Source: Mogibacterium sp.
Lineage (GTDB): Bacteria > Bacillota > Clostridia > Peptostreptococcales > Anaerovoracaceae
Length of the DNA: 64,000 nucleotides
NCBI GenBank assembly: GCA_017431685.1
Contig: JAFRKO010000025.1
Span: 1 to 64,000 of the forward strand
Direction: 5' to 3'
The notes beneath the pieces are model-generated. The model had not been told where the DNA came from, did no database searches, and saw only the letters and a list, made by a program, of their open reading frames with translations. Positions 1-64,000 of the stretch are shown here, in pieces. Numbering within the stretch: the first letter of the stretch is position 1; each line of letters begins with the position of its first letter. Position numbers and translations under genes: made by a program.

Positions 1-2
1 AC

Positions 3-86
3 GTTCAGGAAAAAGAAGAAATAACTGACAGCACACGCAGTTGGCAGATCGACTTACACGTTGTACGTGTCACGCGAGGAGTGTAA
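3..86 (+). CDS. Possible 3' end of an unidentified gene
   Basis: One frame is open from base 3 to a TAA at 84-86 and would encode a 27-residue tail ending in ...VRVTRGV. It stops 24 bases before a strong terminator, as a real gene end would. I do not recognise the sequence. Against it, the same stretch contains a 7-bp stem (53-59 with 81-87) and a GGGC/GCCC hairpin (about 88-98), so it could instead be the 3' part of a structured RNA. Confidence 0.25.
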   Translation, partial: VQEKEEITDSTRSWQIDLHVVRVTRGV

Positions 87-110
87 GGGCTATGCCCGTA
101 AAAAGAACAA

Positions 111-140
111 CCCCGCGTTTGACGCGGGGATGTGTTTTTT
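111..140 (+). terminator. Rho-independent terminator, probably bidirectional
   Basis: CCCCGCG (111-117) pairs with CGCGGGG (123-129) around a TTTGA loop and is followed by TGTGTTTTTT. On the other strand the same stem is followed by a T-rich stretch, so it may also stop the LysR transcript. The rest of 141-321 holds only a second imperfect hairpin (about 143-178) and no convincing gene. Confidence 0.8.
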
Positions 141-321
141 GTCAGGAGAAAACTCCACGGCTTGCGTGGGTTCCTCCTCATAACAAGTCCGCTCCTTTGC
201 CATTATAGTGTTCTCTTTCAAAGAAATCCCCGGAAGCCTTCCATAGGTCCATTGTCTATACACTTGGCTGCTCTGGACATACTCTGAGCCAGGCTGGCAT
301 TTTCTATCTGTAAAGGTTTTT

Positions 322-1197
322 TTATCTGAACGATTTGCTTATTTTAGTGAAGAATTTCTGAGCGATCGGAGTTAATGTGCCATACTTATTCCAGATAAGA
401 TAAAGACTGGTCTCCTGCATGGGCTCAAGAGGAATGAATGTGAGCCCGCTTTCAGGTGAGCAGTCTATAAGATGCCTGAATGTCAGCAATAATCCCAGAC
501 CCTCAAGCGCGAACATCGATCCGTTATAAGAGAGCCTGAACGTTCCTGCCAGGCTAAGCTCATCCCATCTCTCACCGGCCCACTCTTTGATTTCATAATT
601 CCAGCTCTGCTCAGAACAGAAAAGAGGCTGGCCGATCAGATCATCCAGGAGGATACAATTTCTTGAAGCAAGAGGATGATCTCTTGTCATAACGACGCCC
701 CAGATATCATTTTCAGGGAACTCAACATAATCATATTTCTCCGGATCCGGGGTCTCGCAGAGAACGGCAAAATCCAGAAGGCCTTTGTCGAGTTTTTCAG
801 TGACCTGCTCAGTATCACCGCTGGTAATGTGATATCTGAGGTCCGGGTAAATGGCTTTGAATTCTCTGATCTGCCGTGCAAGATGCCTTATCTGATAGGA
901 CTCCGCCAGGCCGAAATATATGTCGCCTCCTGTCAGATCATCAAGTGATACAAATTCCTGCTCGATCTTGTCAGCCATCGCGACGAGATCCGCTGCTCTG
1001 TCTCTGAGAAGCAGGCCTTCATCTGTCAGCTTTATGCTGAAGCTTTTTCTCGTGAAGAGCTTCTTTCCAAGTTCTTCTTCCAGCAATTTCAATGTCTTGG
1101 ACAAAGTCGGCTGCGATACGTGCAGCATCTCCGATGCTCTCGTCATGTTCTCTTCTCTCGCTACTGCAAGGAAATATCTGAGATGTCTGATTTCCAT
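322..1197 (-). CDS. LysR-family transcriptional regulator
   Basis: A 291-residue protein of normal LysR length. The N-terminal winged helix-turn-helix spans about residues 1-60, starting MEIRHLRYFLAVAREENMTRASEML, with the recognition helix around SQPTLSKTLKLLEEELG. The remainder is a periplasmic-binding-like effector domain. It is transcribed divergently from the small protein, alpha/beta hydrolase and cyclophilin-fold lipoprotein at 1290-3051, which are its likely targets. An 8-bp perfect inverted repeat lies in the shared intergenic region. The effector cannot be read from sequence. Confidence 0.92.
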   Translation of the reverse strand: MEIRHLRYFLAVAREENMTRASEMLHVSQPTLSKTLKLLEEELGKKLFTRKSFSIKLTDEGLLLRDRAADLVAMADKIEQEFVSLDDLTGGDIYFGLAESYQIRHLARQIREFKAIYPDLRYHITSGDTEQVTEKLDKGLLDFAVLCETPDPEKYDYVEFPENDIWGVVMTRDHPLASRNCILLDDLIGQPLFCSEQSWNYEIKEWAGERWDELSLAGTFRLSYNGSMFALEGLGLLLTFRHLIDCSPESGLTFIPLEPMQETSLYLIWNKYGTLTPIAQKFFTKISKSFR

Positions 1198-1222
1198 GAT
1201 AAACTCCTTCGAATGACATTCT

Positions 1223-1264
1223 ATATTCGCATATCATACATTCATTATATTCATTAGCGAATAT
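1223..1264. promoter_or_regulatory. Inverted repeat between divergent genes, candidate LysR operator
   Basis: ATATTCGC (1223-1230) and GCGAATAT (1257-1264) are exact inverted copies separated by 26 bases, placed between the LysR gene and the divergent hydrolase operon. Long dyads in this position are typical of LysR binding regions. Assignment to this regulator is inferred from position. Confidence 0.5.
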
Positions 1265-1289
1265 CTCAACAACTGATTATTATTAAGTC

Positions 1290-1511
1290 ATGAAAGATAC
1301 AGAACTGGAAAAGATACTAAAAGCCATGCAGGAGGCGGGGTGCTCCGGCAAAGATACGGAGAGAGTCCGGAACATGCATAATGCCGGGCTTGATGATGAG
1401 ATCATACACTGTCTGCGCAAGTGCAGATGTGCTCTGATGGAGGATCTCCGTGATTCCCAGAGACGCGTAGACCGCATGGACCGGCTCATACGCATGACTG
1501 AAATCTACTGA
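1290..1511 (+). CDS. Small conserved charged protein
   Basis: A 73-residue soluble protein, rich in Lys, Arg, Asp and Glu with four Cys. The segment around RKCRCALMEDLRDSQRRVDRMDRLIR resembles a family of small Clostridia proteins often found next to oxidoreductases or hydrolases under MerR or LysR control; I know no function. It lies 24 bases upstream of the alpha/beta hydrolase, so the two are probably co-transcribed. The ribosome site before the ATG is weak. Reality is supported by its operon position and by family resemblance. Confidence 0.7.
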   Translation: MKDTELEKILKAMQEAGCSGKDTERVRNMHNAGLDDEIIHCLRKCRCALMEDLRDSQRRVDRMDRLIRMTEIY

Positions 1512-1535
1512 AACATTAATAAGGAGAAGACTGAA

Positions 1536-2537
1536 ATGATAAAGACTGAAAATCTGAAACTCGTACAGGAATGGGACAAAACTTTCGCAAAGAGCGATAA
1601 AGTGGAGCATAATAAGGTAACTTTCGCCAACCGTTACGGCATCACTCTTGCAGCAGATATGTATGTACCGAAGAATGCAGAGGGAAAACTCCCTGCAATA
1701 GCAGTCAGCGGACCTTTCGGCGCAGTCAAGGAGCAGTGCTCAGGACTCTACGCGCAGACAATGGCAGAAAGAGGATTCCTGACGATCGCGTTCGATCCTT
1801 CATTCACAGGAGAGAGCGGCGGACAGCCGAGATTCATGGCTTCCCCGGATATCAATACCGAGGACTTCATGGCAGCAGTAGATTTTCTTTCGCTTTGCGA
1901 CAAGGTCGATCCTGACCGTATCGGTATAATCGGTATCTGCGGATGGGGCGGCATGGCTATCAATGCTGCAGCACTAGATACAAGAGTAAAGGCAACAGCG
2001 GCAATGACGATGTATGATATGACGAGAGTCAACGCAAAGGGTTACTTCGATTCGCAGGACAGCGAGGAAGACCGTTACAATGCCAAGGCCGCGATGAACG
2101 CGCAGAGGATCAAAGACTATGCGGCAGGTGAGTATACGCTCGGCGGCGGTGTAGTTGATCCGCTTCCTGAGGACGCGCCGCTCTTCGTAGCTGATTACTA
2201 TGATTACTACAAGACTGACAGGGGATATCACGCAAGATCACTGAACTCCAACGGCGGGTGGAACGTCATCGGATGCGAGTCGTTCATAAACCAGCCGATC
2301 CTCATGTACAGCAACGAGATCCGCAGCGCCGTGCTCATCGTGCATGGAACAAAGGCACATTCCTTCTACTTCGGCAAGGATGCCTATGACAATATGATCA
2401 ATGGAAATAAATACACTGATAACAAGGAGTTCATGCCTATCGAAGGTGCTGTACATACAGACCTCTATGACGGCGGAGAGAAGAAGGTCATTCCGTGGGA
2501 CAAGCTGGAATTGTTCTTCGGAAAATATCTTAAATAA
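1536..2537 (+). CDS. Alpha/beta hydrolase (YcjY/dienelactone-hydrolase-like)
   Basis: A 333-residue cytoplasmic alpha/beta hydrolase. The oxyanion strand region (PAIAVSGPFGAVKEQ) is followed by the nucleophile elbow GICGWGG near residues 133-139. Here the nucleophile appears to be Cys, as in dienelactone-hydrolase-like and YcjY proteins, rather than Ser. A late His in GAVHTDLYD (about residue 310) would complete the triad. The start has a good AAGGAGAAG site. The gene sits between a small conserved protein and a lipoprotein in one operon under the divergent LysR regulator. The substrate is unknown. Confidence 0.85.
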   Translation: MIKTENLKLVQEWDKTFAKSDKVEHNKVTFANRYGITLAADMYVPKNAEGKLPAIAVSGPFGAVKEQCSGLYAQTMAERGFLTIAFDPSFTGESGGQPRFMASPDINTEDFMAAVDFLSLCDKVDPDRIGIIGICGWGGMAINAAALDTRVKATAAMTMYDMTRVNAKGYFDSQDSEEDRYNAKAAMNAQRIKDYAAGEYTLGGGVVDPLPEDAPLFVADYYDYYKTDRGYHARSLNSNGGWNVIGCESFINQPILMYSNEIRSAVLIVHGTKAHSFYFGKDAYDNMINGNKYTDNKEFMPIEGAVHTDLYDGGEKKVIPWDKLELFFGKYLK

Positions 2538-2541
2538 GAAT

Positions 2542-3051
2542 ATGGATAAAAAGATGAAGAGAATTCTGGGGCTGATAATGATGTGCATCCTGCTGGCAGT
2601 AATGCCGGCGGGATGTTCTGCGCCTGAAACATCTGAAGGGACAGGGACATCTGATACAGCGGACATGGAGAATAATACTGAGAAGGAGATCGTTGAAATG
2701 AAGATGACTGTTAGCGGCACAGCTGTGGATGTGGATTGGGAAGACAACGAAAGCGTTGCGGCGCTCAGGGATCTTGCAGGTGAAAAGCCACTTACGATCC
2801 GGATGTCGATGTATGGCGGCTTTGAACAGGTCGGCTCAATCGGATCAGACTTGCCGAAAAATGATGTGCAGACGACCACTTCAGCCGGAGATATTGTTCT
2901 GTATTCCGGCAATCAGATCGTGGTATTCTACGGAAGCAATTCCTGGGCATATACCCGTTTGGGGCGTATAACAGATCAGGATACCGCAGAAATGAAAGAT
3001 TTGCTGGGCAACGGAGACGTGACGATAACAATAAGCATGGAAAACAAATAG
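2542..3051 (+). CDS. Cyclophilin-like-fold lipoprotein
   Basis: Starting at the ATG at 2542 gives a 169-residue lipoprotein with a basic N-terminus, a hydrophobic core and a lipobox LAVMPAGC with the lipidated Cys at residue 25. The C-terminal 110 residues (from MKMTVSGTAVDVDW to the end) match the cyclophilin-like family 2 fold (PF18050 type), with segments GGFEQVGSIG and GDIVLYSGNQIVVFYG. It lies 4 bases after the hydrolase. Related proteins occur beside hydrolases and reductases under LysR control. Isomerase activity should not be assumed because this family lacks the classical cyclophilin catalytic pattern. Confidence 0.85.
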   Translation: MDKKMKRILGLIMMCILLAVMPAGCSAPETSEGTGTSDTADMENNTEKEIVEMKMTVSGTAVDVDWEDNESVAALRDLAGEKPLTIRMSMYGGFEQVGSIGSDLPKNDVQTTTSAGDIVLYSGNQIVVFYGSNSWAYTRLGRITDQDTAEMKDLLGNGDVTITISMENK

Positions 3052-3071
3052 AGAATGATCAAAGGGTTAGG

Positions 3072-3080
3072 TGCTATAAT
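3072..3080 (+). promoter_or_regulatory. Extended -10 promoter for glycerate kinase
   Basis: TGCTATAAT (3072-3080) is a perfect -10 with the TGn extension, 36 bases before the glycerate kinase ATG. No good -35 is seen at the expected spacing. Confidence 0.6.
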
Positions 3081-3116
3081 CAGATCAGCATTTGTGCACC
3101 ATAAGGAGAAACCCAA

Positions 3117-4253
3117 ATGAAACTCTTATTTGCATCCGACTCATTTAAAGGGAGTCTGACAAGCGAAAAAACCGTAGAATTGCTCAGCAAGGCTGCCAGG
3201 GAAGTATTCAGCGAGTGTGAATGCTCCGGCGTTCCGGTCGCTGACGGCGGCGAAGGAACTGTTGAAGCGGTAATTGCTGCTGAACATGGTGAGCTGGTGA
3301 CTCTGACTGTTCACGGTCCGCTCATGGAAGAAACCGAAAGTTTTTACGGGATCTTTGACGGAGACAAGGCAGTCATAGAAATGGCTGCCGCTTCAGGATT
3401 GCCAATGGTGCCTGAAGAACTGCGGAATCCGCTGAATACTACCACCTTCGGCACCGGTGAGCTTATACTGGATGCACTGAAACGGGGCTATCGTGATATC
3501 TCGATAGCTATCGGCGGCTCAGCAACCAATGACGGGGGTATGGGCTGTGCCAGAGCGCTTGGCGTAAAATTCCTGGATCAGGATGGAAATGAACTCGAAG
3601 GCTTCGGGCGCGATCTCGCCAAAGTGGCAGCAATCGATATTTCCTGCCTGGATAAGCGTGTAAAAGACTCGAAGATCACTGTAATGTGCGATGTAACAAA
3701 TCCTCTCTGCGGAAAGGATGGAGCCACCCGGACCTTCGGAAAGCAGAAAGGCGCAACTCCGGCAATCCAGGAAGAGCTTGAAAAGGGCATGTGCATCTAT
3801 CGCGATGTTATAAGGGAAACTTTCGGTATGGACTGTGATGAGATTCCGGGTACAGGAGCTGCAGGCGGGCTCGGCGCAGCTCTCATGGTGTTTCTCGGAG
3901 GAGAGCTGAAGTCCGGTATTGAGACCGTACTGGATCTTATCAGGTTTGACGAGCGCCTCGAGGGTGTTGATCTCGTCGTAACAGGAGAAGGACGTACCGA
4001 CTGGCAAAGTTGCTTCGGTAAAGTAATGCAGGGTGTTGGTATGCGGGCTAAGGCGAAAGGCGTCCCTGCTCTGGGACTCTCCGGTTCGCTGGGAAAAAAT
4101 GCGATGGATATCTGCGGCTGCGGCATATCCTCCCTCATGACGACGGTGAACGCACCGATGCCTCTTAGTGAGGCGCTGGAACGGGCAGAAGAGCTCTACT
4201 ATGAGGGAGCTCTCCGGATGTTCCGTTTTGTCAGAACAGGGATGGAAATATAA
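3117..4253 (+). CDS. glxK: Glycerate kinase (GlxK/GarK family)
   Basis: A 378-residue protein of the full length expected for glycerate 2-kinase, which phosphorylates D-glycerate with ATP and feeds it into lower glycolysis. Characteristic segments are the N-terminal ASDSFKGSLTS, the VADGGEGTVEA motif near residue 40, GGSATNDGGMGCARALG near residue 130 and GAAGGLGAAL near residue 245. The start follows AAGGAGAAACCCAA. It appears monocistronic with its own extended -10 promoter. A Gly/Met-rich reading frame follows directly after its stop codon in the same frame. Confidence 0.95.
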   Translation: MKLLFASDSFKGSLTSEKTVELLSKAAREVFSECECSGVPVADGGEGTVEAVIAAEHGELVTLTVHGPLMEETESFYGIFDGDKAVIEMAAASGLPMVPEELRNPLNTTTFGTGELILDALKRGYRDISIAIGGSATNDGGMGCARALGVKFLDQDGNELEGFGRDLAKVAAIDISCLDKRVKDSKITVMCDVTNPLCGKDGATRTFGKQKGATPAIQEELEKGMCIYRDVIRETFGMDCDEIPGTGAAGGLGAALMVFLGGELKSGIETVLDLIRFDERLEGVDLVVTGEGRTDWQSCFGKVMQGVGMRAKAKGVPALGLSGSLGKNAMDICGCGISSLMTTVNAPMPLSEALERAEELYYEGALRMFRFVRTGMEI

Positions 4254-4268
4254 GGCGGCGAAAACCCT

Positions 4269-4406
4269 ATGGCTGCAATGATGGGCGGCGGTGCCGGCGG
4301 CGAAGGCGGCGAAAATCCTATGGCCGGAATGATGAGCATGTTCAGCGGCATGATGGGCGGCGGTGAAAAGAAAGAAGCTGTCGAAGAAGATAAGAAAGAA
4401 GAATAA
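4269..4406 (+). CDS. Gly/Met-rich small ORF, possibly a gene-tail remnant
   Basis: A 45-residue frame from the ATG at 4269 to TAA at 4404-4406. It is in the same frame as glycerate kinase and open from directly after that stop codon. The peptide is Gly/Met-rich (AAMMGGGAGG, GMMSMFSGMMGGG) and ends in a charged KKEAVEEDKKEE tail. Two near-identical 30-base units (4254-4283 and 4305-4334) encode GGENPMA(A/G)MM. The ribosome site is poor. It may be a translated small protein or the transplanted 3' end of another gene. I do not recognise its parent. Confidence 0.4.
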   Translation: MAAMMGGGAGGEGGENPMAGMMSMFSGMMGGGEKKEAVEEDKKEE

Positions 4407-4436
4407 TAAACAAGTACCGGAATGTGCTATGCAAAA

Positions 4437-4463
4437 GGGAGAGGCGATTTGCCTCTCCCCTTT
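4437..4463. terminator. Bidirectional terminator
   Basis: GGGAGAGGC (4437-4445) pairs with GCCTCTCCC (4451-4459), flanked by A-rich and T-rich sequence. It separates the glycerate kinase region from the convergent GH32 gene. Confidence 0.8.
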
Positions 4464-4469
4464 ATTTGA

Positions 4470-5807
4470 TTACTCTTCAGATGATTCGTATATTGTCCCC
4501 ACTTTACCGGTCATATGATCCTGAAGGTTATAGACTGCGTTTGTCAGACAGTATTTGCCGTCATCCACGTATATCTCAATGATGTTTGGCTCTACAATGA
4601 TCGAAAGCTTATATTCACTGCTGTATGCCGGCACCGTGAAGCTGGTTGGAAGTTTAGCTCCTTTTACAAATACATTGTCGCGATTGGTGTGAATCGTATT
4701 ATCCTCCATCCAGATTCTGTAACCACCGATATCAATGGAATCACCGTTGGTGATTTTCGTCTCCATGAACCATGGCTTTTCGCGGCCGGCCTTAAAAGAG
4801 CTCATTTCCTTATCTGAAAGCTCTTTATCAAAGTATTTCAGCACATTCGGGTGGATCCTGTAATAGAAACAGCCATCAACATAATCAATTACACGAGGCA
4901 CGCACATCATACCGTTCCACGGCTTCTTATCCGATGGCATTTTTGCCTCCTCAGGCATACGGAGCCATACCACCATTACACGGCGGCCTTCCTCATCGAT
5001 GCAGGACTGAGTTGCGTAAAGATCTTTTCCGTGGTCTATGAACTCAAATTCGCCGAGATTGCTCAGCTTACAGGTTTCCGGATCAAAATCCACGGTACCG
5101 ATCATGGACTGAGCTGTATATCCCGCAGTTTTAGGGACGATATACATCGGAGAAATCAGGAATATGTGCTGATCGCCTATTTTGAAAATATCCGGACATT
5201 CCAGTATGCGTCCAAACTTTTTATCCGTCAGAACAGATTTTATTTCCCAATTCTTTGCGTCGTCACTCTGCAGGATTATTACACGGCCCTTTTTCATTTT
5301 GTATGTACTTCCCAGAGCCATGTAGTATTTGCCGTTTTCTTCCCATACTTTCGGGTCTCTTGTATGGTTGAAGTACGCCACATCATCGTCGTAAATGACA
5401 GGGAGTATGATTTTCTTGCCGCCATAGTTATCAAAGGTCATGCCATCCGGAGATTTCATCATGACCTGAGTGCATTCGTAAACGTCGTTAAGGGAAACGT
5501 GACTGTTTTCACGCTCAGATGCATAATAACGGACGCCGGTATAATAGATAAGCATTTCGCCATTCAGCTCAAAAGTGCTTCCCGAGAAGATACCATTCGC
5601 GTCAAAATGCTTTGTCGGGAAGATAGCAACTCCGAGATGCTCCCAGTGAACCAGATCTTTACTGACCGCATGTCCCCAGTGCATGGTTCCCCAGCGGGTT
5701 GCAAATGGAAAATGCTGATAAAACAGGTGGTACTGACCGTTAAAATATATGAATCCATTCGGGTCATTCAGCCAGCTTCCCGGTGCTTTTAAATGTAATG
5801 TATCCAT
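4470..5807 (-). CDS. GH32 beta-fructofuranosidase / sucrose-6-phosphate hydrolase
   Basis: A 445-residue cytoplasmic GH32 enzyme (no signal peptide) expected to cleave sucrose, sucrose-6-phosphate or short fructans. The nucleophile motif WLNDPNG is at residues 12-18, the transition-state RDP triad at about residue 151, and the acid/base EC-P-D motif (ECPDIF) near residue 202. It is a little shorter than typical ScrB (about 480), mostly in the C-terminal beta-sandwich. It starts 12 bases after an Rrf2 regulator on the same strand. No sucrose PTS or permease is adjacent, so the uptake route and phosphorylation state of the substrate are unknown. Confidence 0.9.
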   Translation of the reverse strand: MDTLHLKAPGSWLNDPNGFIYFNGQYHLFYQHFPFATRWGTMHWGHAVSKDLVHWEHLGVAIFPTKHFDANGIFSGSTFELNGEMLIYYTGVRYYASERENSHVSLNDVYECTQVMMKSPDGMTFDNYGGKKIILPVIYDDDVAYFNHTRDPKVWEENGKYYMALGSTYKMKKGRVIILQSDDAKNWEIKSVLTDKKFGRILECPDIFKIGDQHIFLISPMYIVPKTAGYTAQSMIGTVDFDPETCKLSNLGEFEFIDHGKDLYATQSCIDEEGRRVMVVWLRMPEEAKMPSDKKPWNGMMCVPRVIDYVDGCFYYRIHPNVLKYFDKELSDKEMSSFKAGREKPWFMETKITNGDSIDIGGYRIWMEDNTIHTNRDNVFVKGAKLPTSFTVPAYSSEYKLSIIVEPNIIEIYVDDGKYCLTNAVYNLQDHMTGKVGTIYESSEE

Positions 5808-5819
5808 TTAATACTCCTG

Positions 5820-6215
5820 TTAAAGCAGGTCGCTAAGTTTTTTACCGAAAAAGAAATCCCGGCTCATCTGATAATACTCCCTCCATAAAGGAAGCGTCAG
5901 ACATTCAGGAGCCCGCGGACAGACAGCAGCATCTTTTTCGAGGCATGCTACCGGTGAAAGAGTGCCCTCAAGGAGCTCAAGAATCTCGCCTACAGTATAA
6001 TCATCCGGCTTGCGGCTGAGCTTATAGCCGCCGCCTTTTCCGCTGACGCCTTCAAGCATGCCGCCTTTTACGAGATCTTTTACTATGATCTCAAGATACT
6101 TCTTGGATATCTCCTGCCTTGCTGCGATGTCCTTCAAAGGAACAAATTCACTTTTTCCCTGTTGTGCCAGATCAAGCATCACACGCAGAGCGTAACGCCC
6201 TTTTGTAGAAATCAT
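5820..6215 (-). CDS. Rrf2-family transcriptional regulator with three Cys
   Basis: A 131-residue Rrf2 protein beginning MISTKGRYALRVMLDLA, with the winged helix in residues 1-60 and the KGGGYKLSR wing after it. Cys91, Cys99 and Cys105 lie in the loop that holds the [2Fe-2S] cluster in IscR and the redox site in related proteins, so it may sense Fe-S or redox status; spacing differs from IscR. It is the first gene of an operon with the GH32 gene and has a GGAGG ribosome site. Rrf2 control of a fructosidase is unusual. Confidence 0.9.
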   Translation of the reverse strand: MISTKGRYALRVMLDLAQQGKSEFVPLKDIAARQEISKKYLEIIVKDLVKGGMLEGVSGKGGGYKLSRKPDDYTVGEILELLEGTLSPVACLEKDAAVCPRAPECLTLPLWREYYQMSRDFFFGKKLSDLL

Positions 6216-6253
6216 AGTCCTGAACCTCCGTTGACCTACTGTGTTTATATGTC

Positions 6254-6282
6254 ATTGTACTACGGGTGTCAGGTTTGTTCAA
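6254..6282 (-). promoter_or_regulatory. Promoter of the Rrf2-GH32 operon
   Basis: On the minus strand, TTGAAC (-35, plus 6277-6282) and TACAAT (-10, plus 6254-6259) are separated by 17 bases, 38 bases before the Rrf2 start codon. Confidence 0.65.
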
Positions 6283-6403
6283 CAAGGCCATCAACCAATT
6301 TACATAGTAGGCGAATAGACGGTGGCCTGTATCGCAAACGCTCTGGACTGCGGAGGAACGCTTTACATAAATGAAAGCATACGTTCTGTAAAGAAAAACC
6401 TGT

Positions 6404-6562
6404 CTATCCTTCAATTATTTTGATTACTTCTCCGATGTACAGTGTGTGAGGTTCCTCCGGAGTGTAAAAATCCTTTACTACTTCCGCAGGCATATGCGTA
6501 GTCAGCATATCGGCACGGTAGATCCTGCGGCAGAGGAATGTTATTTCTGTTGCTTTTCGTGA
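6404..6562 (-). pseudogene. C-terminal remnant of a flavin reductase family protein
   Basis: Minus-strand frame from just after a TGA (plus 6563-6565) to TAG (6404-6406) encodes about 52 residues containing TFLCRRIYRAD, VVKDFYTPEEPHTLYIGEV and IKIIEG. This order (Cys-Arg-Arg-x-Tyr, then F-Y, then H-x-L/M-Y-I-G-E) is the normal C-terminus of flavin reductase/flavoredoxin-like FMN-binding proteins of Clostridia. The N-terminal two thirds are absent and there is no start, so this is a decayed gene. The rest of 6216-6795 shows no other gene, only short inverted repeats. Confidence 0.65.
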
Positions 6563-6794
6563 TCAGGCAATAATTGCTGTTGATCTTCTTAATTATACAG
6601 GAGCGCATGGGGGGCAGCTATTATGATTAACAATTTTCCTTGTTTTTTATACAAAGTTTACAAATGGCAGGAGTGATGGTGACTGACCCCCTTTTGCTGT
6701 TTTAGCTGCCAGTCAATGCCGGGAGCGTATTTGCGCCGGAACTATAAATGATAGTTAAGGTGATGCGGAATATGTGTGCAGAATATAGCCCGCA

Positions 6795-6803
6795 TGTTAT
6801 ATA
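6795..6803 (+). promoter_or_regulatory. Extended -10 promoter upstream of hybrid kinase
   Basis: TGTTATAAT (6795-6803) is a consensus -10 with TGn extension, about 70 bases before the chosen kinase start at 6874. No good -35 is seen. Confidence 0.55.
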
Positions 6804-6873
6804 ATGTATTCGTATATTTATGTCGACCGGGATGAATGCAGGAACCGCGACTCGTTTTTCAGGAGATCAGAGC

Positions 6874-9414
6874 ATGAAAAAGACATTTATTATCATTGTC
6901 AATGTCGTCATTATGGCGTCCATACTGATTTTTGTTGTGCTCTACTCCAGAGCTGAAAGCAGGGACTCATACCGGAGACAGATAGAACACTTTGAAGACA
7001 CAACGGTCACCATGGAACGCGTGACAGGGAATTATCTGGAAAGCGAGCAGAGGATCTGCGATATCTGGGCGCGCTATATCAATAAAAAGGCCATGACAAT
7101 GGAAGAGGCAGCCGCTTATATCCGTTCTTCACATGTGCTTGAGAACACTTCGGCACATCTGATTTCCCTGGATACGCTCACGGGCCTTTCTACGCGTCCG
7201 AAACAGGGTACGGCCGATGACTATGCTGTTTCCTATGGACGGGTAGATCTCCTGAAGAACGTGGACTGGATCGATGAAATCGGGAAGTCAATCAACATAA
7301 CCCGTGCTTACACCAACCCGATGAATGGCGAGCAGTCACTTGCTTTCTGCAACATTGTCAAGCTGCATGATCCTGGAAGTGATACTTCCGGGAAAGCAGT
7401 CCTGCTGCGTGTCATTCCTATTTCGGTGCTTGAAGAGAAATGGGTTTTTCCGCAGACAGATCTGATGAACGCGGAACTGTCCATGATCGATGTAAACGGT
7501 GATTACATCCTTAAAGGAGACAGCTTTAAAAACGCCAGCTTCTTTGAGTTCTACAAATCATATAATCCAACGGATCCCGGATCATCGGGAAAACTGTTCG
7601 ACAGGATCACTTCCTCTACAGGTTCTGTTTCAATGATCAATTCGCACAAACAGGAGTGCATTCTTGCCTTTACACCTGTCACGGCTACTGCCGGCTGGAC
7701 ATTGCTGGGACTGGTGCCGGCAAAGGATCTTCATGCAGATACCGAAAACTGGCTGCTTGTAGGAGTTGTTTCTGCCGGCTTGCTGGTTCTGTTCCTCTGT
7801 GACCTGCTATATATTCTTTACTTTAACAAGCGCCTTCAGATCGCAGCCAGAGAAGCTGAGTCTGCAAATAAGGCAAAGACCGACTTCCTCTCAACTATGT
7901 CTCACGATATCCGGACTCCGATGAATGCCATCATAGGTCTTACGACGATAGCAGAGAAAAATCTGGGGGATGTTGAAGCGACAGGAGAAAATCTCCGGAA
8001 GATCAGTCTTGCCAGCAATCATCTGCTTACACTGATCAACGACATTCTGGATATATCGAAGGTGGAAAGCGGAAGACTGAAACTGAGTCCTCTGACGTTC
8101 TCAATTGTAGAAACGGTCGAGAACCTTGTAACGGTTTCGCAGCCGATGATCAAAGAAAAGAATATCGAATTCAGCTTCCACGCAAATCAGATGGAAAAGG
8201 AATATCTGTATACAGATCAGCTCCGTCTGAATCAGATATATATCAATATCCTATCCAACGCGATCAAATACACAGAACCAGGCGGGAGCGTCAGGGTAGA
8301 TCTGCGTCAGGAAAAGAGCGAAAAGCCGGGTTGTATACGGATGACCTATACCGTAGCTGATACAGGCATCGGAATGAGTCCGGAATTCATGCAAAACATG
8401 TACCAGCCTTTCTCGAGGCAGATAGACAGCCGTGTAAACAGCATTCAGGGAACCGGCCTTGGTCTGGCCATTACAAAACAAATGGTTGATCTGCTTGGCG
8501 GAACGATTGAATGTCAGAGCGAACAAGGCAAGGGGACAACCTTCACAGTCGTGCTGGATATTCCTGAAGCCGACAGGCAGCGTGAAGACATGCAGCTTGA
8601 TTCCCTGGATATTCTTGTTGTTGATGACGATGAGACCATGCTTCAGACAACTGTTGACATTATTGAGTCTCTTGGTGCATCAGCGGAGCTGGCACAGAAC
8701 GGACTGGAAGCGCTCGGCATGATCGAACACAGGCACGTTTCCGGACGGGATTACGATGCTGTCATTATCGACTGGAAAATGCCGGAAATAGACGGGCTTG
8801 AGACGATCAGGCGTATCCGCGCAGAAATAGATGCAGATATTCCGATTTTACTGATCTCCGCATATGACTGGTCGGATATAGAGGATAAGGCAAAAGAAGC
8901 AGGAGCGAATGCCTTTGTCAGCAAACCGCTCTTCCGATCTACTCTCTATGATAAGATCAACGATCTTATCGGGAAAGAGTCCAGATCCATTGAGCCGGAG
9001 GATGATTATTCCGACCTGCAGGGGCTGCATATCCTTATAGCCGAGGATAACGATGTCAACTGGGAAATCATATCCGCCATACTTGCCATGTACGGTATCA
9101 CTACCGAACGTGCGGAAAACGGCCGGATATGTGTGGATATGATGCGAGCGGCTGCAAAGGGCAGTTATGAACTGATCTTCATGGATGTACAGATGCCGGA
9201 GATGAACGGCCTTGACGCAACCAGAGCGATCCGGAAACTGGAAGACCCTTGGGCATCCTCTATTCCGATAGTTGCTATGACTGCAGACGCATTCTCTGAA
9301 AACGTCATGGAATGTCTGGATGCAGGAATGAACGGACATATTGCGAAGCCTGTCGATATCAAATTAGTTATAAAAGAGATCCGAAGAATCAATGACGGAG
9401 GAGGACAATTATGA
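6874..9414 (+). CDS. Hybrid sensor histidine kinase, membrane-bound, two receiver domains
   Basis: Start taken at the ATG at 6874 (AGGAGAT site 9 bases upstream; upstream in-frame ATG at 6820 has none), giving 846 residues. Order: TM1 (about 5-27), extracellular dCache-like sensor (30-290), TM2 (about 292-315), HisKA with FLSTMSHDIRTPMN (about 335), HATPase_c with GTGLGLAITKQMV, receiver 1 (about 577, Asp in IIDWKMPE), receiver 2 (about 718, Asp in FMDVQMPE). No HPt or DNA-binding output is present. Its stop overlaps the start of a solute-binding lipoprotein by 4 bases (ATGA), which implies coupled translation and possibly shared ligand sensing. Confidence 0.93.
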   Translation: MKKTFIIIVNVVIMASILIFVVLYSRAESRDSYRRQIEHFEDTTVTMERVTGNYLESEQRICDIWARYINKKAMTMEEAAAYIRSSHVLENTSAHLISLDTLTGLSTRPKQGTADDYAVSYGRVDLLKNVDWIDEIGKSINITRAYTNPMNGEQSLAFCNIVKLHDPGSDTSGKAVLLRVIPISVLEEKWVFPQTDLMNAELSMIDVNGDYILKGDSFKNASFFEFYKSYNPTDPGSSGKLFDRITSSTGSVSMINSHKQECILAFTPVTATAGWTLLGLVPAKDLHADTENWLLVGVVSAGLLVLFLCDLLYILYFNKRLQIAAREAESANKAKTDFLSTMSHDIRTPMNAIIGLTTIAEKNLGDVEATGENLRKISLASNHLLTLINDILDISKVESGRLKLSPLTFSIVETVENLVTVSQPMIKEKNIEFSFHANQMEKEYLYTDQLRLNQIYINILSNAIKYTEPGGSVRVDLRQEKSEKPGCIRMTYTVADTGIGMSPEFMQNMYQPFSRQIDSRVNSIQGTGLGLAITKQMVDLLGGTIECQSEQGKGTTFTVVLDIPEADRQREDMQLDSLDILVVDDDETMLQTTVDIIESLGASAELAQNGLEALGMIEHRHVSGRDYDAVIIDWKMPEIDGLETIRRIRAEIDADIPILLISAYDWSDIEDKAKEAGANAFVSKPLFRSTLYDKINDLIGKESRSIEPEDDYSDLQGLHILIAEDNDVNWEIISAILAMYGITTERAENGRICVDMMRAAAKGSYELIFMDVQMPEMNGLDATRAIRKLEDPWASSIPIVAMTADAFSENVMECLDAGMNGHIAKPVDIKLVIKEIRRINDGGGQL

Positions 9415-10706
9415 GAAAAACTTTATGCATGTTTTTAACGGTGCTGATGATCCTGGGGCTGGCTGCATGCGGCGCAGAAAAGCAGAAAGAAACAACTGCT
9501 GACGGTTTCAGCCCGGCTCTGGATACTTCTGCCGGCGGCACTGTTACCGTTGCAGGCGGCTACGACAACTTTGAGGCGCTGGAAGCTGAATTTGACAGTT
9601 TTAACGAATATTATCCGAATGTGGAATTGATGTTCACAAAGGTCGATGACTATAACAACATGATCGGCATGGTTCTGGACGGAAACGATGCTCCTGACAT
9701 TTACGTCAACTACTCATGGATGTATGGCCGCGATCAGTATAAGTCTTCCATCGATCATGCAGAGGATCTGTCCGATCCTGCGCTTGGACTTGATCTGGAC
9801 TGTATCCGCAGCAATATTATTCTGAATACGGATGACGGTTCACTTCCGATGATCCCTGTTTTCGCTAACACCTACGGCATGCTTGTGAACAACGATCTGT
9901 TTGAAAAAGAAGGCCTTAGTGTTCCTAAGACTTATCAAGAGCTTGTGGATGTATGCAATGCTTTTCGTGAAAAAGGCTATGAAAACCCGCTGATGGGTTT
10001 CTCCAAGGAGGAGACGACCTCTGTTTTCACACTGACGGCGTATCCGTTCTTCTGTGAAACTGTGGCAAATGATGCAGAGGCTGTCAAAAAACTCAATACC
10101 CTTGATGCTTCAGCCGGCGAGTATATGCGGCCTACACTTGAGAAGATGGAGCAGTTCCTGAACGATGGCTGTGTGGATCCTGATGCCTGTGCGAAGATTG
10201 AAGACAACTATGAAGCAGTGATACTTCGCTTCTTTGAAGGCGACGTTCCGATGATGACCTGCTCCGGAGATACTGTGTCCGGAACAAAGAAGAGGGAGAG
10301 CCGCTCCGAGGCGTTTATTGCCAATCCGTTTACGTATACATTTGTTCCGGTCCCTATGTCGGATGAAGGCGCTAACTTCCTTGACATGCCGAATCTGCAG
10401 TTCTCTGTAAACAAAGACAGCCAGAACCTGGAAATGGCTAACGAATTCATGCGTTTTCTTGTCACTTCACAGGAACTGAACAAGATGGCGCAGAACAAGG
10501 GCCTTATGTCGCCGACTAAGGATCTGTCTTTTAACAGCGTTTATGCTGCATTCGGGGATGTTCCGGAATCAAAGATCCTGTCGCCGGAAGTAATCGGACT
10601 GACTGATGATGCGGTCATACAGTTAAGACAGGCGGTTTATGGTGTTTGTACAGGCGCAATGACCATAGATGAGGCTGTTGCAAAATATGGCAGCTTTACA
10701 AACTGA
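9411..10706 (+). CDS. Orphan extracellular solute-binding lipoprotein (ABC sugar type)
   Basis: A 431-residue family 1 extracellular solute-binding protein. A signal peptide ends in the lipobox LGLAAC, with Cys20 lipidated. The mature protein shows the usual two-lobe pattern (LEAEFDSFNEYYPNVELMF, APDIYVNYSW, MLVNNDLFEKEGL, GLMSPTK). Sugars or oligosaccharides are the common ligands of this family. No ABC permease or ATPase gene is nearby. It is translationally coupled to the upstream hybrid kinase and followed by two more kinases, so it probably presents a ligand to a kinase sensor domain rather than serving an adjacent transporter. Confidence 0.9.
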   Translation: MRKTLCMFLTVLMILGLAACGAEKQKETTADGFSPALDTSAGGTVTVAGGYDNFEALEAEFDSFNEYYPNVELMFTKVDDYNNMIGMVLDGNDAPDIYVNYSWMYGRDQYKSSIDHAEDLSDPALGLDLDCIRSNIILNTDDGSLPMIPVFANTYGMLVNNDLFEKEGLSVPKTYQELVDVCNAFREKGYENPLMGFSKEETTSVFTLTAYPFFCETVANDAEAVKKLNTLDASAGEYMRPTLEKMEQFLNDGCVDPDACAKIEDNYEAVILRFFEGDVPMMTCSGDTVSGTKKRESRSEAFIANPFTYTFVPVPMSDEGANFLDMPNLQFSVNKDSQNLEMANEFMRFLVTSQELNKMAQNKGLMSPTKDLSFNSVYAAFGDVPESKILSPEVIGLTDDAVIQLRQAVYGVCTGAMTIDEAVAKYGSFTN

Positions 10707-10741
10707 CAGTAAGGAAATGATGCTGCCGGTATAAAAGAAAA

Positions 10742-10894
10742 ATGGAGTCTGCACGGGAACAACCCGAAAAACGTATATTGCGCATATCTTTTGCTATGAG
10801 CTGCATTCTTTCTGCAGTGGAGGTCGCTGCGGCAATAATCTTTAGTTCGCAAACAGTCCTGATTGATGCGGTTTTCGACTATCATAACAGCTGA
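10742..10894 (+). pseudogene. N-terminal fragment of a cation diffusion facilitator
   Basis: A 50-residue frame from ATG 10742 to TGA 10892-10894. After a basic start (EKRILRISF) comes one hydrophobic helix and the segment QTVLIDAVFDY. This is the layout of the first transmembrane helix of CDF/cation-efflux transporters, where R-x-S-F, then (S)QAVLIDAVFD are conserved. The remaining five helices are missing. It lies between the solute-binding protein and the next kinase and looks like a deletion relic. A short functional peptide cannot be excluded. Confidence 0.45.
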
Positions 10895-10947
10895 GTGAAA
10901 GTGCCTGGCGGTAAAGTGCAAGACACAGGAAATCTTCCCGGACGATA

Positions 10948-10956
10948 TGGTATAAT
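10948..10956 (+). promoter_or_regulatory. Extended -10 promoter for second hybrid kinase
   Basis: TGGTATAAT (10948-10956) is a consensus extended -10, 39 bases before the kinase ATG at 10996. Confidence 0.6.
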
Positions 10957-10995
10957 ATTATGAATGTTTATGCAGACATAATATGAGGGTTTACT

Positions 10996-13900
10996 ATGTT
11001 CGGCAAACGTTTCCTGCTAAACGATGAGACACTTCCGATAGTAGAAGAGATCGGAAGACATATGCCCGGAGGCTTTTTCATTTACGAAGCCGCCGGAGAT
11101 GGAAAACTGTTATATGTGAACCGCGCTGCGATGGATATTTACGGCTGCGCGGACCTTGACGAATTCAGGGAACTGACGGGATACACTTTCAGGGGAATGG
11201 TGTATCACGGAGATTATGATTCCATCGCGTCATCGATCGATCATCAGATCGAATCAAAAGATGACAATATCGATTACGTTGAATACCGCATCGTACGAAA
11301 AGACGGCGCTGTCAGGTGGGTGGATGATTACGGCCACTACACTGAGACCGACGCGTACGGCGGTATTTATTATGTCTTTATTTCTGACATAACAGAGAAG
11401 AGGGAGCAGCTGGAGACCGACATGGCCGTCCGTCAGGCTGTTATAGAGGCGCTCAGCGAAGCGTACCATACAATGTGGATCATCAACGATATCGAGTCGG
11501 AAAGCTTCTCTCTTTACCGCGGTGATACCGATGGCAGAACCATACACGCCTCTCCGATTCACGATGCCCTCAGCCATGCGAAGTTTTCGCAGGCAAAGGA
11601 AGAATACATAAGGACCCGCGTCGCGGAGTGCGACCGGGAGATGATGCGAGATGTTATAAATCTCAGAAAGATAGCTGAGATTCTTAAGGAGCGTCCGCAG
11701 TTTAACGTGAACTATCTCCGCACCATGGACGATGGAAGCGAAAGATACTTCCGCATAGAGTTCGCTAAAGTGAACATGCCGGGCGGCAAAACAGGTCTTG
11801 TCTGCGGTTTTAAGGATGTAGATGATGACGTGCGTCAGGGTCAGGAGATACAGAAGGCTCTGAGAGAAGCTGAGCAGGCTGAGATACGGGCGAAGCAGGC
11901 AGATCTGGAGCACCAGCTGGCCATGCAGGAAAAACTGCTTGAGCAGGAGAAGAAACGTGCGGAGCTCGACAGCATGATAACCGCCATGGCTTCAGATTAC
12001 CGCAGCGTATATCACGTGGACCTGGATGCTGACGACGCTGTCTGCTACCGCGCGGATCCTGATGACCCTAAACAGACGCCTGAGGGAGTACACTTTCCGT
12101 TCCACGGGCGTTTCATCGATTACTGTGATCATTATGTCGATGATGAATACAGGGATGGCTTCCTTGACTTCATCGATCCGGACAATATAAGGAAGGCTCT
12201 CTCAACGGAAAACATCATTGCCTACAGGTATCTGGCAAGGCGCAACGGCGTCGAATACTATGAGATGCTCCGGATGGCCGGAGTACGCCATCCGGCTGAC
12301 AGGGACGATAACATAGTTCATGCCGTAGGCATAGGCTTTACGGTCATTGATGAGGAGATGCGCGAGTCCATCGAGAAAAACCGCGCGCTTCAGGAGGCCC
12401 TTACCGCCGCCGAGCAGGCCAGCAAAGCCAAGACGGTGTTCCTGTCAAACATGAGCCATGAGATCAGAACTCCGATGAACGCTATCATCGGTATGAATAA
12501 TATAGCTCTCAACAACCCTGAACTGTCTGATGTGACAAGGGATCAGCTCAACAAGATAGGAGCCTCCGCTCAGCATCTTCTGCACATCATAAATGACATA
12601 CTGGATATGTCAAGGATAGAGTCGGGACGCATGACCATGAATCCTCAGGAGTTCTCACTGGTCAAGCTGATCGAACAGGTCAACACCATGATAGGCAGTC
12701 AGTGCCGCGACGAGGGGCTGACCTATGAATTCGTTGCCGATGGCAAGCTCGACGGCTTCTACTTCGGCGATGACATGAAACTGAGACAGATATTAGTCAA
12801 CATACTCGGCAACGCTGTCAAGTTCACACCTGAAGGCGGCAAGATAACTTTCACAGTAAAGGAACTGTCGAGAGCGGGCGGGGAAGCGACATTCCGCTTC
12901 ATCATGAATGACACGGGCATAGGCATGAGCGAGGAGTACCTTCCGAAGCTGTTCGATACTTTCAGCCAGGAAGACGCAAACACTTCAGCCTCAAGCAAGC
13001 TGGGAAGCACCGGTCTTGGGATGCCTATCACCAAGAACTTTGTTGAACTGATGAACGGCAGCATAGATGTCGAAAGCGTGAAAGACCGGGGCACCACGTT
13101 TACGGTGACCATATCCCTCAAGGAGTCCGAGCACATCGAAGCAGAGGGAGATAATGTCGATATAGCTCCTCACGAAATGACCGTGCTGGTCATAGATGAC
13201 GATCCGGTAGCCTGTGAACATGCCAGCCTCATTCTGGGCCAGGTCGGGATCAGATGCGACACGGTGTCATCCGGTGAGGACGGCGTCGAAATGGTAAAGC
13301 TGCGTCACGCGAGACAGGATCCGTATGATCTGATTCTTGTAGACTGGAAAATGCCTGAGCTGGACGGAGTAGAGACGACGCGCCGCATAAGAAGAGCCAT
13401 CGGCCATGAATCAGCAATCATTATACTGACATCTTATGACTGGGTCGATGTCGCTGACGAAGCGATATCAGCGGGAGTGGATACGTTCGTCCCGAAGCCT
13501 CTGCTTGCGGACAATGTAATGGATGAATTCAGGGAGGCTTTCCGCAGAAAGAAAGACGCGCTGCTTAAACAGAAGATCGACCTTAACGGCCGCAGAATAC
13601 TCCTCGCTGAAGATGTAGCCATTAACGCTGAAATAATGATAATGGTGCTTGGAATGCGCGGCATTACTGCAGATCACGCCGGCAATGGCCAGATAGCCGT
13701 TGACATGTATATGGCAAAAGAGCCGGGATATTACGACGCGATACTGATGGATATGAGAATGCCGGTAATGAACGGCCTCGAAGCGACCAGAGCGATACGC
13801 GCTTCAGGCCGGGCTGACGCTGAATCGATACCGGTGATCGCGCTTACCGCGAATTCCTTCGATGAAGATGTTCAGCGCAGCATGCAGGCGGGTCTCAACG

Positions 13901-14001
13901 CCCACCTGTCTAAACCGGTAGAACCGGAAGCACTGTTCGACACGCTTGAAAACCTGATAGAAAGCTCGCAAAGAAAGGGAGTGAAGCATGAAGGAAAATA
14001 A
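10996..14001 (+). CDS. Cytoplasmic PAS hybrid histidine kinase, two receiver domains
   Basis: A 1001-residue soluble hybrid kinase. N-terminal PAS domain (about 15-135: [23 protein letters not shown]-type core, then DITEKRE), a second sensory region, a coiled coil (about 280-330), a third PAS-like block beginning [14 protein letters not shown], HisKA with [14 protein letters not shown] (about 480), HATPase_c with STGLGMPI, receiver 1 (about 728, Asp in LVDWKMPE) and receiver 2 (about 867, Asp in LMDMRMPV). There are no transmembrane helices. The 3' end overlaps the next kinase gene by 14 bases. No output domain or HPt is present. Confidence 0.93.
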
Positions 14002-17000
14002 GAATAAAATGAAGGCCGCGGTAATCGCCGGTGCGGTCATCGTGCTTCTCATACTGGTTGCCGGAACGTTCTATTTAGGACATGCAGCCAGACAGGATAC
14101 AGACAAGGCTGTACGTGCAGTAAGCCTTCTTTATCTTGACGAGCTTGCCGGAAGGCGCGAGCAGGTAGTTGAATCCAATCTCGAGAACAGGATAGAAACA
14201 ATACAGATAGCCGTTGACCTTATGACTGATGAGGACCTCAGCGACGAGGAACACCGTCAGGCTTACCAGAAAAGGATGAAGGCGCTTTATCATCTGGACA
14301 AGTTCGCTTTCGTCGGAGAGAGCGGCACGGTATATCTTTCCACGGGTCCGTCGGACGAGATAGGCAATTACGCCTTCAACTATAAAGCGATGACCGGGCC
14401 TGAGATATCGATTCTCAACAAGAACAGCACAAATAAAAAAGTCGTCATTGCGGTCCCGATAGAACCAAAGAGATTCGAAAATGACAATCTGACTGTCTGC
14501 TTTATGGAGATGTCCATGGATCAGATGCTCCACGGAGTGTCGATGGAGTCGAGTGAAAATGACGCGACTTTCTGCAACCTGTACACGAGCGACGGATATC
14601 CGTTGAGCAACGCAGTCCTGGGAGGTTTCGCGACTGAGGACAATCTCTTAGATGCTATGGAACACGCCGAATTCGACCCGGGCTATTCTTACGATAAGCT
14701 CGTTTCGGATTTCGAATCTCTGAAAAAGGGGGGGACTTCATTCAAATATAACGACAGAAACGAGACACTGACATATGTTCCTGTTGAGGGTACAGACTGG
14801 ATTCTTACTTATCTGGTCAGGGAGTCTCTCATCAGCGACATGATAAGCGATATCACCAACGGCACCATAATCAGAAGCACGATTCAGTCGCTGCTTATGA
14901 TGTTTGCGCTTCTTGCGGTTTTCGGCTTTATCCTTAGCCAGAACCGGAGGAACGCGAAGTTGATGGCTGAATACGAAGCTGCGGAAACCGAAGCAAGGGT
15001 CAAGCAGGAAGAGATGGAGCAGAGACTTGCTCTTCAGGAGGAACTCCTTGCGGAAAGGGAGCAGGCCGAGCAGCAGGACCGCATGATAAAAGCCCTGTCT
15101 TCAGATTACAAAAGCGTTTACTATCTGGAACTGGACAAAAATGAAGGGACCTGCTACCAGGCGCGTTCCGATATGCCGGGATTCAGGGAGGGAGATAAAT
15201 TTAAATACCTTGAGGCGGTCACCGAATACTGCAGCAATTACATCGCCGAGCCTTACAGGGAGGAATTCCTGAAGTTCATACAGCCTGACAACATCCGGAA
15301 AGGCCTGGAGGATCATCTTATCATTTCATATCGCTACATGATCAACGTGAACGGAAAAGAATCCTGGGAGGCCGTCAAGTTTGCCGGCGTCCGTCATCCA
15401 GATGAGCGTGAAGACCATCTGGTGCATACGGTCGGAGCGTGCTTCGCGGATATCGATGATGCTACAAGGAACGAACTCGAGCAGAAACAGCTGCTGACAG
15501 ATGCTCTTGAGAGCGCTGAGCAGGCCAACAAAGCCAAGACAGCATTCCTTTCCAACATGAGCCATGAGATAAGGACTCCGATGAATGCTATCATCGGTCT
15601 TGACAATATCGCTCTGAATGATCCGGAGACCCCGGGAAAGACAAGAGAGTATCTCGAAAAGATAGGGGCGTCGGCAGAACACCTGCTGAATCTCATCAAC
15701 GATATTCTCGATATGTCACGCATCGAATCAGGCCGCATGATACTCAAAAATGAAGAGTTCCCGTTCTCGGAACTCCTTGAGATGGTCAATACGATGTTCA
15801 GCGGTCAGTGTACCGACAAGGGACTCGACTATCAATGCCACATAATCGGCGATATCGATAATTACTATGTCGGAGACAAGATGAAACTGCGTCAGGTGCT
15901 GATCAACATACTCGGCAACGCTGTCAAGTTTACGCCTGAAGGCGGCAAGGTAGAGCTCACGGTCGAAAGGATCGCAAAGTTTGAGAACCAGTCGACGATG
16001 CGTTTCACCATATCTGATACGGGTATAGGAATGAGCAGGGAGTACCTGCCTAAGCTGTTCGACACATTTACGCAGGAAGATTCATCGATGACGAACAAAT
16101 ACGGCAGCTCAGGGCTTGGAATGGCTATCACCAGGAGCATCGTCGAGATGATGAACGGCAGCATCGAGGTGGAGAGCGAGAAAGGCGTCGGCTCTACATT
16201 CTATGTTACGGTCACTCTGTTCAATGCTGCAGACCATGAAGACGCGGAAACAGAAAGAACCGTCCGCCCGGATGAGATGACCGTCCTGGTGGTCGATGAT
16301 GATCCGGTCGCCTGCGAGCATGCCAAGCTGATACTCGAAAAGGCCGGGATCGCCGCTGAGATAGCGTATTCCGGACCTGAAGCAATAGAAAAGGTGACGC
16401 TCCGCCACGCCAGGCGCGATCCATACAATCTGATACTGGTCGACTGGAAGATGCCTGAGATGGATGGTATTGAAACTACACGCAGGATGAGAGAGATAAT
16501 AGGTCACGAATCCGCGATAATCATACTCACCGCATATCGCTGGGATGACGTCCAGGATGAGGCGATCATGGCCGGAGTGGACAGTTTCCTGCCTAAGCCG
16601 CTGTTCGCGAACACGGTAATTGAGGAATTCAGGAGCGCAATGAAGCGCAAGGGAGTGATATCTCCGGAAAAGAATAAAGCCGATCTTGAGGGGCGTCATG
16701 TGCTCCTGGCCGAGGATGTGCAGATAAATGCTGAGATCATGATGATGGTTCTCGCGGTCCGCGGCATCGAGGCGGATCTGGCGGAAAACGGACGGATAGC
16801 CGTAGAGAAGTTTGCGTCGAGTGAGCCGGGGTACTATGATGCTGTCCTTATGGATATGCGCATGCCTGAGATGGACGGACTCGAAGCCACGCGTACGATA
16901 CGGGCCATGGACAGAGCCGACTCAAAGGAGATCCCTATCATCGCTCTGACTGCGAACGCGTTCGACGAAGACGTTCAGCGCAGTCTGCAGGCAGGTCTCA

Positions 17001-17071
17001 ATGCGCATCTCACAAAACCGGTACAGCCGGAGGCTCTTTATGAGACTCTGGAGAGCCTTATAAAGGACTGA
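13988..17071 (+). CDS. Membrane-bound hybrid histidine kinase, two receiver domains
   Basis: A 1027-residue hybrid kinase: TM1 (about 9-31), extracellular Cache-like sensor, TM2 (about 294-316), coiled coil (about 325-360), PAS-like block beginning [14 protein letters not shown], HisKA with [14 protein letters not shown] (about 520), HATPase_c with SSGLGMAI, receiver 1 (about 764, Asp in LVDWKMPE), receiver 2 (about 905, Asp in LMDMRMPE). From the PAS-like block onward it is closely similar to the kinase just upstream, so the pair looks like a tandem duplication with swapped input domains. It starts inside the 3' end of that gene. Confidence 0.93.
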
Positions 17072-17099
17072 GGGTAAATGTAGACCCTTGGGATGAATT

Positions 17100-18479
17100 A
17101 TGAAAGCACATGTTAAGCTGATGACTGAGGGGAAGCCTGTAAGGCTGATCGTAACCTTTGCTTTTCCTCTCATGATAGGGAATATATTTCAGCAGATGTA
17201 TTCAGTAGCTGACAGCATGATCGTGGGGAAAACGCTTGGTGTTGCGGCTCTGGCTGCTTTAGGCGCGTCTACATGGCCGAACTGGATATTTCTCGGAATT
17301 GTAATAGGACTGTCACAGGGCGTATCGATCACACTTGCGCATTCGTTCGGACGCGGTGATGAGAAAATGCTTCGCAAAGGCTTCGGCAATTCCATCGTTC
17401 TGTGTGCTTCTTTTGCGGTCTGCCTGCTGGCGGCCGGTGAGCTGCTGGCTCCTGAGATGCTGAGGTTTCTGGGAACTCCGGAAGAACTGATACCGCAGGC
17501 ACTGGTATATCTGAAGATTTCCTATGCGGGAATACCAGTCATAACTGCGTATAATCTGCTGGCGTCAACACTCAGAGCACTTGGCGACAGCAGGACTCCG
17601 CTGTATTCTATGATCACCGCGTCTGTAATCAATATTGCGCTCGATCTTCTTTTTGTACGCGTTTTCAGCTGGGGAATCGGCGGTGCTGCCTGGGCTACGA
17701 TAATAGCTCAGTTTTTTTCTGCGTTATTATGCCTGCCGGCAGTGCTCAGGATCAGTCAGCTCCATATCAGGCGCACTGATCTTATCCCGGATATTCCGCT
17801 GCTGCGGTCTGTTGCTATACTGAGCGCTCCGATGATGCTGCAGAATTTCCTTATTGTAGCAGGCGGAATGGTCGTACAATCCGTAGTTAACACGTTCAGC
17901 GTTACATTCATAGCAGGTTTCACAGCGGGAGCCAAAATGCATGGCGTACTTGAGATCGCTACGTCATCATTCGGTTTTGCCATGACAACATATGTCGCAC
18001 AGAATCTCGGAGCAGGACGTATCGACCGTATCCATGAAGGTGTGCGTTCAGCCTTCTGGGCGGCAATCGCAACTGCATGTGTCATAGCTGCTGTCATGCT
18101 TCTCGCCGGACGTATGATACTGTCGGGATTTGTGTCAGGCACACCTGAAGAAATAAAGGCTACGGTTGATGTGGCATACAGATATCTGGCGATAATGTGT
18201 GTGTGTCTGCCGGTGCTGTATCTCCTTTACATATTCCGCTCATCCACTCAGGGCCTTGGCAACACATTCCTGCCAATGGTATCCGCATTTGCGGAACTGG
18301 TCATGCGAATAGCTTCTGCGCTTATATTAGCCAGAGTCATAGGCGAAGACGGGCTTTTTATAGCAGAGGTATCTGCTTGGGGCGGCGCGGTGGCCGTACT
18401 GGTATTCAGTTATTTTTACACTATACGTAAGATAGAGAAAAAAGGCGCGAAATCAATCTCTGCGATCCCGGGCCAGTGA
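17100..18479 (+). CDS. MATE-family efflux transporter
   Basis: A 459-residue polytopic membrane protein with about 12 helices. It has the MATE N-terminal signature (GKPVRLIVTFAFPLMIGNIF, then YSVADSMIVGKTLG) and its second-half counterpart (LSAPMMLQNFLIV, YVAQNLGAGR). MATE proteins export cationic drugs or metabolites by Na+ or H+ antiport. It begins 28 bases after the third hybrid kinase, so it may be read from the same transcript. Its last 27 bases overlap the 3' end of the convergent MFS gene. Confidence 0.93.
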   Translation: MKAHVKLMTEGKPVRLIVTFAFPLMIGNIFQQMYSVADSMIVGKTLGVAALAALGASTWPNWIFLGIVIGLSQGVSITLAHSFGRGDEKMLRKGFGNSIVLCASFAVCLLAAGELLAPEMLRFLGTPEELIPQALVYLKISYAGIPVITAYNLLASTLRALGDSRTPLYSMITASVINIALDLLFVRVFSWGIGGAAWATIIAQFFSALLCLPAVLRISQLHIRRTDLIPDIPLLRSVAILSAPMMLQNFLIVAGGMVVQSVVNTFSVTFIAGFTAGAKMHGVLEIATSSFGFAMTTYVAQNLGAGRIDRIHEGVRSAFWAAIATACVIAAVMLLAGRMILSGFVSGTPEEIKATVDVAYRYLAIMCVCLPVLYLLYIFRSSTQGLGNTFLPMVSAFAELVMRIASALILARVIGEDGLFIAEVSAWGGAVAVLVFSYFYTIRKIEKKGAKSISAIPGQ

Positions 18480-19847
18480 GAAAAAGAGGCCGATAACACA
18501 GATGCAGGCGAATGTAATAAAAGATATATGCATCATCAGGAGTATGTCAGAGTGAGGGGATGACTCGAGTGTTCCGGTCCCCAGTACAAAAGCGGTGATG
18601 GAGCTGAGGATAGCCATGCCGGAGGACTGTCCGTAAGTGCGCATCGTAGCGATTATGGAATTGGCGACACCATAGTCCTTCTTGCTGACACAGCTGAGTA
18701 TGGCGTTGGTATTCGGGGAAGAGAATAAAGCGAAACCCGTTCCGGTTATACCCATCACAGTCATAATATAGATTACGGAAGTATTATCGTTTATACGGGA
18801 GTATAACAGGAGCGTGACAGCACAGATCCCCATGCCGATGCTTGCAAGCACTGACGGCCTGATGCGGTCAGAAAGGCTGCCTGTGAAAGGAGACAGAACA
18901 GCCTGCGCGGCAGGCATGATGATGAGCATAAGGCCGGCTCTTTCTGATGGGATCCCGAGTATAATCTGCAGATATATGCTCATCTCATAGCTGATAGCAA
19001 AAGTTGCTCCGTAATTCAGCAGGGCAGCAAGGCACGAAAAGGTAAAAGTACGGCTTTGTCTGAACATGCTGACCCTTATGACAGTTGGCTTATCAGAGTT
19101 CTCCCGTCCTGATTCATGCACGAAGAATGCTATGAGGAGAATAATACCGGAAGCAAGCATATATGGTGCGGCAGCAAGACTTCCGAGACTGGTCATGCCA
19201 AACAGGCTTATTACAATAGAGGATATGTAAAAAACAATACCGGCGGTATCAATACCGGATATTTGCGAAGCCGGTTCATCATCCGGAACAGCCCTGAATG
19301 CTGCGAGGAAAGCCGCGGCTGATATGACAGCCGATACGGCAAATATAGATCTCCACCCGAAAGTGCTGTTCAGAATACCTCCCGCGACAGGGCCGGCTGT
19401 AAGACCGATATATGTAGCTGCGACAGAATAGCCGAGCATTTTCCCCTGAACACTATGGGGAAAAGCACTTATCAGAATTGCATTGTTCGTGGCGAATATC
19501 ATAGCCGCGCATGTTCCTGCCAGTGTACGGAGAAGCATAAGGACTCCTATTGACGGGGCAAAGATGCTGATTGCTGATAAAAGGCCAAATCCGGCTATTC
19601 CGGTGAGGAATATCGTCCTTCGGCTGGTAATGTCTGATACCTTGCCCATTGGCAGGCTCATTGCAGCTACCGCGATAGTGTATGAGCTGACTATCCAGCT
19701 TACATAAGCTGCATTTACACCAAAATAACTCTCAAGCGACGGCACCGAAAGGTTCAGGGCGCTCGACATAAAAGTGGTCATGAAGGAAGTGATCATGGCC
19801 GCTGCCAATATTTGAGAGTTTCCGCCGGGATTTGTTTTTTCAACCAT
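18453..19847 (-). CDS. MFS drug-efflux-type transporter
   Basis: A 464-residue major facilitator with the inner-loop motif GKVSDITSRRTIFL (motif A-like) after helix 2 and 12 or more hydrophobic segments. The opening (ITSFMTTFMSSALNLSVPSLE) resembles the EmrB/QacA drug:proton antiporter group, although it is shorter than a 14-helix protein. It is convergent with the MATE gene and overlaps it by 27 bases. No adjacent regulator is visible. Confidence 0.88.
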   Translation of the reverse strand: MVEKTNPGGNSQILAAAMITSFMTTFMSSALNLSVPSLESYFGVNAAYVSWIVSSYTIAVAAMSLPMGKVSDITSRRTIFLTGIAGFGLLSAISIFAPSIGVLMLLRTLAGTCAAMIFATNNAILISAFPHSVQGKMLGYSVAATYIGLTAGPVAGGILNSTFGWRSIFAVSAVISAAAFLAAFRAVPDDEPASQISGIDTAGIVFYISSIVISLFGMTSLGSLAAAPYMLASGIILLIAFFVHESGRENSDKPTVIRVSMFRQSRTFTFSCLAALLNYGATFAISYEMSIYLQIILGIPSERAGLMLIIMPAAQAVLSPFTGSLSDRIRPSVLASIGMGICAVTLLLYSRINDNTSVIYIMTVMGITGTGFALFSSPNTNAILSCVSKKDYGVANSIIATMRTYGQSSGMAILSSITAFVLGTGTLESSPHSDILLMMHISFITFACICVIGLFFSLARDRRD

Positions 19848-19986
19848 ATTTAGATTATGAAACTAATGAAGATGCATGTCAATTTAACGTGAGACAAGGG
19901 AGTGTTTGTATCTCACTGATACTGCAAATAGGGTATAGTATTACTGACACTTATACTGCTGAAAGGGGGGATACTGGACGGAGTGA

Positions 19987-20139
19987 GAAAGAGAGGGCAT
20001 AAGAGTCTGGATCACTATTGCTACAGGGCTCTTCGGCGCATTCTGGGGCTTACGTCTTATAAATGCGAAATACTATGGCGAGATCATGGGGGTCTGGGCC
20101 GGTAAGTGGAAAGGGAAGTCGGATGAGGAGGTAGTGTAA
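19987..20139 (+). pseudogene. Start-less membrane-peptide frame coupled to the next gene
   Basis: A frame open from 19987 to TAA at 20137-20139 has one hydrophobic segment (VWITIATGLFGAFWGLRL) then a basic/acidic tail (GKWKGKSDEEVV). No ATG, GTG or TTG occurs in its first 30 codons and a TGA precedes it. Its TAA overlaps the ATG of the next gene (TAATG). It could be a small membrane protein whose start was lost by frameshift, or chance. Confidence 0.3.
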
Positions 20140-21560
20140 TGAAAAAAACAATAGGTATATTGCTGATCGCAGTTCTGGTTATTCTGGGAGGTGCATTCAC
20201 TGTATCAGCAGAGGATAATGCTGTTGAGGAACAAAAGATATTTAAGATCAATATAGACAACATCTGCACATTGCTATGGGCCGGAGAGAAGCCTGAGTTT
20301 TCAGTTGAGCTCGATCCTGAGGCGCTGGAAAAAATTGATGTCGTAAGTGAAAAGTGGATCGGTCCGAACGAACTGACCGTAAGCGGCGATAACATAGCCG
20401 TTGAAGGCGGAAAATACAGATATGAACTAAAGTTAAGCGCAAAAGAAGGGTTCGTTTTCAACAATGATCTTGAGATCAATTATCAGGGTATCGACGGCAA
20501 ATACAAACTGCATTATGATTTTCCGCCCGGAGAAGACACCAACCATACAATGATAGTGACCGGGGACTTTGACAACATAATAGCTGCAAGTCCTCTGATC
20601 GATAAGATAGATATCGGCAAACTGCTGACGCTGATGATTTCAGAAGACTATGCGCAGGCTGTTGATTTCATTCTGGACGATGGTGTTTCTCTTGCGGATA
20701 AAGCCTATGTCGATAGCGACAGCAGCAAGATCAATCATGTAAGCGATGACAAATACAGCTATGAATTAGTTTTAAAAACTAAAGAGGGCTTCTCTTTCAA
20801 AAATAACCTTCAGTTCCTTTATGATGAAGACAAATACGGATACGCCCTCGATTACGACTATAATCTGTCCGAAGACAGACACACACTTATTATAAAAGGA
20901 AATGCAGAGAAAGCCGGCTTGAAACCGGGAACAGGTGCCAAGGCCGCAGATAAGGCCGTTACAGGACTGAAAAAAGATTCAGATCCGGCCGGAACGGCGT
21001 ATGCAAAGCTTCAGGTGAAATCGGCAAAGCAGACGGATAAATCCATAACGCTCAGCTGGGCGAAGGCCGGCAAAGCCACAAAGTATGTCATTTATGGAAA
21101 TAAGAGCGGCGATTCTTCCGCGCCGAAGAAGCTGGCGACTGTTTCCGGCAATACTAAGACATTCAGCAAGATTGCAGGCAGGAACCTGAAGAAAGGGACA
21201 TACTACAAATTCATAATCGTTGCGCTCGACAAAAACAACAAAGTGGTTTCCGCATCCAGAATGATCTACGTTACTGTTAAGGGCGGCAACTACAGAAGCG
21301 TGACAGTCAGCAAATCTGTTATAGCTAAGGCAAAGAAGCTGAAGAAGGGAAAGACGCTTAAGCTTAACGCCAGGGCTGTCGCTCAGTCAAAGAAACTCAA
21401 GGTAAAGAAACATGCCGGTCTGAGATACGCAACGAGCAATAAGAAGATCGCGACGGTCAGCAAGAGCGGCAGGATCACCGCAAAGAAAAAAGGTACCTGT
21501 TACATATACGCGTACGCTCAGAACGGAGTCTGCAGGAAAATAAAAGTGAAAGTAAAATAA
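20139..21560 (+). CDS. Secreted Lys-rich protein with FN3-like and BIG2-like domains
   Basis: A 473-residue protein with a signal peptide (MKKTIGILLIAVLVILGG...VSA, cleavage near residue 25). The N-terminal half contains two copies of a repeat with the pattern Y-x-Y-E-L-x-L-x-x-K-E-G-F-x-F (around residues 95 and 210). Then comes a fibronectin type III-like domain (ITLSWAKAGKATKYVIYGNK to YVTV) and a bacterial Ig-like (BIG2) domain ending in ATVSKSGRITAKKKGTCYIYAYA. The C-terminal third is extremely Lys-rich. It has no sortase motif or membrane anchor. It is probably a surface or secreted binding protein; the ligand is unknown. Confidence 0.8.
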   Translation: MKKTIGILLIAVLVILGGAFTVSAEDNAVEEQKIFKINIDNICTLLWAGEKPEFSVELDPEALEKIDVVSEKWIGPNELTVSGDNIAVEGGKYRYELKLSAKEGFVFNNDLEINYQGIDGKYKLHYDFPPGEDTNHTMIVTGDFDNIIAASPLIDKIDIGKLLTLMISEDYAQAVDFILDDGVSLADKAYVDSDSSKINHVSDDKYSYELVLKTKEGFSFKNNLQFLYDEDKYGYALDYDYNLSEDRHTLIIKGNAEKAGLKPGTGAKAADKAVTGLKKDSDPAGTAYAKLQVKSAKQTDKSITLSWAKAGKATKYVIYGNKSGDSSAPKKLATVSGNTKTFSKIAGRNLKKGTYYKFIIVALDKNNKVVSASRMIYVTVKGGNYRSVTVSKSVIAKAKKLKKGKTLKLNARAVAQSKKLKVKKHAGLRYATSNKKIATVSKSGRITAKKKGTCYIYAYAQNGVCRKIKVKVK

Positions 21561-21584
21561 AGTGAAATTTACAGGGAATGCTGA

Positions 21585-22436
21585 ATGCATTATCTTTTAC
21601 TAGCGATATGTTCAAGTTCACTCATCGCAGTAGTGATGAGAATAAGTGAGACAAAAGTCAGGAACAATATTTCTGAACTTGCAGTCAATTACGCATTATG
21701 CCTGGCTCTAGGCATAATGTATACGCTGAACGGGAGCGGCATACCGGGAGCATCTCTGCACGCGGTGACGGGCAGCAATACTATTGTGCTGGGGCTGATA
21801 AGCGGAGCGTTCTATGTCGGATCGTTCCTTCTGTATCAGTACAACATCCGCAGAAATGGCGTCGTGCTTCCGGCGACGTTCATGAAACTTGGCGTCCTCA
21901 TACCGGTGATCCTTGCAATAATAGCTTTCGGAGAAAAGCCGGGAGCAATGCAGATCGCCGGTATTATATTGGCGCTGTCTGCTATCGTGATCCTGAATAA
22001 TACTTCGGGAGAAGGTGATGTGGTAACTTCCCCCAGGGCCTTGCTGCTGCTGGTTCTGATCGGAGGCTCCGGTGATGCCATGTCCAAAATATATGAGGAA
22101 CTGGGAGATCCCGCCTTCAAATCACACTATCTGATGTTTACTTTTGTATCTGCTCTGGCGCTGTGCGCGCTTGCTGCGCTGATGAGAGGGCAGAAACTCT
22201 CCCGGGAGGATATCCTGTACGGCTGTCTCATAGGCATACCAAACTATTATTCAGCGAGATTTCTGCTGCTGTCACTGTCGTATATACCTGCAGCGACAGC
22301 GTACCCGACGTTCAGCGTCGGTACTATACTGCTGGTCAGTGCTGCTGGTGTACTGATATTCCGTGAGAAGATGGATAAGAGGCAGTGGCTTGCAGTGATA
22401 CTTATCATAACAGCACTGATATTGCTCAATGTATAA
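21585..22436 (+). CDS. EamA/DMT-family permease
   Basis: A 283-residue protein with ten hydrophobic segments arranged as two EamA-type halves (second half beginning ALLLLVLIGGSGDAMSKIYEE; C-terminal REKMDKRQWLAVILIITALILLNV). Drug/metabolite transporters of this kind export amino acids or metabolites. It lies 24 bases after the secreted protein gene. The substrate cannot be assigned. Confidence 0.85.
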   Translation: MHYLLLAICSSSLIAVVMRISETKVRNNISELAVNYALCLALGIMYTLNGSGIPGASLHAVTGSNTIVLGLISGAFYVGSFLLYQYNIRRNGVVLPATFMKLGVLIPVILAIIAFGEKPGAMQIAGIILALSAIVILNNTSGEGDVVTSPRALLLLVLIGGSGDAMSKIYEELGDPAFKSHYLMFTFVSALALCALAALMRGQKLSREDILYGCLIGIPNYYSARFLLLSLSYIPAATAYPTFSVGTILLVSAAGVLIFREKMDKRQWLAVILIITALILLNV

Positions 22437-22508
22437 CAGACGCCGGATTCCATTTTCGACCGTCGCCTGCTCCTGGCTGAATCAGAGAATCGCTGCAGAA
22501 AAATAAAC
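22437..22508. repeat. Intergenic element similar to 48370-48408
   Basis: The segment CCTGGCTGAAT...ATCGCTGCAGAAAAATAAAC (about 22472-22507) resembles CCTGGTTGAATAATCGCTGCAAAAGAAAAAC at about 48377-48408. Each is followed by A-rich sequence and then a promoter. Nature unknown. Confidence 0.35.
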
Positions 22509-22537
22509 TTCACAAACTAATAAATATATGGCATAAT
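22509..22537 (+). promoter_or_regulatory. Promoter of the NCS2 permease gene
   Basis: TTCACA (22509-22514) and CATAAT (22532-22537) with a 17-base spacer. The transcript leader would be only about 45 bases, too short for a purine riboswitch. Confidence 0.55.
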
Positions 22538-22588
22538 GAATTATTATACAATTGTAGTTTGTTTGGAAAAGAAAAGGGGGTATTGTTA

Positions 22589-24016
22589 ATGTCTGCGGAC
22601 GAAAAAAAAGTAAAAGGCCTCAGTGTTATGACTTCCGAGTATGAACTGGAAGGGCGCATCCCTACCGGAAAAGCGATCATACTCGGAATGCAGCACGTTC
22701 TGGCCATGTTCGTCGGAAACCTGACACCTATTCTGGTCATCGGCGGAGCATGCTCGCTCGGCGATGCCGGACTGATGGTACCGGTCATCCAGAACGCTAT
22801 GCTGGTAGCAGGTCTTGTTACACTTGTACAGCTGTGGACCATCGGACCAATCGGCGCAAGACTGCCGTGCGTAATGGGTACCAGCTCGGGATTTATCGGA
22901 GTTATGAGCGGTGTAGCAGGATCTATGGGAGGCGGCGTTGTCGCATATGGAGCTATTCTCGGAGCCTGCTTCATCGGAGGTATATTCGAGATGATTCTCG
23001 GATTCATGCTCAAACCGCTGCGTAAGTTCTTCCCAAGCGTAGTAACAGGTACAGTTGTTACTGCCATAGGTCTGTCTCTTATAAGCGTTGGTATCAACTC
23101 ATTTGGAGGCGGCAACAACAACAAGGACTTCGGCTCGCCGACCAACCTGCTGATCGGTCTTGCTGTACTGATTTTCATAATCGTACTCAAGCACTTCACA
23201 AAGGGTATCTGGTCTGCTGCGTCGATCCTGTTCGGTATCATCTTCGGATACATACTCTGCGCTATCCTGGCAATGTTCCTCGATACTACATATGTCGTAG
23301 ATGGAGAAACATATACATGCTCATGGGTGCTGCAGTGGGCCAAGGTAGCATCCGCATCATGGATATCGCTGCCTAAGATAATGCCGGTCAAGTTCGTATT
23401 CGATGCGCGCGCGATCATACCTATCATGATCATGTTCGTCGTAACAGCTGTAGAGACGATCGGTGACCTTTCGGGTATCACTGAGGGAGGCCTCGGACGT
23501 GAAGCTACAGATAAGGAACTTTCCGGCGGAGTAGCCTGCGACGGTATCGGCTCAACATTCGCCACATTGTTCGGCGTACTGCCTAACACATCGTTCAGCC
23601 AGAACGTAGGCCTCGTAGGAATGACCAAGATAGTCAATCTGTTTGCTATCACTATGGGTGCTATCTTCCTGGTGCTTTGCGGATTCTGCCCTAAGCTGGC
23701 CGCTATAGTTCAGCTGATGCCTCAGTCAGTACTCGGCGGAGCAGCTGTGTTCATGTTCGCATCGATCGTAGTAAGCGGTATACAGCTGATTACCAGAGAA
23801 CCGATCACCACTCGCGAAGTCACTATCGTTGCGGTATCTCTCGGACTTGGCTACGGTCTCGGATCGACAGCGAACGTACTGGCTCAGATGCCTGCATTCA
23901 TAAGTTACATCTTCGGCGGTTCCGGAATCGTTCCTGCTGCTATCTGCGCGATCATTCTGAACATAGTATTGAAGAAAGATACGAAGGAGAAGGAAGTTGA
24001 ACCTCTCTGGGATTGA
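22589..24016 (+). CDS. NCS2-family nucleobase (xanthine/uracil) permease
   Basis: Start at the ATG at 22589, preceded by AAAAGGGGG, gives 475 residues. A nucleobase:cation symporter-2 protein with the QHVLAMFVGNLTPIL opening, GxGxLPCVMGTSSGF motif in the first repeat, and SxxGDLSGITEGG near the substrate site, followed by NTSFSQNVGLVGMTK. The Gln/Glu pattern resembles xanthine/uric acid members more than UraA, but this is not decisive. It is monocistronic with its own promoter and terminator. Confidence 0.92.
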   Translation: MSADEKKVKGLSVMTSEYELEGRIPTGKAIILGMQHVLAMFVGNLTPILVIGGACSLGDAGLMVPVIQNAMLVAGLVTLVQLWTIGPIGARLPCVMGTSSGFIGVMSGVAGSMGGGVVAYGAILGACFIGGIFEMILGFMLKPLRKFFPSVVTGTVVTAIGLSLISVGINSFGGGNNNKDFGSPTNLLIGLAVLIFIIVLKHFTKGIWSAASILFGIIFGYILCAILAMFLDTTYVVDGETYTCSWVLQWAKVASASWISLPKIMPVKFVFDARAIIPIMIMFVVTAVETIGDLSGITEGGLGREATDKELSGGVACDGIGSTFATLFGVLPNTSFSQNVGLVGMTKIVNLFAITMGAIFLVLCGFCPKLAAIVQLMPQSVLGGAAVFMFASIVVSGIQLITREPITTREVTIVAVSLGLGYGLGSTANVLAQMPAFISYIFGGSGIVPAAICAIILNIVLKKDTKEKEVEPLWD

Positions 24017-24043
24017 TCTGTGCTGATTAAGACTTAAAGCAGA

Positions 24044-24079
24044 AAAGCCTTGAGATTCTAAGCAGTCTCAAGGCTTTTT
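24044..24079 (+). terminator. Terminator after NCS2 permease
   Basis: AAAGCCTTGAGA (24044-24055) pairs with TCTCAAGGCTTT (24066-24077), ending in TTTTT. Confidence 0.9.
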
Positions 24080-24089
24080 AAACCCGGGG

Positions 24090-24123
24090 CCGGCGATCAG
24101 CCTGAAAGGCTGTACAGAGCCGG
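24090..24123 (+). other. Compact nested hairpin upstream of membrane hydrolase
   Basis: CCGGC (24090-24094) can pair with GCCGG (24119-24123), enclosing CAGCCT-GAA-AGGCTG (24098-24112). It matches no riboswitch class I know. It may be a leader structure or chance. Confidence 0.3.
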
Positions 24124-24153
24124 GCAGATAATTTTCTTTCAGAATAATTGTTT

Positions 24154-25323
24154 ATGTCAGTACATTCAGACGAATATAAGGATTATACTATGGGCCTGGC
24201 GTTGGTTGATCTGACGCCGGTCTTACTGTTTCTTTTAAGCGGACTTATCATATACAGCATGTATGGAAGTCCGCTGCTGCTTGCCGGAGTGATCGCCTGT
24301 TTCACGGGCGGTCTGTGCAAAGCTGTATGGAAGCTGATAGCAGCGGTCAGAAAAAAAGATTTTCCCTTCCTGACCCGCGCGTTTCACATACTCATGCCGG
24401 CCGGATTTGCTCTGATGATCATATCTGTACCTGCAGGAGGCAAAGCTGTTTTTTCCGGACTGTGGCGATCAATAACAATGATGCCTGCTTCTATTCTTTT
24501 TGCAGCCGGTTTTGTACTGATGTGCCTTATGGGATATCTCGGCTCGCATCTGGACAGCAGCGCCCGGTCGAACTGGATAGAGGAGCTGGTAAATACACTT
24601 GCTCAGCTCGCTGTTCTGGCCGGCGTGATCATTGTATATTTCGGGACATACTATCATGCAGATATAACGGCGTCCGAAGCACTCAATGGTACGGAAGATG
24701 TTGAGGTATGTGAGATCACAGAGGAAAAAGACGGATCAGACGGATGGCTTTTTGACGGCCCGGGTACAGATTCAGTACTGGTATTCTATCCCGGGGCAAA
24801 AGTCGAAGCGGCTGCCTATGCGCCTCTCATGAATAACATTTCTGAGCACGGTACAGACTGTTATCTTTGCAAAATGCCGCTGAATTTTGCACTGTTTGGG
24901 AAAGACGCTGCAGAAGCCATACGCTCCGGCGCGGCGCTGAATTATGACAAATGGTATATCGGAGGGCACTCGCTTGGCGGTGCTGCCGCTGCGATGACCG
25001 CAGATAATGCAGAGAGCGCGGACGGTGAAGAGGCATGGGACGGACTGATTTTGTTTGCCGCATATCCGACCTGTGAAATCAGTACCCCGGTGTTATCGAT
25101 CTATGGCTCAGAAGACGGTGTTCTTAATACAGAAAAGTATAACAAGGCGGGTAATGATGGTCTGTGGCCTGCTGATTTCACTGAAACAGTCATTGAAGGA
25201 GGAAATCACGCTCAGTTTGGCAATTATGGTGAGCAGAAAGGCGATTGCAGCGCAGGCATATCGGCAGACCGGCAGCAAAAGCAAACAGCAGAAGCTGTAA
25301 ACTACTGGATCAAAGAGGAGTAA
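24154..25323 (+). CDS. Membrane-anchored alpha/beta hydrolase
   Basis: About 389 residues from the ATG at 24154 (a TTG two codons earlier is possible; neither has a strong ribosome site). The N-terminal 165 residues form five or six transmembrane helices. The C-terminal half is an alpha/beta hydrolase with GHSLGG (Ser nucleophile near residue 272), an Asp in SIYGSEDGVL and a His in GGNHAQFGNYG. The catalytic domain resembles the PF12695 hydrolase type. The hydrolase would be held at the membrane. It is followed 3 bases later by the phosphoesterase, so they are an operon. Confidence 0.8.
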   Translation: MSVHSDEYKDYTMGLALVDLTPVLLFLLSGLIIYSMYGSPLLLAGVIACFTGGLCKAVWKLIAAVRKKDFPFLTRAFHILMPAGFALMIISVPAGGKAVFSGLWRSITMMPASILFAAGFVLMCLMGYLGSHLDSSARSNWIEELVNTLAQLAVLAGVIIVYFGTYYHADITASEALNGTEDVEVCEITEEKDGSDGWLFDGPGTDSVLVFYPGAKVEAAAYAPLMNNISEHGTDCYLCKMPLNFALFGKDAAEAIRSGAALNYDKWYIGGHSLGGAAAAMTADNAESADGEEAWDGLILFAAYPTCEISTPVLSIYGSEDGVLNTEKYNKAGNDGLWPADFTETVIEGGNHAQFGNYGEQKGDCSAGISADRQQKQTAEAVNYWIKEE

Positions 25324-25326
25324 TAC

Positions 25327-26037
25327 TTGAATATATTGGTTATACCTGATGTCCACCTGAAGGAGTGGATGTTTGACAGAGCAACAGAACTAATGAATTA
25401 CGGCATGGCGGAGAAAACGGTATGCCTGATGGATCTGCCTGATGAATGGGGTCATGGATATGACCTGGATCTATATATAAAGACTTTTGATAAAGCAATA
25501 AAGTATGCAAAACGGTTTCCGAATACGCTCTGGTGCTATGGGAACCATGATCTTTCATATATATGGATGCAGCCGGAAAGCGGTTTTTCATCATTCGCGG
25601 TGGCGACGGTGAGCAGCAAGCTTGCGGCGCTCAGGAAGGCCCTTCCTGATGACAGCCAGCTGGCGTACGTGCACAAAGTCGGTAAAGTACTGTTCACTCA
25701 CGGAGGACTGACAGATTCTTTCGTAAAGAACTATGCTCCGGATATCGAGTATAAAGATACAGATGCAATTCTTAAGAGGATCAACTCTCTGGGATTCTGG
25801 GAGATATGGGACGATGCGTCCCCGATATGGTTCAGGCCGCAGTACTACAATGAAAAAATGTACAGAGAGACAGATATGCTGCAGGTCGTAGGACATACTC
25901 CTGTGACAGAGATAGACAGAACCGGGAATGTGCTTTCGTGCGATCTGTTTTCGAACTATAAAAGCGGAGAACCTATAGGAACAAAGGAATTCGTCCTGAT
26001 AAATACTGAGACCTGGCAGTATCAGGGCATCAAATAA
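25327..26037 (+). CDS. Metallophosphoesterase with TTG start
   Basis: A 236-residue calcineurin-like phosphoesterase. Metal-binding motifs appear in order: D8-V-H10, an Asp in CLMDLPDEW in place of the usual GD, GNHD near residue 73, FTHGG and GHTP near the end. It starts with TTG at 25327 behind a GAGGAG site that lies inside the end of the membrane hydrolase. Such enzymes cleave phosphomono- or diesters with two metal ions. The closest characterised relatives are not evident; nucleotide or protein phosphate substrates are both possible. Confidence 0.85.
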   Translation: MNILVIPDVHLKEWMFDRATELMNYGMAEKTVCLMDLPDEWGHGYDLDLYIKTFDKAIKYAKRFPNTLWCYGNHDLSYIWMQPESGFSSFAVATVSSKLAALRKALPDDSQLAYVHKVGKVLFTHGGLTDSFVKNYAPDIEYKDTDAILKRINSLGFWEIWDDASPIWFRPQYYNEKMYRETDMLQVVGHTPVTEIDRTGNVLSCDLFSNYKSGEPIGTKEFVLINTETWQYQGIK

Positions 26038-26082
26038 AGGAAGACGGACGGGCGCGTCTGTATTTACTGTCAATATAAACAA

Positions 26083-26111
26083 AAGAGACGGATCTGCATC
26101 GTCTCTTTTTT
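26083..26111 (+). terminator. Terminator after metallophosphoesterase
   Basis: AAGAGACG (26083-26090) pairs with CGTCTCTT (26100-26107), followed by TTTT. Confidence 0.85.
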
Positions 26112-26200
26112 CGTGGAAGGGATCGCATAAAAAAATAGCAATAAGGTTTTTACAGATTTTTAAAACCGGAGATTTGCTGAATGCAAAAAGGGTATTGACC

Positions 26201-26215
26201 TTGTAATGATTACAA
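26201..26215. promoter_or_regulatory. Perfect 7-1-7 palindrome, Fur/Zur/PerR-type box
   Basis: TTGTAATGATTACAA is a perfect 7-1-7 inverted repeat. It differs by one base per half-site from both the Bacillus Zur box (TCGTAATNATTACGA) and the PerR box (TTATAATNATTATAA). It sits directly after a TTGACC (26195-26200) and upstream of a TGATAATAT-type -10 (26226-26234), in a position to block transcription of the operon at 26304-27326. Confidence 0.6.
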
Positions 26216-26303
26216 CGTTTAGCATTGATAATATAAAGAATAATATGCGCTTAATACATTGATAAAACAGAACAGTAAGGATCTGAGAAAAGGAGGTTCG
26301 CAT

Positions 26304-26639
26304 ATGAGCAGCAAAACCAAACACAGCGGAGAAGCAGAATGGGGCTCAAGGTTTGGGTATCTGATGGTAGCTGCGGGCGCCTCCATCGGACTCGGTAATA
26401 TCTGGAAGTTCCCTTATCTGGCTTACAGAGGGGGCGGCGGAATATTTCTGGTAGTTTACATAATCGTTATCCTGCTTCTGGCAAAGCCTGTTGTAGAGAT
26501 CACAGCCAGGACTTTTGAGATCCACCTCGGATGGGGAAGAAAGAAAGGCCTTATCATATACGGCATAGGAATGGCAATACTGAATATCCTCGTATCGCTC
26601 GGATTCGGTCATACTATGCAAAGTTTCTGTTTGACGTGA
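26304..26639 (+). pseudogene. Internally deleted NSS-family sodium-dependent transporter
   Basis: Start at ATG 26304 after a perfect AAAGGAGG. Only 111 residues, against about 450 for the family. Residues 1-78 are a clean N-terminus of a neurotransmitter:sodium symporter, including SRFGYLMVAAGASIGLGNIWKFPY and the KPVVEI end of helix 2. At residue 79 the sequence jumps to RKKGLIIYGIGMAILNILVSLGFG, which resembles the region near helix 9 of the same family, then ends nine residues later. An in-frame internal deletion followed by truncation explains this. Transport is not expected. Confidence 0.7.
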
Positions 26640-26683
26640 GGCAGATAGTCGGATATATTCAAATAAAAAAAGGAGGGCACATT

Positions 26684-27145
26684 ATGAAAATTGCAATGGC
26701 TAATGATCACGCCGGAACCCAGATGAAAGAAGAGATAAAGGCGTATCTCCTTTCACAGGGTTATGAGGTGGAAGACTTCGGAACCTATGACAACGGATCC
26801 TGTGATCTGTCTGATTTTGTATATCCTGCTGCTCTGGCAGTTGCTAAAGGAGAGTGTGACAAAGGCATCTTCTGTGACGGCGTTGGCTATGGAAGTGCTC
26901 TGATCGCAAATAAAATCAATGGCTGCTATGCTGCTGTATGCCAGGACCCTGTGTGTGCGGCGCTTGCAAGAGAGCATACTGATTCAAATATTCTGTGCCT
27001 CGGAGCCAAGATAATAGGCGGCCTCATGTCAATGGAGATAGTCAAGACCTGGCTTACAACAGACCCGCTCATGGAAGAAAAATACCGCAGAAGAGTTCAG
27101 AAGGTATGCGATATAAATGATAAGCACTGCGTACCTGTGAAATAA
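26684..27145 (+). CDS. RpiB/LacA/LacB-family sugar-phosphate isomerase
   Basis: Start at ATG 26684 after AAAAAAAGGAGG gives 153 residues, the normal family length. Hallmarks: NDHAG at the N-terminus (usually SDHAG), Cys64 in CDGVGYG (usually CGTGIG) with IANK after it, and AREHTDSN containing His98. Cys64 and His98 correspond to the catalytic Cys and His of ribose-5-phosphate isomerase B. The altered phosphate/sugar loop suggests a substrate other than ribose-5-phosphate. It is the second gene behind the Fur-type palindrome, after the broken NSS gene and before a Cys-rich small protein. Confidence 0.88.
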   Translation: MKIAMANDHAGTQMKEEIKAYLLSQGYEVEDFGTYDNGSCDLSDFVYPAALAVAKGECDKGIFCDGVGYGSALIANKINGCYAAVCQDPVCAALAREHTDSNILCLGAKIIGGLMSMEIVKTWLTTDPLMEEKYRRRVQKVCDINDKHCVPVK

Positions 27146-27173
27146 AAGATACAAGAGAATGGAGAGACAGATA

Positions 27174-27326
27174 ATGAAAGGAAAGATTATTGCATGCACA
27201 GTATGTGCACTTACTTGCTGCTGCCTGTATACACATAGGAGAGTAATCAAGGCTCTTATCAATAATGAGCCGATGCCTAAAGCACCGGAATGGCATTTCT
27301 GGGTAAAGCCTGAAGGGCGCAGATAA
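27174..27326 (+). CDS. Small Cys-rich membrane peptide
   Basis: A 50-residue ORF with a GGAGAG site 8 bases before its ATG, 28 bases after the RpiB-like gene and followed by a terminator. One hydrophobic segment contains a Cys cluster (IIACTVCALTCCCLY), followed by a polar tail HRRVIKALINNEPMPKAPEWHFWVKPEGRR. The tail has well-formed codons and a Trp/Pro-rich motif, which favours a real gene. I do not recognise it. Five Cys in a row of 12 residues next to a metal-regulator-type palindrome is suggestive of metal or redox contact. Confidence 0.55.
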   Translation: MKGKIIACTVCALTCCCLYTHRRVIKALINNEPMPKAPEWHFWVKPEGRR

Positions 27327-27348
27327 TTTGGAGAATGTAAGTATAAAT

Positions 27349-27387
27349 ATGACAGGGGAAGTTTTATGAATCCCCTGTCATTTTTTA
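27349..27387 (+). terminator. Terminator after the RpiB-like operon
   Basis: ATGACAGGGG (27349-27358) pairs with CCCCTGTCAT (27372-27381), followed by TTTTT. Confidence 0.9.
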
Positions 27388-27405
27388 TTTACAGCATTCA
27401 GAAGA

Positions 27406-27435
27406 TTGGGAACAGTGTCTGTATGGTGGTATAAT
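27406..27435 (+). promoter_or_regulatory. Promoter of the aminotransferase-like lipoprotein
   Basis: TTGGGA (27406-27411), 18-base spacer, TATAAT (27430-27435) with a TGG extension; 57 bases before the ATG at 27493. Confidence 0.6.
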
Positions 27436-27492
27436 AATATGATATGTTATGGCGGACAGCCATCTTCAGGCATGTATATACCCGGAGGCAAA

Positions 27493-28923
27493 ATGAAAAA
27501 CCGCAGAAAAACGCTACCCCTGCTTATTGTTATGAGTATGGTTTTTTGTATGCTCAGTGCATGCGCGCAGAGTACATCTTCAGCAGAGGAAAGCGGATAT
27601 ACGATTGACAACATCAGAGATTACGTTGTCGGGCTTGATACAGAGATGGAGCTCGGGAACGGCGGAAAGAAAGCAGTAACGAATTTTGACAATGCCGCTA
27701 CTACACCTGCTCTCAAGCCTGTGATGGATGAGGTGAATACGCAGATGGAGAAGTACGGCTCTATCGGCAGAGGGTTTTCACCGAAGTCTGACTATTCTAC
27801 GGATCTGTATAATAATACAAGAGATAAGATCCTTGAGTTTGTAGGCGCAGATCCGGAGACGTATACAGTCTTTTATGTCAGCAATACCACGGATGGCCTG
27901 AACAAGCTGGCATCCGCGCTGATCGAAAAGAAAAGCGACGTGGTGCTCACAACGCGTATAGAGCATCACTCCAATGACCTGCCATGGCGAGAAGCCGGTA
28001 CGGTCATATATGCGGAAGTGGACGACCAGGGCCGTGTGATGTACGACGAGATCGAGAAGCAGCTGAAGAACAACAAGGTCAAATATGTCTCTGTAACAGC
28101 GGCTTCCAATGTAACAGGCTATGTCACTGATGTGCACAGGATCGCTAAGCTTGCGCACAAATACGGAGCAAAGATCATCGTCGACGGAGCCCAGATAGTA
28201 GCCCACAGAAAGTTTTCAATGCTCGGTGAAAGCAAAGATGAGAATATAGACTTCTTTGTATTCTCAGCGCATAAGATGTATGCGCCTTATGGCGGCGGCG
28301 CGGTAGTCGGTCTTACGGATGAACTCATGTCGCATATGCCGAAATTCTACGGCGGCGGTACGATCCATATCGTCGGTGATGAATGGGTAGAGTACGCTGA
28401 GGCACCAAAGAGCTATGAAGCCGGCTCTCCAAACTACCCTGGTGTCATAAGCCTGGGCAAAGCAATAGACATTCTTCAGGAGGTCGGTTTTGACGACATA
28501 GAAAAGCATGAGAAGGCTTTGAATCAAAGACTTGTCGACGGACTGAAGAAGATAGACAACTCGATAATCTACGGAGACTCAGAAGATCTCAGTGACCGTG
28601 TGGGAGTCATCACTTTCAATTTCAGCGATGTAAATTCTCATCTGGTAGCTGAGGAACTGTCGAACAGATACGGTATCGCTACAAGACGCGGCGCGTTCTG
28701 CGCGAATCCGTACGTATGGAGACTGTACGGGCTGTCGGATGAGGAGGTCAGAAACTTTGCGGAATGCTCCGATGTCAATACGCCCGGAATGATTCGTGTC
28801 AGTTTCGGGATCTACAATACGGAAGAGGAAGTTGATTATCTGCTGAAGGTATTGCCGGAAGCGATCAAACAGGCCAAGAAGACAAATGAAGAGAACTTCG
28901 GCCTTGCAAATCCGCTATATTAA
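27493..28923 (+). CDS. Lipoprotein with class V aminotransferase / cysteine desulfurase fold
   Basis: Start at ATG 27493 (GGAGG 5 bases upstream) gives 476 residues. Residues 1-24 are a clear lipoprotein signal: KNRRK, a hydrophobic stretch and the lipobox MLSAC with Cys24. The mature part is a full PLP fold type I enzyme of the SufS/CsdA group: NFDNAATTP, EHHSNDLPWRE, VDGAQIVAH, the Schiff-base Lys in SAHKMYAPYGGG (about residue 261), and a Cys in RRGAFCANPYVWR (about residue 402) where SufS-type desulfurases have their persulfide Cys. Sec-exported lipoproteins with this fold are unusual because PLP is normally loaded in the cytoplasm. Confidence 0.88.
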   Translation: MKNRRKTLPLLIVMSMVFCMLSACAQSTSSAEESGYTIDNIRDYVVGLDTEMELGNGGKKAVTNFDNAATTPALKPVMDEVNTQMEKYGSIGRGFSPKSDYSTDLYNNTRDKILEFVGADPETYTVFYVSNTTDGLNKLASALIEKKSDVVLTTRIEHHSNDLPWREAGTVIYAEVDDQGRVMYDEIEKQLKNNKVKYVSVTAASNVTGYVTDVHRIAKLAHKYGAKIIVDGAQIVAHRKFSMLGESKDENIDFFVFSAHKMYAPYGGGAVVGLTDELMSHMPKFYGGGTIHIVGDEWVEYAEAPKSYEAGSPNYPGVISLGKAIDILQEVGFDDIEKHEKALNQRLVDGLKKIDNSIIYGDSEDLSDRVGVITFNFSDVNSHLVAEELSNRYGIATRRGAFCANPYVWRLYGLSDEEVRNFAECSDVNTPGMIRVSFGIYNTEEEVDYLLKVLPEAIKQAKKTNEENFGLANPLY

Positions 28924-28977
28924 AACAATTCATAAATGAGCCAATGAAAGAATGTTAAAACAAAGGTGCATACTCAA

Positions 28978-31590
28978 ATGAAAGATAAAAAGAAAACCAG
29001 AAAGAAAAATACAAAGAAAAGCACAAAGACTAAATTTGCCAATGCATCGAAAGGACGAAAACTGCTTACGGTAATCGGAGGGCTGATCGCGCTCGGAGCC
29101 GCTGTTGTCCTTATGACCGTAGTCATTACGGCTGTAAAGGTGGGAGGCATAAATCAGGAAAGCCTGTATGCAAATATCGAACGCTCGTCAATCCTTTATG
29201 ATATAAACGGCACCGAGATAGATACGCTGCATTACACTGAAGACAGAACGATAGTACCTGTAAGTGAGATGCCTGATGATCTTAAAAATGCTTTCATCGC
29301 TATAGAGGATAAAACATTTTATAAGCATCACGGATTTAACTTCCGGAGAATGTTCGGAGCTGTTCTGTCAAAGCTCATCGGAAGATCCGCGTCCATAAGC
29401 GGCACCTCTACTATCACGCAGCAGCTCGCCAGAAATGCATATCTGGCCGAAATAAAAAGCCAGCGAAGTATAAGCAGGAAACTGTCAGAGATGTATATTG
29501 CATGGCGGCTTGAGCATAAGCTGACTAAAGATCAGATCCTCGAAGCATACCTTAACACGATATACCTTGGCTATGGAAACTACGGAGTAAGCGCTGCAGC
29601 AAGAACATATTTTTCAAAAGACGTAAGCGAGCTGACACTTGCGGAATGCGCAGCCCTGGCTGCTCTGCCTCAGGCACCGGATTCCTATGCCCTGATTACC
29701 GAAGAAGCCGAGGGCAATGAAGAGATCACAAACATAAACTACTATTCTCTCGACTCAATGGAGAACACGGAAGAAGAAGAGACAGACAACTGGGACTATA
29801 CGGATACCGCAGAGGAAGAAACAGGCGGCACAGGTTTTTACGCAAATGATATATCAAAAGACCGACGAGATCTTGTGCTGGAGCTCATGGCAGACCAGGG
29901 ATACATTTCGACTTCAGACGCTGAAGGCGCGCAGGTGAATATCATAGACATTCTTTCGCCGAGCTTCGAAGAGAAAGAATCCGCGTACACGTACTTTTCT
30001 GATTATGTAGCTAACGAAGTTATTAAGGATCTCACTGAAAAATATAAGATCAGTGAAGAGGAAGCCCAGCGCATGGTATATACGGGCGGGCTGGAGATAC
30101 ATACGACTCTGAGGAGCGACATACAGAATGCTATCTATAATGAATTCCAGAATGACGCGAATTTCCCGACAGCAGTCGACGGCAGCAAAGTGCAGGCCAG
30201 CATGGTCGTTACAGAGGTCGGCACCGGTTATATAAGCGGATTTGTCGGAGGCCGCGATGCTGAAGGATCAAACCTTTTCAACAGGGCAATAAGTCCGAGA
30301 CAGCCGGGATCATCGATAAAACCTCTTGCTGTATACGGAGCTGCGATTCAGAAGAGCTTCGATTACGCAGCAAAGAATCAGACGTTCAAGTATACCGACT
30401 ATGGCTTTGACACTCAGGGTACAAATTACTGGGGCGACTATATCACGGCAAGCTCTGTCGTGGTGGATGAGCCGCTGACAGTAAACGGAGAGGAATGGCC
30501 TCAGAATTTCTCTAAAACCTATTCAGGCAGAAATTCTCTGAGGACAGCTCTTCAGCAGTCGATCAACACATGCGCAGTCAAGATCCTGTGGCAGGTGGGG
30601 CTCGATTATTCCATGGAAATGCTTGAGAAGTACGGACTTACAACGCTTGAGACTGACACAAGCGCATCAGCTAACGATGTAAATCCGGCTGCTCTGGCAT
30701 TGGGAGCCATGACATACGGTGTTACCCCGCTTGAAATGTCGCTTGCATACGCAGCCTTCCCGGGCGGCGGAAAGGTCAATACGCCTGTCTGCTACACAAG
30801 TGTTACCGACGGAAACGGCAAAAGCCTGTTAAAGGGTGAATCCACATCTACAAAGGTGCTCGACGAGGGTGTTGCCTGGATAATGACCGACCTGCTCAAG
30901 TCTGTTGTATCAAGAGGTATCGCAGGTAATGCGGCTATTTCGGGTGTAGAGGTCGGAGGCAAGACCGGTACAACAAATGACACATTCGATGTATGGTTTG
31001 ACGGTTTCACACCTGATTACTCAGCTGCTTTATGGATAGGAACCGACCTCAACGTAGAGATGCTTGGTTCATCAGCACAGGCGGCAGCACTGTGGAGCAG
31101 GATAATGGGCCAGGTCAACGGCATCACAAACGGTGAATATCTGGAGATGCCTTCAGACGTGATACAGCAGAACGGAGAGTATTATACCAGCGGTACAGAA
31201 AAGAACGCGGGACAGTATTACGAGAAGTCTTCAAAAGATAAAAAGAAAAAGGAAAAAACCGAAGAAGATAAAGATAAAAAAGAAGATAAAAACGAGCCTG
31301 TCATCATCGATGATGAAGAAGAGATCGTTGATGAAGAAACGGGCGATGAGGGAACTGAATCTGAAGAATCCGGTGAGAACGAAAAAGACATTATAACAGA
31401 TGAAACAGAAGAAGAAATAATCGATTCCGGTGACATCATCGATGCAGGCGACAGCGATGATGCCGGTGACGGCAGCGATATGGAAATCGATCAGGATGAC
31501 GGCAGTACAGATGCATCAGAAGCAGAGAACCCTGATGGGAACGCTGACTCCGGCGGCAGCGGGGAGGCGACGCCGGATGCCAGTAATTAA
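28978..31590 (+). CDS. Class A penicillin-binding protein (PBP1a-like)
   Basis: Start at ATG 28978 (AAAGG site) gives 870 residues. A very basic cytoplasmic tail and one TM helix (about residues 25-50) precede a GT51 transglycosylase domain (AIEDKTFYKHHGF, GTSTITQQLARN, EAYLNTIYLG) and a transpeptidase domain with SxxK in QPGSSIKP (about residue 444), SxN in QQSINTC and KTGTTND. The last 130 residues are a disordered Lys/Glu then Asp/Glu/Ser-rich tail. It polymerises and cross-links peptidoglycan outside the membrane. An insertion rich in Glu/Thr (about residues 240-290) follows the GT domain. Confidence 0.95.
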   Translation: MKDKKKTRKKNTKKSTKTKFANASKGRKLLTVIGGLIALGAAVVLMTVVITAVKVGGINQESLYANIERSSILYDINGTEIDTLHYTEDRTIVPVSEMPDDLKNAFIAIEDKTFYKHHGFNFRRMFGAVLSKLIGRSASISGTSTITQQLARNAYLAEIKSQRSISRKLSEMYIAWRLEHKLTKDQILEAYLNTIYLGYGNYGVSAAARTYFSKDVSELTLAECAALAALPQAPDSYALITEEAEGNEEITNINYYSLDSMENTEEEETDNWDYTDTAEEETGGTGFYANDISKDRRDLVLELMADQGYISTSDAEGAQVNIIDILSPSFEEKESAYTYFSDYVANEVIKDLTEKYKISEEEAQRMVYTGGLEIHTTLRSDIQNAIYNEFQNDANFPTAVDGSKVQASMVVTEVGTGYISGFVGGRDAEGSNLFNRAISPRQPGSSIKPLAVYGAAIQKSFDYAAKNQTFKYTDYGFDTQGTNYWGDYITASSVVVDEPLTVNGEEWPQNFSKTYSGRNSLRTALQQSINTCAVKILWQVGLDYSMEMLEKYGLTTLETDTSASANDVNPAALALGAMTYGVTPLEMSLAYAAFPGGGKVNTPVCYTSVTDGNGKSLLKGESTSTKVLDEGVAWIMTDLLKSVVSRGIAGNAAISGVEVGGKTGTTNDTFDVWFDGFTPDYSAALWIGTDLNVEMLGSSAQAAALWSRIMGQVNGITNGEYLEMPSDVIQQNGEYYTSGTEKNAGQYYEKSSKDKKKKEKTEEDKDKKEDKNEPVIIDDEEEIVDEETGDEGTESEESGENEKDIITDETEEEIIDSGDIIDAGDSDDAGDGSDMEIDQDDGSTDASEAENPDGNADSGGSGEATPDASN

Positions 31591-31740
31591 TATGAATATG
31601 CGGGAACCTTATATTCTAATCCATTTCTAATAATATTCTAATTGTATATGAAGAACGTTTTCATTTTGCCGGCTTATCATTAAATCATCAAAGGAAAGAC
31701 CGGAAAAGACCGGTAAAAAAGAATGAATAAGGAGGCAGAA

Positions 31741-32361
31741 ATGGATAATTATCAGAAAGTCGAACAGCTCGTAAATAAGGCAGGATGCAGCTACGAAGAT
31801 GCTAAAACAGCCCTTGAAGGATGCGGATGGGATATGCTGGATGCCGTAATAAGCCTTGAAAGAGACGGAAAAGTAAAAAAAGAAACTGCAGAACAGAATA
31901 CGGAGGAGCCAATAGAGATCATTCCTGAAGTTTCCGCAGACAGTATCTCCGGAAATAACAGCCAGCAGATCGCTTACATCTATGATGGGAGCAAAAACGG
32001 AAATGCGGGCGATTCGGCAGGTTCCGGAAAAGCAGAAGGCTCACCAAAGCGCGAACACAAGCTTTGGAACCGTATCAGGCGCATTCTGATGAAAAACAGG
32101 ATGGTCGTCCTCAAAAGCAACGGTCAGCAGATCATAGACCTTCCGATAGTGATTCCGTTCATCGCACTTATCGCTTTCTTCTGGGCAACACTGATCATAG
32201 CAGTGGCTGCAATGGTGTTCGGATGCCGCTTCCACTTTGAAGGTGAGGATCTCGGAAAGACCAATATAAACAATACTATGGACAAGGCGACGGATTACGC
32301 CGAAAAGGTCAAAAATGACCTTGCAGGAAAAGCAAATGGCGGACAGAATACTGATAATTGA
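31741..32361 (+). CDS. DUF4342 protein with UBA-like domain and one TM
   Basis: Start at ATG 31741, 4 bases... preceded by AAGGAGG; 206 residues. The N-terminus (KVEQLVNKAGCSYEDAKTALEGCGWDMLDAVISLE) is a UBA/TS-N-like three-helix domain. A disordered linker and the DUF4342 core (NRMVVLKSNGQQIIDLPIVIPFIALIAFFW...) with one TM helix follow. The gene overlaps the response regulator start by 26 bases, so it forms one unit with the two-component system. Its function is unknown; the tight coupling suggests it modulates or is controlled by that system. Confidence 0.85.
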   Translation: MDNYQKVEQLVNKAGCSYEDAKTALEGCGWDMLDAVISLERDGKVKKETAEQNTEEPIEIIPEVSADSISGNNSQQIAYIYDGSKNGNAGDSAGSGKAEGSPKREHKLWNRIRRILMKNRMVVLKSNGQQIIDLPIVIPFIALIAFFWATLIIAVAAMVFGCRFHFEGEDLGKTNINNTMDKATDYAEKVKNDLAGKANGGQNTDN

Positions 32362-33040
32362 AGATGAGGAAAAGATCGCGCGTTTCATAGAACTGGAACT
32401 CATTCATGAGGGCTATGAAGTCGTGAAATGCGGCGACGGCAGAACAGGGCTGGAACTGGCTGAAGGCGGAGACTTCAGCCTTGTTTTGCTTGATATAATG
32501 CTTCCGGGTCTGAACGGGCTGGAAGTGCTCAGGAGACTTAGAAAGAGCTCCGATATTCCTGTGATTCTGCTGACTGCCAGGGATGCAGTTATGGATAAAG
32601 TGGCAGGTCTGGATCAGGGAGCTGACGATTATATAACCAAGCCTTTTGCCATTGAGGAACTGCTGGCCAGGATCAGACTGGTGCTGCGCCGCAGGTCTCA
32701 CGCGGATCATGAGCCTGCACATAATGATCCGGACGACATGCTCAGGTGCGGTGAGCTCACATTATCGGAAAGCCACCACGAGGTGAAATACGCGGGCAGT
32801 GAAATTGAGCTTACAGGCAGGGAATTCGACCTGCTCAACACTCTGCTCATCAATAAGAATATTGTGATGTCCCGTGACCGGCTTTTAGGCAGTGTGTGGG
32901 GATATGACTACATGGGTGAGACCAATGTGGTTGATGTGTATATCAGGTATTTGCGGAGCAAGATCGATGAAGTGTTTGGGATAAACCTTATTCAGACTGT
33001 TCGAGGGGTAGGTTACGTTATCAGGGACGAGAATGAGTAA
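32336..33040 (+). CDS. OmpR-family response regulator
   Basis: Start at ATG 32336 (AGGAAA site) gives 234 residues. The receiver domain has acidic pocket EDEE, phospho-acceptor Asp in LVLLDIMLPG and Lys in ITKPF. The C-terminal winged helix carries ELTGREFDLLNTLL and YIRYLRSKID...VRGVGYV. It begins inside the 3' end of the DUF4342 gene, and its own stop overlaps the histidine kinase start by 8 bases. It is the cognate regulator of that kinase; targets are not visible. Confidence 0.95.
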   Translation: MADRILIIEDEEKIARFIELELIHEGYEVVKCGDGRTGLELAEGGDFSLVLLDIMLPGLNGLEVLRRLRKSSDIPVILLTARDAVMDKVAGLDQGADDYITKPFAIEELLARIRLVLRRRSHADHEPAHNDPDDMLRCGELTLSESHHEVKYAGSEIELTGREFDLLNTLLINKNIVMSRDRLLGSVWGYDYMGETNVVDVYIRYLRSKIDEVFGINLIQTVRGVGYVIRDENE

Positions 33041-34205
33041 GGCGAGGAGAAAAAGGGAAAAACCAATCAGCACCGGTTCGATAGCATTCAGAATAGGACT
33101 TGGTTCGGGCCTTAATCTGTTGCTTATTTTCATTGTGCTCGACCTTGTAGTTCTTGGCATACTGCTTCTGCCGGATCTTAAGAACGGGCCGGGAGCTGCA
33201 GAGATCACTATTGACAGCTTCAATGCCCTGAAAGCCCTGCTCAGAGAGTGGAAGCTCGATATATTGCTGAGACTTGAAGGGCTCCTGGTGGTGCTCTGGG
33301 TGCTGTTTGAGACTCTGAGGGTGCGTGCGAAGCTCAGCCCTCTCCAGGAGTTCGCTGATGCAGCTCTAAAGCTGAGCGAGATGGACGGAGAAGCTGAACA
33401 ACGTTATCAGAAGCTTGAAAACGCTATTGATATGCTGAGCCCGGCGGAGGATGATCAGAAGCTTGCTACGGGAGATGCTGAACTGGCCGGTCTTGAGACA
33501 GCGGTCAACAAGCTGATGGCAAGAATGAGGGATTCATACCGGCAGCAGGCACGTTTTGTGTCCGATGCATCTCATGAACTCCGCACACCGATCGCTGTTA
33601 TCAGGGGGTATGCGGATATGCTCGACCGATGGGGTAAGACGGATGAAAAGATACTTGAAGAATCCATCCAGGCAATCAAAGACGAAAGTGAAAGCATGCA
33701 GCACCTGGTTGAGCAACTGCTGTTTCTGGCGCGAGGCGACAGCGGAAGGGTGCCTCTTAATATTTCCGGTTTCGACCTTTCGGAAATGATGCAGGAGGTC
33801 TGGGAAGAATCGGTGATGATCGATAAGGCTCACGACTACAGGTTCGAAAGCGGAGGAAACATTCCGGTCTGCGGAGATATATCTCTCTTAAAGCAGGCAG
33901 CCAGAATACTTATAGAGAACGCTTCAAAGTATACCCCTGAAGGGGGCGAAATTATGCTGAAAAGTCTTGTTGCGGATGGGCACCCGGCCTTTTCCGTTCA
34001 GGACAGCGGCATCGGAATAAGCGAAAGTGATATTCCGCATATTTTCGAAAGATTCTATCGTGCAGACGACTCTCGGTCCAAGCAGACCGGCGGAAGCGGT
34101 CTTGGGCTGGCCATTGCCAGGTGGATAGTAGAGCGCCATGGAGGCCATTTTGAGATTGTTTCAAGAAAAGATATAGGAACAAGGATAACAGTCATACTGC
34201 CGTAA
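33033..34205 (+). CDS. Sensor histidine kinase
   Basis: A 390-residue membrane kinase. Two TM helices (about residues 22-50 and 78-95) bracket a short extracellular loop of about 28 residues, too small for a ligand-binding domain, so it may sense a membrane or envelope state. HisKA has FVSDASHELRTPIAVIRGYADML (His near residue 183). HATPase_c has NASKYTPEGG, DSGIGI and GGSGLGLAIARWIV. Translationally coupled to the upstream response regulator. Confidence 0.94.
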   Translation: MSKARRKREKPISTGSIAFRIGLGSGLNLLLIFIVLDLVVLGILLLPDLKNGPGAAEITIDSFNALKALLREWKLDILLRLEGLLVVLWVLFETLRVRAKLSPLQEFADAALKLSEMDGEAEQRYQKLENAIDMLSPAEDDQKLATGDAELAGLETAVNKLMARMRDSYRQQARFVSDASHELRTPIAVIRGYADMLDRWGKTDEKILEESIQAIKDESESMQHLVEQLLFLARGDSGRVPLNISGFDLSEMMQEVWEESVMIDKAHDYRFESGGNIPVCGDISLLKQAARILIENASKYTPEGGEIMLKSLVADGHPAFSVQDSGIGISESDIPHIFERFYRADDSRSKQTGGSGLGLAIARWIVERHGGHFEIVSRKDIGTRITVILP

Positions 34206-34249
34206 AGATGTAAAAAAGAATATACAGTTTTGGGAAAAGGGGATCTGCC

Positions 34250-34666
34250 ATGTATTATGAGATAGAAGGACAGCTTAGCATAGAACCTGTTATTTTTGAT
34301 GATGATGAGCTGATAGCACGCGGTCATCATTACCCGTATACGGAGATAGAGTCGCTGGAGATCACCAGCGCGCAGCTCTTTTCGCCTTACGGTATTCTGA
34401 CATTGCGTACACAAGGCAAAGACATCCCGATTCCATTTGCCCGGTCCAGAAAAGCAAAGCTGGAGCTGGCGCTGCGGGACTTTAAAAAGCTGCGTGAAGG
34501 CGGAGGACAGGTAGCTGCAGATACGCCGCAAGGCGGCAGGAGATCAGATCAGCCTGCACCTATGGATCCTTACGAAGAGCTTAAAAAGCTTAAGGAACTG
34601 CTGGACCTCGATATAGTTACAAAAGAAGAATTTGAAGCAAAAAAGAAACAGTTGCTGGATCTGTAA
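34250..34666 (+). CDS. SHOCT-domain protein
   Basis: A 138-residue cytoplasmic protein. The N-terminal 90 residues look like a small beta-rich domain (YYEIEGQLSIEPVIFDDDELIA, YTEIESLEIT). After a Gly/Gln linker comes a SHOCT domain (DPYEELKKLKELLDLDIVTKEEFEAKKKQLL), a short oligomerisation helix pair common at the ends of bacterial proteins. Its stop codon lies inside a terminator stem. The function is unknown; it follows the two-component system by 44 bases with its own AAAAGGGGA site. Confidence 0.85.
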   Translation: MYYEIEGQLSIEPVIFDDDELIARGHHYPYTEIESLEITSAQLFSPYGILTLRTQGKDIPIPFARSRKAKLELALRDFKKLREGGGQVAADTPQGGRRSDQPAPMDPYEELKKLKELLDLDIVTKEEFEAKKKQLLDL

Positions 34667-34688
34667 GATCCGGCAACTGTTTCTTTTA
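34646..34688. terminator. Bidirectional terminator
   Basis: AAACAGTTGCtGGATC (34646-34661) pairs with GATCcGGCAACTGTTT (34667-34682) with T-rich sequence on both sides. It serves the SHOCT gene and the convergent oxidoreductase gene. Confidence 0.9.
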
Positions 34689-34709
34689 TAGGCTTGTATT
34701 GTTATTGGA

Positions 34710-36029
34710 TTACAGAACGTGCTTTCCGTACATAGCATCCTGCTCTTTTCTGAGCTTGTAGATCAGAGTGTTCTTGTCGAGCTCTACCATGTCGTATGTG
34801 ATGAGGTCGCCCTTCTTGCAGTCAACCTTCATAACAGCGTTCTTGTTGATCAGACCGAATGGTACATAGCCCTTCTCATCAGCTTCTGCCTCTGTGCAGA
34901 TTGAACCGAGTGTTGTGTATCCGCCGATTCCGTCGAGCTTGTCGCCTGCCTTGAGGTCGATCTTAGCCTGAGTGATGCACTCTGCTACGAGTCCGTCCTT
35001 AGCTACGCATGTCTTCTCTCCGTCGATAACAGCCTTAGCAACTGTGAGCGGTGTCTCGAGGTTGCAGAGGTGATATGGTCTGTAGAGTGTCCAGAGCGGT
35101 CCAGGACCCATGCTGTGGTAGCTAAGCTGATAAGCGATCTCAGCGTTGTCTGTGGAAACTGTTACGAATACGCCAGGAGCGATTCCGTTTACATACTCAA
35201 CTACGCCGTGCTTATTGAGGATTCCGCCGTCTTCCTTCAGCTTGAAAATCTCGTTGAGTTCCTTAACGCCTTCTGTTCCAGGAGCTGTCTTAGGACCGTG
35301 TCCGCCGATAACGTCAGGAATAAGACCTGTGTAGTTGCACATAGCAGTCATCTCTACCATTGTCTTTGTGCCGTCCTTGAATGCTGTGAGCATCTTCGGG
35401 CTCATCTTGCGGCGTGTTGCCTCTTCGAGTACTGTGTCAGGGTTGCAGTCATAGTCGATCTTGTTGTTCTTGCCCTTGCCCATTACTTCAACATTGAGTC
35501 CCATAGCCTTTGCGAAGCAGTAGAGCTCCATAACAGCACCTGGCTCGTCTCCTGCGGAACCTGTGTAGATTACGCCGTGCTCCTTAGCGAACTTGTCGAG
35601 ATAAGGTCCGATAACAACGTCTGTCTCAACGTTGAGCATTACTACGTGCTTACCGTTCTTCATAGCATCTGTAGCTACCTTAGCGCCTACATCAGGAACT
35701 CCTGTGCAGTCGATTACAGCGTCAACGCCCTCTGCTGCGGAAACGAAAGATGCATCGCCGCATGCAACGTACTTATGAGCAGCGATTCCTGCGTTTGCTT
35801 CTTCGAGAGTGTTTGCAACAACGATATCTTCATCAGCAACTTCTGCGTACTTGAAAGCCTGTACTGCGAGATCTATATTGATGTCGGATACGATTGCAGG
35901 TGTCATTCCCTTCATGAGAACCATCTGTGTAACCATTCCGCGGCCCATCTGTCCAGCGCCTACGATACCGACCTTGATGATCTTGCCTTCTTTTTCTCTC
36001 TGCTCGAGTTTCCAGTTCATGTTAAGCAT
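34710..36029 (-). CDS. NAD(P)-dependent oxidoreductase with SAF domain
   Basis: A 439-residue enzyme with an N-terminal Rossmann fold like homoserine dehydrogenase (VGIVGAGQMGRGMV near residue 20, then VIDCTGVPDVGAKVA), a central catalytic part (YTGSAGDEPGAVMELYCFA, GKGKNNKIDYDCNPD) and a C-terminal SAF/antifreeze-like domain (LVAECITQAKIDLKAGDKLDGIGG). Strong AAGGAGG site. It lies 97 bases after the PTS EIIA gene on the same strand. In this locus it takes the place of sorbitol-6-phosphate dehydrogenase, so I infer it oxidises the polyol phosphate delivered by the PTS. Substrate not established. Confidence 0.82.
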   Translation of the reverse strand: MLNMNWKLEQREKEGKIIKVGIVGAGQMGRGMVTQMVLMKGMTPAIVSDINIDLAVQAFKYAEVADEDIVVANTLEEANAGIAAHKYVACGDASFVSAAEGVDAVIDCTGVPDVGAKVATDAMKNGKHVVMLNVETDVVIGPYLDKFAKEHGVIYTGSAGDEPGAVMELYCFAKAMGLNVEVMGKGKNNKIDYDCNPDTVLEEATRRKMSPKMLTAFKDGTKTMVEMTAMCNYTGLIPDVIGGHGPKTAPGTEGVKELNEIFKLKEDGGILNKHGVVEYVNGIAPGVFVTVSTDNAEIAYQLSYHSMGPGPLWTLYRPYHLCNLETPLTVAKAVIDGEKTCVAKDGLVAECITQAKIDLKAGDKLDGIGGYTTLGSICTEAEADEKGYVPFGLINKNAVMKVDCKKGDLITYDMVELDKNTLIYKLRKEQDAMYGKHVL

Positions 36030-36126
36030 AATAGTAATCCTCCTTGTTGGTCATATGCTTTGAGTTATGGATTTCTTCTTTAAATATTTATGTTAGTGAT
36101 ATTTATTATGTTTTTATGCAGACTGC

Positions 36127-36498
36127 TTAGAAGATCTGAATGACTGCTCCGTTTGCAACGTCTGCCTCAGTGATGATCTCACCATCCAGGTTGATGCAGC
36201 CCGGACGATAAGGTTCTGTATCTGCAGTGAACGCAAGTGTGCAGTGTCCCAGTTCCTTGAGAGTGTGTATAGCCTCGTCACCAACAGCTGTGACTTTATA
36301 AGTCTTTGTGCCGATCTTCATGGTGTCTCCAGGAGCAGGTGCTTCAGTAAGCTCCGCTTTTGTGTGCAGGATAGCCAGCTCAGCCAGCTCAGCAGGTGCA
36401 TCGTCATTAAACAGGATAACGAATCTCATCTCCATTGCAGGATCGAGGAATGCAAGTGCCATATCGCCGAGACCGGTGACGGTAACATCGTATTTCAT
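36127..36498 (-). CDS. srlB: PTS glucitol/sorbitol-type EIIA
   Basis: A 123-residue EIIA of the glucitol family, with the phosphorylatable His at residue 45 in AILHTKAEL and the family pattern GDTMKIGTKTYKVTAVGDEA after it. It accepts phosphate from HPr and passes it to EIIB. It is the first gene of a minus-strand unit with the SAF oxidoreductase, under a good promoter (TTGAAG-17-TATAAT). EIIC and EIIBC lie 4.4 kb away in the divergent unit. Substrate family is glucitol-like, but not necessarily sorbitol. Confidence 0.92.
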   Translation of the reverse strand: MKYDVTVTGLGDMALAFLDPAMEMRFVILFNDDAPAELAELAILHTKAELTEAPAPGDTMKIGTKTYKVTAVGDEAIHTLKELGHCTLAFTADTEPYRPGCINLDGEIITEADVANGAVIQIF

Positions 36499-36543
36499 GT
36501 GGGACCTCCTTTGTGTTGCGTTTGATATCTCTTTACATTGAGT

Positions 36544-36572
36544 ATTATATGTCTAATTATGTCCAACTTCAA
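36544..36572 (-). promoter_or_regulatory. Promoter of EIIA-oxidoreductase operon
   Basis: Minus strand TTGAAG (plus 36567-36572), 17-base spacer, TATAAT (plus 36544-36549), 45 bases before the EIIA start. Confidence 0.75.
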
Positions 36573-36578
36573 GCGTTT

Positions 36579-36651
36579 TGTTCAGAACATATGGGTAAAA
36601 AACGGTATTCTGACATAATGATGCAAGCAAATGCTCAAATACAAATGAATA
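36579..36651. promoter_or_regulatory. Candidate SorC operator region A
   Basis: Contains TGTTCAGAACATATGGGTAA (36579-36598), directly upstream of the minus-strand -35, and the 10-mer CAAATGAATA (36642-36651). Near-copies of both occur between the other two promoters of the locus at 40034-40260. Confidence 0.45.
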
Positions 36652-36688
36652 TGTCAAGGTTGTTTGTTAGAAAAAAGACGAAGAAAGG

Positions 36689-36717
36689 TTGCGTTTGTTA
36701 CCTTCTGTCGATATAAT
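36689..36717 (+). promoter_or_regulatory. Promoter of sorC-type regulator
   Basis: TTGCGT (36689-36694), 17-base spacer, TATAAT (36712-36717), 73 bases before the regulator ATG at 36791. Confidence 0.6.
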
Positions 36718-36790
36718 CTAGAAACACATTAAGACAAATGCATTTACTCAACTGAAGTATTTGCGCAACAAATCCAAAAAGGTGCTCAAA

Positions 36791-37771
36791 ATGAAAAAAA
36801 TCGTAGATGACGAACGGCTGATATATAAAGTGTGCAGCCTTTACTATCAGGATAATATGAATCAGCAGGAAGTAGGAGATTATCTGGGTGTCTCCAGGTC
36901 TTCCGTATTGCGCATGCTGCAGAAGGGCCGTGAGATGGGTATAGTCACGATCGAGCTGCATAACCCGCGGTTTTATGACTACGGTGAAATGGAAAAGACT
37001 CTTGAGAGGGCTTACGGACTCAAGGACGTACTGATAGTCGAAAACAGTGTGCTCGACACCAGATCCGAAGCAGCTTCCTATATGTTCGGTACAGCTTCAG
37101 ACTATCTGCACAGCTTCTTTAAAGAGGGTGACAGGATAGGGGTCGCCATGGGCAATACGCTCAACAACGTTGTAAGCACCAATAAAACCTATGAGAAACA
37201 CAAAGACCTCCTCTTTGTTGCGCTGGAAGGAAGCATCAGCAGGATCACAGTCGGAGGCACGGATGTGCAGGGAAACGAACTCGCAAGAAAGTTTGCGGAT
37301 AAGTTCGGCGGCACATATACACAGTTTCTCTCACCGGCGGTTTTTTCTGACTGGAAGGTCCTCGAATTTTTCATGAAAGAAAAAGCAGTCAACTACATTC
37401 TTGATGAGTTTAAAAGACTGAATGTAGTTGTCGTAGGAATAGGAGTTCCTGACGGTACGGAGCATACTCTTAATAAGGCCGGATACCTGACGGAAGAAGA
37501 GCAGAGAAAACTGGTAGAGAGGGGAGCCGTAGGCGACATGTGTCTGCAGTTTTATGATAAAGACGGCAATACAGACCAGTACAGCTTCTACAATGACCGT
37601 GTAGCTGCGATGCGTCTCGGGGATATCCGCAGGATCCCAAGCAAGATCGGCATCGCCGGGGGAGTTAGAAAGGTGGATGCCGTGATAGGCGCGATACGCG
37701 GGGGGTATATAAATATCCTTATAACCGATACTGAATGCGCAAAGAGACTTATAGAACTGGCGCAGCAGTAA
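36791..37771 (+). CDS. SorC/DeoR-type sugar-binding transcriptional regulator
   Basis: Start at ATG 36791 (AAAAGGTG site) gives 326 residues. An N-terminal helix-turn-helix (YYQDNMNQQEVGDYLGVSRSSVLRMLQKGREMGIV, about residues 17-52) precedes a SorC sugar-phosphate-binding domain (GVAMGNTLNNVV, GGTDVQGNELA, VVGIGVPD, IGIAGGVRKVDAVIGAIRGGYINILITD). These regulators sense phosphorylated sugars or polyols. It sits between the two minus-strand operons of the alditol locus and is the obvious local regulator. Confidence 0.92.
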   Translation: MKKIVDDERLIYKVCSLYYQDNMNQQEVGDYLGVSRSSVLRMLQKGREMGIVTIELHNPRFYDYGEMEKTLERAYGLKDVLIVENSVLDTRSEAASYMFGTASDYLHSFFKEGDRIGVAMGNTLNNVVSTNKTYEKHKDLLFVALEGSISRITVGGTDVQGNELARKFADKFGGTYTQFLSPAVFSDWKVLEFFMKEKAVNYILDEFKRLNVVVVGIGVPDGTEHTLNKAGYLTEEEQRKLVERGAVGDMCLQFYDKDGNTDQYSFYNDRVAAMRLGDIRRIPSKIGIAGGVRKVDAVIGAIRGGYINILITDTECAKRLIELAQQ

Positions 37772-37789
37772 AAATCAAAATACAAACAA

Positions 37790-37828
37790 AATGGCGGAAG
37801 ACCTGGATGGTGCTTCCGCCATTCTTAT
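37790..37828. terminator. Bidirectional terminator
   Basis: AATGGCGGAAG (37790-37800) pairs with CTTCCGCCATT (37813-37823). The T-rich side is better on the minus strand (end of the aldolase operon), but it also follows the SorC gene. Confidence 0.75.
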
Positions 37829-37863
37829 ATCCGATTCAAAATATGAAGGTTCTGTCCTCGGTT

Positions 37864-38694
37864 TTATGCTCTTGTGCCGAATACCTTGAAATAATGCTCG
37901 AGGCACTCATTCATTCCCTTCTGCAGGGCATCTCTTACCTTGAAGTAGCTGGAGGTATCCTCTTCATCAAGAGCCTTCATAGCTGCAAGATAGAGGTCGG
38001 TGTAGATGTTTACCTTGCAGATTCCTTCCTTTGCGCAGCGGCTGAGGTTGTCGTCTCCGGAGCCGGAACCGCCATGAAGTACGAGAGGCACGTTTGTTGC
38101 CTGGCGGATCTTTGCAAGAGAATCAAAACTTATTTCCGGAATTGCTTTTGCCTTATAAACACCGTGAGCTGTACCGATCGAGATCGCAAGGGAATCGCAG
38201 CCTGACTGCTCCGCGAAAGAGGAAGCTTCCTCAGCAGTTGTATACAGTGTCTCTGTATCATTCTCGTCGAAGTTGCTGGCTACGTGGCCGATCTCAGCCT
38301 CAACAGTTACTCCGCGTGCGTGAGCATACTCAACTACCTTACGTGTTGTCTCTACGTTTTCCTCAAAGCTCTTCATTGAAGCGTCGATCATAACGGAAGT
38401 GAATCCGAGGTCGATTGCCTTTTTGCATGTCTCAAAGCTTTCGCCGTGATCAAGATGCAGAACAACAGGAACGCTTGCTTCAGCAGCATACTTTCTTCCG
38501 ACCAGAGCTGCATCCTCAAGGCTGATGTTGCTGCCGAGATGGCTCTCAGCTACACCGACGATCAGAGGGAGACCCAGCTTCTCTGCCAGCTGAATGTGGT
38601 TCTTGATGCTCTCCATATCGAGAACATTTGCGGATGGAATTGCGTAATGGCCTTCCTGGGCCTTTTCAAACAGTACTTTTGAATTAACGAGCAT
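37864..38694 (-). CDS. Class II ketose-bisphosphate aldolase
   Basis: Start taken at the ATG whose complement is at 38692-38694, behind AAGGAGG; 276 residues. A zinc class II aldolase of the Fba/GatY/KbaY group: HLDHGESFETCKKAI (Zn ligand and catalytic Asp), EAEIGHV, GTAHGVY and LHGGSGSGDD, then VNIYTDLYLA. It makes or cleaves DHAP adducts. Length matches GatY/KbaY (about 285) and short Fba. It is last in an operon with archaeal-type triosephosphate isomerase and YjbQ, so it likely cleaves the ketose phosphate of the PTS pathway. Confidence 0.92.
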   Translation of the reverse strand: MLVNSKVLFEKAQEGHYAIPSANVLDMESIKNHIQLAEKLGLPLIVGVAESHLGSNISLEDAALVGRKYAAEASVPVVLHLDHGESFETCKKAIDLGFTSVMIDASMKSFEENVETTRKVVEYAHARGVTVEAEIGHVASNFDENDTETLYTTAEEASSFAEQSGCDSLAISIGTAHGVYKAKAIPEISFDSLAKIRQATNVPLVLHGGSGSGDDNLSRCAKEGICKVNIYTDLYLAAMKALDEEDTSSYFKVRDALQKGMNECLEHYFKVFGTRA

Positions 38695-38716
38695 TTCTAT
38701 ATCCTCCTTGTCCTGA

Positions 38717-39247
38717 TTATTCACCCATTACGATGACTCTGCATCTTCTGCCGCGTTCTCTGGTTCTGTCGAAGTCAACGAAGTAGACATAGCCTGTGGT
38801 GCCGACCGCAAGCTTTCCGCCTTCGACTTCCAGTGTAGCGCTGTTGCCGAGGAGGGTAGCTTTCATATGCGCATCGCAGTTGAGAAGGGCTGTCTTGTCG
38901 CCGCCAGGCAGGTATGCTTCAGCATCAGGCCAGGAAGCTACGTCAGCGTAGTGCTCAGGACCAGGATACATATAAGGACCAGCAGGCGGGATCTCTGTCT
39001 GATCAGGAATGATCTTGCAGAGTGCTGCGTTCAGGTCGATCTGCAGGAATTCTGTTCCGTCTTCTGTAAGGTCGTGAACGAATTCTTCAAAGAATACCGA
39101 GCATGTTGTGTGAGGGGAAATGATGGTTACGATTCCGCTCTGGATGCCGCTGTTTGCGATGGCCTGCTTTACTTCAGGAGTGATGTTGATAAATGTAGGT
39201 GTTCCGCCGTGGGACTTCAGATTGATCTGCTCTTTGTAAATCTTCAT
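38717..39247 (-). CDS. YjbQ/UPF0047 family protein
   Basis: A 176-residue YjbQ-fold protein, longer than the usual 130-140. Core motifs: SPHTTCSVFFEEF, where the His and Thr belong to the conserved pocket, DLTEDGTEFLQIDL, NCDAHMKATLLG and VGTTGYVYFVDFDR with RRCRVIVMGE at the end. Some YjbQ proteins show thiamine-phosphate-synthase side activity, but the true role is unknown. The insertion GPYMYPGPEHYADVASWPDAE is not typical. It lies 2 bases after the triosephosphate isomerase stop and 22 bases before the aldolase, inside a sugar operon. Confidence 0.85.
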   Translation of the reverse strand: MKIYKEQINLKSHGGTPTFINITPEVKQAIANSGIQSGIVTIISPHTTCSVFFEEFVHDLTEDGTEFLQIDLNAALCKIIPDQTEIPPAGPYMYPGPEHYADVASWPDAEAYLPGGDKTALLNCDAHMKATLLGNSATLEVEGGKLAVGTTGYVYFVDFDRTRERGRRCRVIVMGE

Positions 39248-39249
39248 TA

Positions 39250-39945
39250 TTATTTACCTTCTCTTTCCTTATAAGCTTTAACGATTGCTTCAGCCATCTC
39301 CTGTACGCGTACAGCAGGCGATGGAGCGTTCAGGATGCCGGATGTTGCGCCGGTGCCGTCTGCGCCGAGTCTTACTACATTGTAGCAGTCATCAGCTGTA
39401 ACAACGCCGGAAGCGATCATGACCAGCACATCCGGATTTACTTTATGGAGTGCAGCAACTGTTTCTGTGACGTAGGAGTCATCGGCTGTCTTACCTGTTC
39501 CGATCAGGTCTGTAGGCTCTGCCAGTACGATGTCAGCATCGAGGCATGCAACTGCAGCAGCTTCTTTTGTGCTGTCTGCGCATACTACAGTGATCATCTC
39601 GAGTTCTTTTGCTCTCTTGATGCAGGCGCTCAGCTCTGCAACTGTCTTAGGGTTTTCAGCGTGGTTGAGGAATACTGCATCAGCTCCGGCTTCCTTAAGG
39701 GATTCCGGAAGTACATGTCCCATTCCGCGTCCCGGTGTAAGCGGATCGAGAGACTGTGCACAAACGATCACATGGCTTGTGTTCTGCCTGATAAGTCTGA
39801 TATCAGCGTAAGGGCATGTGAAGTAGATCTGAAGACCTGTCTCAGCGGCTGTTTTGTCAGCTGCCATTGCGAGCTCCAGGCTCTTCTGGCCGTAGAGATA
39901 CGATTTTGGATTGACGATAAGGAATGGGCGTTCTGCTTTAACCAT
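39250..39945 (-). CDS. Archaeal-type triosephosphate isomerase
   Basis: A 231-residue TIM barrel. Catalytic residues are K14 in VNPKSY, H95 in FLNHAENP and E143 in LAEPTDLIGTG, with phosphate loops IASGVVT and GADGTGATSGIL. The short length and motif wording follow archaeal TPI (about 225 residues), not ordinary bacterial TpiA (about 250). First gene of a minus-strand operon with YjbQ and the aldolase under a perfect TTGACA promoter. It may interconvert DHAP with glyceraldehyde-3-phosphate or act on a related phosphate, as EryH does with tetrulose phosphate. Confidence 0.88.
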   Translation of the reverse strand: MVKAERPFLIVNPKSYLYGQKSLELAMAADKTAAETGLQIYFTCPYADIRLIRQNTSHVIVCAQSLDPLTPGRGMGHVLPESLKEAGADAVFLNHAENPKTVAELSACIKRAKELEMITVVCADSTKEAAAVACLDADIVLAEPTDLIGTGKTADDSYVTETVAALHKVNPDVLVMIASGVVTADDCYNVVRLGADGTGATSGILNAPSPAVRVQEMAEAIVKAYKEREGK

Positions 39946-40010
39946 GGATCTTGTTCCTCTCTTTCTTCCTTTTTATATAGAATTTCAGTGTAGTTTCATT
40001 TTATGTGCTC

Positions 40011-40039
40011 ATCATAGATCATATTTAAACATTTGTCAA
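40011..40039 (-). promoter_or_regulatory. Promoter of TPI-YjbQ-aldolase operon
   Basis: Minus strand TTGACA (plus 40034-40039), 17-base spacer, TATGAT (plus 40011-40016). The motif AAGAACATATGCTTAA starts directly upstream of the -35. Confidence 0.8.
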
Positions 40040-40260
40040 GAACATATGCTTAAGTTTTTATAGTTTTTTATACTTAATATAGGTTAACAACATAAGTGTA
40101 AACTGCTTGTTATATATGAGTTTCTACCAATTGCGCATAGCGATGGAAAAGCATAGACGCAAATGAATAGATAAATTTGTGTCAATCTGGCCATAGAAAC
40201 AAAAATCGCAGAACTTTGCTAAAGATGTATTAATTTAGGCATATGGTCAGAACATAATCC
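40034..40260. promoter_or_regulatory. Candidate SorC operators B and C with central dyad
   Basis: The 386-base gap 39946-40331 has no gene. TGTCAAGAACATATGCTTAA (40034-40053) and TGGTCAGAACATAATCC (40244-40260) flank the two divergent promoters and match the site at 36579. Between them GACGCAAAT (40156-40164) and ATTTGTGTC (40175-40183) form an inverted repeat with one mismatch, containing CAAATGAATA, a 10-mer also found at 36642. Confidence 0.5.
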
Positions 40261-40289
40261 TTGATATATCGGAAACTTGGCGATAAAAT
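40261..40289 (+). promoter_or_regulatory. Promoter of the GutM-PTS operon
   Basis: TTGATA (40261-40266), 17-base spacer, TAAAAT (40284-40289). A second TATAAT at 40312-40317 is an alternative -10. Confidence 0.6.
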
Positions 40290-40331
40290 ACAAACAATTG
40301 GTAGAATAGGATATAATAGGAGAAATCATTA

Positions 40332-40805
40332 ATGAAGCTAAGCGGGATTTCCGTTCTTATCCTGATAGTGTTCGGCTTACTGGTTCTGCAGTCAATCGGT
40401 GGAGTCCTGCAGATACAGAGCTATCGAAAGGCAGTCCGCAGGATGCACCAGCTTGGAAATGTCGGTATGGGGCAGAGGCGAGGCAAGTTCTTTGATGGCC
40501 ATGTTGCTATAATAGCCTGTGACAATGACGGGATCGTCACCGGAGCAGAAGTTCTGGACGGTGCCGGTGTGTGGTCACGATTCCATAAGGTCGACACCTT
40601 TATGAGACAGCCGCTGATCGGCAGCAGTATTTTCGACCTGCTCAAGCTGACAGAAGGACTGGATAAAAAAGAGTGGAAACGCTGGCAGGGATATATCCGT
40701 GCTCTGGAAGCTCTCGAAGTAAGGCTTACCGACAGGGAGCTGACAAGAGAGCAGGAAGCATTCATGGAAACGAAAAGAGGCAAAAAGGGAAAGAAGCTCA
40801 GGTAA
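40332..40805 (+). CDS. gutM: Glucitol operon activator-like protein GutM
   Basis: A 157-residue GutM/SrlM family protein with one N-terminal TM helix (about residues 5-24) and the conserved GNVGMGQRRGKFFDGHVAIIACDNDGIV segment. In enteric bacteria GutM is an activator of the glucitol operon, but most Firmicute members have this TM helix and their mechanism is unclear. It opens the PTS transcription unit. The C-terminus is Lys/Arg-rich. Confidence 0.88.
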   Translation: MKLSGISVLILIVFGLLVLQSIGGVLQIQSYRKAVRRMHQLGNVGMGQRRGKFFDGHVAIIACDNDGIVTGAEVLDGAGVWSRFHKVDTFMRQPLIGSSIFDLLKLTEGLDKKEWKRWQGYIRALEALEVRLTDRELTREQEAFMETKRGKKGKKLR

Positions 40806-40930
40806 AACAATATGATATGCACCACCGGGTGAGGCTTCCGGGGCAAACAGCCGTATCCGGTGTTACATATATATAAGTAAGTTGTATCCATATTATATGG
40901 AGACATAGCTAATTCGAATGGAGGAACTAT

Positions 40931-41446
40931 ATGGAATTTATAACCAAATTGGCAGAGGGCTTTATGTCACTGTTCACTGCCGGCGGCGAGACCTTCATGG
41001 GTTGGGTATCAGGAATCATCCCTATGGTTGTATGCCTGATGACATTCGTCAACTCGATCATCAAGCTGGTCGGTACTGAAAAGGTAGAGGCATTTGCCAG
41101 AAAGATCACAAGATTCGCAGTACTCAGATATACGCTGCTCCCTCTTATGGCAGTATTCTTCCTCGGAAACCCGATGTGCTACACATTCGGACGTTTCGTA
41201 GACGAGAAGTACAAACCTGCTTACTATGACGCAACAGTAAGCTTTGTACACCCGATCACAGGTCTTTTCCCACATGCAAACGCCGGCGAGCTGTTCGTAT
41301 TCCTCGGAATCGCAACAGGTCTGCAGGAAGCAGGACTCAGCACAGGCGGCCTTGCTGTTCGTTACTTCATCGTCGGTCTCATAGTTATTCTTATCAGAGG
41401 TCTTCTCACTGAAAGAATCTATGCATTCATGACAAGAGATAAGTAG
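40931..41446 (+). CDS. srlA: PTS glucitol/sorbitol-type EIIC
   Basis: A 171-residue membrane component of the glucitol PTS. Typical blocks are FMGWVSGIIPMVVCLMTFVNSIIKLVG, LPLMAVFFLGNPMCYTFGRFV and HPITGLFPHANAGELFVFLGIA. It forms the sugar channel with EIIBC. GGAGG site; it is followed 17 bases later by the EIIBC start. The length agrees with SrlA (about 185). Confidence 0.94.
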   Translation: MEFITKLAEGFMSLFTAGGETFMGWVSGIIPMVVCLMTFVNSIIKLVGTEKVEAFARKITRFAVLRYTLLPLMAVFFLGNPMCYTFGRFVDEKYKPAYYDATVSFVHPITGLFPHANAGELFVFLGIATGLQEAGLSTGGLAVRYFIVGLIVILIRGLLTERIYAFMTRDK

Positions 41447-41463
41447 TGAGGGGAGGAAAGAAC

Positions 41464-42477
41464 ATGTATAAGACGATTAAAATCAACGCTGGAGACGGCG
41501 GCTGGGGCGGCCCTCTCACAATCACACCAACCGAAAAGTGCCATACAGTTCTTAGCGTAACTGGCGGCGGAATCCACCCTGTTGCAGCAAAGATCGCTGA
41601 GCTCACAGGCGGAGAAGCAGTAGACGGTTGGAAGACAACCCTTCCTGACGACGAGGTCATGGTTGCAGTAGTAGACTGCGGCGGAACAGCAAGATGCGGC
41701 GTTTATCCTAAGAAGGGAATCTACACAGTAAACCTTATGCCAGCTGGAAAGTCCGGTCCTCTGGCAATGTTCATCACAGAAGATATCTATTGCTCCGCTG
41801 TCCGTGAAAAGGACATCGAGGTAGTAGGTGATGCTCCGGCTGAGGCCGCAGCACCAGCAGCTGCAGCAGCTGCAGCACCTGCTGAGGACAAGGGTCCTAA
41901 GACAAAGGCAGAGGCTAAGGCAGAAATCGCAGCAGCTAACGAAGGAAAGAAGCAGGGCTTCGTAGTTCGTCTCGGTAAGGGTGTCGGCTACGTAGTAGGC
42001 CAGTTCTTCCAGGCAGGCCGTGAGACCATTGACATGGTCATCAAGAACATCCTGCCGTTCATGGCGTTCACAAGTACAATTCTCGGTATCATCAGTGCGA
42101 GCGGACTTGGTAACGTAATCGCTAACACGATCGCTCCTCTGTGCGGAACACTTCCGGGCATGCTGGTAATCTGCGTTATCTGCTCGCTGCCGTTCCTGTC
42201 ACCGATCCTCGGACCTGGAGCTGTAATCGCTCAGATCGTAGGTACACTCCTCGGTGCACAGTTCGCAACAGGCGCTATCCCTGCAAGATATGCTCTTCCT
42301 GCTCTGTTCGCTATCGACGGTCAGGTCGGAGCTGACTTCGTACCGGTAGGTCTTTCGCTCGGAGAAGCTGAGCCTGAGACAATCGAGTACGGCGTTCCTG
42401 CAGTTCTGTTCTCGCGTATCGTAACAGGACCTCTTGCAGTTCTGATCGCATTTGCTTTCAGCATCGGTCTGTACTAA
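41464..42477 (+). CDS. srlE: PTS glucitol/sorbitol-type EIIBC
   Basis: Start at ATG 41464 (GGGGAGGAAAG site) gives 337 residues. The EIIB domain contains the phosphocysteine candidate C72 in VVDCGGTARCGVY. An Ala/Pro-rich linker (about 125-145) connects to the C-terminal membrane domain (LPFMAFTSTILGIISASGLGN, CSLPFLSPILGPGAVIAQIVG, FAIDGQVGADFVPVGLSLGEA). It receives phosphate from EIIA and phosphorylates the incoming polyol. Length matches SrlE (about 320). Confidence 0.94.
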   Translation: MYKTIKINAGDGGWGGPLTITPTEKCHTVLSVTGGGIHPVAAKIAELTGGEAVDGWKTTLPDDEVMVAVVDCGGTARCGVYPKKGIYTVNLMPAGKSGPLAMFITEDIYCSAVREKDIEVVGDAPAEAAAPAAAAAAAPAEDKGPKTKAEAKAEIAAANEGKKQGFVVRLGKGVGYVVGQFFQAGRETIDMVIKNILPFMAFTSTILGIISASGLGNVIANTIAPLCGTLPGMLVICVICSLPFLSPILGPGAVIAQIVGTLLGAQFATGAIPARYALPALFAIDGQVGADFVPVGLSLGEAEPETIEYGVPAVLFSRIVTGPLAVLIAFAFSIGLY

Positions 42478-42485
42478 AAACAACA

Positions 42486-42520
42486 GATGTGATCCATGGA
42501 CCTGTTCCGTGGATCACATC
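42486..42520 (+). other. Intercistronic hairpin
   Basis: GATGTGATCCA (42486-42496) pairs with TGGATCACATC (42510-42520). It is followed by CTAAGATTTT rather than a clear T-run, so it may be a weak terminator or mRNA-stabilising stem that separates the PTS genes from the HAD gene. Confidence 0.6.
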
Positions 42521-42543
42521 CTAAGATTTTAAGGAAGAGAAGA

Positions 42544-43224
42544 ATGGAGGCGCTTTACCAGTACATCATTTTTGACCTGGACGGTACACTTATCAAGTCT
42601 GAGGAAGGACTTTATGACTCGATAACATATGCGTTGGAGAAGTCAGGGGTCCATCCGGGGGATCGTAAGGATATGAAGAGAATGATCGGTCCGGTACTGT
42701 GGGAGTCTTTTCAGAAATTCTACAATATGAGTGCGGAAGAAGCGGATCGGGCAAATGCATATTTTACCGAAGCCTACGACAGAGAAGGAATTTATAACGT
42801 TTCTATCTACGAAGGCGTGGAGCAGATGCTCGAGACTCTTCGGAATGCAGGCAGAATACTTCTTGTTGTGACAGCCAAGCCCCGGGATATGGCTGAGACC
42901 GTTTTAAAACACACAGGAATAGATCAGTATTTTCAGGCAGTCATAGGGCCGGCTCGAGAAGATAAGAAGACCGATAAAGGCTCACTGCTTAAGAAAGCAC
43001 TTAGTTTTCTGGCAACAACCAGAACAGATCATTTTCATAATGAACAGGCTGTAATGGTCGGCGACCGCAGGTTTGACATTGAGGGCGCCGGCGAAGCAGG
43101 AATCCGATCCATCGGAGTTCTCTATGGATATGGGGACCGGCAGGAACTGATAAGTGCCGGTGTAACATATCTTGCCGAGACCCCTGCAGATGTTGTAAAA
43201 TTAATATGCAGGGAGTCGGTATAA
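42544..43224 (+). CDS. HAD-family phosphatase
   Basis: Start at ATG 42544 (AAGGAAGAG site) gives 226 residues. A HAD subfamily IA hydrolase with FDLDGTLIKSEEG (motif I), VVTAKP (motif II), a Lys region around AREDKKTDKGS and MVGDRRFDIEGA (motif IV). It resembles phosphoglycolate phosphatase Gph. In this locus it could dephosphorylate a pathway intermediate or a toxic side product such as 2-phosphoglycolate, but that is inferred from position. Confidence 0.88.
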   Translation: MEALYQYIIFDLDGTLIKSEEGLYDSITYALEKSGVHPGDRKDMKRMIGPVLWESFQKFYNMSAEEADRANAYFTEAYDREGIYNVSIYEGVEQMLETLRNAGRILLVVTAKPRDMAETVLKHTGIDQYFQAVIGPAREDKKTDKGSLLKKALSFLATTRTDHFHNEQAVMVGDRRFDIEGAGEAGIRSIGVLYGYGDRQELISAGVTYLAETPADVVKLICRESV

Positions 43225-43256
43225 TTCAAACTGATAAGTAGTCAAGGAGATTTATT

Positions 43257-43520
43257 ATGGTATCAAAAGAATTCACAATCAACAATGAACTGGGAATGCA
43301 CATGCGTCCGGCAAGCCTTCTTTCCCAGATGGCAGCTAAGTACCAGAGCAACATTACAGTTAAGCACAACGGTAAGGACTTCAACGCTAAGAGCGTTATG
43401 CTTCTGATGACCGCTCTCATCAAATGCGGTTCTCAGATCGAGGTCGTATGCGACGGTCCGGATGAAGAAGCAGCTCTCGCTGAAATCACAGCTTTCATCG
43501 ATTCCGGAATGGGAGACTGA
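43257..43520 (+). CDS. ptsH: PTS phosphocarrier HPr
   Basis: An 87-residue HPr with active His15 in GMHMRPAS and the regulatory Ser46 in NAKSVMLLM, so both enzyme I and HPr kinase sites are present. It lies 32 bases after the HAD gene and upstream of enzyme I. The surrounding Ser46 wording (SVMLLMTALIKCGSQIEV) is somewhat divergent from typical HPr. Confidence 0.95.
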   Translation: MVSKEFTINNELGMHMRPASLLSQMAAKYQSNITVKHNGKDFNAKSVMLLMTALIKCGSQIEVVCDGPDEEAALAEITAFIDSGMGD

Positions 43521-43540
43521 TTAATAAGTAAATCTTCTCT

Positions 43541-43574
43541 GCTCCCCTGCAATTTTTTGCAGGGGAGCATTTAT
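43541..43574 (+). terminator. Hairpin between HPr and enzyme I genes
   Basis: GCTCCCCTGCAA (43541-43552) pairs with TTGCAGGGGAGC (43557-43568), followed by ATTTATTA. It would give partial termination, letting HPr exceed enzyme I. Confidence 0.65.
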
Positions 43575-43591
43575 TAACGGAGGAATAAAAA

Positions 43592-45298
43592 ATGTACAAA
43601 GGAATTGCAGCATCGCGCGGAATCGGAATTGGCAGCATCTGCCGCATAATAGAGCAGGATCTTTCTTTTGAAGCAAAGATGGTCTCGGATACAGCCGCAG
43701 AGAAAGCCCGTTTCCAGAAGGCCATAGATGATTTCGTAGAAGAAACATATGCAATGGCCGAAGATGTTAAGAAAAACATCGGTGAAAAAGAATCAGAAAT
43801 CCTTTTGGGTCATGCAGTCATGATTTCCGACCCGTCAATGTCGGGAGAGATGTTCAGCATGATAGATGCCGGACAGTGCGCTGAAGCTGCACTAACAGGT
43901 GTCTGCGACATGTTCTATGGCATATTTTCCACTATGGATGATGAGATGATGAAGCAGAGAGCATCCGATATCGCAGACGTCAAGGTAAGCATTCTCAAAA
44001 AGCTTCTCGGCGTAAAGGACATTGAGATCGGAAAGGTTCCAAAGGGAACCGTGCTTGTCTGCAAGGATCTGACACCATCCATGACATCACAGATAGTTAA
44101 GGAAAATGTCGCCGGAATCATAACAGAGGTTGGAGGCCCTACTTCTCACTCCGCAATTCTCGCAAGAGCCCTTGAGATCCCGGCCGTGTTATCAGTTCCT
44201 GGGATCGTGGATCTGGTCGAAGACAAGGATGCAGCCATTGTAGACGGCACAGCAGGTGATGTATTCATCAATCCTGAAGGTGATGTCCTTGCAAAATACG
44301 TCGACAAGCGCGAAGAATTCATCAAGAAGAGAGAAGAACTGAAGAAATTCATCGGCAAGGAAACTCTTACTGCTGATGGAGATAAGCTTGAGATCTTCTG
44401 CAACATCGGTACTCCAAAGGATGCGAAAAAAGCCATGGAATGCGACGGCGAAGGCGTTGGCCTGTTCCGTTCGGAGTTCCTGTTCATGGACAACACGCAC
44501 CTTCCTACCGAAGAAGAGCAGTTTGAAGCATATAAGGAAGCACTTGAGACCATGAAAGGCAAGACTGTCATCATCCGTACACTGGATATCGGCGGTGACA
44601 AGGACATTCCTTACATGGACTTTGAGAAAGAAGAGAATCCGTTCCTCGGATTCAGGGCTGTCAGGTACTGCCTCGCTAATCCGGACATGTACAAGGTGCA
44701 GCTCCGCGCAATAACAAGAGCCAGCGCTTTCGGCAAGGCCAAGATCATGGTACCTCTTGTTACCACAGTAGAAGAGGTGAGGGCGGTCAAAAAGCTCGTC
44801 GCTGAAATCAAGGATGATCTCAGGGCAGAAGGAATCGCATTTGACGAAAACATCGAGGTCGGCTGCATGACAGAAACAGCGGCATCTGCTGCAATAGCAG
44901 ATCTGCTTGCAAAAGAGGCAGACTTCTTCTCGATCGGTACAAATGACCTTACCGGTTACACAATGGCAGTTGACAGAGGCAATGCGAAGGTTGCTTATCT
45001 GTACTCGGCATTCCAGCCTGCAGTTCTCCGCTCCATCAGACAGATCATCAAGGCTGCAAAGGAAGCAGGTATACCTGTAGGAATGTGCGGAGAGGCAGCT
45101 GCGGACCCTCTCATGATCCCGCTGCTCATGTCTTTCGGACTTGACGAATACAGTGTAAACCCTGTCCTTGTTCTTACAGCACGCTCCATTATTTCAAAAT
45201 GGTCAAAAGCTGAAGCTGATGCGCTTGCTGATAAGGTCATGGCAATGGACAACATCGAAGACGTCGTTGCAGCACTCAAGGCAGCAGCCAAGGAATAG
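43592..45298 (+). CDS. ptsI: PTS enzyme I
   Basis: A 568-residue phosphoenolpyruvate-protein phosphotransferase of full length. The phosphohistidine lies in GGPTSHSAILAR (about residue 187). The PEP-binding barrel carries DGEGVGLFRSEFLFM, RTLDIGGDKDIPY, ENPFLGFRA and the Cys in VGMCGEAAADP. It transfers phosphate from PEP to HPr. Its linkage to a single PTS locus suggests this may be the main or only general PTS set of the organism. Confidence 0.97.
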   Translation: MYKGIAASRGIGIGSICRIIEQDLSFEAKMVSDTAAEKARFQKAIDDFVEETYAMAEDVKKNIGEKESEILLGHAVMISDPSMSGEMFSMIDAGQCAEAALTGVCDMFYGIFSTMDDEMMKQRASDIADVKVSILKKLLGVKDIEIGKVPKGTVLVCKDLTPSMTSQIVKENVAGIITEVGGPTSHSAILARALEIPAVLSVPGIVDLVEDKDAAIVDGTAGDVFINPEGDVLAKYVDKREEFIKKREELKKFIGKETLTADGDKLEIFCNIGTPKDAKKAMECDGEGVGLFRSEFLFMDNTHLPTEEEQFEAYKEALETMKGKTVIIRTLDIGGDKDIPYMDFEKEENPFLGFRAVRYCLANPDMYKVQLRAITRASAFGKAKIMVPLVTTVEEVRAVKKLVAEIKDDLRAEGIAFDENIEVGCMTETAASAAIADLLAKEADFFSIGTNDLTGYTMAVDRGNAKVAYLYSAFQPAVLRSIRQIIKAAKEAGIPVGMCGEAAADPLMIPLLMSFGLDEYSVNPVLVLTARSIISKWSKAEADALADKVMAMDNIEDVVAALKAAAKE

Positions 45299-45320
45299 CA
45301 TCATCAATATTTGATAAAGT

Positions 45321-45352
45321 AAAAGAGACGGCTTGCCTGCCGTCTCTTTTAT
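45321..45352. terminator. Terminator after enzyme I
   Basis: AAAAGAGACGGC (45321-45332) pairs with GCCGTCTCTTTT (45339-45350). It is symmetrical enough to serve the convergent ATP-grasp gene as well. Confidence 0.9.
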
Positions 45353-45383
45353 AGTGATTTATTTACATATGTTATATACCTTA

Positions 45384-46604
45384 TCATGCGTACAGGGACG
45401 GCATCAGCAGCGGTGCCTGTTCATCCAGTACAAAGCTGACGTATTCGCGCACATCATCTTCCGTGTCAAGCAGCGCCATGTACATCTGGTTGCCCATGGC
45501 ATCCACAAAGACATCCGGCATGCGCTGACACATGGTTATTCTGCTGCCATAACGTGCCAGTATCTCATCGTGACCATGCGTATGCTTGAACGTATCCTTG
45601 GTGCCGATATATACACAGAAGCGGTCAGACCCGTCCTGAGCCTTTCTGCTTTGACCGTAACACACCATGTCAGCCCAGATCTGATATACATCTGTTGAGT
45701 GGGAATAGTTCATCATGTCAGGTATGAATCCGCCCGCAGGACGCATGTTTACTTCAAGCCCTACAAAATCTCCCACATCGGCAAGACCCTTGCGGGCTTC
45801 AGTCAGTCTGAAGAATTCGAAATGCACAAAGCGGCTCTTTACCCTGAATCCTTTCAGGGCTTTGCGTCCGTAATCGCGCAGCTGGTCAGGAACATCAGGC
45901 AGTACGAAAATGATTGCTTCCGTACCGTCGTTTACAGAGTCAGCGACATTTACACATCTGAAGGAAGATTCAAAAATAGGCTCTCCGTTCTGATCGCAAA
46001 TGGCATCATAAGTGTAGATGTCTCCAACGATGTACTCCTCCATTACGTAGTCCCTGCCCGAAACTTCGCTGAAGAATGCCTTGAGATCCTCATCACTTTC
46101 TATCTTATAAGTCGCGCTTGCGCCTACTCCTACATTCGGCTTTGCGAAAACCGGATAACCGCCGATCTCATCTATGAATCCCAGCGCATCCTCTATGGTG
46201 GATACACGGTGCTGGCGCGCGGAAGGAATGCCCGCATCCCTGTAAACAGGCTTCATGGCCGCCTTGCTCTTCCATAGTGACAGCTCTTCAGGCTGCACAC
46301 CTGTGGTTACGTTGAAATCTTTTCTCAGCTTTGCGTCGAGCTCCAGCCAGTACTCGTTGTTGGATTCGATCCAGTCGATACGCCCGTGCTTGAAGGCGAA
46401 GAATGCGACCGCGCGGTAGACCTGGTTATAGTCCTCCATGGAATCTACTTTATAATACTCAGTCAGAGATCTTTTAAGATCATCGTTAAGCGAGTCATAC
46501 GGAGCATCTCCGATGCCCAGAACGTTGACGCCGTTTTTATGCAGTCTGTCGCAGAAATTCCGGAAGTTTTCCGGGAAGTTTGGTGATATGAAAACAAAAT
46601 TCAT
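45384..46604 (-). CDS. ATP-grasp carboxylate-amine ligase-like protein
   Basis: Start at the ATG complement of 46602-46604, behind GAGAAAGAG, gives 406 residues. An N-terminal Rossmann-like part (NFVFISPNFPENFRNFC) is followed by an ATP-grasp domain: GYPVFAKPNVGVGAS, VMEEYIVGDIYTYDAI and FVGLEVNMRPAGGF (Mg/ATP ligands). Such enzymes join a carboxylate to an amine or thiol through an acylphosphate. The substrate is unknown. It is divergent from a PIG-L deacetylase gene, which might act on a related metabolite. Confidence 0.85.
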   Translation of the reverse strand: MNFVFISPNFPENFRNFCDRLHKNGVNVLGIGDAPYDSLNDDLKRSLTEYYKVDSMEDYNQVYRAVAFFAFKHGRIDWIESNNEYWLELDAKLRKDFNVTTGVQPEELSLWKSKAAMKPVYRDAGIPSARQHRVSTIEDALGFIDEIGGYPVFAKPNVGVGASATYKIESDEDLKAFFSEVSGRDYVMEEYIVGDIYTYDAICDQNGEPIFESSFRCVNVADSVNDGTEAIIFVLPDVPDQLRDYGRKALKGFRVKSRFVHFEFFRLTEARKGLADVGDFVGLEVNMRPAGGFIPDMMNYSHSTDVYQIWADMVCYGQSRKAQDGSDRFCVYIGTKDTFKHTHGHDEILARYGSRITMCQRMPDVFVDAMGNQMYMALLDTEDDVREYVSFVLDEQAPLLMPSLYA

Positions 46605-46746
46605 AATTATCTCTTTCTCTTTTGATACCCTGAACAACTGATTCCATATATGTATGGATGTTCTGATAATACTACAATAAACTGCAAAAAACACGCTATA
46701 ATAGGTAAAACAGCTCAGAACACGATGGCTGAGACAGGAGAATGAC

Positions 46747-47517
46747 ATGGGTCTGACAAAACTGGCATTGAAAATAGCGGCTTCCGCGCCAAAGATAGAA
46801 TCGTTCACAAACTATCTGTTCATCGGACCGCATCCCGATGACATAGAGATTGGCGCCGGTGCAACGGTCGCCAAACTGGCGGCTGCCGATAAAAAAATTA
46901 CCTTTCTTATTCTTACCGATGGAAGATACGGCGACGGACATGCCGGAGGCGTAAAAGGTGATGAACTTGCTGAACTGAGAAAGAAGGAATCTCTGGCTTC
47001 TGCTGAGCATCTGGGTGTAAAGGATGTGCGTTTTCTTGATCTGTGCGACGGCGGCTTTTATGACTATGATGATATGTTAAAAGGGATAGCGAAGACTGTC
47101 GGTGACTGCAAACCCGATCTTATATTCGCTCCGGATCACTGCACTGGCAGAGAGTGCCACATAGATCATCTGAATACAGGCAGGGCCGCATCGCATATAG
47201 CATATCTGGCTCCTTATCCGGGCATAATGGGCAGAGAAGGTGCTGATTCCGCAGATGTGAAGGGCATCGCATACTACATGACCGCAAAGCCTAACCGTTA
47301 TGTCAGAGTAACAAAGGAGATGTTCAGACTGCAGAATGAAGCGCTTTTCGGCTGCCACATCAGCCAGTTTCCTGCTGAAAACGCAGAAACAAAACAGCTT
47401 CAGATATATCTGAAGCTGCGTTCGGCAGATTATGGACTCCGGAACATGTGCATGCATGCAGAGGGATTCCGAGTGCTCGGGCCGGCGCATATGCACTGTA
47501 CGCCTGAGGTAGTATGA
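46747..47517 (+). CDS. PIG-L family (LmbE-like) deacetylase
   Basis: A 256-residue zinc deacetylase of the GlcNAc-PI/bacillithiol (BshB) superfamily. Zinc ligands are in IGPHPDDIEIGAGA (near residue 29) and CHIDHLNTG (near residue 138). These proteins remove N-acetyl groups from sugars or sugar conjugates. It has its own promoter-like TATAAT (46697-46702) and sits divergent from the ATP-grasp gene. Confidence 0.92.
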   Translation: MGLTKLALKIAASAPKIESFTNYLFIGPHPDDIEIGAGATVAKLAAADKKITFLILTDGRYGDGHAGGVKGDELAELRKKESLASAEHLGVKDVRFLDLCDGGFYDYDDMLKGIAKTVGDCKPDLIFAPDHCTGRECHIDHLNTGRAASHIAYLAPYPGIMGREGADSADVKGIAYYMTAKPNRYVRVTKEMFRLQNEALFGCHISQFPAENAETKQLQIYLKLRSADYGLRNMCMHAEGFRVLGPAHMHCTPEVV

Positions 47518-47521
47518 CAGT

Positions 47522-48181
47522 TTAGAAATACTGCGCTATACGGCGGAGTTTGGACTGCTCCATGTGATACTCCATCGCTTTACGCCCTGCGGCTGCATTT
47601 CTGACCTCGAAGGCATCGTAAATAGCTTTGTGCTCTTCAAGGATGGCTCTCAGGCTTTCCTCTGTATATGTTTTATGAGGCGCTGAGTATTTCAGATAAG
47701 TATGATAGATGGACAGAGTCTTCTGTATCATACGGTTCTTGGTACCGGCGTATATTACATTATGGAACTGTGTGTTGAAAGCAAGCACCTTGTCTACATC
47801 GTCTTTCAGGGTGTAGAACTCCATAAATTCCAGGCTTTCAGCCAGCGCATCGATCTCTTCGGGACTCATGCGTTTGATAGCCCATTCAACAGCCTGGACT
47901 TCGAAGCGTATCCTCAGGTCGAAGAGGTCTGAGATGTCGCGTTTTGTGAGACCTGTGACAAAGGCTCCGCGGTTAGGGATGTTTTCGATCAGGCCATCAG
48001 CTTCGAGCTGCCTGAACGCTTCTCTTACCGGAGTCCTGCTCACGCCGTATCGTTTGCAGACAGCCTGTTCGGTGAGCTTGCTTCCATCAGGAATGGCACC
48101 AGAGAGTATGTCTTTCTGAAGCTCTGCATATAGTCCGGCCGACAGTGGCTGGCTTGTTTTTTCTCCGTTGATGATATCCAT
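47522..48181 (-). CDS. GntR-family (FCD) regulator
   Basis: Start at the ATG complement of 48179-48181, behind GAGGTG, gives 219 residues. Winged helix (LTEQAVCKRYGVSRTPVREAFRQLEADGLIENIPNRGAFV, about residues 34-75) followed by an FCD all-helical effector domain (DLFDLRIRFEVQAVEWA, NTQFHNVIYAG, EEHKAIYDAFEVRN) whose Asp/His residues usually bind a metal and a carboxylic acid. FCD regulators commonly sense organic acids. It is divergent from the aconitase-citrate lyase operon, so a di- or tricarboxylate effector is plausible. Confidence 0.92.
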   Translation of the reverse strand: MDIINGEKTSQPLSAGLYAELQKDILSGAIPDGSKLTEQAVCKRYGVSRTPVREAFRQLEADGLIENIPNRGAFVTGLTKRDISDLFDLRIRFEVQAVEWAIKRMSPEEIDALAESLEFMEFYTLKDDVDKVLAFNTQFHNVIYAGTKNRMIQKTLSIYHTYLKYSAPHKTYTEESLRAILEEHKAIYDAFEVRNAAAGRKAMEYHMEQSKLRRIAQYF

Positions 48182-48214
48182 GATACACCTCACATTTTCC
48201 ATACGTTTCATATC

Positions 48215-48226
48215 ATTGTATACAAT
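48215..48226. promoter_or_regulatory. Perfect palindrome ATTGTATACAAT, GntR operator candidate
   Basis: A 12-bp perfect palindrome placed just downstream of the gntR -10, in the transcription start region. Core TGTATACA fits FCD/GntR operators (T-N-G-T-N-N-A-C-N-A). Related half-sites ATTGTA occur at 48455 and 48494, around the aconitase promoter. Confidence 0.6.
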
Positions 48227-48228
48227 TT

Positions 48229-48256
48229 AGTATACCCTTTTGGCGCCCGTTGTCAA
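48229..48256 (-). promoter_or_regulatory. Promoter of the gntR-type gene
   Basis: Minus strand TTGACA (plus 48251-48256), 16-base spacer, TATACT (plus 48229-48234). Confidence 0.75.
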
Positions 48257-48289
48257 TAAAGAATGAAGGTATTTGCAAATTAAGCAATC

Positions 48290-48446
48290 CCCGACCGACG
48301 CTCTCAGGAGCTGAAGCTCCCGGCGTCTGCTGACGGCGCCTACCGCTACAATCAGGCGGGCTTATTGGAGCTTTGCGCCTGGTTGAATAATCGCTGCAAA
48401 AGAAAAACAAGAAAAAACAAAAATGATAGACATCCTCTATCATTTT
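48290..48446 (+). ncRNA. Candidate structured RNA in divergent intergenic region
   Basis: Stem GACGC (48297-48301) / GCGTC (48323-48327) encloses GGAGCT-GA-AGCTCC (48307-48320). A second stem is CAGGCG (48353-48358) / CGCCTG (48376-48381). A terminator-like hairpin with TTTTTT closes at 48446, before the aconitase promoter at 48461. No ORF or gene end accounts for this terminator. I know no matching RNA family. Confidence 0.35.
48421..48446. terminator. Terminator-like hairpin upstream of aconitase promoter
   Basis: AAATGATAGA (48421-48430) pairs with TCTATCATTT (48436-48445), followed by T. On the other strand it is followed by a T-rich run. Confidence 0.6.
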
Positions 48447-48460
48447 TTGGTTAAATTGTA

Positions 48461-48490
48461 TTGGAATTCAAATAATCCTACTTCTATAAT
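48461..48490 (+). promoter_or_regulatory. Promoter of aconitase-citrate lyase operon
   Basis: TTGGAA (48461-48466), 18-base spacer, TATAAT (48485-48490). ATTGTA half-sites flank it. Confidence 0.6.
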
Positions 48491-48561
48491 CAAATTGTAG
48501 ATGGTTTTATTAATTATCACAAAAAAATGAACCCTTGTTGTTTCAGGAAAGGAAGGAAACA

Positions 48562-50805
48562 ATGATCAAGTATTATCAGCAGGGTACCGAATGGCATAAT
48601 GGTGCTCCTCAGAATGCAGCACAGGATGCTGACAAATGTGCCGGAAGAAACGGCACGATTGCTTATCAGATTCTGAACGCACACCGTGCCCAATCTGATG
48701 ACGGAATTTTCCATATCAGCTTTGATGCGCTGGTGTCGCATGACATCACATACGTCGGGATCATCCAGACTGCCAGAGCAAGCGGCCTCAGGGAGTTCCC
48801 GATCCCTTATGCAATGACAAACTGCCACAACAGCCTTTGCGCTGTCGGAGGCACCATCAATGAGGACGACCATGTATTCGGTCTGTCTGCTGCAAAGAAA
48901 TACGGCGGTATATATGTTCCGGCAAATCAGAGCGTCATACACTCATACGCAAGAGAAGAACTGGCAGCATGCGGAAACATGATACTCGGATCAGACAGCC
49001 ATACACGTTACGGCGCTCTTGGCACCATGGGAGTAGGCGAAGGCGGGCCGGAGCTCGTAAAGCAGCTTCTGAAGAACACCTGGGACATCACACCGCCTGA
49101 AGTCGTACTCTGCTATGTGACCGGTAAGCCTAAAAAGGGCATCGGTCCGCATGATGTAGCGATCGCTCTCGTGAAAGAGACATTCAGCCGGGGACTGGTC
49201 AAGAACAAAGTGCTTGAATTCGCAGGACCGGGACTTGAGTATCTGCCTTACGACTTCAGAAGCGGCATTGATGTAATGACGACAGAGACCACCTGCCTCT
49301 CATCCATCTGGGCTACAGATGAAGAGATCAGAAAGTATTATGAGATCCACAAACGTCCTGAGTGCTATAAGAAGCTTGAGCCGAAGGAAGGCGCATACTA
49401 CGATGCGATCATAACAATCGAGCTCGACAAGATGGAGTCGATGATCGCTCTTCCATTCCATCCTTCAAACGCATATACAATACACGAGTTCCTCGAAAAT
49501 GCCGATGAGATACTTGCGGGCGTCGAGGCAGAAGCTGCTAAGAAGTTCCCTAAAGCTCACCTCGATCTCAGGTCGAAGGTCAGCGATAAAGGAGTACTGG
49601 CCAATCAGGGAATCATCGCAGGGTGCTCGGGCGGTATCTTCGACAATATCGTAGAAGCGGCAGATATCCTTAAAGACGGAAGCACCGGCAACGGTTACTT
49701 CTCACTTTCAGTTTATCCTACAAGCGTTCCGACGAGCCTGGCTCTCACCCGCGCAGGCAAGACAGAGGCTCTGCTTGAGGCCGGCGCAGTTATAAAGCCA
49801 TCGTTCTGCGGACCTTGCTTCGGAGCAGGAGACGTGCCGGCAAACAACGGTCTTTCTCTCCGCCATACAACGAGAAACTTCCCTAACCGTGAAGGCTCGA
49901 AACCGGGCGAGGGTCAGATAAGCGCTGTTGCCCTGATGGATTCAAGATCGATAGCTGCAACAGCTAAAAACGGCGGATACATAACCGCAGCAACAGATAT
50001 AGATTACGATACAGAACAGGTACCGTACACATTCGATAATGAAGTATACAAAAAACGCTGCTACTATGGATTCGGCAAGGCAGAACCTGATACCGAGCTC
50101 ATTCTGGGACCGAACATCACCGACTGGCCTAAGATGTACGAACTGGCAGATAATATGCTGCTTGAGCTGGCGGCAGTGATCAGAGATCCTGTCACAACGA
50201 CTGATGAGCTCATACCTTCGGGAGAGACAAGCTCTTACAGGAGCAATCCGCTCCGCCTCTCGGAATTCGCGCTTTCACGCCGCGTTCCGGAATATGTCGG
50301 CCGTTCAAAGGCAGTAGCTGCTGATGAGGCTGCACGCCGTGAGGGAGAAAAGCCGGCTAAAATGGTCAAAGCTCTCAGCGCTGTCGGAGATGCCGATGAG
50401 CTCCTGAAGAACACACAGTTTGGTTCGTGCGTGTTTGCCAATAAGCCGGGCGACGGGTCTGCAAGAGAGCAGGCAGCATCGTGTCAGAAAGTGCTTGGCG
50501 GTTTCGCCAACATCTGCTACGAGTACGCCACAAAGCGTTACCGCAGCAACTGCATCAACTGGGGCATCCTGCCGTTCACCCTGGCAGAGGGAGATGAGTT
50601 CCCGTATGAAGATGGCGACTTCGTATTCGTGCCGGGTATCCGCGCTGCGATCGAAAGCGGACAGGAAGAGATCCCTGCAAAGGCTGTACGCAAAGACGGA
50701 TCAGTCAGTGATCTGACTCTCTATGTAAAAGGCCTCACAGCTGACGAAAAAGAGATAATCCTCGAAGGCTGCCTCATGAATTACTATGCGGCACAGAATG
50801 AGTAA
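48562..50805 (+). CDS. Aconitase-superfamily hydratase
   Basis: Start at ATG 48562 (AGGAAAGGAAGG site) gives 747 residues. A monomeric aconitase-family protein: GSDSHTRYGALGTMGVGEGG (substrate/cluster region), Cys in IIAGCSGG (about residue 355) and the pair in SFCGPCFGAGD (about residue 415) for the [4Fe-4S] cluster, then a swivel domain with NYRSNCINWG-like segment. It resembles the YbhJ-type hydratase branch more than AcnA or AcnB. Being linked to citrate lyase and isocitrate dehydrogenase, citrate/isocitrate is the likely substrate pair. Confidence 0.88.
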   Translation: MIKYYQQGTEWHNGAPQNAAQDADKCAGRNGTIAYQILNAHRAQSDDGIFHISFDALVSHDITYVGIIQTARASGLREFPIPYAMTNCHNSLCAVGGTINEDDHVFGLSAAKKYGGIYVPANQSVIHSYAREELAACGNMILGSDSHTRYGALGTMGVGEGGPELVKQLLKNTWDITPPEVVLCYVTGKPKKGIGPHDVAIALVKETFSRGLVKNKVLEFAGPGLEYLPYDFRSGIDVMTTETTCLSSIWATDEEIRKYYEIHKRPECYKKLEPKEGAYYDAIITIELDKMESMIALPFHPSNAYTIHEFLENADEILAGVEAEAAKKFPKAHLDLRSKVSDKGVLANQGIIAGCSGGIFDNIVEAADILKDGSTGNGYFSLSVYPTSVPTSLALTRAGKTEALLEAGAVIKPSFCGPCFGAGDVPANNGLSLRHTTRNFPNREGSKPGEGQISAVALMDSRSIAATAKNGGYITAATDIDYDTEQVPYTFDNEVYKKRCYYGFGKAEPDTELILGPNITDWPKMYELADNMLLELAAVIRDPVTTTDELIPSGETSSYRSNPLRLSEFALSRRVPEYVGRSKAVAADEAARREGEKPAKMVKALSAVGDADELLKNTQFGSCVFANKPGDGSAREQAASCQKVLGGFANICYEYATKRYRSNCINWGILPFTLAEGDEFPYEDGDFVFVPGIRAAIESGQEEIPAKAVRKDGSVSDLTLYVKGLTADEKEIILEGCLMNYYAAQNE

Positions 50806-50826
50806 GGATTTACCGGGAGGAACACC

Positions 50827-51126
50827 ATGGAAATCAAAAAAACCGCAGTAGCCGGTACTCTCGAGAGCAGCGACTGTATGGTCACTATCGAGCCGGCGAA
50901 AAAGGGCATCGAACTCGAGCTCGAAAGTTCTGTAATAAGGCAGTACGGAAGGCAGATAAGAAAGGTCGCGCTGACGACCCTGAGGCGCCTCGGAGTACGC
51001 AATGCCAGAGTGAGCATTGTTGATAAAGGCGCGCTGGACTGTACTATCAAGGCAAGAGTGGAATGCGCAGCTATGCGCGCCGCTGAATATGAAGGCAGGA
51101 TCAACTGGGGAGGTATGATAAGATGA
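50827..51126 (+). CDS. citD: Citrate lyase acyl carrier protein (gamma)
   Basis: A 99-residue CitD. The Ser that carries the phosphoribosyl-dephospho-CoA prosthetic group is Ser14 in AGTLESSDCMVTI. The rest (ELELESSVIRQYG, GALDCTIKARVE) is typical. It lies 21 bases after the hydratase gene with a GGGAGG site and overlaps citE by 4 bases (ATGA). Confidence 0.96.
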   Translation: MEIKKTAVAGTLESSDCMVTIEPAKKGIELELESSVIRQYGRQIRKVALTTLRRLGVRNARVSIVDKGALDCTIKARVECAAMRAAEYEGRINWGGMIR

Positions 51127-52025
51127 GCAATCCTGACAAATACCGCCTGCGCCGCACAATGATGTTTCTGAATTGCCAGAAACCGAGCCTCATAAAGGAT
51201 CCGTATGTTTATAAACCGGATTCGATCATGCTGGACCTCGAGGATGCGGTAGCTGAGAGAGAGAAAGACGCGGCGAGGTATTCGCTTTATCACGCTCTGC
51301 AGGAGATAGATTACAGGGGCGTAGAGAGAGTAGTACGTATCAACGGGCTGGATACCAATCTCTGGCGCGAGGACATAAGATGTGCCGTTGCAGGAGGATG
51401 CGATTCTATCCGCATCCCTAAGACGGAGACTGCTGACGATGTACGTACAGTTGAGTACGCCATCGCCGAGGCGGAGAGAGAGTTCAGCAGACCGGAGGGA
51501 AGCGTGCTCATCATGGCTGCTCTCGAATCCGCGAGAGGTGTCATCAATGCCATGAGCATCTGCGACTCGTCGGAGAGACTCTTCGGAATCGCCCTTTCGG
51601 GAGGAGATTATTCCAAGGACCTCCAGGTGCCGATTTCAGGAACCGGTGTAGAGTTCATGGGAGCCAGACAGCACATGGTAATAGCGGCAAGAGCAGCAAA
51701 GGTGCAGTGCTTCGATACGGTATGGACTAACCTGGACGATATGGAAGGTTTCAGAAAGGAAGTCGAAGTCATTCATGCGATGGGTTTTGACGGCAAATCC
51801 ATAGTCAATCCGCGTCAGATCCCGGTCGTTCATGAGATCTACACGCCAAGCGAAAAGTCGGTCATCTTCGCAGAGAAGGTCATCAAGGAGATCGAAACCA
51901 AGAAAGCTCAGGGTATAGGAGTTTTCACGGTGGACGGCAAGATGATAGACATAGCGTTCTACGACGGCGCGAAGAGAACCATAGCTCTGGCCAAGGCATC
52001 AGGTGTATACAAGGGGGATCTGTAG
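51123..52025 (+). CDS. citE: Citrate lyase beta subunit (citryl-ACP lyase)
   Basis: A 300-residue CitE TIM-barrel enzyme that cleaves citryl-ACP to oxaloacetate and acetyl-ACP. Motifs: MLDLEDAVAEREKD, VRINGLDT, DSIRIPKTETADDV, MAALESARGVINA and the C-terminal GKSIVNPRQIPVVHE. Translationally coupled to citD. Confidence 0.96.
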   Translation: MSNPDKYRLRRTMMFLNCQKPSLIKDPYVYKPDSIMLDLEDAVAEREKDAARYSLYHALQEIDYRGVERVVRINGLDTNLWREDIRCAVAGGCDSIRIPKTETADDVRTVEYAIAEAEREFSRPEGSVLIMAALESARGVINAMSICDSSERLFGIALSGGDYSKDLQVPISGTGVEFMGARQHMVIAARAAKVQCFDTVWTNLDDMEGFRKEVEVIHAMGFDGKSIVNPRQIPVVHEIYTPSEKSVIFAEKVIKEIETKKAQGIGVFTVDGKMIDIAFYDGAKRTIALAKASGVYKGDL

Positions 52026-52026
52026 C

Positions 52027-53577
52027 ATGAAAAACGCAGTAGGAAGAGAGATCCCGGAAGAGATAATCGAGATCACCGGGAAAGAGCCTTTTCAGGGTAA
52101 CTATTACCGTGACGACAAGCCGATCAAACTGCACGGACCTACAATACGTCCGGTAATGAACAACCAGAAATCCAAACTGGTAGCGAATATCAGGGAAGCT
52201 CTTGAGAAGTGTGAAGCGCACGATGGAATGACGGTTTCGTTCCACCATCACTTCCGCGAGGGAGACCTGATAGTCAATATGGTGATGAAAGAGATCCACG
52301 ATATGGGTCTCAAAGATATAAGAATTTGCGCATCCTCGCTCGGCAAGGCGCACAGCGCGCTCGTACCGATGATCGAGGACGGCACTATCACGAACATCGA
52401 ATCCTCAGGTGTAAGAGGCGGCATCGGTGAGGCTATTTCGAAGGGCAAGCTGAAGGGACTGGCTATAATGCGTTCGCACGGCGGACGTGTAAGATCGATA
52501 GCGACAGGCGAGAGCCACATCGACATCGCTTTCATAGGCGCGCCGACTGCTGACGATTACGGAAACCTGAGAGGTATCGGCGGCAAGGCGGACTGCGGCG
52601 TACTGAGCTATGCCATCGTCGACGGCAACCACGCCGATCACTGCGTGGCTATCACAGACTGCCTGGTTCCGTACCCTAACTTCCCGGCTCACATATCACA
52701 GACAAAGGTAGACTATGTGTGCGTTGTCGATGAGATAGGCATACCGTCAAAGATCGCGACAGGTGCCGCAAAGCCGACGACCGATCAGAGAAAACTGCTT
52801 ATGGCGCAGTACTGCACCGATGTAGTAGTAAATACACCTTGGTTCAAGGACGGCTTCTCTTATCAGACGGGTGTAGGCGGAGCATCGATCGCTTCGACAC
52901 AGTACCTCGCAGACATCATGAGGGAGCGCAACATACGCATGGGCTTCGGCGTCGGAGGACTTACAAAGGCAATGTGCAAGCTCCTCGAGGACGGCATGGC
53001 AGATGTCATGCTCGACGTACAGGATTTCGACCTCGACGCGGTCAGGAGCCTTAAGAACGTAAACCATCACAGAATACCGGCTGCTGTTTACGCGAATCCT
53101 CTCAACAAGGGCGCTGTCGTAAACAAACTCGACTACGTAGTGCTGGCATCGCTCGAGGTGGATGTGCACTTCAACTGCAATGTAGTTGTAGGATCTGACG
53201 GCATGATCACCGGCGCGCAGGGAGGACACCCTGATACAGCGCAGGGAGCAAAGTGCGCGATAGTCATATGTCCGCTGCTTCAGGGCAGGATCCCGGCTAT
53301 CTGCACCGACGTCACGACTGTCACAACACCTGGTGAGAGTATCGACGTTGTCGTTACAGACTATGGAGTAGCAGTCAATCCGGCAAGACAGGATATTCTG
53401 AAGGCTCTCAAAGAAGCGAACTGTGTACCGCTTAAGACTATCGAGGAACTTCGTGACATAGCCTACTCAATAGTCGGCGAACCTGACAAAGTTGAGTTCG
53501 AGGACAGGATAGTAGGAATCATCGAAGCCCGTGACGGCACCATCATGGATGTTGTAAGACAGATAAAGGAAATTTAG
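52027..53577 (+). CDS. citF: Citrate lyase alpha subunit (citrate:acetyl-ACP transferase)
   Basis: Start at ATG 52027, one base after the citE stop, gives 516 residues, the expected length. CitF swaps acetyl for citryl on CitD. Typical segments are SFHHHFREGDLIVN, GGIGEAISKG, RSHGGRVRSIATGESHIDIAFIGAP, AQGGHPDTAQGAKC and the C-terminal YGVAVNPARQDI. Followed 27 bases later by icd. Confidence 0.96.
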   Translation: MKNAVGREIPEEIIEITGKEPFQGNYYRDDKPIKLHGPTIRPVMNNQKSKLVANIREALEKCEAHDGMTVSFHHHFREGDLIVNMVMKEIHDMGLKDIRICASSLGKAHSALVPMIEDGTITNIESSGVRGGIGEAISKGKLKGLAIMRSHGGRVRSIATGESHIDIAFIGAPTADDYGNLRGIGGKADCGVLSYAIVDGNHADHCVAITDCLVPYPNFPAHISQTKVDYVCVVDEIGIPSKIATGAAKPTTDQRKLLMAQYCTDVVVNTPWFKDGFSYQTGVGGASIASTQYLADIMRERNIRMGFGVGGLTKAMCKLLEDGMADVMLDVQDFDLDAVRSLKNVNHHRIPAAVYANPLNKGAVVNKLDYVVLASLEVDVHFNCNVVVGSDGMITGAQGGHPDTAQGAKCAIVICPLLQGRIPAICTDVTTVTTPGESIDVVVTDYGVAVNPARQDILKALKEANCVPLKTIEELRDIAYSIVGEPDKVEFEDRIVGIIEARDGTIMDVVRQIKEI

Positions 53578-53604
53578 GATCCGGGAGATAAATAAGGAGA
53601 AAAA

Positions 53605-54816
53605 ATGGAAAAGATCAGAATGACCACCCCTATCGTCGAGATGGACGGGGATGAGATGACAAGGATACTCTGGAAAATGATAAAGGATGAGCTCATCCTG
53701 CCTTTCGTAGACCTCAAAACTGAATACTACGACCTCGGACTTCCTGTCCGTGATGAGACGGGCGATCAGATCACAAAAGACGCCGGAGAAGCGATCAAGA
53801 AGTATGGCGTAGGCGTAAAGTGCGCTACCATCACACCGAATGCTCAGCGTATGACAGAGTACAATCTGCACGAGATGTGGAAGAGCCCGAACGGCACCAT
53901 CCGTGCGATCCTTGACGGCACGGTGTTCCGTGCGCCTATCACTATCGATGGCATCAAGCCTGTAGTACGCAACTGGAAAAAACCTATCACCGTTGCCCGT
54001 CACGCCTACGGCGACCTCTACAAGGGAACTGAATACCGCGTTCCTGAGAAGGGCAAGGCAGAGCTCGTGTTCACGGGTGAAAACGGAGCTGAGTACCGTG
54101 AGACAGTCTATGACTTCGAGTGCCCGGGCATTCTGCAGAGCATCTATAACAAGGACTCCTCAATCGAGTCGTTTGCTCATTCGTGCTTCAAATACGCAGT
54201 GGAGACAAAGCAGGATCTCTGGTTCTCTGCAAAGGATACGATCTCGAAAAAGTACGACATGCACTTCCGCAACGTGTTCCAGAAGGTTTACGATGAGTGC
54301 TATAAGGAGAAGTTCGATGAGCTCGGTCTCACATACTTCTACACACTGATCGACGACGCCATTGCGCGTGTTATCCGCAGCGAAGGCGGTTTCATATGGG
54401 CTCTCAAGAACTACGACGGTGATGTCATGAGCGATATGGTATCCACTGCGTTCGGTTCGCTCGCAATGATGACATCCGTGCTCTGCAGTCCTGACGGCAA
54501 GTTCGAGTATGAAGCTGCTCACGGCACAGTGACACGTCACTATTACAAATACCTGAACGGCGAAGAGACATCGACCAACCCGATGGCTACCATCTTTGCA
54601 TGGAGCGGCGCTCTCAGAAAGCGCGGGGAGATGGACGGACTCGAAGATCTGCAGGCATTCGGAGATAAACTCGAGGAAGCATGCATTGATACATTAAATG
54701 ACGGTATCATGACCAAGGACCTGGTCGGACTCGTAGAAGGCATGGAGGCTAAGGCTGTCCTCACAAAGGACTTCATCGCGGCTATACGCGAGCGCCTTGA
54801 GGAAAAACTTAAATAA
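53605..54816 (+). CDS. icd: NADP-dependent isocitrate dehydrogenase (eukaryote-like type)
   Basis: A 403-residue isocitrate dehydrogenase of the subfamily that includes mitochondrial/cytosolic [58 protein letters not shown] and [23 protein letters not shown] with the NADP-specificity segment TRH. It interconverts isocitrate with 2-oxoglutarate and CO2. In the citrate lyase operon it can run as a reductive carboxylase. Good GGAG site. It ends the operon before a strong terminator. Confidence 0.95.
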
Positions 54817-54834
54817 TACACTGTTTTTACAGAT

Positions 54835-54863
54835 CCAGGCAGCATTGTTCTGCCTGGTTTTTC
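54835..54863 (+). terminator. Terminator after icd
   Basis: CCAGGCAG (54835-54842) pairs with CTGCCTGG (54850-54857), followed by TTTTT. Confidence 0.9.
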
Positions 54864-55042
54864 TTATCCGTGAAAGATTTATCAGCTAGATGGATAAAAA
54901 TTATATGAGAATAAGGCCTGGATAGGACTTTAAAAACTTTTGATAAATAATTCGGACTTATAAATTATATGTTTAGCAATTGCAAGCCGGATTATGGTAC
55001 ATATCCATGCAGTCTTCCCCTTGCGGGAGTTTGAGTTGACGA

Positions 55043-55069
55043 TAACAACAAAAGCAAACGTTATTGTTA
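55043..55069. promoter_or_regulatory. Dyad in the icd-citC gap, candidate regulator site
   Basis: TAACAA (55043-55048) and TTGTTA (55064-55069) are inverted with 15 bases between, just after TTGACG (55036-55041). The gap 54864-55239 has no convincing gene; a 72-codon frame at 54994-55212 has no ribosome site. The site could serve the LysR regulator encoded downstream. Confidence 0.35.
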
Positions 55070-55239
55070 AGCTGAAATGCTGTATATATTATCACGCGGT
55101 TGATCTGCTTGCGGGTTTGCTAAATATAGTAAGGTATATTCCTGTTTTTTTATCAAAATTCAGAAAAGTCCTCTGGATGAGCTCTGACTCACTGATCACA
55201 TGTGAATACTAAAGGGACACATTAAATATTACATCAACT

Positions 55240-56199
55240 ATGGGAATTTCAATCTACAACACACCTCTGTCTGAACGGCAGCATAAGGAATATCAGAGCC
55301 TTCTTGAGTCGTGCGGTCTGCGTGATGAAGGTGATGCGGATATAGTAGCGCTGATGACTGAAGACGGCGATCTTATTGCGTGCGGGGCTCTGGCAGGGCA
55401 TACGGTAAAACAGCTCGCTGTCGACTCTGACGCGGAAGGCCAGGGTGCGATGGCTGCTGTCCTTTCCGCCCTGATATCTGAAGCGTACGCCAGAGGCCTC
55501 CAAAGGCTCTTTCTGTGCACAAAACCGGAGAACCTGCGCATGTTCAGGTCAATGGGGTTCCATACGGTGATTGAAACGCCAGATGCTGTGCTGCTCGAGA
55601 ACAGAAAGGGCGGCCTGGAAAGATTTCTGGAGTCCATTCCGAAGTATGACGGAATATGCGGAGCCGTGGTCTGCAACTGCGATCCTTTCACCCTGGGACA
55701 CCGCCACCTGATCGAATATGCCGCCTCGCACTGCGATAACCTGTATGTTTTCGCAGTATCCGAGAAGGGCTCGATGTTCAGCCCGGAGGAGCGGCTCGGG
55801 ATGATCAGAAAGGGAACGGCAGACATAGAGAGCTGCCACGTATTCGAAAGTGACCTTTATCTTATATCGCGCGCTACTTTCCCTGCGTATTTTATAAGGG
55901 AAGAGTCCCGCGCCGATCTGGTGAAGTCAGATCTCGACATAGAGCTGTTCTGCAAGCGCATAGCTCCTGCGCTGAACATAAGCATACGTTTTGCCGGTGA
56001 GGAGCCTTTCTCTCCTGTTACCCGCGCTTACAACGAGCGGATGAAGGAACTGCTGCCCGCGAATGGCATCGCTTTTGAAGAGATACCGCGCCTGTCGGAG
56101 ATCAGTGCGGGCAAGGTGAGAAGTCTTATAAAAGACGGTGAGTTTGAGAAGATCAGAGAGATGGTACCGGAAAGCACCTATGAAGTCATACAGCGTTGA
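55240..56199 (+). CDS. citC: [Citrate (pro-3S)-lyase] ligase
   Basis: A 319-residue CitC with an N-terminal GNAT-like domain (VKQLAVDSDAEGQGAMAAVLSALISEAYARG, about residues 45-85) and a nucleotidyltransferase domain with CNCDPFTLGHRHLIEYAA (TxGH motif) and the C-terminal EISAGKVRSLIKDG. It acetylates the prosthetic group of CitD using ATP and acetate, switching the lyase on. The start lacks a close ribosome site (AAAGGG is 22 bases upstream), suggesting low expression. Overlaps the next gene by 20 bases. Confidence 0.94.
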   Translation: MGISIYNTPLSERQHKEYQSLLESCGLRDEGDADIVALMTEDGDLIACGALAGHTVKQLAVDSDAEGQGAMAAVLSALISEAYARGLQRLFLCTKPENLRMFRSMGFHTVIETPDAVLLENRKGGLERFLESIPKYDGICGAVVCNCDPFTLGHRHLIEYAASHCDNLYVFAVSEKGSMFSPEERLGMIRKGTADIESCHVFESDLYLISRATFPAYFIREESRADLVKSDLDIELFCKRIAPALNISIRFAGEEPFSPVTRAYNERMKELLPANGIAFEEIPRLSEISAGKVRSLIKDGEFEKIREMVPESTYEVIQR

Positions 56200-57502
56200 T
56201 CTTGAACAGATGCTAGAAGCCCGCGAAAGACGGGTCGTGATACAGAATAAGATGCTCGAAGACGCCGGCACGGGGCAGTGCCTTGTTTGTCTTACAATGA
56301 ACATCGCTGGTGATGTTAAGCGCACCCCTATGACGCGCATGCTCTTCAATGCCGGAGCAGAAGAGATGAATTCGCTCGGCTTCAGGATCCTTAAGGAGTT
56401 CTCTCTCGATGAAGTGACCGGAAGCGAAGCCTTCTGGCTGATCGATGAAGAGGGGGCGCAGGTGAAAGCGATGCTCGAGAAGGTGGAGGACTCATTCTCC
56501 GCTGCAAGGCTCTATGACTTTGATGTGATAGTGCCGGGCGGGAGCAAGCTCTCAAGAGCGGAAGGCAGGCGCTGTCTTATCTGCGATACCTACGCTGCGG
56601 AGTGCGCGAGGAGCAGGAGGCACGGCCTCGAAGAAGTGAAGAGGGCGACAGCTGATCTGCTCAGAGGATTCTGCGCCGGAAAGCTGTCCAAAGCCGCGCA
56701 TGACTCCCTCCTGGACGAGCTGTATACGACTCCGAAACCGGGACTTGTAGACATGAACAATAACGGCGCCCATTCAGATATGGACGTTCCTTTATTTGAG
56801 AAAAGTGCGGATGCGCTCGCTTCGTACTTTGAGGATGCCGCGCTGCTGGGAATGGACCGCTGCGGCATCGCTGTGCTGCGCGAGCGCGGCATAAAAGCCG
56901 AAAAAGAGATGTTCGCTGCTACGGGCGGCGTCAATACCCATAAGGGCCTTATATATTCTATGGGTCTGCTGCTCGCCGGTATGGGCAGGGCCCTTATTGA
57001 AGGAGGTTCGTGTGTAAGCCACGCGGCTGATCTGGCCTGTGAGGACGCTGAGATCAGGCTCAGGGAAACGCTTGCTGCTCCGGTCACCAACGGAGGGGCA
57101 GTATACAAAACATACGGTGCAAGAGGTGCTACGGGGGAAGCCGCAGCGGGGTTCCCTGACGCGCTGTACTGCATGGAGCGTCTCGCTTTTTATAGAGATA
57201 ACGGCTGCGATGAGCCCGCTGCTCTTGCGCTCTGCGACTCCATGGCTTCGCTCGAAGACACTAATCTGCTTCACCGCGGAGGCAGGGAAGGCCTCGGATT
57301 TGTGATGCATGAGGCTGCGCGTATATCCGGGATGCCTGCCGGTGAACGCATCGAAGCGCTGAAAGTACTGGACGGGGAGCTGATAAGCCGCAGCCTGTCG
57401 CCGGGTGGCAGCGCAGACATGCTCGCGCTGGCATTTCTGCTGGACAGATGGCAGACGCTCAGCGCTGATCTGTTTGCTGATGGAAGGGAGGAACGAATAT
57501 GA
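56180..57502 (+). CDS. citXG: CitX-CitG fusion (citrate lyase prosthetic group enzymes)
   Basis: Start at ATG 56180 gives 440 residues. Residues 1-165 are CitX (apo-citrate lyase phosphoribosyl-dephospho-CoA transferase: LEQMLEARERRVVIQNKML, CLTMNIAGDVKRTPM). Residues about 170-440 are CitG (triphosphoribosyl-dephospho-CoA synthase: LYTTPKPGLVDMNNNGAHSDM, ATGGVNTHKGLIYSMGLL, GGSADMLALAFLL). The fusion makes and installs the CitD cofactor. It starts within citC and its end overlaps the LysR gene by 4 bases. Confidence 0.94.
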   Translation: MKSYSVDLEQMLEARERRVVIQNKMLEDAGTGQCLVCLTMNIAGDVKRTPMTRMLFNAGAEEMNSLGFRILKEFSLDEVTGSEAFWLIDEEGAQVKAMLEKVEDSFSAARLYDFDVIVPGGSKLSRAEGRRCLICDTYAAECARSRRHGLEEVKRATADLLRGFCAGKLSKAAHDSLLDELYTTPKPGLVDMNNNGAHSDMDVPLFEKSADALASYFEDAALLGMDRCGIAVLRERGIKAEKEMFAATGGVNTHKGLIYSMGLLLAGMGRALIEGGSCVSHAADLACEDAEIRLRETLAAPVTNGGAVYKTYGARGATGEAAAGFPDALYCMERLAFYRDNGCDEPAALALCDSMASLEDTNLLHRGGREGLGFVMHEAARISGMPAGERIEALKVLDGELISRSLSPGGSADMLALAFLLDRWQTLSADLFADGREERI

Positions 57503-58398
57503 CGCTTCAGGAGCTAAGATACTTTTGTGTTACGGCCGAGGTGCTCCACTACACGCGTGCGTCGCGCCTCCTTTATATATCACAGCCAAGTCTGAGCTAT
57601 GCGCTTAACAAGCTTGAGCAGGAGCTGGGGGTGCCGCTGTTTGAGAAGAACGGCAAAAGAGTGACCCTTACCAAATACGGAGAGGAGTTTCTTCCGTATG
57701 CGAAGAGAGCTCTTGCTGAGCTTTCTGAAGGCACTGAGCGCCTGAGAGAAATGAAAGTCCCTTCATCGGGAGGGATCAGCATGGGATATATCTACAGCGT
57801 AAGTTTCTCCGCTCTGCCTGAATTCGTAAACAGATTTTACATGCATCAGGGAAATGAGCAGATCGCTTTCCGCTTCCGCCAGGGAAAGGCGGGGGAACTC
57901 ATAGAGCAGCTCCTGAACGGATCGCTTGATCTTCTCATCGCCGGAAAGCCTGAACTGACTTCCATCGATTACATCCCGATCTACCGCCAGGAGCTTTATC
58001 TGATAGTTCCTGCCACACACCGCCTCGCGGATGCCGAGTCGGTCACTCTGTCGGATATAGCCGGGGAATACTTCATTTCGCTGAACCATGAGACACTGAC
58101 TTATCATCAGCTTGAGAAAGAATTCAGAAAGGCTGAATTTGAGCCGAACACGATAATCGAGGCGGACGAATACAGTTCCATTGCAGCATCGGTATCCATG
58201 GGTGCCGGAGTGGCAATAATGCCGATACTTCCGATACTCGACAGTTTTAACGTCAAGAGGATTCCGTTTGCGGACTCGACCATGTACAGAGATATCTGTG
58301 TGCTGAGATCATCATCACAGGAGATGAGCCCGGAAGTGCAGAGTGTCTGGGATCTTGCAAAACATATTTCATATGAACCCGGAAACGGAGTAGAATAG
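57499..58398 (+). CDS. LysR-family regulator in citrate lyase cluster
   Basis: A 299-residue LysR protein. Winged HTH at residues 1-60 (LQELRYFCVTAEVLHYTRASRLLYISQPSLSYALNKLEQELG), effector domain after it. It is read from the same transcript as citC and citXG (ATGA overlap) and precedes glutaminase by 19 bases. It likely regulates this cluster and perhaps glutaminase; the effector could be citrate, 2-oxoglutarate or glutamine (inference). Confidence 0.93.
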   Translation: MTLQELRYFCVTAEVLHYTRASRLLYISQPSLSYALNKLEQELGVPLFEKNGKRVTLTKYGEEFLPYAKRALAELSEGTERLREMKVPSSGGISMGYIYSVSFSALPEFVNRFYMHQGNEQIAFRFRQGKAGELIEQLLNGSLDLLIAGKPELTSIDYIPIYRQELYLIVPATHRLADAESVTLSDIAGEYFISLNHETLTYHQLEKEFRKAEFEPNTIIEADEYSSIAASVSMGAGVAIMPILPILDSFNVKRIPFADSTMYRDICVLRSSSQEMSPEVQSVWDLAKHISYEPGNGVE

Positions 58399-58417
58399 AA
58401 GCAGAAAGGGGGTAGCC

Positions 58418-59476
58418 ATGGCTGAGATCAATAATAAAGGACCGGAAGAAAACCTGGTAATAGACAAGCAATACAAGCTGCAGGAAAGATCCAAGGCGAT
58501 AGAGATAATAAAGAGAGGCATGGATCTTGCAAGAGAAGAGATCCCTAAGGGTAAGGTCGCCACATACATACCTGAGCTGGGAAAGGTGGATCCCCACCAG
58601 CTCGGAATAGTGATAAACCCGATCAGAGGCGAAAAGATCAGCATGGGTGACTATGATGTCAGGTTCACCATGCAGTCAGTGTGCAAGGTCATAATGCTGA
58701 TAGTGGCTCTTGAATTATGTGGTCGAAAGGAAGTGTTCGCTAAGGTGGGCATGGAGCCGTCAGGTGAAGCGTTCGATTCGCTGGTGGAGCTTGATGTAAG
58801 CAATTCCAAGCCATATAACCCGCTCATCAACTCAGGCGGGCTCGCGCTCTGCGGACTGCTTCTGCCGGAGCTGTCGTTCCAGGATATTCTGAGATTCAGC
58901 AGGAACATCTGCTCAGATCCGGAAATAGAGCTGAATGAAGCGGTCTATGAATCGGAGATGAAGACCTGCTCACGAAATCGTTCCATAGCGTATCTTCTCC
59001 AGAGCAAAGGAATCCTGAATAAAGACGTTGAGGATACATTAAGATTTTATACAAAAATGTGCTCAATGAGCGCCACGGCAGATTCACTCTCCAACCTTGG
59101 AGTGATACTGGCTAATGACGGTGTCTGCGGCGACACCGGAAAAAGATTCATGTCTTCTAGAACCGCCCGCATCGCAAAAACACTGATGCTGACCTGCGGT
59201 ATGTATGACGGATCCGGATCGTTTGCCATCAAAGTAGGAATCCCTACCAAGTCGGGAGTCGGCGGCGGACTGCTGTCAGTATCAGATAAACGTGCAGGCA
59301 TCGGTGTGTTCGGACCTGCACTCGATACCCAGGGCAACAGCATTGCGGGATGCAAACTGCTCAGGGAGATCTCAAATGAGCTCAGACTCAACCTGTTCTA
59401 TGATCCTGAATGGAACAGAGAAGACGAAGAAGAAAACGAGCTGATCAAAGGAATCAGAGAATCCCACGTGATCTGA
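58418..59476 (+). CDS. glsA: Glutaminase A
   Basis: A 352-residue beta-lactamase-fold glutaminase converting glutamine to glutamate and ammonia. Catalytic SxxK is in FTMQSVCKVI (about residue 90). Other motifs are KPYNPLINSGGLALCGLL, NEAVYESEMKT, TCGMYDGSGSFAIKVGIPTKSGVGGG and GVFGPALDTQGNS. It is slightly longer than the usual 305-310 because of extensions at both ends. Strong AAAGGGGG site. Its presence next to icd and citrate lyase suggests glutamine enters the citrate-cleavage route. Confidence 0.94.
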   Translation: MAEINNKGPEENLVIDKQYKLQERSKAIEIIKRGMDLAREEIPKGKVATYIPELGKVDPHQLGIVINPIRGEKISMGDYDVRFTMQSVCKVIMLIVALELCGRKEVFAKVGMEPSGEAFDSLVELDVSNSKPYNPLINSGGLALCGLLLPELSFQDILRFSRNICSDPEIELNEAVYESEMKTCSRNRSIAYLLQSKGILNKDVEDTLRFYTKMCSMSATADSLSNLGVILANDGVCGDTGKRFMSSRTARIAKTLMLTCGMYDGSGSFAIKVGIPTKSGVGGGLLSVSDKRAGIGVFGPALDTQGNSIAGCKLLREISNELRLNLFYDPEWNREDEEENELIKGIRESHVI

Positions 59477-59492
59477 TTGGAAGGGGAAAATT

Positions 59493-60647
59493 ATGGGTAA
59501 CAGAGCATTCAAAGAAAACAAAAAACATTTAGCTTTCGGCATGATGAGACTGCCGATGGTCGACGGAAAGATTGACAACGGGCAGGTCTGCAGAATGGTG
59601 GACCTGTTCCTCGAGAGAGGCTTCAACTACTTCGATACCGCTCACGGATATCATGACGGACTGAGCGAGATCGCCGTAAAGGAATGCCTCACCTCAAGAC
59701 ATGACCGCAGTGAGTACGTCCTGACCGATAAACTCACGGATGAGTACTTCAAATGTGAGGAGGATATCAGACCGCTGATTGATTCACAGCTCGAGGCGTG
59801 CGGAGTTGAGTATTTCGACTTCCTCCTGATGCATGCACAGAACGCAAAGAACTTTGAGTTCTTCAAGCAGTGCCGCGCATACGATACAGCATTCGATCTG
59901 AAGGCAGAGGGCAAGGTGCGCCACGTGGGACTTTCATTTCACGACAAGGCAGAAGTGCTCGATCGCATTCTTACTGAATATCCTGACGTAGAGATAGTTC
60001 AGATACAGTTCAACTATCTCGACTATGAGAGCGTCTCCGTAGAGAGCCGCAAGGTCTATGAGGTATGCCGCAAGCATAACAAGCCTGTGCTCGTGATGGA
60101 GCCTGTAAGAGGCGGAAATCTTGTCAATCTGCCTGAAGCGGCGCAGAAAGTGTTCGACGATCTCAGAGCAGAGACGGGATCTGACTGCAGCAACGCAGGC
60201 TATGCTCTCAGGTTTGCTGCCGGATTCGACGGAATGGAGATGGTGCTCTCCGGCATGAGCAACATGGAGCAGATGGAAGATAATCTTAAGACTTTCAGCT
60301 GCTGCGACGGAGACTTTGCTCCTCTCACTGACAGAGAACGTGAGGCTGTCGACAAGGTTGCGGAAGTGTTTGGCTCTCTCGGAGCTATCCCGTGCACACA
60401 GTGCAGATACTGCGTCGAGGAGAACCACTGCCCGATGGAGATAAAGATACCGAATCTGTTCTCCTGCTATAACAGCGAAGTCCTTTTCGGCAGGAACAAC
60501 CCGTGGAGCACTTATGAAGCCATTATTGAGGGAGGCAGCGGAAAGCCGGGTGACTGCATCGAATGCGGCATGTGCGAGGGAGTCTGCCCTCAGCATCTTG
60601 AAATAAGAGAGCTCCTTAAAACAGTGGCTGAAAAGTTCGGATCCTGA
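59493..60647 (+). CDS. Aldo/keto reductase with C-terminal ferredoxin domain
   Basis: A 384-residue protein. Residues 1-270 form an aldo/keto reductase barrel (FGMMRLPMVDGKIDN, FNYFDTAHGYHDGLSE with the Tyr, DFLLMHAQNAKN, VEIVQIQFNYLDYES). The C-terminus has Cys clusters CTQCRYCVEENHCP (about residue 302) and CIECGMCEGVCPQHLEI (about residue 352), for one or two [4Fe-4S] clusters. Common in anaerobes; substrates are mostly unknown. It follows glutaminase by 16 bases and may be co-transcribed. Confidence 0.92.
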   Translation: MGNRAFKENKKHLAFGMMRLPMVDGKIDNGQVCRMVDLFLERGFNYFDTAHGYHDGLSEIAVKECLTSRHDRSEYVLTDKLTDEYFKCEEDIRPLIDSQLEACGVEYFDFLLMHAQNAKNFEFFKQCRAYDTAFDLKAEGKVRHVGLSFHDKAEVLDRILTEYPDVEIVQIQFNYLDYESVSVESRKVYEVCRKHNKPVLVMEPVRGGNLVNLPEAAQKVFDDLRAETGSDCSNAGYALRFAAGFDGMEMVLSGMSNMEQMEDNLKTFSCCDGDFAPLTDREREAVDKVAEVFGSLGAIPCTQCRYCVEENHCPMEIKIPNLFSCYNSEVLFGRNNPWSTYEAIIEGGSGKPGDCIECGMCEGVCPQHLEIRELLKTVAEKFGS

Positions 60648-60704
60648 AAGACAGAGAGACCTTTATAAATCGCAAATAAGCGCAGCTTGTATCTGATTAA
60701 AGTG

Positions 60705-60733
60705 TTGACTTTACAGCATACTTTGTGTGATAT
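60705..60733 (+). promoter_or_regulatory. Promoter of the riboswitch-controlled transporter
   Basis: TTGACT (60705-60710), 17-base spacer, TGATAT (60728-60733). Confidence 0.65.
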
Positions 60734-60744
60734 TTATCTTGGAA

Positions 60745-60870
60745 AACAAGGGAGTAGCTTGCGCATAAAAGTGCGTAACATATTTCGTCAGTACGGGCCG
60801 ATATGCCCCGGGATATGTTCGAAGTAGCGAGACTTTTACCGATGTTTTTTCGGTATGAGTCTCTTTTTTT
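60745..60870 (+). ncRNA. yybP-ykoY (manganese) riboswitch with terminator
   Basis: The leader contains, in the family order, AAGGGAGTAGC (60749-60758 region), the internal-loop segment TTCGTCAGTACGG (60784-60796), a GGGC/GCCC arm, and GCGAGACTTTTACC (60827-60840). These match the yybP-ykoY consensus (GGGGAGUAG ... CGUCA-UACG ... GAGACUUUUACC). The 3' segment also forms a terminator: GAGACT..TACCGA (60829-60842) with TCGGTA..AGTCTC (60850-60863), then seven T. Metal binding to the aptamer would block the terminator and turn expression on. Recognised from memory, not by a covariance search. Confidence 0.8.
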
Positions 60871-60896
60871 AACAAGGGAGAAGGGAGAAAGGTTAT

Positions 60897-62666
60897 ATGG
60901 ATGCAACTAACATAATCTCCTTATTAGGCGGCGTGGCGATGTTTCTCTTCGGAATGTCGGTCATGGGCGACTCGCTCAAGAAGGTAGCGGGAAGCAAAAT
61001 GGAAATGATCCTGTATAAACTTGCGGGAAATCCTGTAAAAGGAATCCTGCTCGGAACAGGAGTAACAGCAGCTATCCAGTCATCATCTGCTACATCTGTA
61101 ATGGTCGTAGGTTTTGTAAACTCCGGCATGATGCAGGTGAAACAGGCGATCGGCATAGTGCTCGGAGCGATCCTCGGCACGTCCATCACCGGCTGGATAC
61201 TTGCCCTCAACAGCCTGGGCGGAGGCGGAGGAGTGGCTTCGATGTTCAGCACTGAGGTGCTGACGGGCGTGGTAGCCCTAATAGGTATCCTGCTGTGGAT
61301 GTTTGCGAAGAAGACAGCACATAAGAACATCGGCGGCATAATGCTCGGCTTCGCGGTCCTGATGTACGGCATGAGCATGATGTCCGGATCTATCGCTCCG
61401 CTGAGAACAGATCCGAAGTTTATTGATATGATGACGAGCTTCAGCAATCCTGTGCTCGGAGTGCTGATCGGTGTACTGGTTACGGCTGTTATCCAGAGTG
61501 CCAGCGCTGCAGTCGGTATTCTCCAGGCTCTCGCCGGGACAGGCGCACTGGAATTTGACATGGCCTTCCCTATCCTTATGGGTATCGGCATCGGAGCTTC
61601 GGTTCCGGTAATGCTCAGCGCTCTCGGAGCCAGCGTCAACGGAAAGAGAACTGCTTTTGTTTATCTCATAATCGATGTGCTGGGTGCTGTGATCGTCGGA
61701 GGCCTTTTCTACATCGTCAACGCGATCGCTCATTTCGAGTTTATGACGATGGAGATGAACATGGTCTCTGTTGCTCTTACGAATACACTTTACAGACTGG
61801 CTGTGGTCATAGTTCTGGCACCGGCGATAGGAGCGCTCGAAAAGCTGGTAGTCAAGCTTTTCCCGGAGGGTCAGGAAGCGCTGGAAGAAAAGGCAGACAT
61901 GGACAAGCTCGAGCCGAGATTCCTCGATCACCCTACACTTGCACTTGCACAGAGCAAGGAGGTTATTGATTCCATGGCATCCAAGACACTGGAAAGTGTA
62001 ATGGGCGTCATCGATGCCAGAAGGGAATACAGCAAGGATGGAGTCAAGAGGGTAGTCGAACTTGAAAGGGTGATAGACCGCTACGAAGACAAACTCGGCA
62101 ATTATCTCTTCAAGCTCACTACTTCTGATCTGGATGAAGAGCATTCCGCAGAAGTCAGCAAGGACCTGAAAGTACTTTCCGACTTCGAGAGAATATCCGA
62201 CCACGCAAGGAATATCGCAGAATCCATAGAAGAGATTCACGAAAAGAAGATAGTCTTTTCGAACAGCGCTTTAAAGGAGCTGAAAACACTGGAGGAGGCG
62301 ATCCGGGAGATCGTAAATCTTACCATTTTCTCTTTTGCGAACAATAGCTATGACAATGCGCTTCGTGTGGATCCGTTAGAGGAAGTAATAGATGATATCT
62401 GTGACGCGATGAAGGCTAACCATGTCGAAAGAATCAGCAGACAGGAGTGCACGCTTGAGCATGGATTCGTTTTCAACGACATGATCACAGATTACGAGAG
62501 AATATCAGATCACTGCAGCAATGTTGCTCTGGATGTTCTGGAGGCAGTTTCCGAGATTGAAGGAAAGCACGCATACCACAAACAGCCGAGCTTCAGGCAT
62601 GATGATTTCTTCAAAAACAACTTTGCGGAATTCAAGAAACAGTTCGATATAGAAACTCTGAAATAA
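60897..62666 (+). CDS. Na+/Pi cotransporter-like membrane protein with PhoU domain
   Basis: A 589-residue protein. The N-terminal half is a Na/Pi cotransporter II repeat pair (LLGGVAMFLFGMSVMGDSLKK, GVTAAIQSSSATSVMVVGFVNSG and the inverted counterpart LVTAVIQSASAAVGILQAL, each with the QSS/QSA motif). The C-terminal 230 residues are a PhoU-like helical domain (RVIDRYEDKLGNYL, SDFERISDHARNIAESIEE). Such proteins move phosphate with Na+. The Mn2+-riboswitch in its leader is unexpected and suggests a role in metal-phosphate balance. GGGAGAAAGG site. Confidence 0.92.
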   Translation: MDATNIISLLGGVAMFLFGMSVMGDSLKKVAGSKMEMILYKLAGNPVKGILLGTGVTAAIQSSSATSVMVVGFVNSGMMQVKQAIGIVLGAILGTSITGWILALNSLGGGGGVASMFSTEVLTGVVALIGILLWMFAKKTAHKNIGGIMLGFAVLMYGMSMMSGSIAPLRTDPKFIDMMTSFSNPVLGVLIGVLVTAVIQSASAAVGILQALAGTGALEFDMAFPILMGIGIGASVPVMLSALGASVNGKRTAFVYLIIDVLGAVIVGGLFYIVNAIAHFEFMTMEMNMVSVALTNTLYRLAVVIVLAPAIGALEKLVVKLFPEGQEALEEKADMDKLEPRFLDHPTLALAQSKEVIDSMASKTLESVMGVIDARREYSKDGVKRVVELERVIDRYEDKLGNYLFKLTTSDLDEEHSAEVSKDLKVLSDFERISDHARNIAESIEEIHEKKIVFSNSALKELKTLEEAIREIVNLTIFSFANNSYDNALRVDPLEEVIDDICDAMKANHVERISRQECTLEHGFVFNDMITDYERISDHCSNVALDVLEAVSEIEGKHAYHKQPSFRHDDFFKNNFAEFKKQFDIETLK

Positions 62667-62675
62667 AAGTAAAGA

Positions 62676-62705
62676 AAGGACTGCCGGAGAGGTAGTCCTT
62701 TTTTT
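62676..62705 (+). terminator. Terminator after Na/Pi transporter-like gene
   Basis: AAGGACTGCC (about 62677-62686) pairs with GGTAGTCCTT (62691-62700), followed by TTTTT. Confidence 0.85.
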
Positions 62706-62772
62706 CTGCATGCGTTATAATAAACGTCGGCGTTTAGCCGGATCAACAAAAAAACAACAACAGGGTAGGAAA

Positions 62773-63813
62773 ATGAGCGCGACACTGATAATGTTACTGT
62801 TTACATTGATATTCTGGGGAATGTTCTACTATTCCTTCAGCAAGGACAGAAGCAGGTACCGTAACTGCCATCTGCTTTGCCTTGCGCTGCTTTCAATGAT
62901 CCCTTTTATTGTAAACATAGCAGGAGACCAGGCGGGTGAAATGCTTTATGCGACGTTTCTGCTGATAATGGCAGCTCTCCTTACAGTTCCGTTCTTTCTC
63001 ATACACAACGGGATCGTGATGATAAAAAACGAGGGCCGCTGCGCAGCGCATCTGCTTTCACTGGCACTTGGTGTAGCGATACTTGTGGGGGAGATACTTA
63101 CCGCATACAATGTAATACTCTACGCAAAAGTGTTCGGGCTTGAGGCGCAGGATGTGTATTTACACTCCCCGGTATTTCTCGCCACTTCCCTGATTGCCGT
63201 GACAGTAATTTACGGGTCGGTCTCATTCCTGGTATTCATGATCTACTCGGTTTTTCTGATGATAATCCCGAGGAGCAAGGACTTCGACTACGTTATAATA
63301 CACGGAGCAGGACTCATCAACGGAGATAAGGTATCCAGACTCCTGCAGGAGAGGCTGGACAAAGCCATATTTGTTTACCGCAAGGATCCTTCACCTACAA
63401 AGCTCATACCCTCCGGCGGAAAGGGCTCAGATGAAAGCATTTCGGAGGCCGAGGCCATGAAGAGATATCTGCTGGAGCAGGGGATACCCGAGAGCGATAT
63501 TATTATGGAAGACCAGTCGACTACTACTCTTGAGAATCTGAAGTTCTCAAAAGACATTATCGACAGCCGCGAGGAAAGAAAATATACGGCGCTGGTTACC
63601 AGCAATTACCATGTATACAGGGCGCTCAGATACTGCCGCAGGGTGGGTCTGAAGTGCAAGGGAATCGGAAGCCACGTTGCTTTCTATTACTGGCCGAGTG
63701 CGCTTATCCGCGAGTTTATTGCGGTGCATACCGAGAAGAAGCACGCTATACTCTTTACTCTCGGATGGGCATTCTGGATGTGGTTCACGGTGATGCTCAT
63801 AAGGGCAAACTAG
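62773..63813 (+). CDS. YdcF/ElyC-family membrane protein (DUF218)
   Basis: Start at ATG 62773 (AGGGTAGGAAA site) gives 346 residues. Five or six N-terminal TM helices are followed by a DUF218 domain: DYVIIHGAGLINGDKVSRLLQERLDKA, LIPSGGKGSDESISEAEAMKRYLLEQGIPESDIIMEDQSTTTLENL and VTSNYHVYRALRYCRRVGL, with one TM helix after it. Relatives SanA and ElyC affect envelope integrity and undecaprenyl-phosphate handling, but the biochemical function is not settled. Confidence 0.9.
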   Translation: MSATLIMLLFTLIFWGMFYYSFSKDRSRYRNCHLLCLALLSMIPFIVNIAGDQAGEMLYATFLLIMAALLTVPFFLIHNGIVMIKNEGRCAAHLLSLALGVAILVGEILTAYNVILYAKVFGLEAQDVYLHSPVFLATSLIAVTVIYGSVSFLVFMIYSVFLMIIPRSKDFDYVIIHGAGLINGDKVSRLLQERLDKAIFVYRKDPSPTKLIPSGGKGSDESISEAEAMKRYLLEQGIPESDIIMEDQSTTTLENLKFSKDIIDSREERKYTALVTSNYHVYRALRYCRRVGLKCKGIGSHVAFYYWPSALIREFIAVHTEKKHAILFTLGWAFWMWFTVMLIRAN

Positions 63814-63853
63814 TTTATAATTGTGTAAAACTGTATATCCAAAGCAGTTTCGG

Positions 63854-63881
63854 ATCTGCCCGGATATGCGGGCAGATTTTT
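63854..63881 (+). terminator. Terminator after YdcF gene
   Basis: ATCTGCCCG (63854-63862) pairs with CGGGCAGAT (63869-63877), followed by TTTTTG. Confidence 0.85.
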
Positions 63882-63901
63882 GTATTCAGAGGTTATTACT
63901 G

Positions 63902-64000
63902 ATGGAAGACGGCAGGAGAACGGAAGCGTCCCTGTGGACGCGGGACTTCACAATAATAACGGTGGGAACCGTGATCTCCATGTTCGGCAATGCCATAGGA
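63902..64000 (+). CDS. N-terminus of an MFS transporter (runs off the window)
   Basis: ATG at 63902 opens a frame to the window end. The first 33 residues (ending in WTRDFTIITVGTVISMFGNAIG) match the start of helix 1 in major facilitator transporters of Clostridia. Only the N-terminus is visible, so the subfamily cannot be given. Confidence 0.65.
   Translation, partial: MEDGRRTEASLWTRDFTIITVGTVISMFGNAIG

Follow-up and report, generated by a model that had tools for sequence, protein, structure and literature searches.

A gene cluster for aconitase, isocitrate dehydrogenase and citrate lyase in Mogibacterium sp. and a possible route from glutamine to acetate

The window, by which we mean the whole stretch of 64,000 nucleotides that was analysed (contig positions 1-64000), belongs to a Mogibacterium genome referred to here as G000 (assembly completeness 94.45%, contamination 4.85%), and L numbers denote loci in relatives. 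It carries genes for an aconitase, an isocitrate dehydrogenase (ICDH), a set of citrate lyase proteins and a glutaminase, downstream of a divergent regulator gene:

47522..48211, reverse strand, GntR/FCD-type regulator (Pfam GntR 65.3 bits, FCD 86.3 bits), divergent from acn and 350 bp upstream of it
48461..48490, forward strand, promoter-like site 5' of acn, a consensus match only (10/12)
48562..50805, forward strand, acn, aconitase of the PRK11413/YbhJ type (1152 bits, cut-off 641)
50827..51126, forward strand, citD, citrate lyase acyl carrier subunit (TIGR01608, 127 bits, cut-off 63.5), with the motif AGTLESSD
51123..52025, forward strand, citE, lyase beta subunit (TIGR01588, 352.5 bits, under the cut-off of 443.4)
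52027..53577, forward strand, citF, lyase alpha subunit (TIGR01584, 658 bits, cut-off 501), with an ATG at 52027 and the start of the ORF list at 52003
53605..54816, forward strand, icd, eukaryote-type NADP-dependent ICDH (NF006156, 642 bits, and TIGR00127, 546 bits, both above cut-off)
54835..54857, forward strand, terminator-like hairpin after icd (8 pairs, 6 of them G-C, T-rich tail)
55240..56199, forward strand, citC, citrate lyase ligase (TIGR00124, 263.7 bits, cut-off 262.1)
56180..57502, forward strand, citX-citG fusion, holo-ACP synthase and triphosphoribosyl-dephospho-CoA synthase (X part TIGR03124, 126.3 bits, above cut-off)
57499..58398, forward strand, LysR regulator (nearest model GltC NF053705, 167.7 bits, far under the cut-off of 350)
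58418..59476, forward strand, glsA, glutaminase (TIGR03814, 356.7 bits, cut-off 255.4)
59493..60647, forward strand, aldo/keto reductase (AKR) with a 4Fe-4S C-terminus (Pfam Aldo_ket_red 136 bits, and Fer4), 16 bp 3' of glsA

The genes form two units, acn-citDEF-icd, closed by the hairpin, and citC-citXG-lysR-glsA-AKR, which stand 423 bp apart and within which the intergenic spacing is -17 to 27 bp. Every ORF is open. The first-pass annotation had described glutaminase, ICDH, aconitase and a complete citrate lyase set as clustered, and both the genes and their positions stand up. Promoter-like sites in the region number 18, against 15.9 (sd 4.1) in shuffled sequence.

The window aconitase keeps the three cysteines C355, C416 and C419 and most of the His, Glu, Arg and Ser active-site positions, lacks the Asp before His89 and has A634 in place of pig aconitase Ser643, a comparison for which we assume the functional roles of the pig residues. 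The closest solved chain to the icd product is 4aou, an NADP isocitrate dehydrogenase, and the NCBIfam model of icd, which is blind to the other ICDH family, has one match in G000. For the lyase, citF clears its curated cut-off and citE falls short of its own, the Ser of the AGTLESSD motif in CitD is what we take to be the prosthetic-group carrier, and citC, citX and citG are all present for the prosthetic group, with the G part of the fusion scoring 217 bits as MdcB and 202 bits as CitG and reaching neither cut-off.

The citF model matches a methylaspartate-linked homologue as well, and the models do not separate citrate lyase from citramalate lyase, so that citrate as the CitDEF substrate rests on gene context. 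This context points to citrate, and another substrate could in principle be used. On the tree the acn-linked CitF forms a group apart from the clade linked to methylaspartate (support 88, not starred). We rejected the idea that a second citF, found in some genomes of the family, marks citrate fermentation, as six of the copies read (L037, L039 and L045-L048) adjoin methylaspartate mutase genes (model names checked for L046). Of 24 cluster genomes, 7 also have methylaspartate mutase, and a glutamate-to-lyase route would therefore be redundant in them; subunit E of this enzyme has no match in G000.

The cluster recurs in relatives. A citE or citF gene adjoins this type of acn in 19 of 80 acn loci (named genomes, many loci stopping at contig edges), and of the 20 citF stretches sampled from the family, 5 have acn and icd next to citDEF; the association of acn, icd and citDEF is not due to chance. 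Two citF clades, 45-47% identical, are both tied to the same aconitase/ICDH pair, as seen in L032, where acn and icd are 90% identical to those of the window and citF 47%. The ordinary locus in relatives is a different one, in which a candidate Re-citrate synthase stands with an aconitase and an ICDH of other families than those of the window (12 of 16 longer stretches). In the clade of the window, this ancestral slot, whose aconitase is of the PRK07229 type and whose ICDH is another one, gave way to the YbhJ-type aconitase, the eukaryote-type NADP-ICDH and citrate lyase, and in the window species the block has moved away from the ancestral locus while the Re-synthase candidate was kept in the genome. 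Glutaminase is a late addition to the cluster, confined to three close species: apart from the window, only 2 of the 25 relative loci scanned (L051 and L052) have glsA there, in the citC unit.

No citrate synthase had been recorded beside these genes, and its absence had been used to argue for the direction of the route. This stands locally and for the Si type, as G000 has no PF00285 protein, and it probably does not stand for the Re type. A 470-aa protein of the HMGL family, the Re-citrate-synthase candidate, is encoded at contig position 87215-88624, on the same contig, 23 kb past the window end and 27 kb past the cluster. No curated model reaches its cut-off on this protein, and the search of solved structures returned no Re-citrate synthase as a reference. 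Of 30 short loci from relatives, 26 have the candidate beside aconitase; in G000 it stands without aconitase and ICDH. Three relatives have it at the cluster discussed here (in L058 directly before acn, in L055 one gene before it and in L057 adjoining icd), and the hybrid L248 reads ReCS-acn-icd-citDEF in one direction, with the candidate first. As it is present and ancestrally shared a locus with these enzymes, the argument from a missing synthase fails for G000, and oxidative use of acn and icd is just as available.

Across genomes, a Si-citrate synthase was found in 2 of 25 with the cluster versus 19 of 23 without it. Corrected for the tree, the test of lyase versus Si-synthase leaves 5 independent pairs, about 3 of them differing, all in the expected direction (sign test 0.25, not significant). 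Neither type of synthase was found in 14 of 24 cluster genomes, which are incomplete MAGs and hold six unclassified HMGL matches. A protein of about 470 aa from the HMGL family, present in most cluster genomes, was rejected as the missing synthase: it is OadA-like in the 11 places read (L186 and L190-L199), 10 of which have an OadB-like gene nearby, and it differs from the Re-synthase candidate. Likewise rejected was the notion that the acn-icd pair adjoins a citrate synthase as a rule. Five synthase queries were used for this comparison, two of which (taken from L134 and L138) seem to be wrong ORFs; among the loci compared, a clear Si-synthase gene adjoins acn in L107 alone, and a 30% match does so in L105.

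The reported lack of a citrate carrier is borne out in G000 within the four families tested, with no match for 2HCT, DASS and TctA and a single CitMHS match below cut-off. Possible carriers above cut-off are found in other cluster genomes (CitMHS in 18 of 24, DASS in 7 and TctA in 3); these three families carry other ions too. An AEC-type permease gene adjoins citC/citXG in L055, L057 and L058. We rejected it as the citrate carrier of the cluster, as it also stands at the locus in the lyase-less L244, L245, L247, L250-L253 and L255 and is thus not a lyase partner.

On the entry side, G000 has a full-length match to the glutamate dehydrogenase (GDH) family, as do 20 of 24 cluster genomes. On the outlet side, another contig of G000 carries a putative oxaloacetate decarboxylase cluster, with an OadB-like protein at 485 bits (subfamily cut-off 190.6) and an OadA-like protein at 712.8 bits against 718 for the best equivalog model; on the domain model of pyruvate carboxylase subunit B the latter scores 683 against 402. 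Neighbouring genes encode an aminotransferase, a racemase of the aspartate type and a GltP-like symporter. Close to the L033 cluster lie an aspartate aminotransferase and AsnA, both above cut-off, a GGT-like protein (352 bits, cut-off 358) and a nitrilase-type amidase below cut-offs; GGT and amidase are also near the cluster in L069.

Our preferred reading, held with slightly less than even confidence, is that the cluster works as a reversible citrate node, with a lyase branch that most likely leads from glutamine or glutamate to oxaloacetate and acetate. Glutaminase, with glutamate dehydrogenase or transaminases, would supply 2-oxoglutarate, which the NADP-ICDH would carboxylate with CO2 while consuming NADPH; aconitase would then form citrate, and citrate lyase, activated by CitC and with its cofactor from CitXG, would split it into acetate and oxaloacetate. 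The latter could go to aspartate by transamination or to pyruvate by the OadA/OadB-type decarboxylase. With GDH as the source of NADPH, the sum would be glutamate to NH3, acetate and pyruvate, with CO2 acting catalytically. At low glutamate, the Re-synthase candidate and the same aconitase and ICDH could reverse the flow to make glutamate, with the lyase off. We infer the direction of flux, the CitDEF substrate, the identity of the Re-synthase and the regulation. Such a glutamine-to-acetate route had been proposed in the first-pass annotation. Its gene inventory survives, as every step, from glutaminase, the GDH family and NADP-ICDH to aconitase, citrate lyase and the oxaloacetate outlets, is covered by a gene in G000; its appeal to a missing synthase does not, and its glutaminase link is young. 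With no Si-synthase and no carrier match above cut-off in the four families, G000 has no recognised outside source of citrate, and as flow from a synthase to the lyase would be futile, ICDH and aconitase are the sensible source of citrate for the lyase. A rough estimate with assumed constants gives a free energy change of -5 to -23 kJ/mol in the cleaving direction (60 mM acetate, 1-10 micromolar oxaloacetate, 1 mM 2-oxoglutarate, 10 mM CO2, NADPH/NADP 0.1-10). Also in favour of this reading are the replacement of aconitase and ICDH in the ancestral slot, the link of two citF clades to one aconitase/ICDH pair, the scarcity of Si-synthase in cluster genomes and the nearby glsA, GGT and amidase genes; the Re-synthase candidate, the possible carriers of relatives, the young glutaminase link, methylaspartate mutase in some cluster genomes, the low citE score, the citF model's lack of specificity, the missing aconitase Asp and the state of the assembly weigh against it.

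The same genes could instead serve oxidative glutamate synthesis, with a Re-citrate synthase, aconitase and NADP-ICDH making 2-oxoglutarate and the lyase as a regulated drain for surplus citrate when glutamate is plentiful. Activation of citrate lyase is under glutamate control in some clostridia, and the synthase candidate of G000, its ancestral place beside aconitase and ICDH and the one-directional order of L248 all favour this reading; a lyase fed by a synthase of the same cell would, however, waste acetyl-CoA, and the 14 cluster genomes with neither synthase, read with the same reserve for incomplete MAGs and six unclassified HMGL matches, also weigh against it, so that we consider it rather unlikely. 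We also think it unlikely that citrate (or aconitate or isocitrate) is imported by an unrecognised carrier and fermented, with part of it passing to glutamate via acn and icd. The core of citrate fermentation consists of a complete citrate lyase together with an oxaloacetate decarboxylase, and both the AEC permease gene beside citC/citXG in three relatives and the CitMHS-family proteins of most cluster genomes are in keeping with import, but G000 has no match for 2HCT, DASS or TctA and only the CitMHS match below cut-off, and the AEC gene is equally found where there is no lyase.

It is very improbable that CitDEF acts as a lyase of citramalate (or another substrate) and that its acn/icd neighbourhood is not one pathway: although the citF model does not tell the window CitF from the methylaspartate-linked homologue, the tree places the acn-linked CitF apart with the support given above, G000 has no methylaspartate mutase, and acn-icd-citDEF recurs with two citDEF types. 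Least probable of all is a lyase reversed into a citrate synthase in synthase-less strains, making 2-oxoglutarate from acetate and oxaloacetate. Rumen acetate is high and the lyase is present where the Si-synthase is missing, but even at 60 mM acetate this would, with the constants assumed above, need oxaloacetate at 0.1 mM when NADPH/NADP is 0.1 and at 1 mM when it is 1, and G000 has its Re-synthase candidate.

The route from glutamate to acetate preferred here may be compared with known systems. It would have the same overall sum as the methylaspartate (mesaconate) pathway if GDH supplies NADPH, and that pathway, found in the same bacterial family, uses a homologous three-subunit lyase to split an acid into acetate and a keto acid; it proceeds, however, by glutamate mutase, an ammonia-lyase and citramalate instead of ICDH carboxylation, aconitase and citrate. 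We tentatively suggest, well short of conviction, that the cluster is a carboxylating twin of this pathway, running from glutamate through 2-oxoglutarate, isocitrate and citrate to oxaloacetate and acetate, with CO2 returned at a sodium-pumping oxaloacetate decarboxylase, and using one aconitase/ICDH pair with two distinct types of citrate lyase in gut Clostridia. The anaerobic citrate fermentation cluster (citCDEFXG with a carrier and oxaloacetate decarboxylase) has the same lyase and maturation genes, and decarboxylase-like genes occur in G000, whereas the window operon includes acn and icd, is joined by glutaminase and comes without a recognised carrier of the four families. The route would share with the citrate-to-2-oxoglutarate half of the reductive TCA cycle the carboxylating use of ICDH and aconitase, but the window lyase is ATP-independent and frees acetate, whereas the ATP-citrate lyase of that cycle gives acetyl-CoA. 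The operon of Re-citrate synthase, aconitase and ICDH in anaerobic Firmicutes (compare Heliomicrobium HM1_2993, PMC12016533) is the same locus as in the relatives, and G000 keeps the synthase candidate; the window differs in the families of its aconitase and ICDH, the added citrate lyase and the relocated block.

Among the matches listed in a literature search by title and start of abstract, with most subscription journals outside its coverage, we found no description of the cluster or route, which is no proof of novelty. If the lyase branch does start from glutamate, gut and rumen anaerobes would have an undescribed fermentation of an abundant amino acid, one that disposes of NADPH and yields oxaloacetate without glycolytic carboxylation, half a reductive TCA cycle serving energy metabolism. 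Together with the hybrid L248, the ordinary ReCS-acn-icd loci and the clusters with exchanged enzymes offer a series for studying the conversion of an oxidative branch into one that is reversible. The combination of acn, icd and lyase is also found in MAGs labelled as Bacteroidales.

In Mogibacterium sp. (G000; assembly of 2.74 Mb in 74 contigs, with the window at positions 1-64000 of contig C52), aconitase (acn), isocitrate dehydrogenase (ICDH; icd), citrate lyase and glutaminase genes lie together, as the first-pass annotation had noticed and as gene calls and family models bear out:

47522-48211, minus strand, GntR/FCD regulator
48562-50805, acn, PRK11413 (YbhJ) family
50827-51126, citD
51123-52025, citE
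52027-53577, citF
53605-54816, icd, eukaryote-type NADP-ICDH
54835-54857, terminator-like hairpin 3' of icd
55240-56199, citC
56180-57502, citX-citG fusion (citXG)
57499-58398, LysR regulator
58418-59476, glutaminase (glsA)
59493-60647, aldo/keto reductase (AKR) with a ferredoxin-like end

Intergenic gaps run from -4 to 27 bp between acn and icd and from -17 to 19 bp between citC and the reductase. As 423 bp and the hairpin separate icd from citC, and there are promoter-like sites upstream of both acn and citC (overall 18 such sites against 15.9 in shuffles, no excess), the cluster probably forms two transcription units, acn-citDEF-icd and citC-citXG-lysR-glsA-AKR. Behind the reductase, positions 60897-63813 hold two putative assignments, a gene resembling Na/phosphate cotransporters and one for another membrane protein, perhaps DUF218/SanA-like.

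The same annotation proposed a route from glutamine through 2-oxoglutarate, isocitrate and citrate to oxaloacetate and acetate, operating without citrate synthase or carrier. A genome search of G000 found no Si-citrate synthase (PF00285), so that the claim holds for this type, but a probable Re-citrate synthase is encoded on the same contig (C52:87215-88624, 470 aa), 23 kb beyond the window end and 27 kb beyond the cluster. The HMGL family has three matches in G000: this protein, LeuA within the leu operon and an OadA-like protein. No curated model claims the candidate, the best (homocitrate and isopropylmalate synthase) being far below cut-off; Re-citrate synthases are often misannotated as proteins of these types (PMC12016533). 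We base the probable assignment on context: the candidate's relatives, which 57 of 297 genomes in the order possess, mostly adjoin aconitase and ICDH genes. Among the loci listed, 26 of 30 have an aconitase-like stretch on the downstream side, 14 of them behind a GntR gene. The 16 longer stretches, of which L245 was run against models, comprise 12 with the candidate followed by a PRK07229-type aconitase and a second kind of ICDH (eight then with an AEC permease), three with the candidate alone, and one hybrid.

This hybrid, in a same-genus genome (L248:7947-17986), carries the synthase candidate, PRK07229-type aconitase, NADP-ICDH, citDEF of the other type, LysR, citC and citXG, and is intermediate between the ordinary locus and the window-type cluster. 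One aconitase type thus seems able to stand in for the other; this speaks for the YbhJ type being an active aconitase, even though it lacks one active-site Asp. In three relatives (L055, L057, L058) the slot from the synthase candidate to the AEC gene is filled by YbhJ-type aconitase, NADP-ICDH, citDEF, citC and citXG, and the ordinary aconitase and ICDH are absent from it; in L058 the candidate immediately precedes acn, in L055 a class-II-aldolase-like gene comes between the two, and in L057, with its inverted gene order, icd is the neighbour. The block has a different setting in the window genome, L051, L052 and L054, beside a GntR gene and the reductase, and G000 has kept the candidate at the old site (L188: trpS, candidate, AEC).

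In a citF tree of 44 rows, the 22 acn-linked proteins fall into two clades, one of 8 rows with the window type and one of 14 rows that includes the Bacteroidales-labelled proteins; L038 and L050, whose contigs stop short of acn, attach to one clade each. Separation from the methylaspartate-linked lyases has a support of 88 (not starred). As L032 shares 90% identity with the window in aconitase and ICDH but only 47% in citF, either one lyase set was replaced by another beside the same acn/icd pair or two sets joined it separately. This recurrent linkage to two citDEF types is an argument for joint action of the three activities. As for the substrate, the models by themselves are no proof of citrate, since a methylaspartate-linked protein (L046) scores 608 bits against 658 for the window protein. 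Other citF homologues of the family (L042, L043, L044) lie near multi-pass membrane proteins that look by eye like a TRAP-type permease.

An aconitase-alignment search confirmed 573 relatives and gave, among the matches listed, 80 loci of named genomes, many from gut and rumen MAGs. NADP-ICDH is found at 59 of the 80 and citE or citF at 19, contig ends interrupting many loci. Records labelled Muribaculaceae, Paludibacteraceae or Bacteroidia account for four of the 19 (L118, L122, L127, L130), and these carry citDEF, citX, citC, citG, acn and icd (citD not seen in L118, at a contig end); searches of these MAGs found neither type of citrate synthase, and the clusters could stem from wrongly labelled bins or horizontal transfer, or form part of a reductive TCA cycle. 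Adding the window and five genomes of the family brings the lyase-linked set to 25. Si-citrate synthase occurs in 21 of 50 genomes, namely 2 of 25 lyase-linked against 19 of 23 not linked (Fisher p = 1.8e-7; G044 and G150, both lacking it, were omitted, their aconitase neighbourhood not being in hand). The pattern is striking but statistically not secure, because the aconitase tree offers only five independent pairs on starred branches, of which about three differ, all in the expected way, and two do not (sign test 0.25).

Further searches covered 24 of the 25 (all except G159/L062). Eight have a Re-synthase candidate, two the Si type and 14 neither, six HMGL matches in these 14 being unread and the MAGs incomplete. 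One ICDH over cut-off was found in each of the 24, a full-length GDH-family match in 20 and methylaspartate mutase in seven. Carriers over cut-off were DASS in seven, CitMHS in 18, TctA in three and 2HCT in none. In G000, models of 2HCT, DASS and TctA had no match and CitMHS a single one below cut-off; the claimed lack of a carrier thus holds for G000, not for every relative.

With equilibrium constants of about 0.3 M for citrate lyase, 15 for aconitase and 1 M for ICDH, K is about 4.5 for 2-oxoglutarate + CO2 + NADPH giving oxaloacetate + acetate + NADP+. At 1 mM 2-oxoglutarate, 10 mM CO2 and 60 mM acetate, dG is -5.2 to -23.0 kJ/mol when oxaloacetate is at 1-10 micromolar and the NADPH/NADP ratio between 0.1 and 10. 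At 0.1 mM oxaloacetate and a ratio of 0.1 it is +0.7 kJ/mol; at 1 mM it is again +0.7 kJ/mol for a ratio of 1, +6.7 for 0.1 and -5.2 for 10. Being negative at low oxaloacetate, it leads us to expect the cleaving direction when 2-oxoglutarate is supplied. Since G000 has no recognised citrate importer and flow from synthase to lyase would be wasteful, no other single reading explains a lyase locked to aconitase and ICDH as well as the reductive one does. Apart from the synthase, the original observation stands. The proposed glutamine route stays plausible in modified form, its direction drawn from gene context and rough thermodynamics: the cluster is tentatively a reversible citrate node with a reductive lyase branch, the best of the readings though one we hold at somewhat less than even confidence. 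The enzymes are known and their arrangement is new; if the pathway exists, it would add a new kind of glutamate fermentation. A literature search by title and abstract start, with most subscription journals outside its scope, retrieved no description of cluster or route.

G000 has plausible genes both for converting glutamate into 2-oxoglutarate and for turning oxaloacetate into aspartate or pyruvate, given a full-length GDH-family match (C55:28097-28858) and the following cluster on contig C7:

L186:531-8447 (G000:C7, about 66530-74446), GltP-like symporter, amino-acid racemase, aminotransferase, OadA-like, OadB-like and carboxyltransferase genes

The racemase and OadB exceed their cut-offs, OadA is 5 bits short of the cut-off of its best equivalog model and the remaining genes score below. 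This cluster may be an aspartate-to-pyruvate sodium-pumping module. The ICDH model matched only the cluster's icd in G000, being blind to ICDH of the other family, and that for methylaspartate mutase E found nothing there. Neighbouring genes of some clusters fit amino-acid use. One is glsA, which only the window, L051 and L052 have at this position; L033 carries genes for AsnA, aspartate aminotransferase, an amidase and a GGT-like protein, L069 for an amidase and GGT, and several clusters have M20 hydrolases close by. In L033, L049, L066 and L070 the acn-icd-citDEF cluster is accompanied by M20 hydrolases and hydrolases of the Amidohydro_3 type, the latter in three copies in L070; they perhaps free amino acids that are acylated or bound in peptides.
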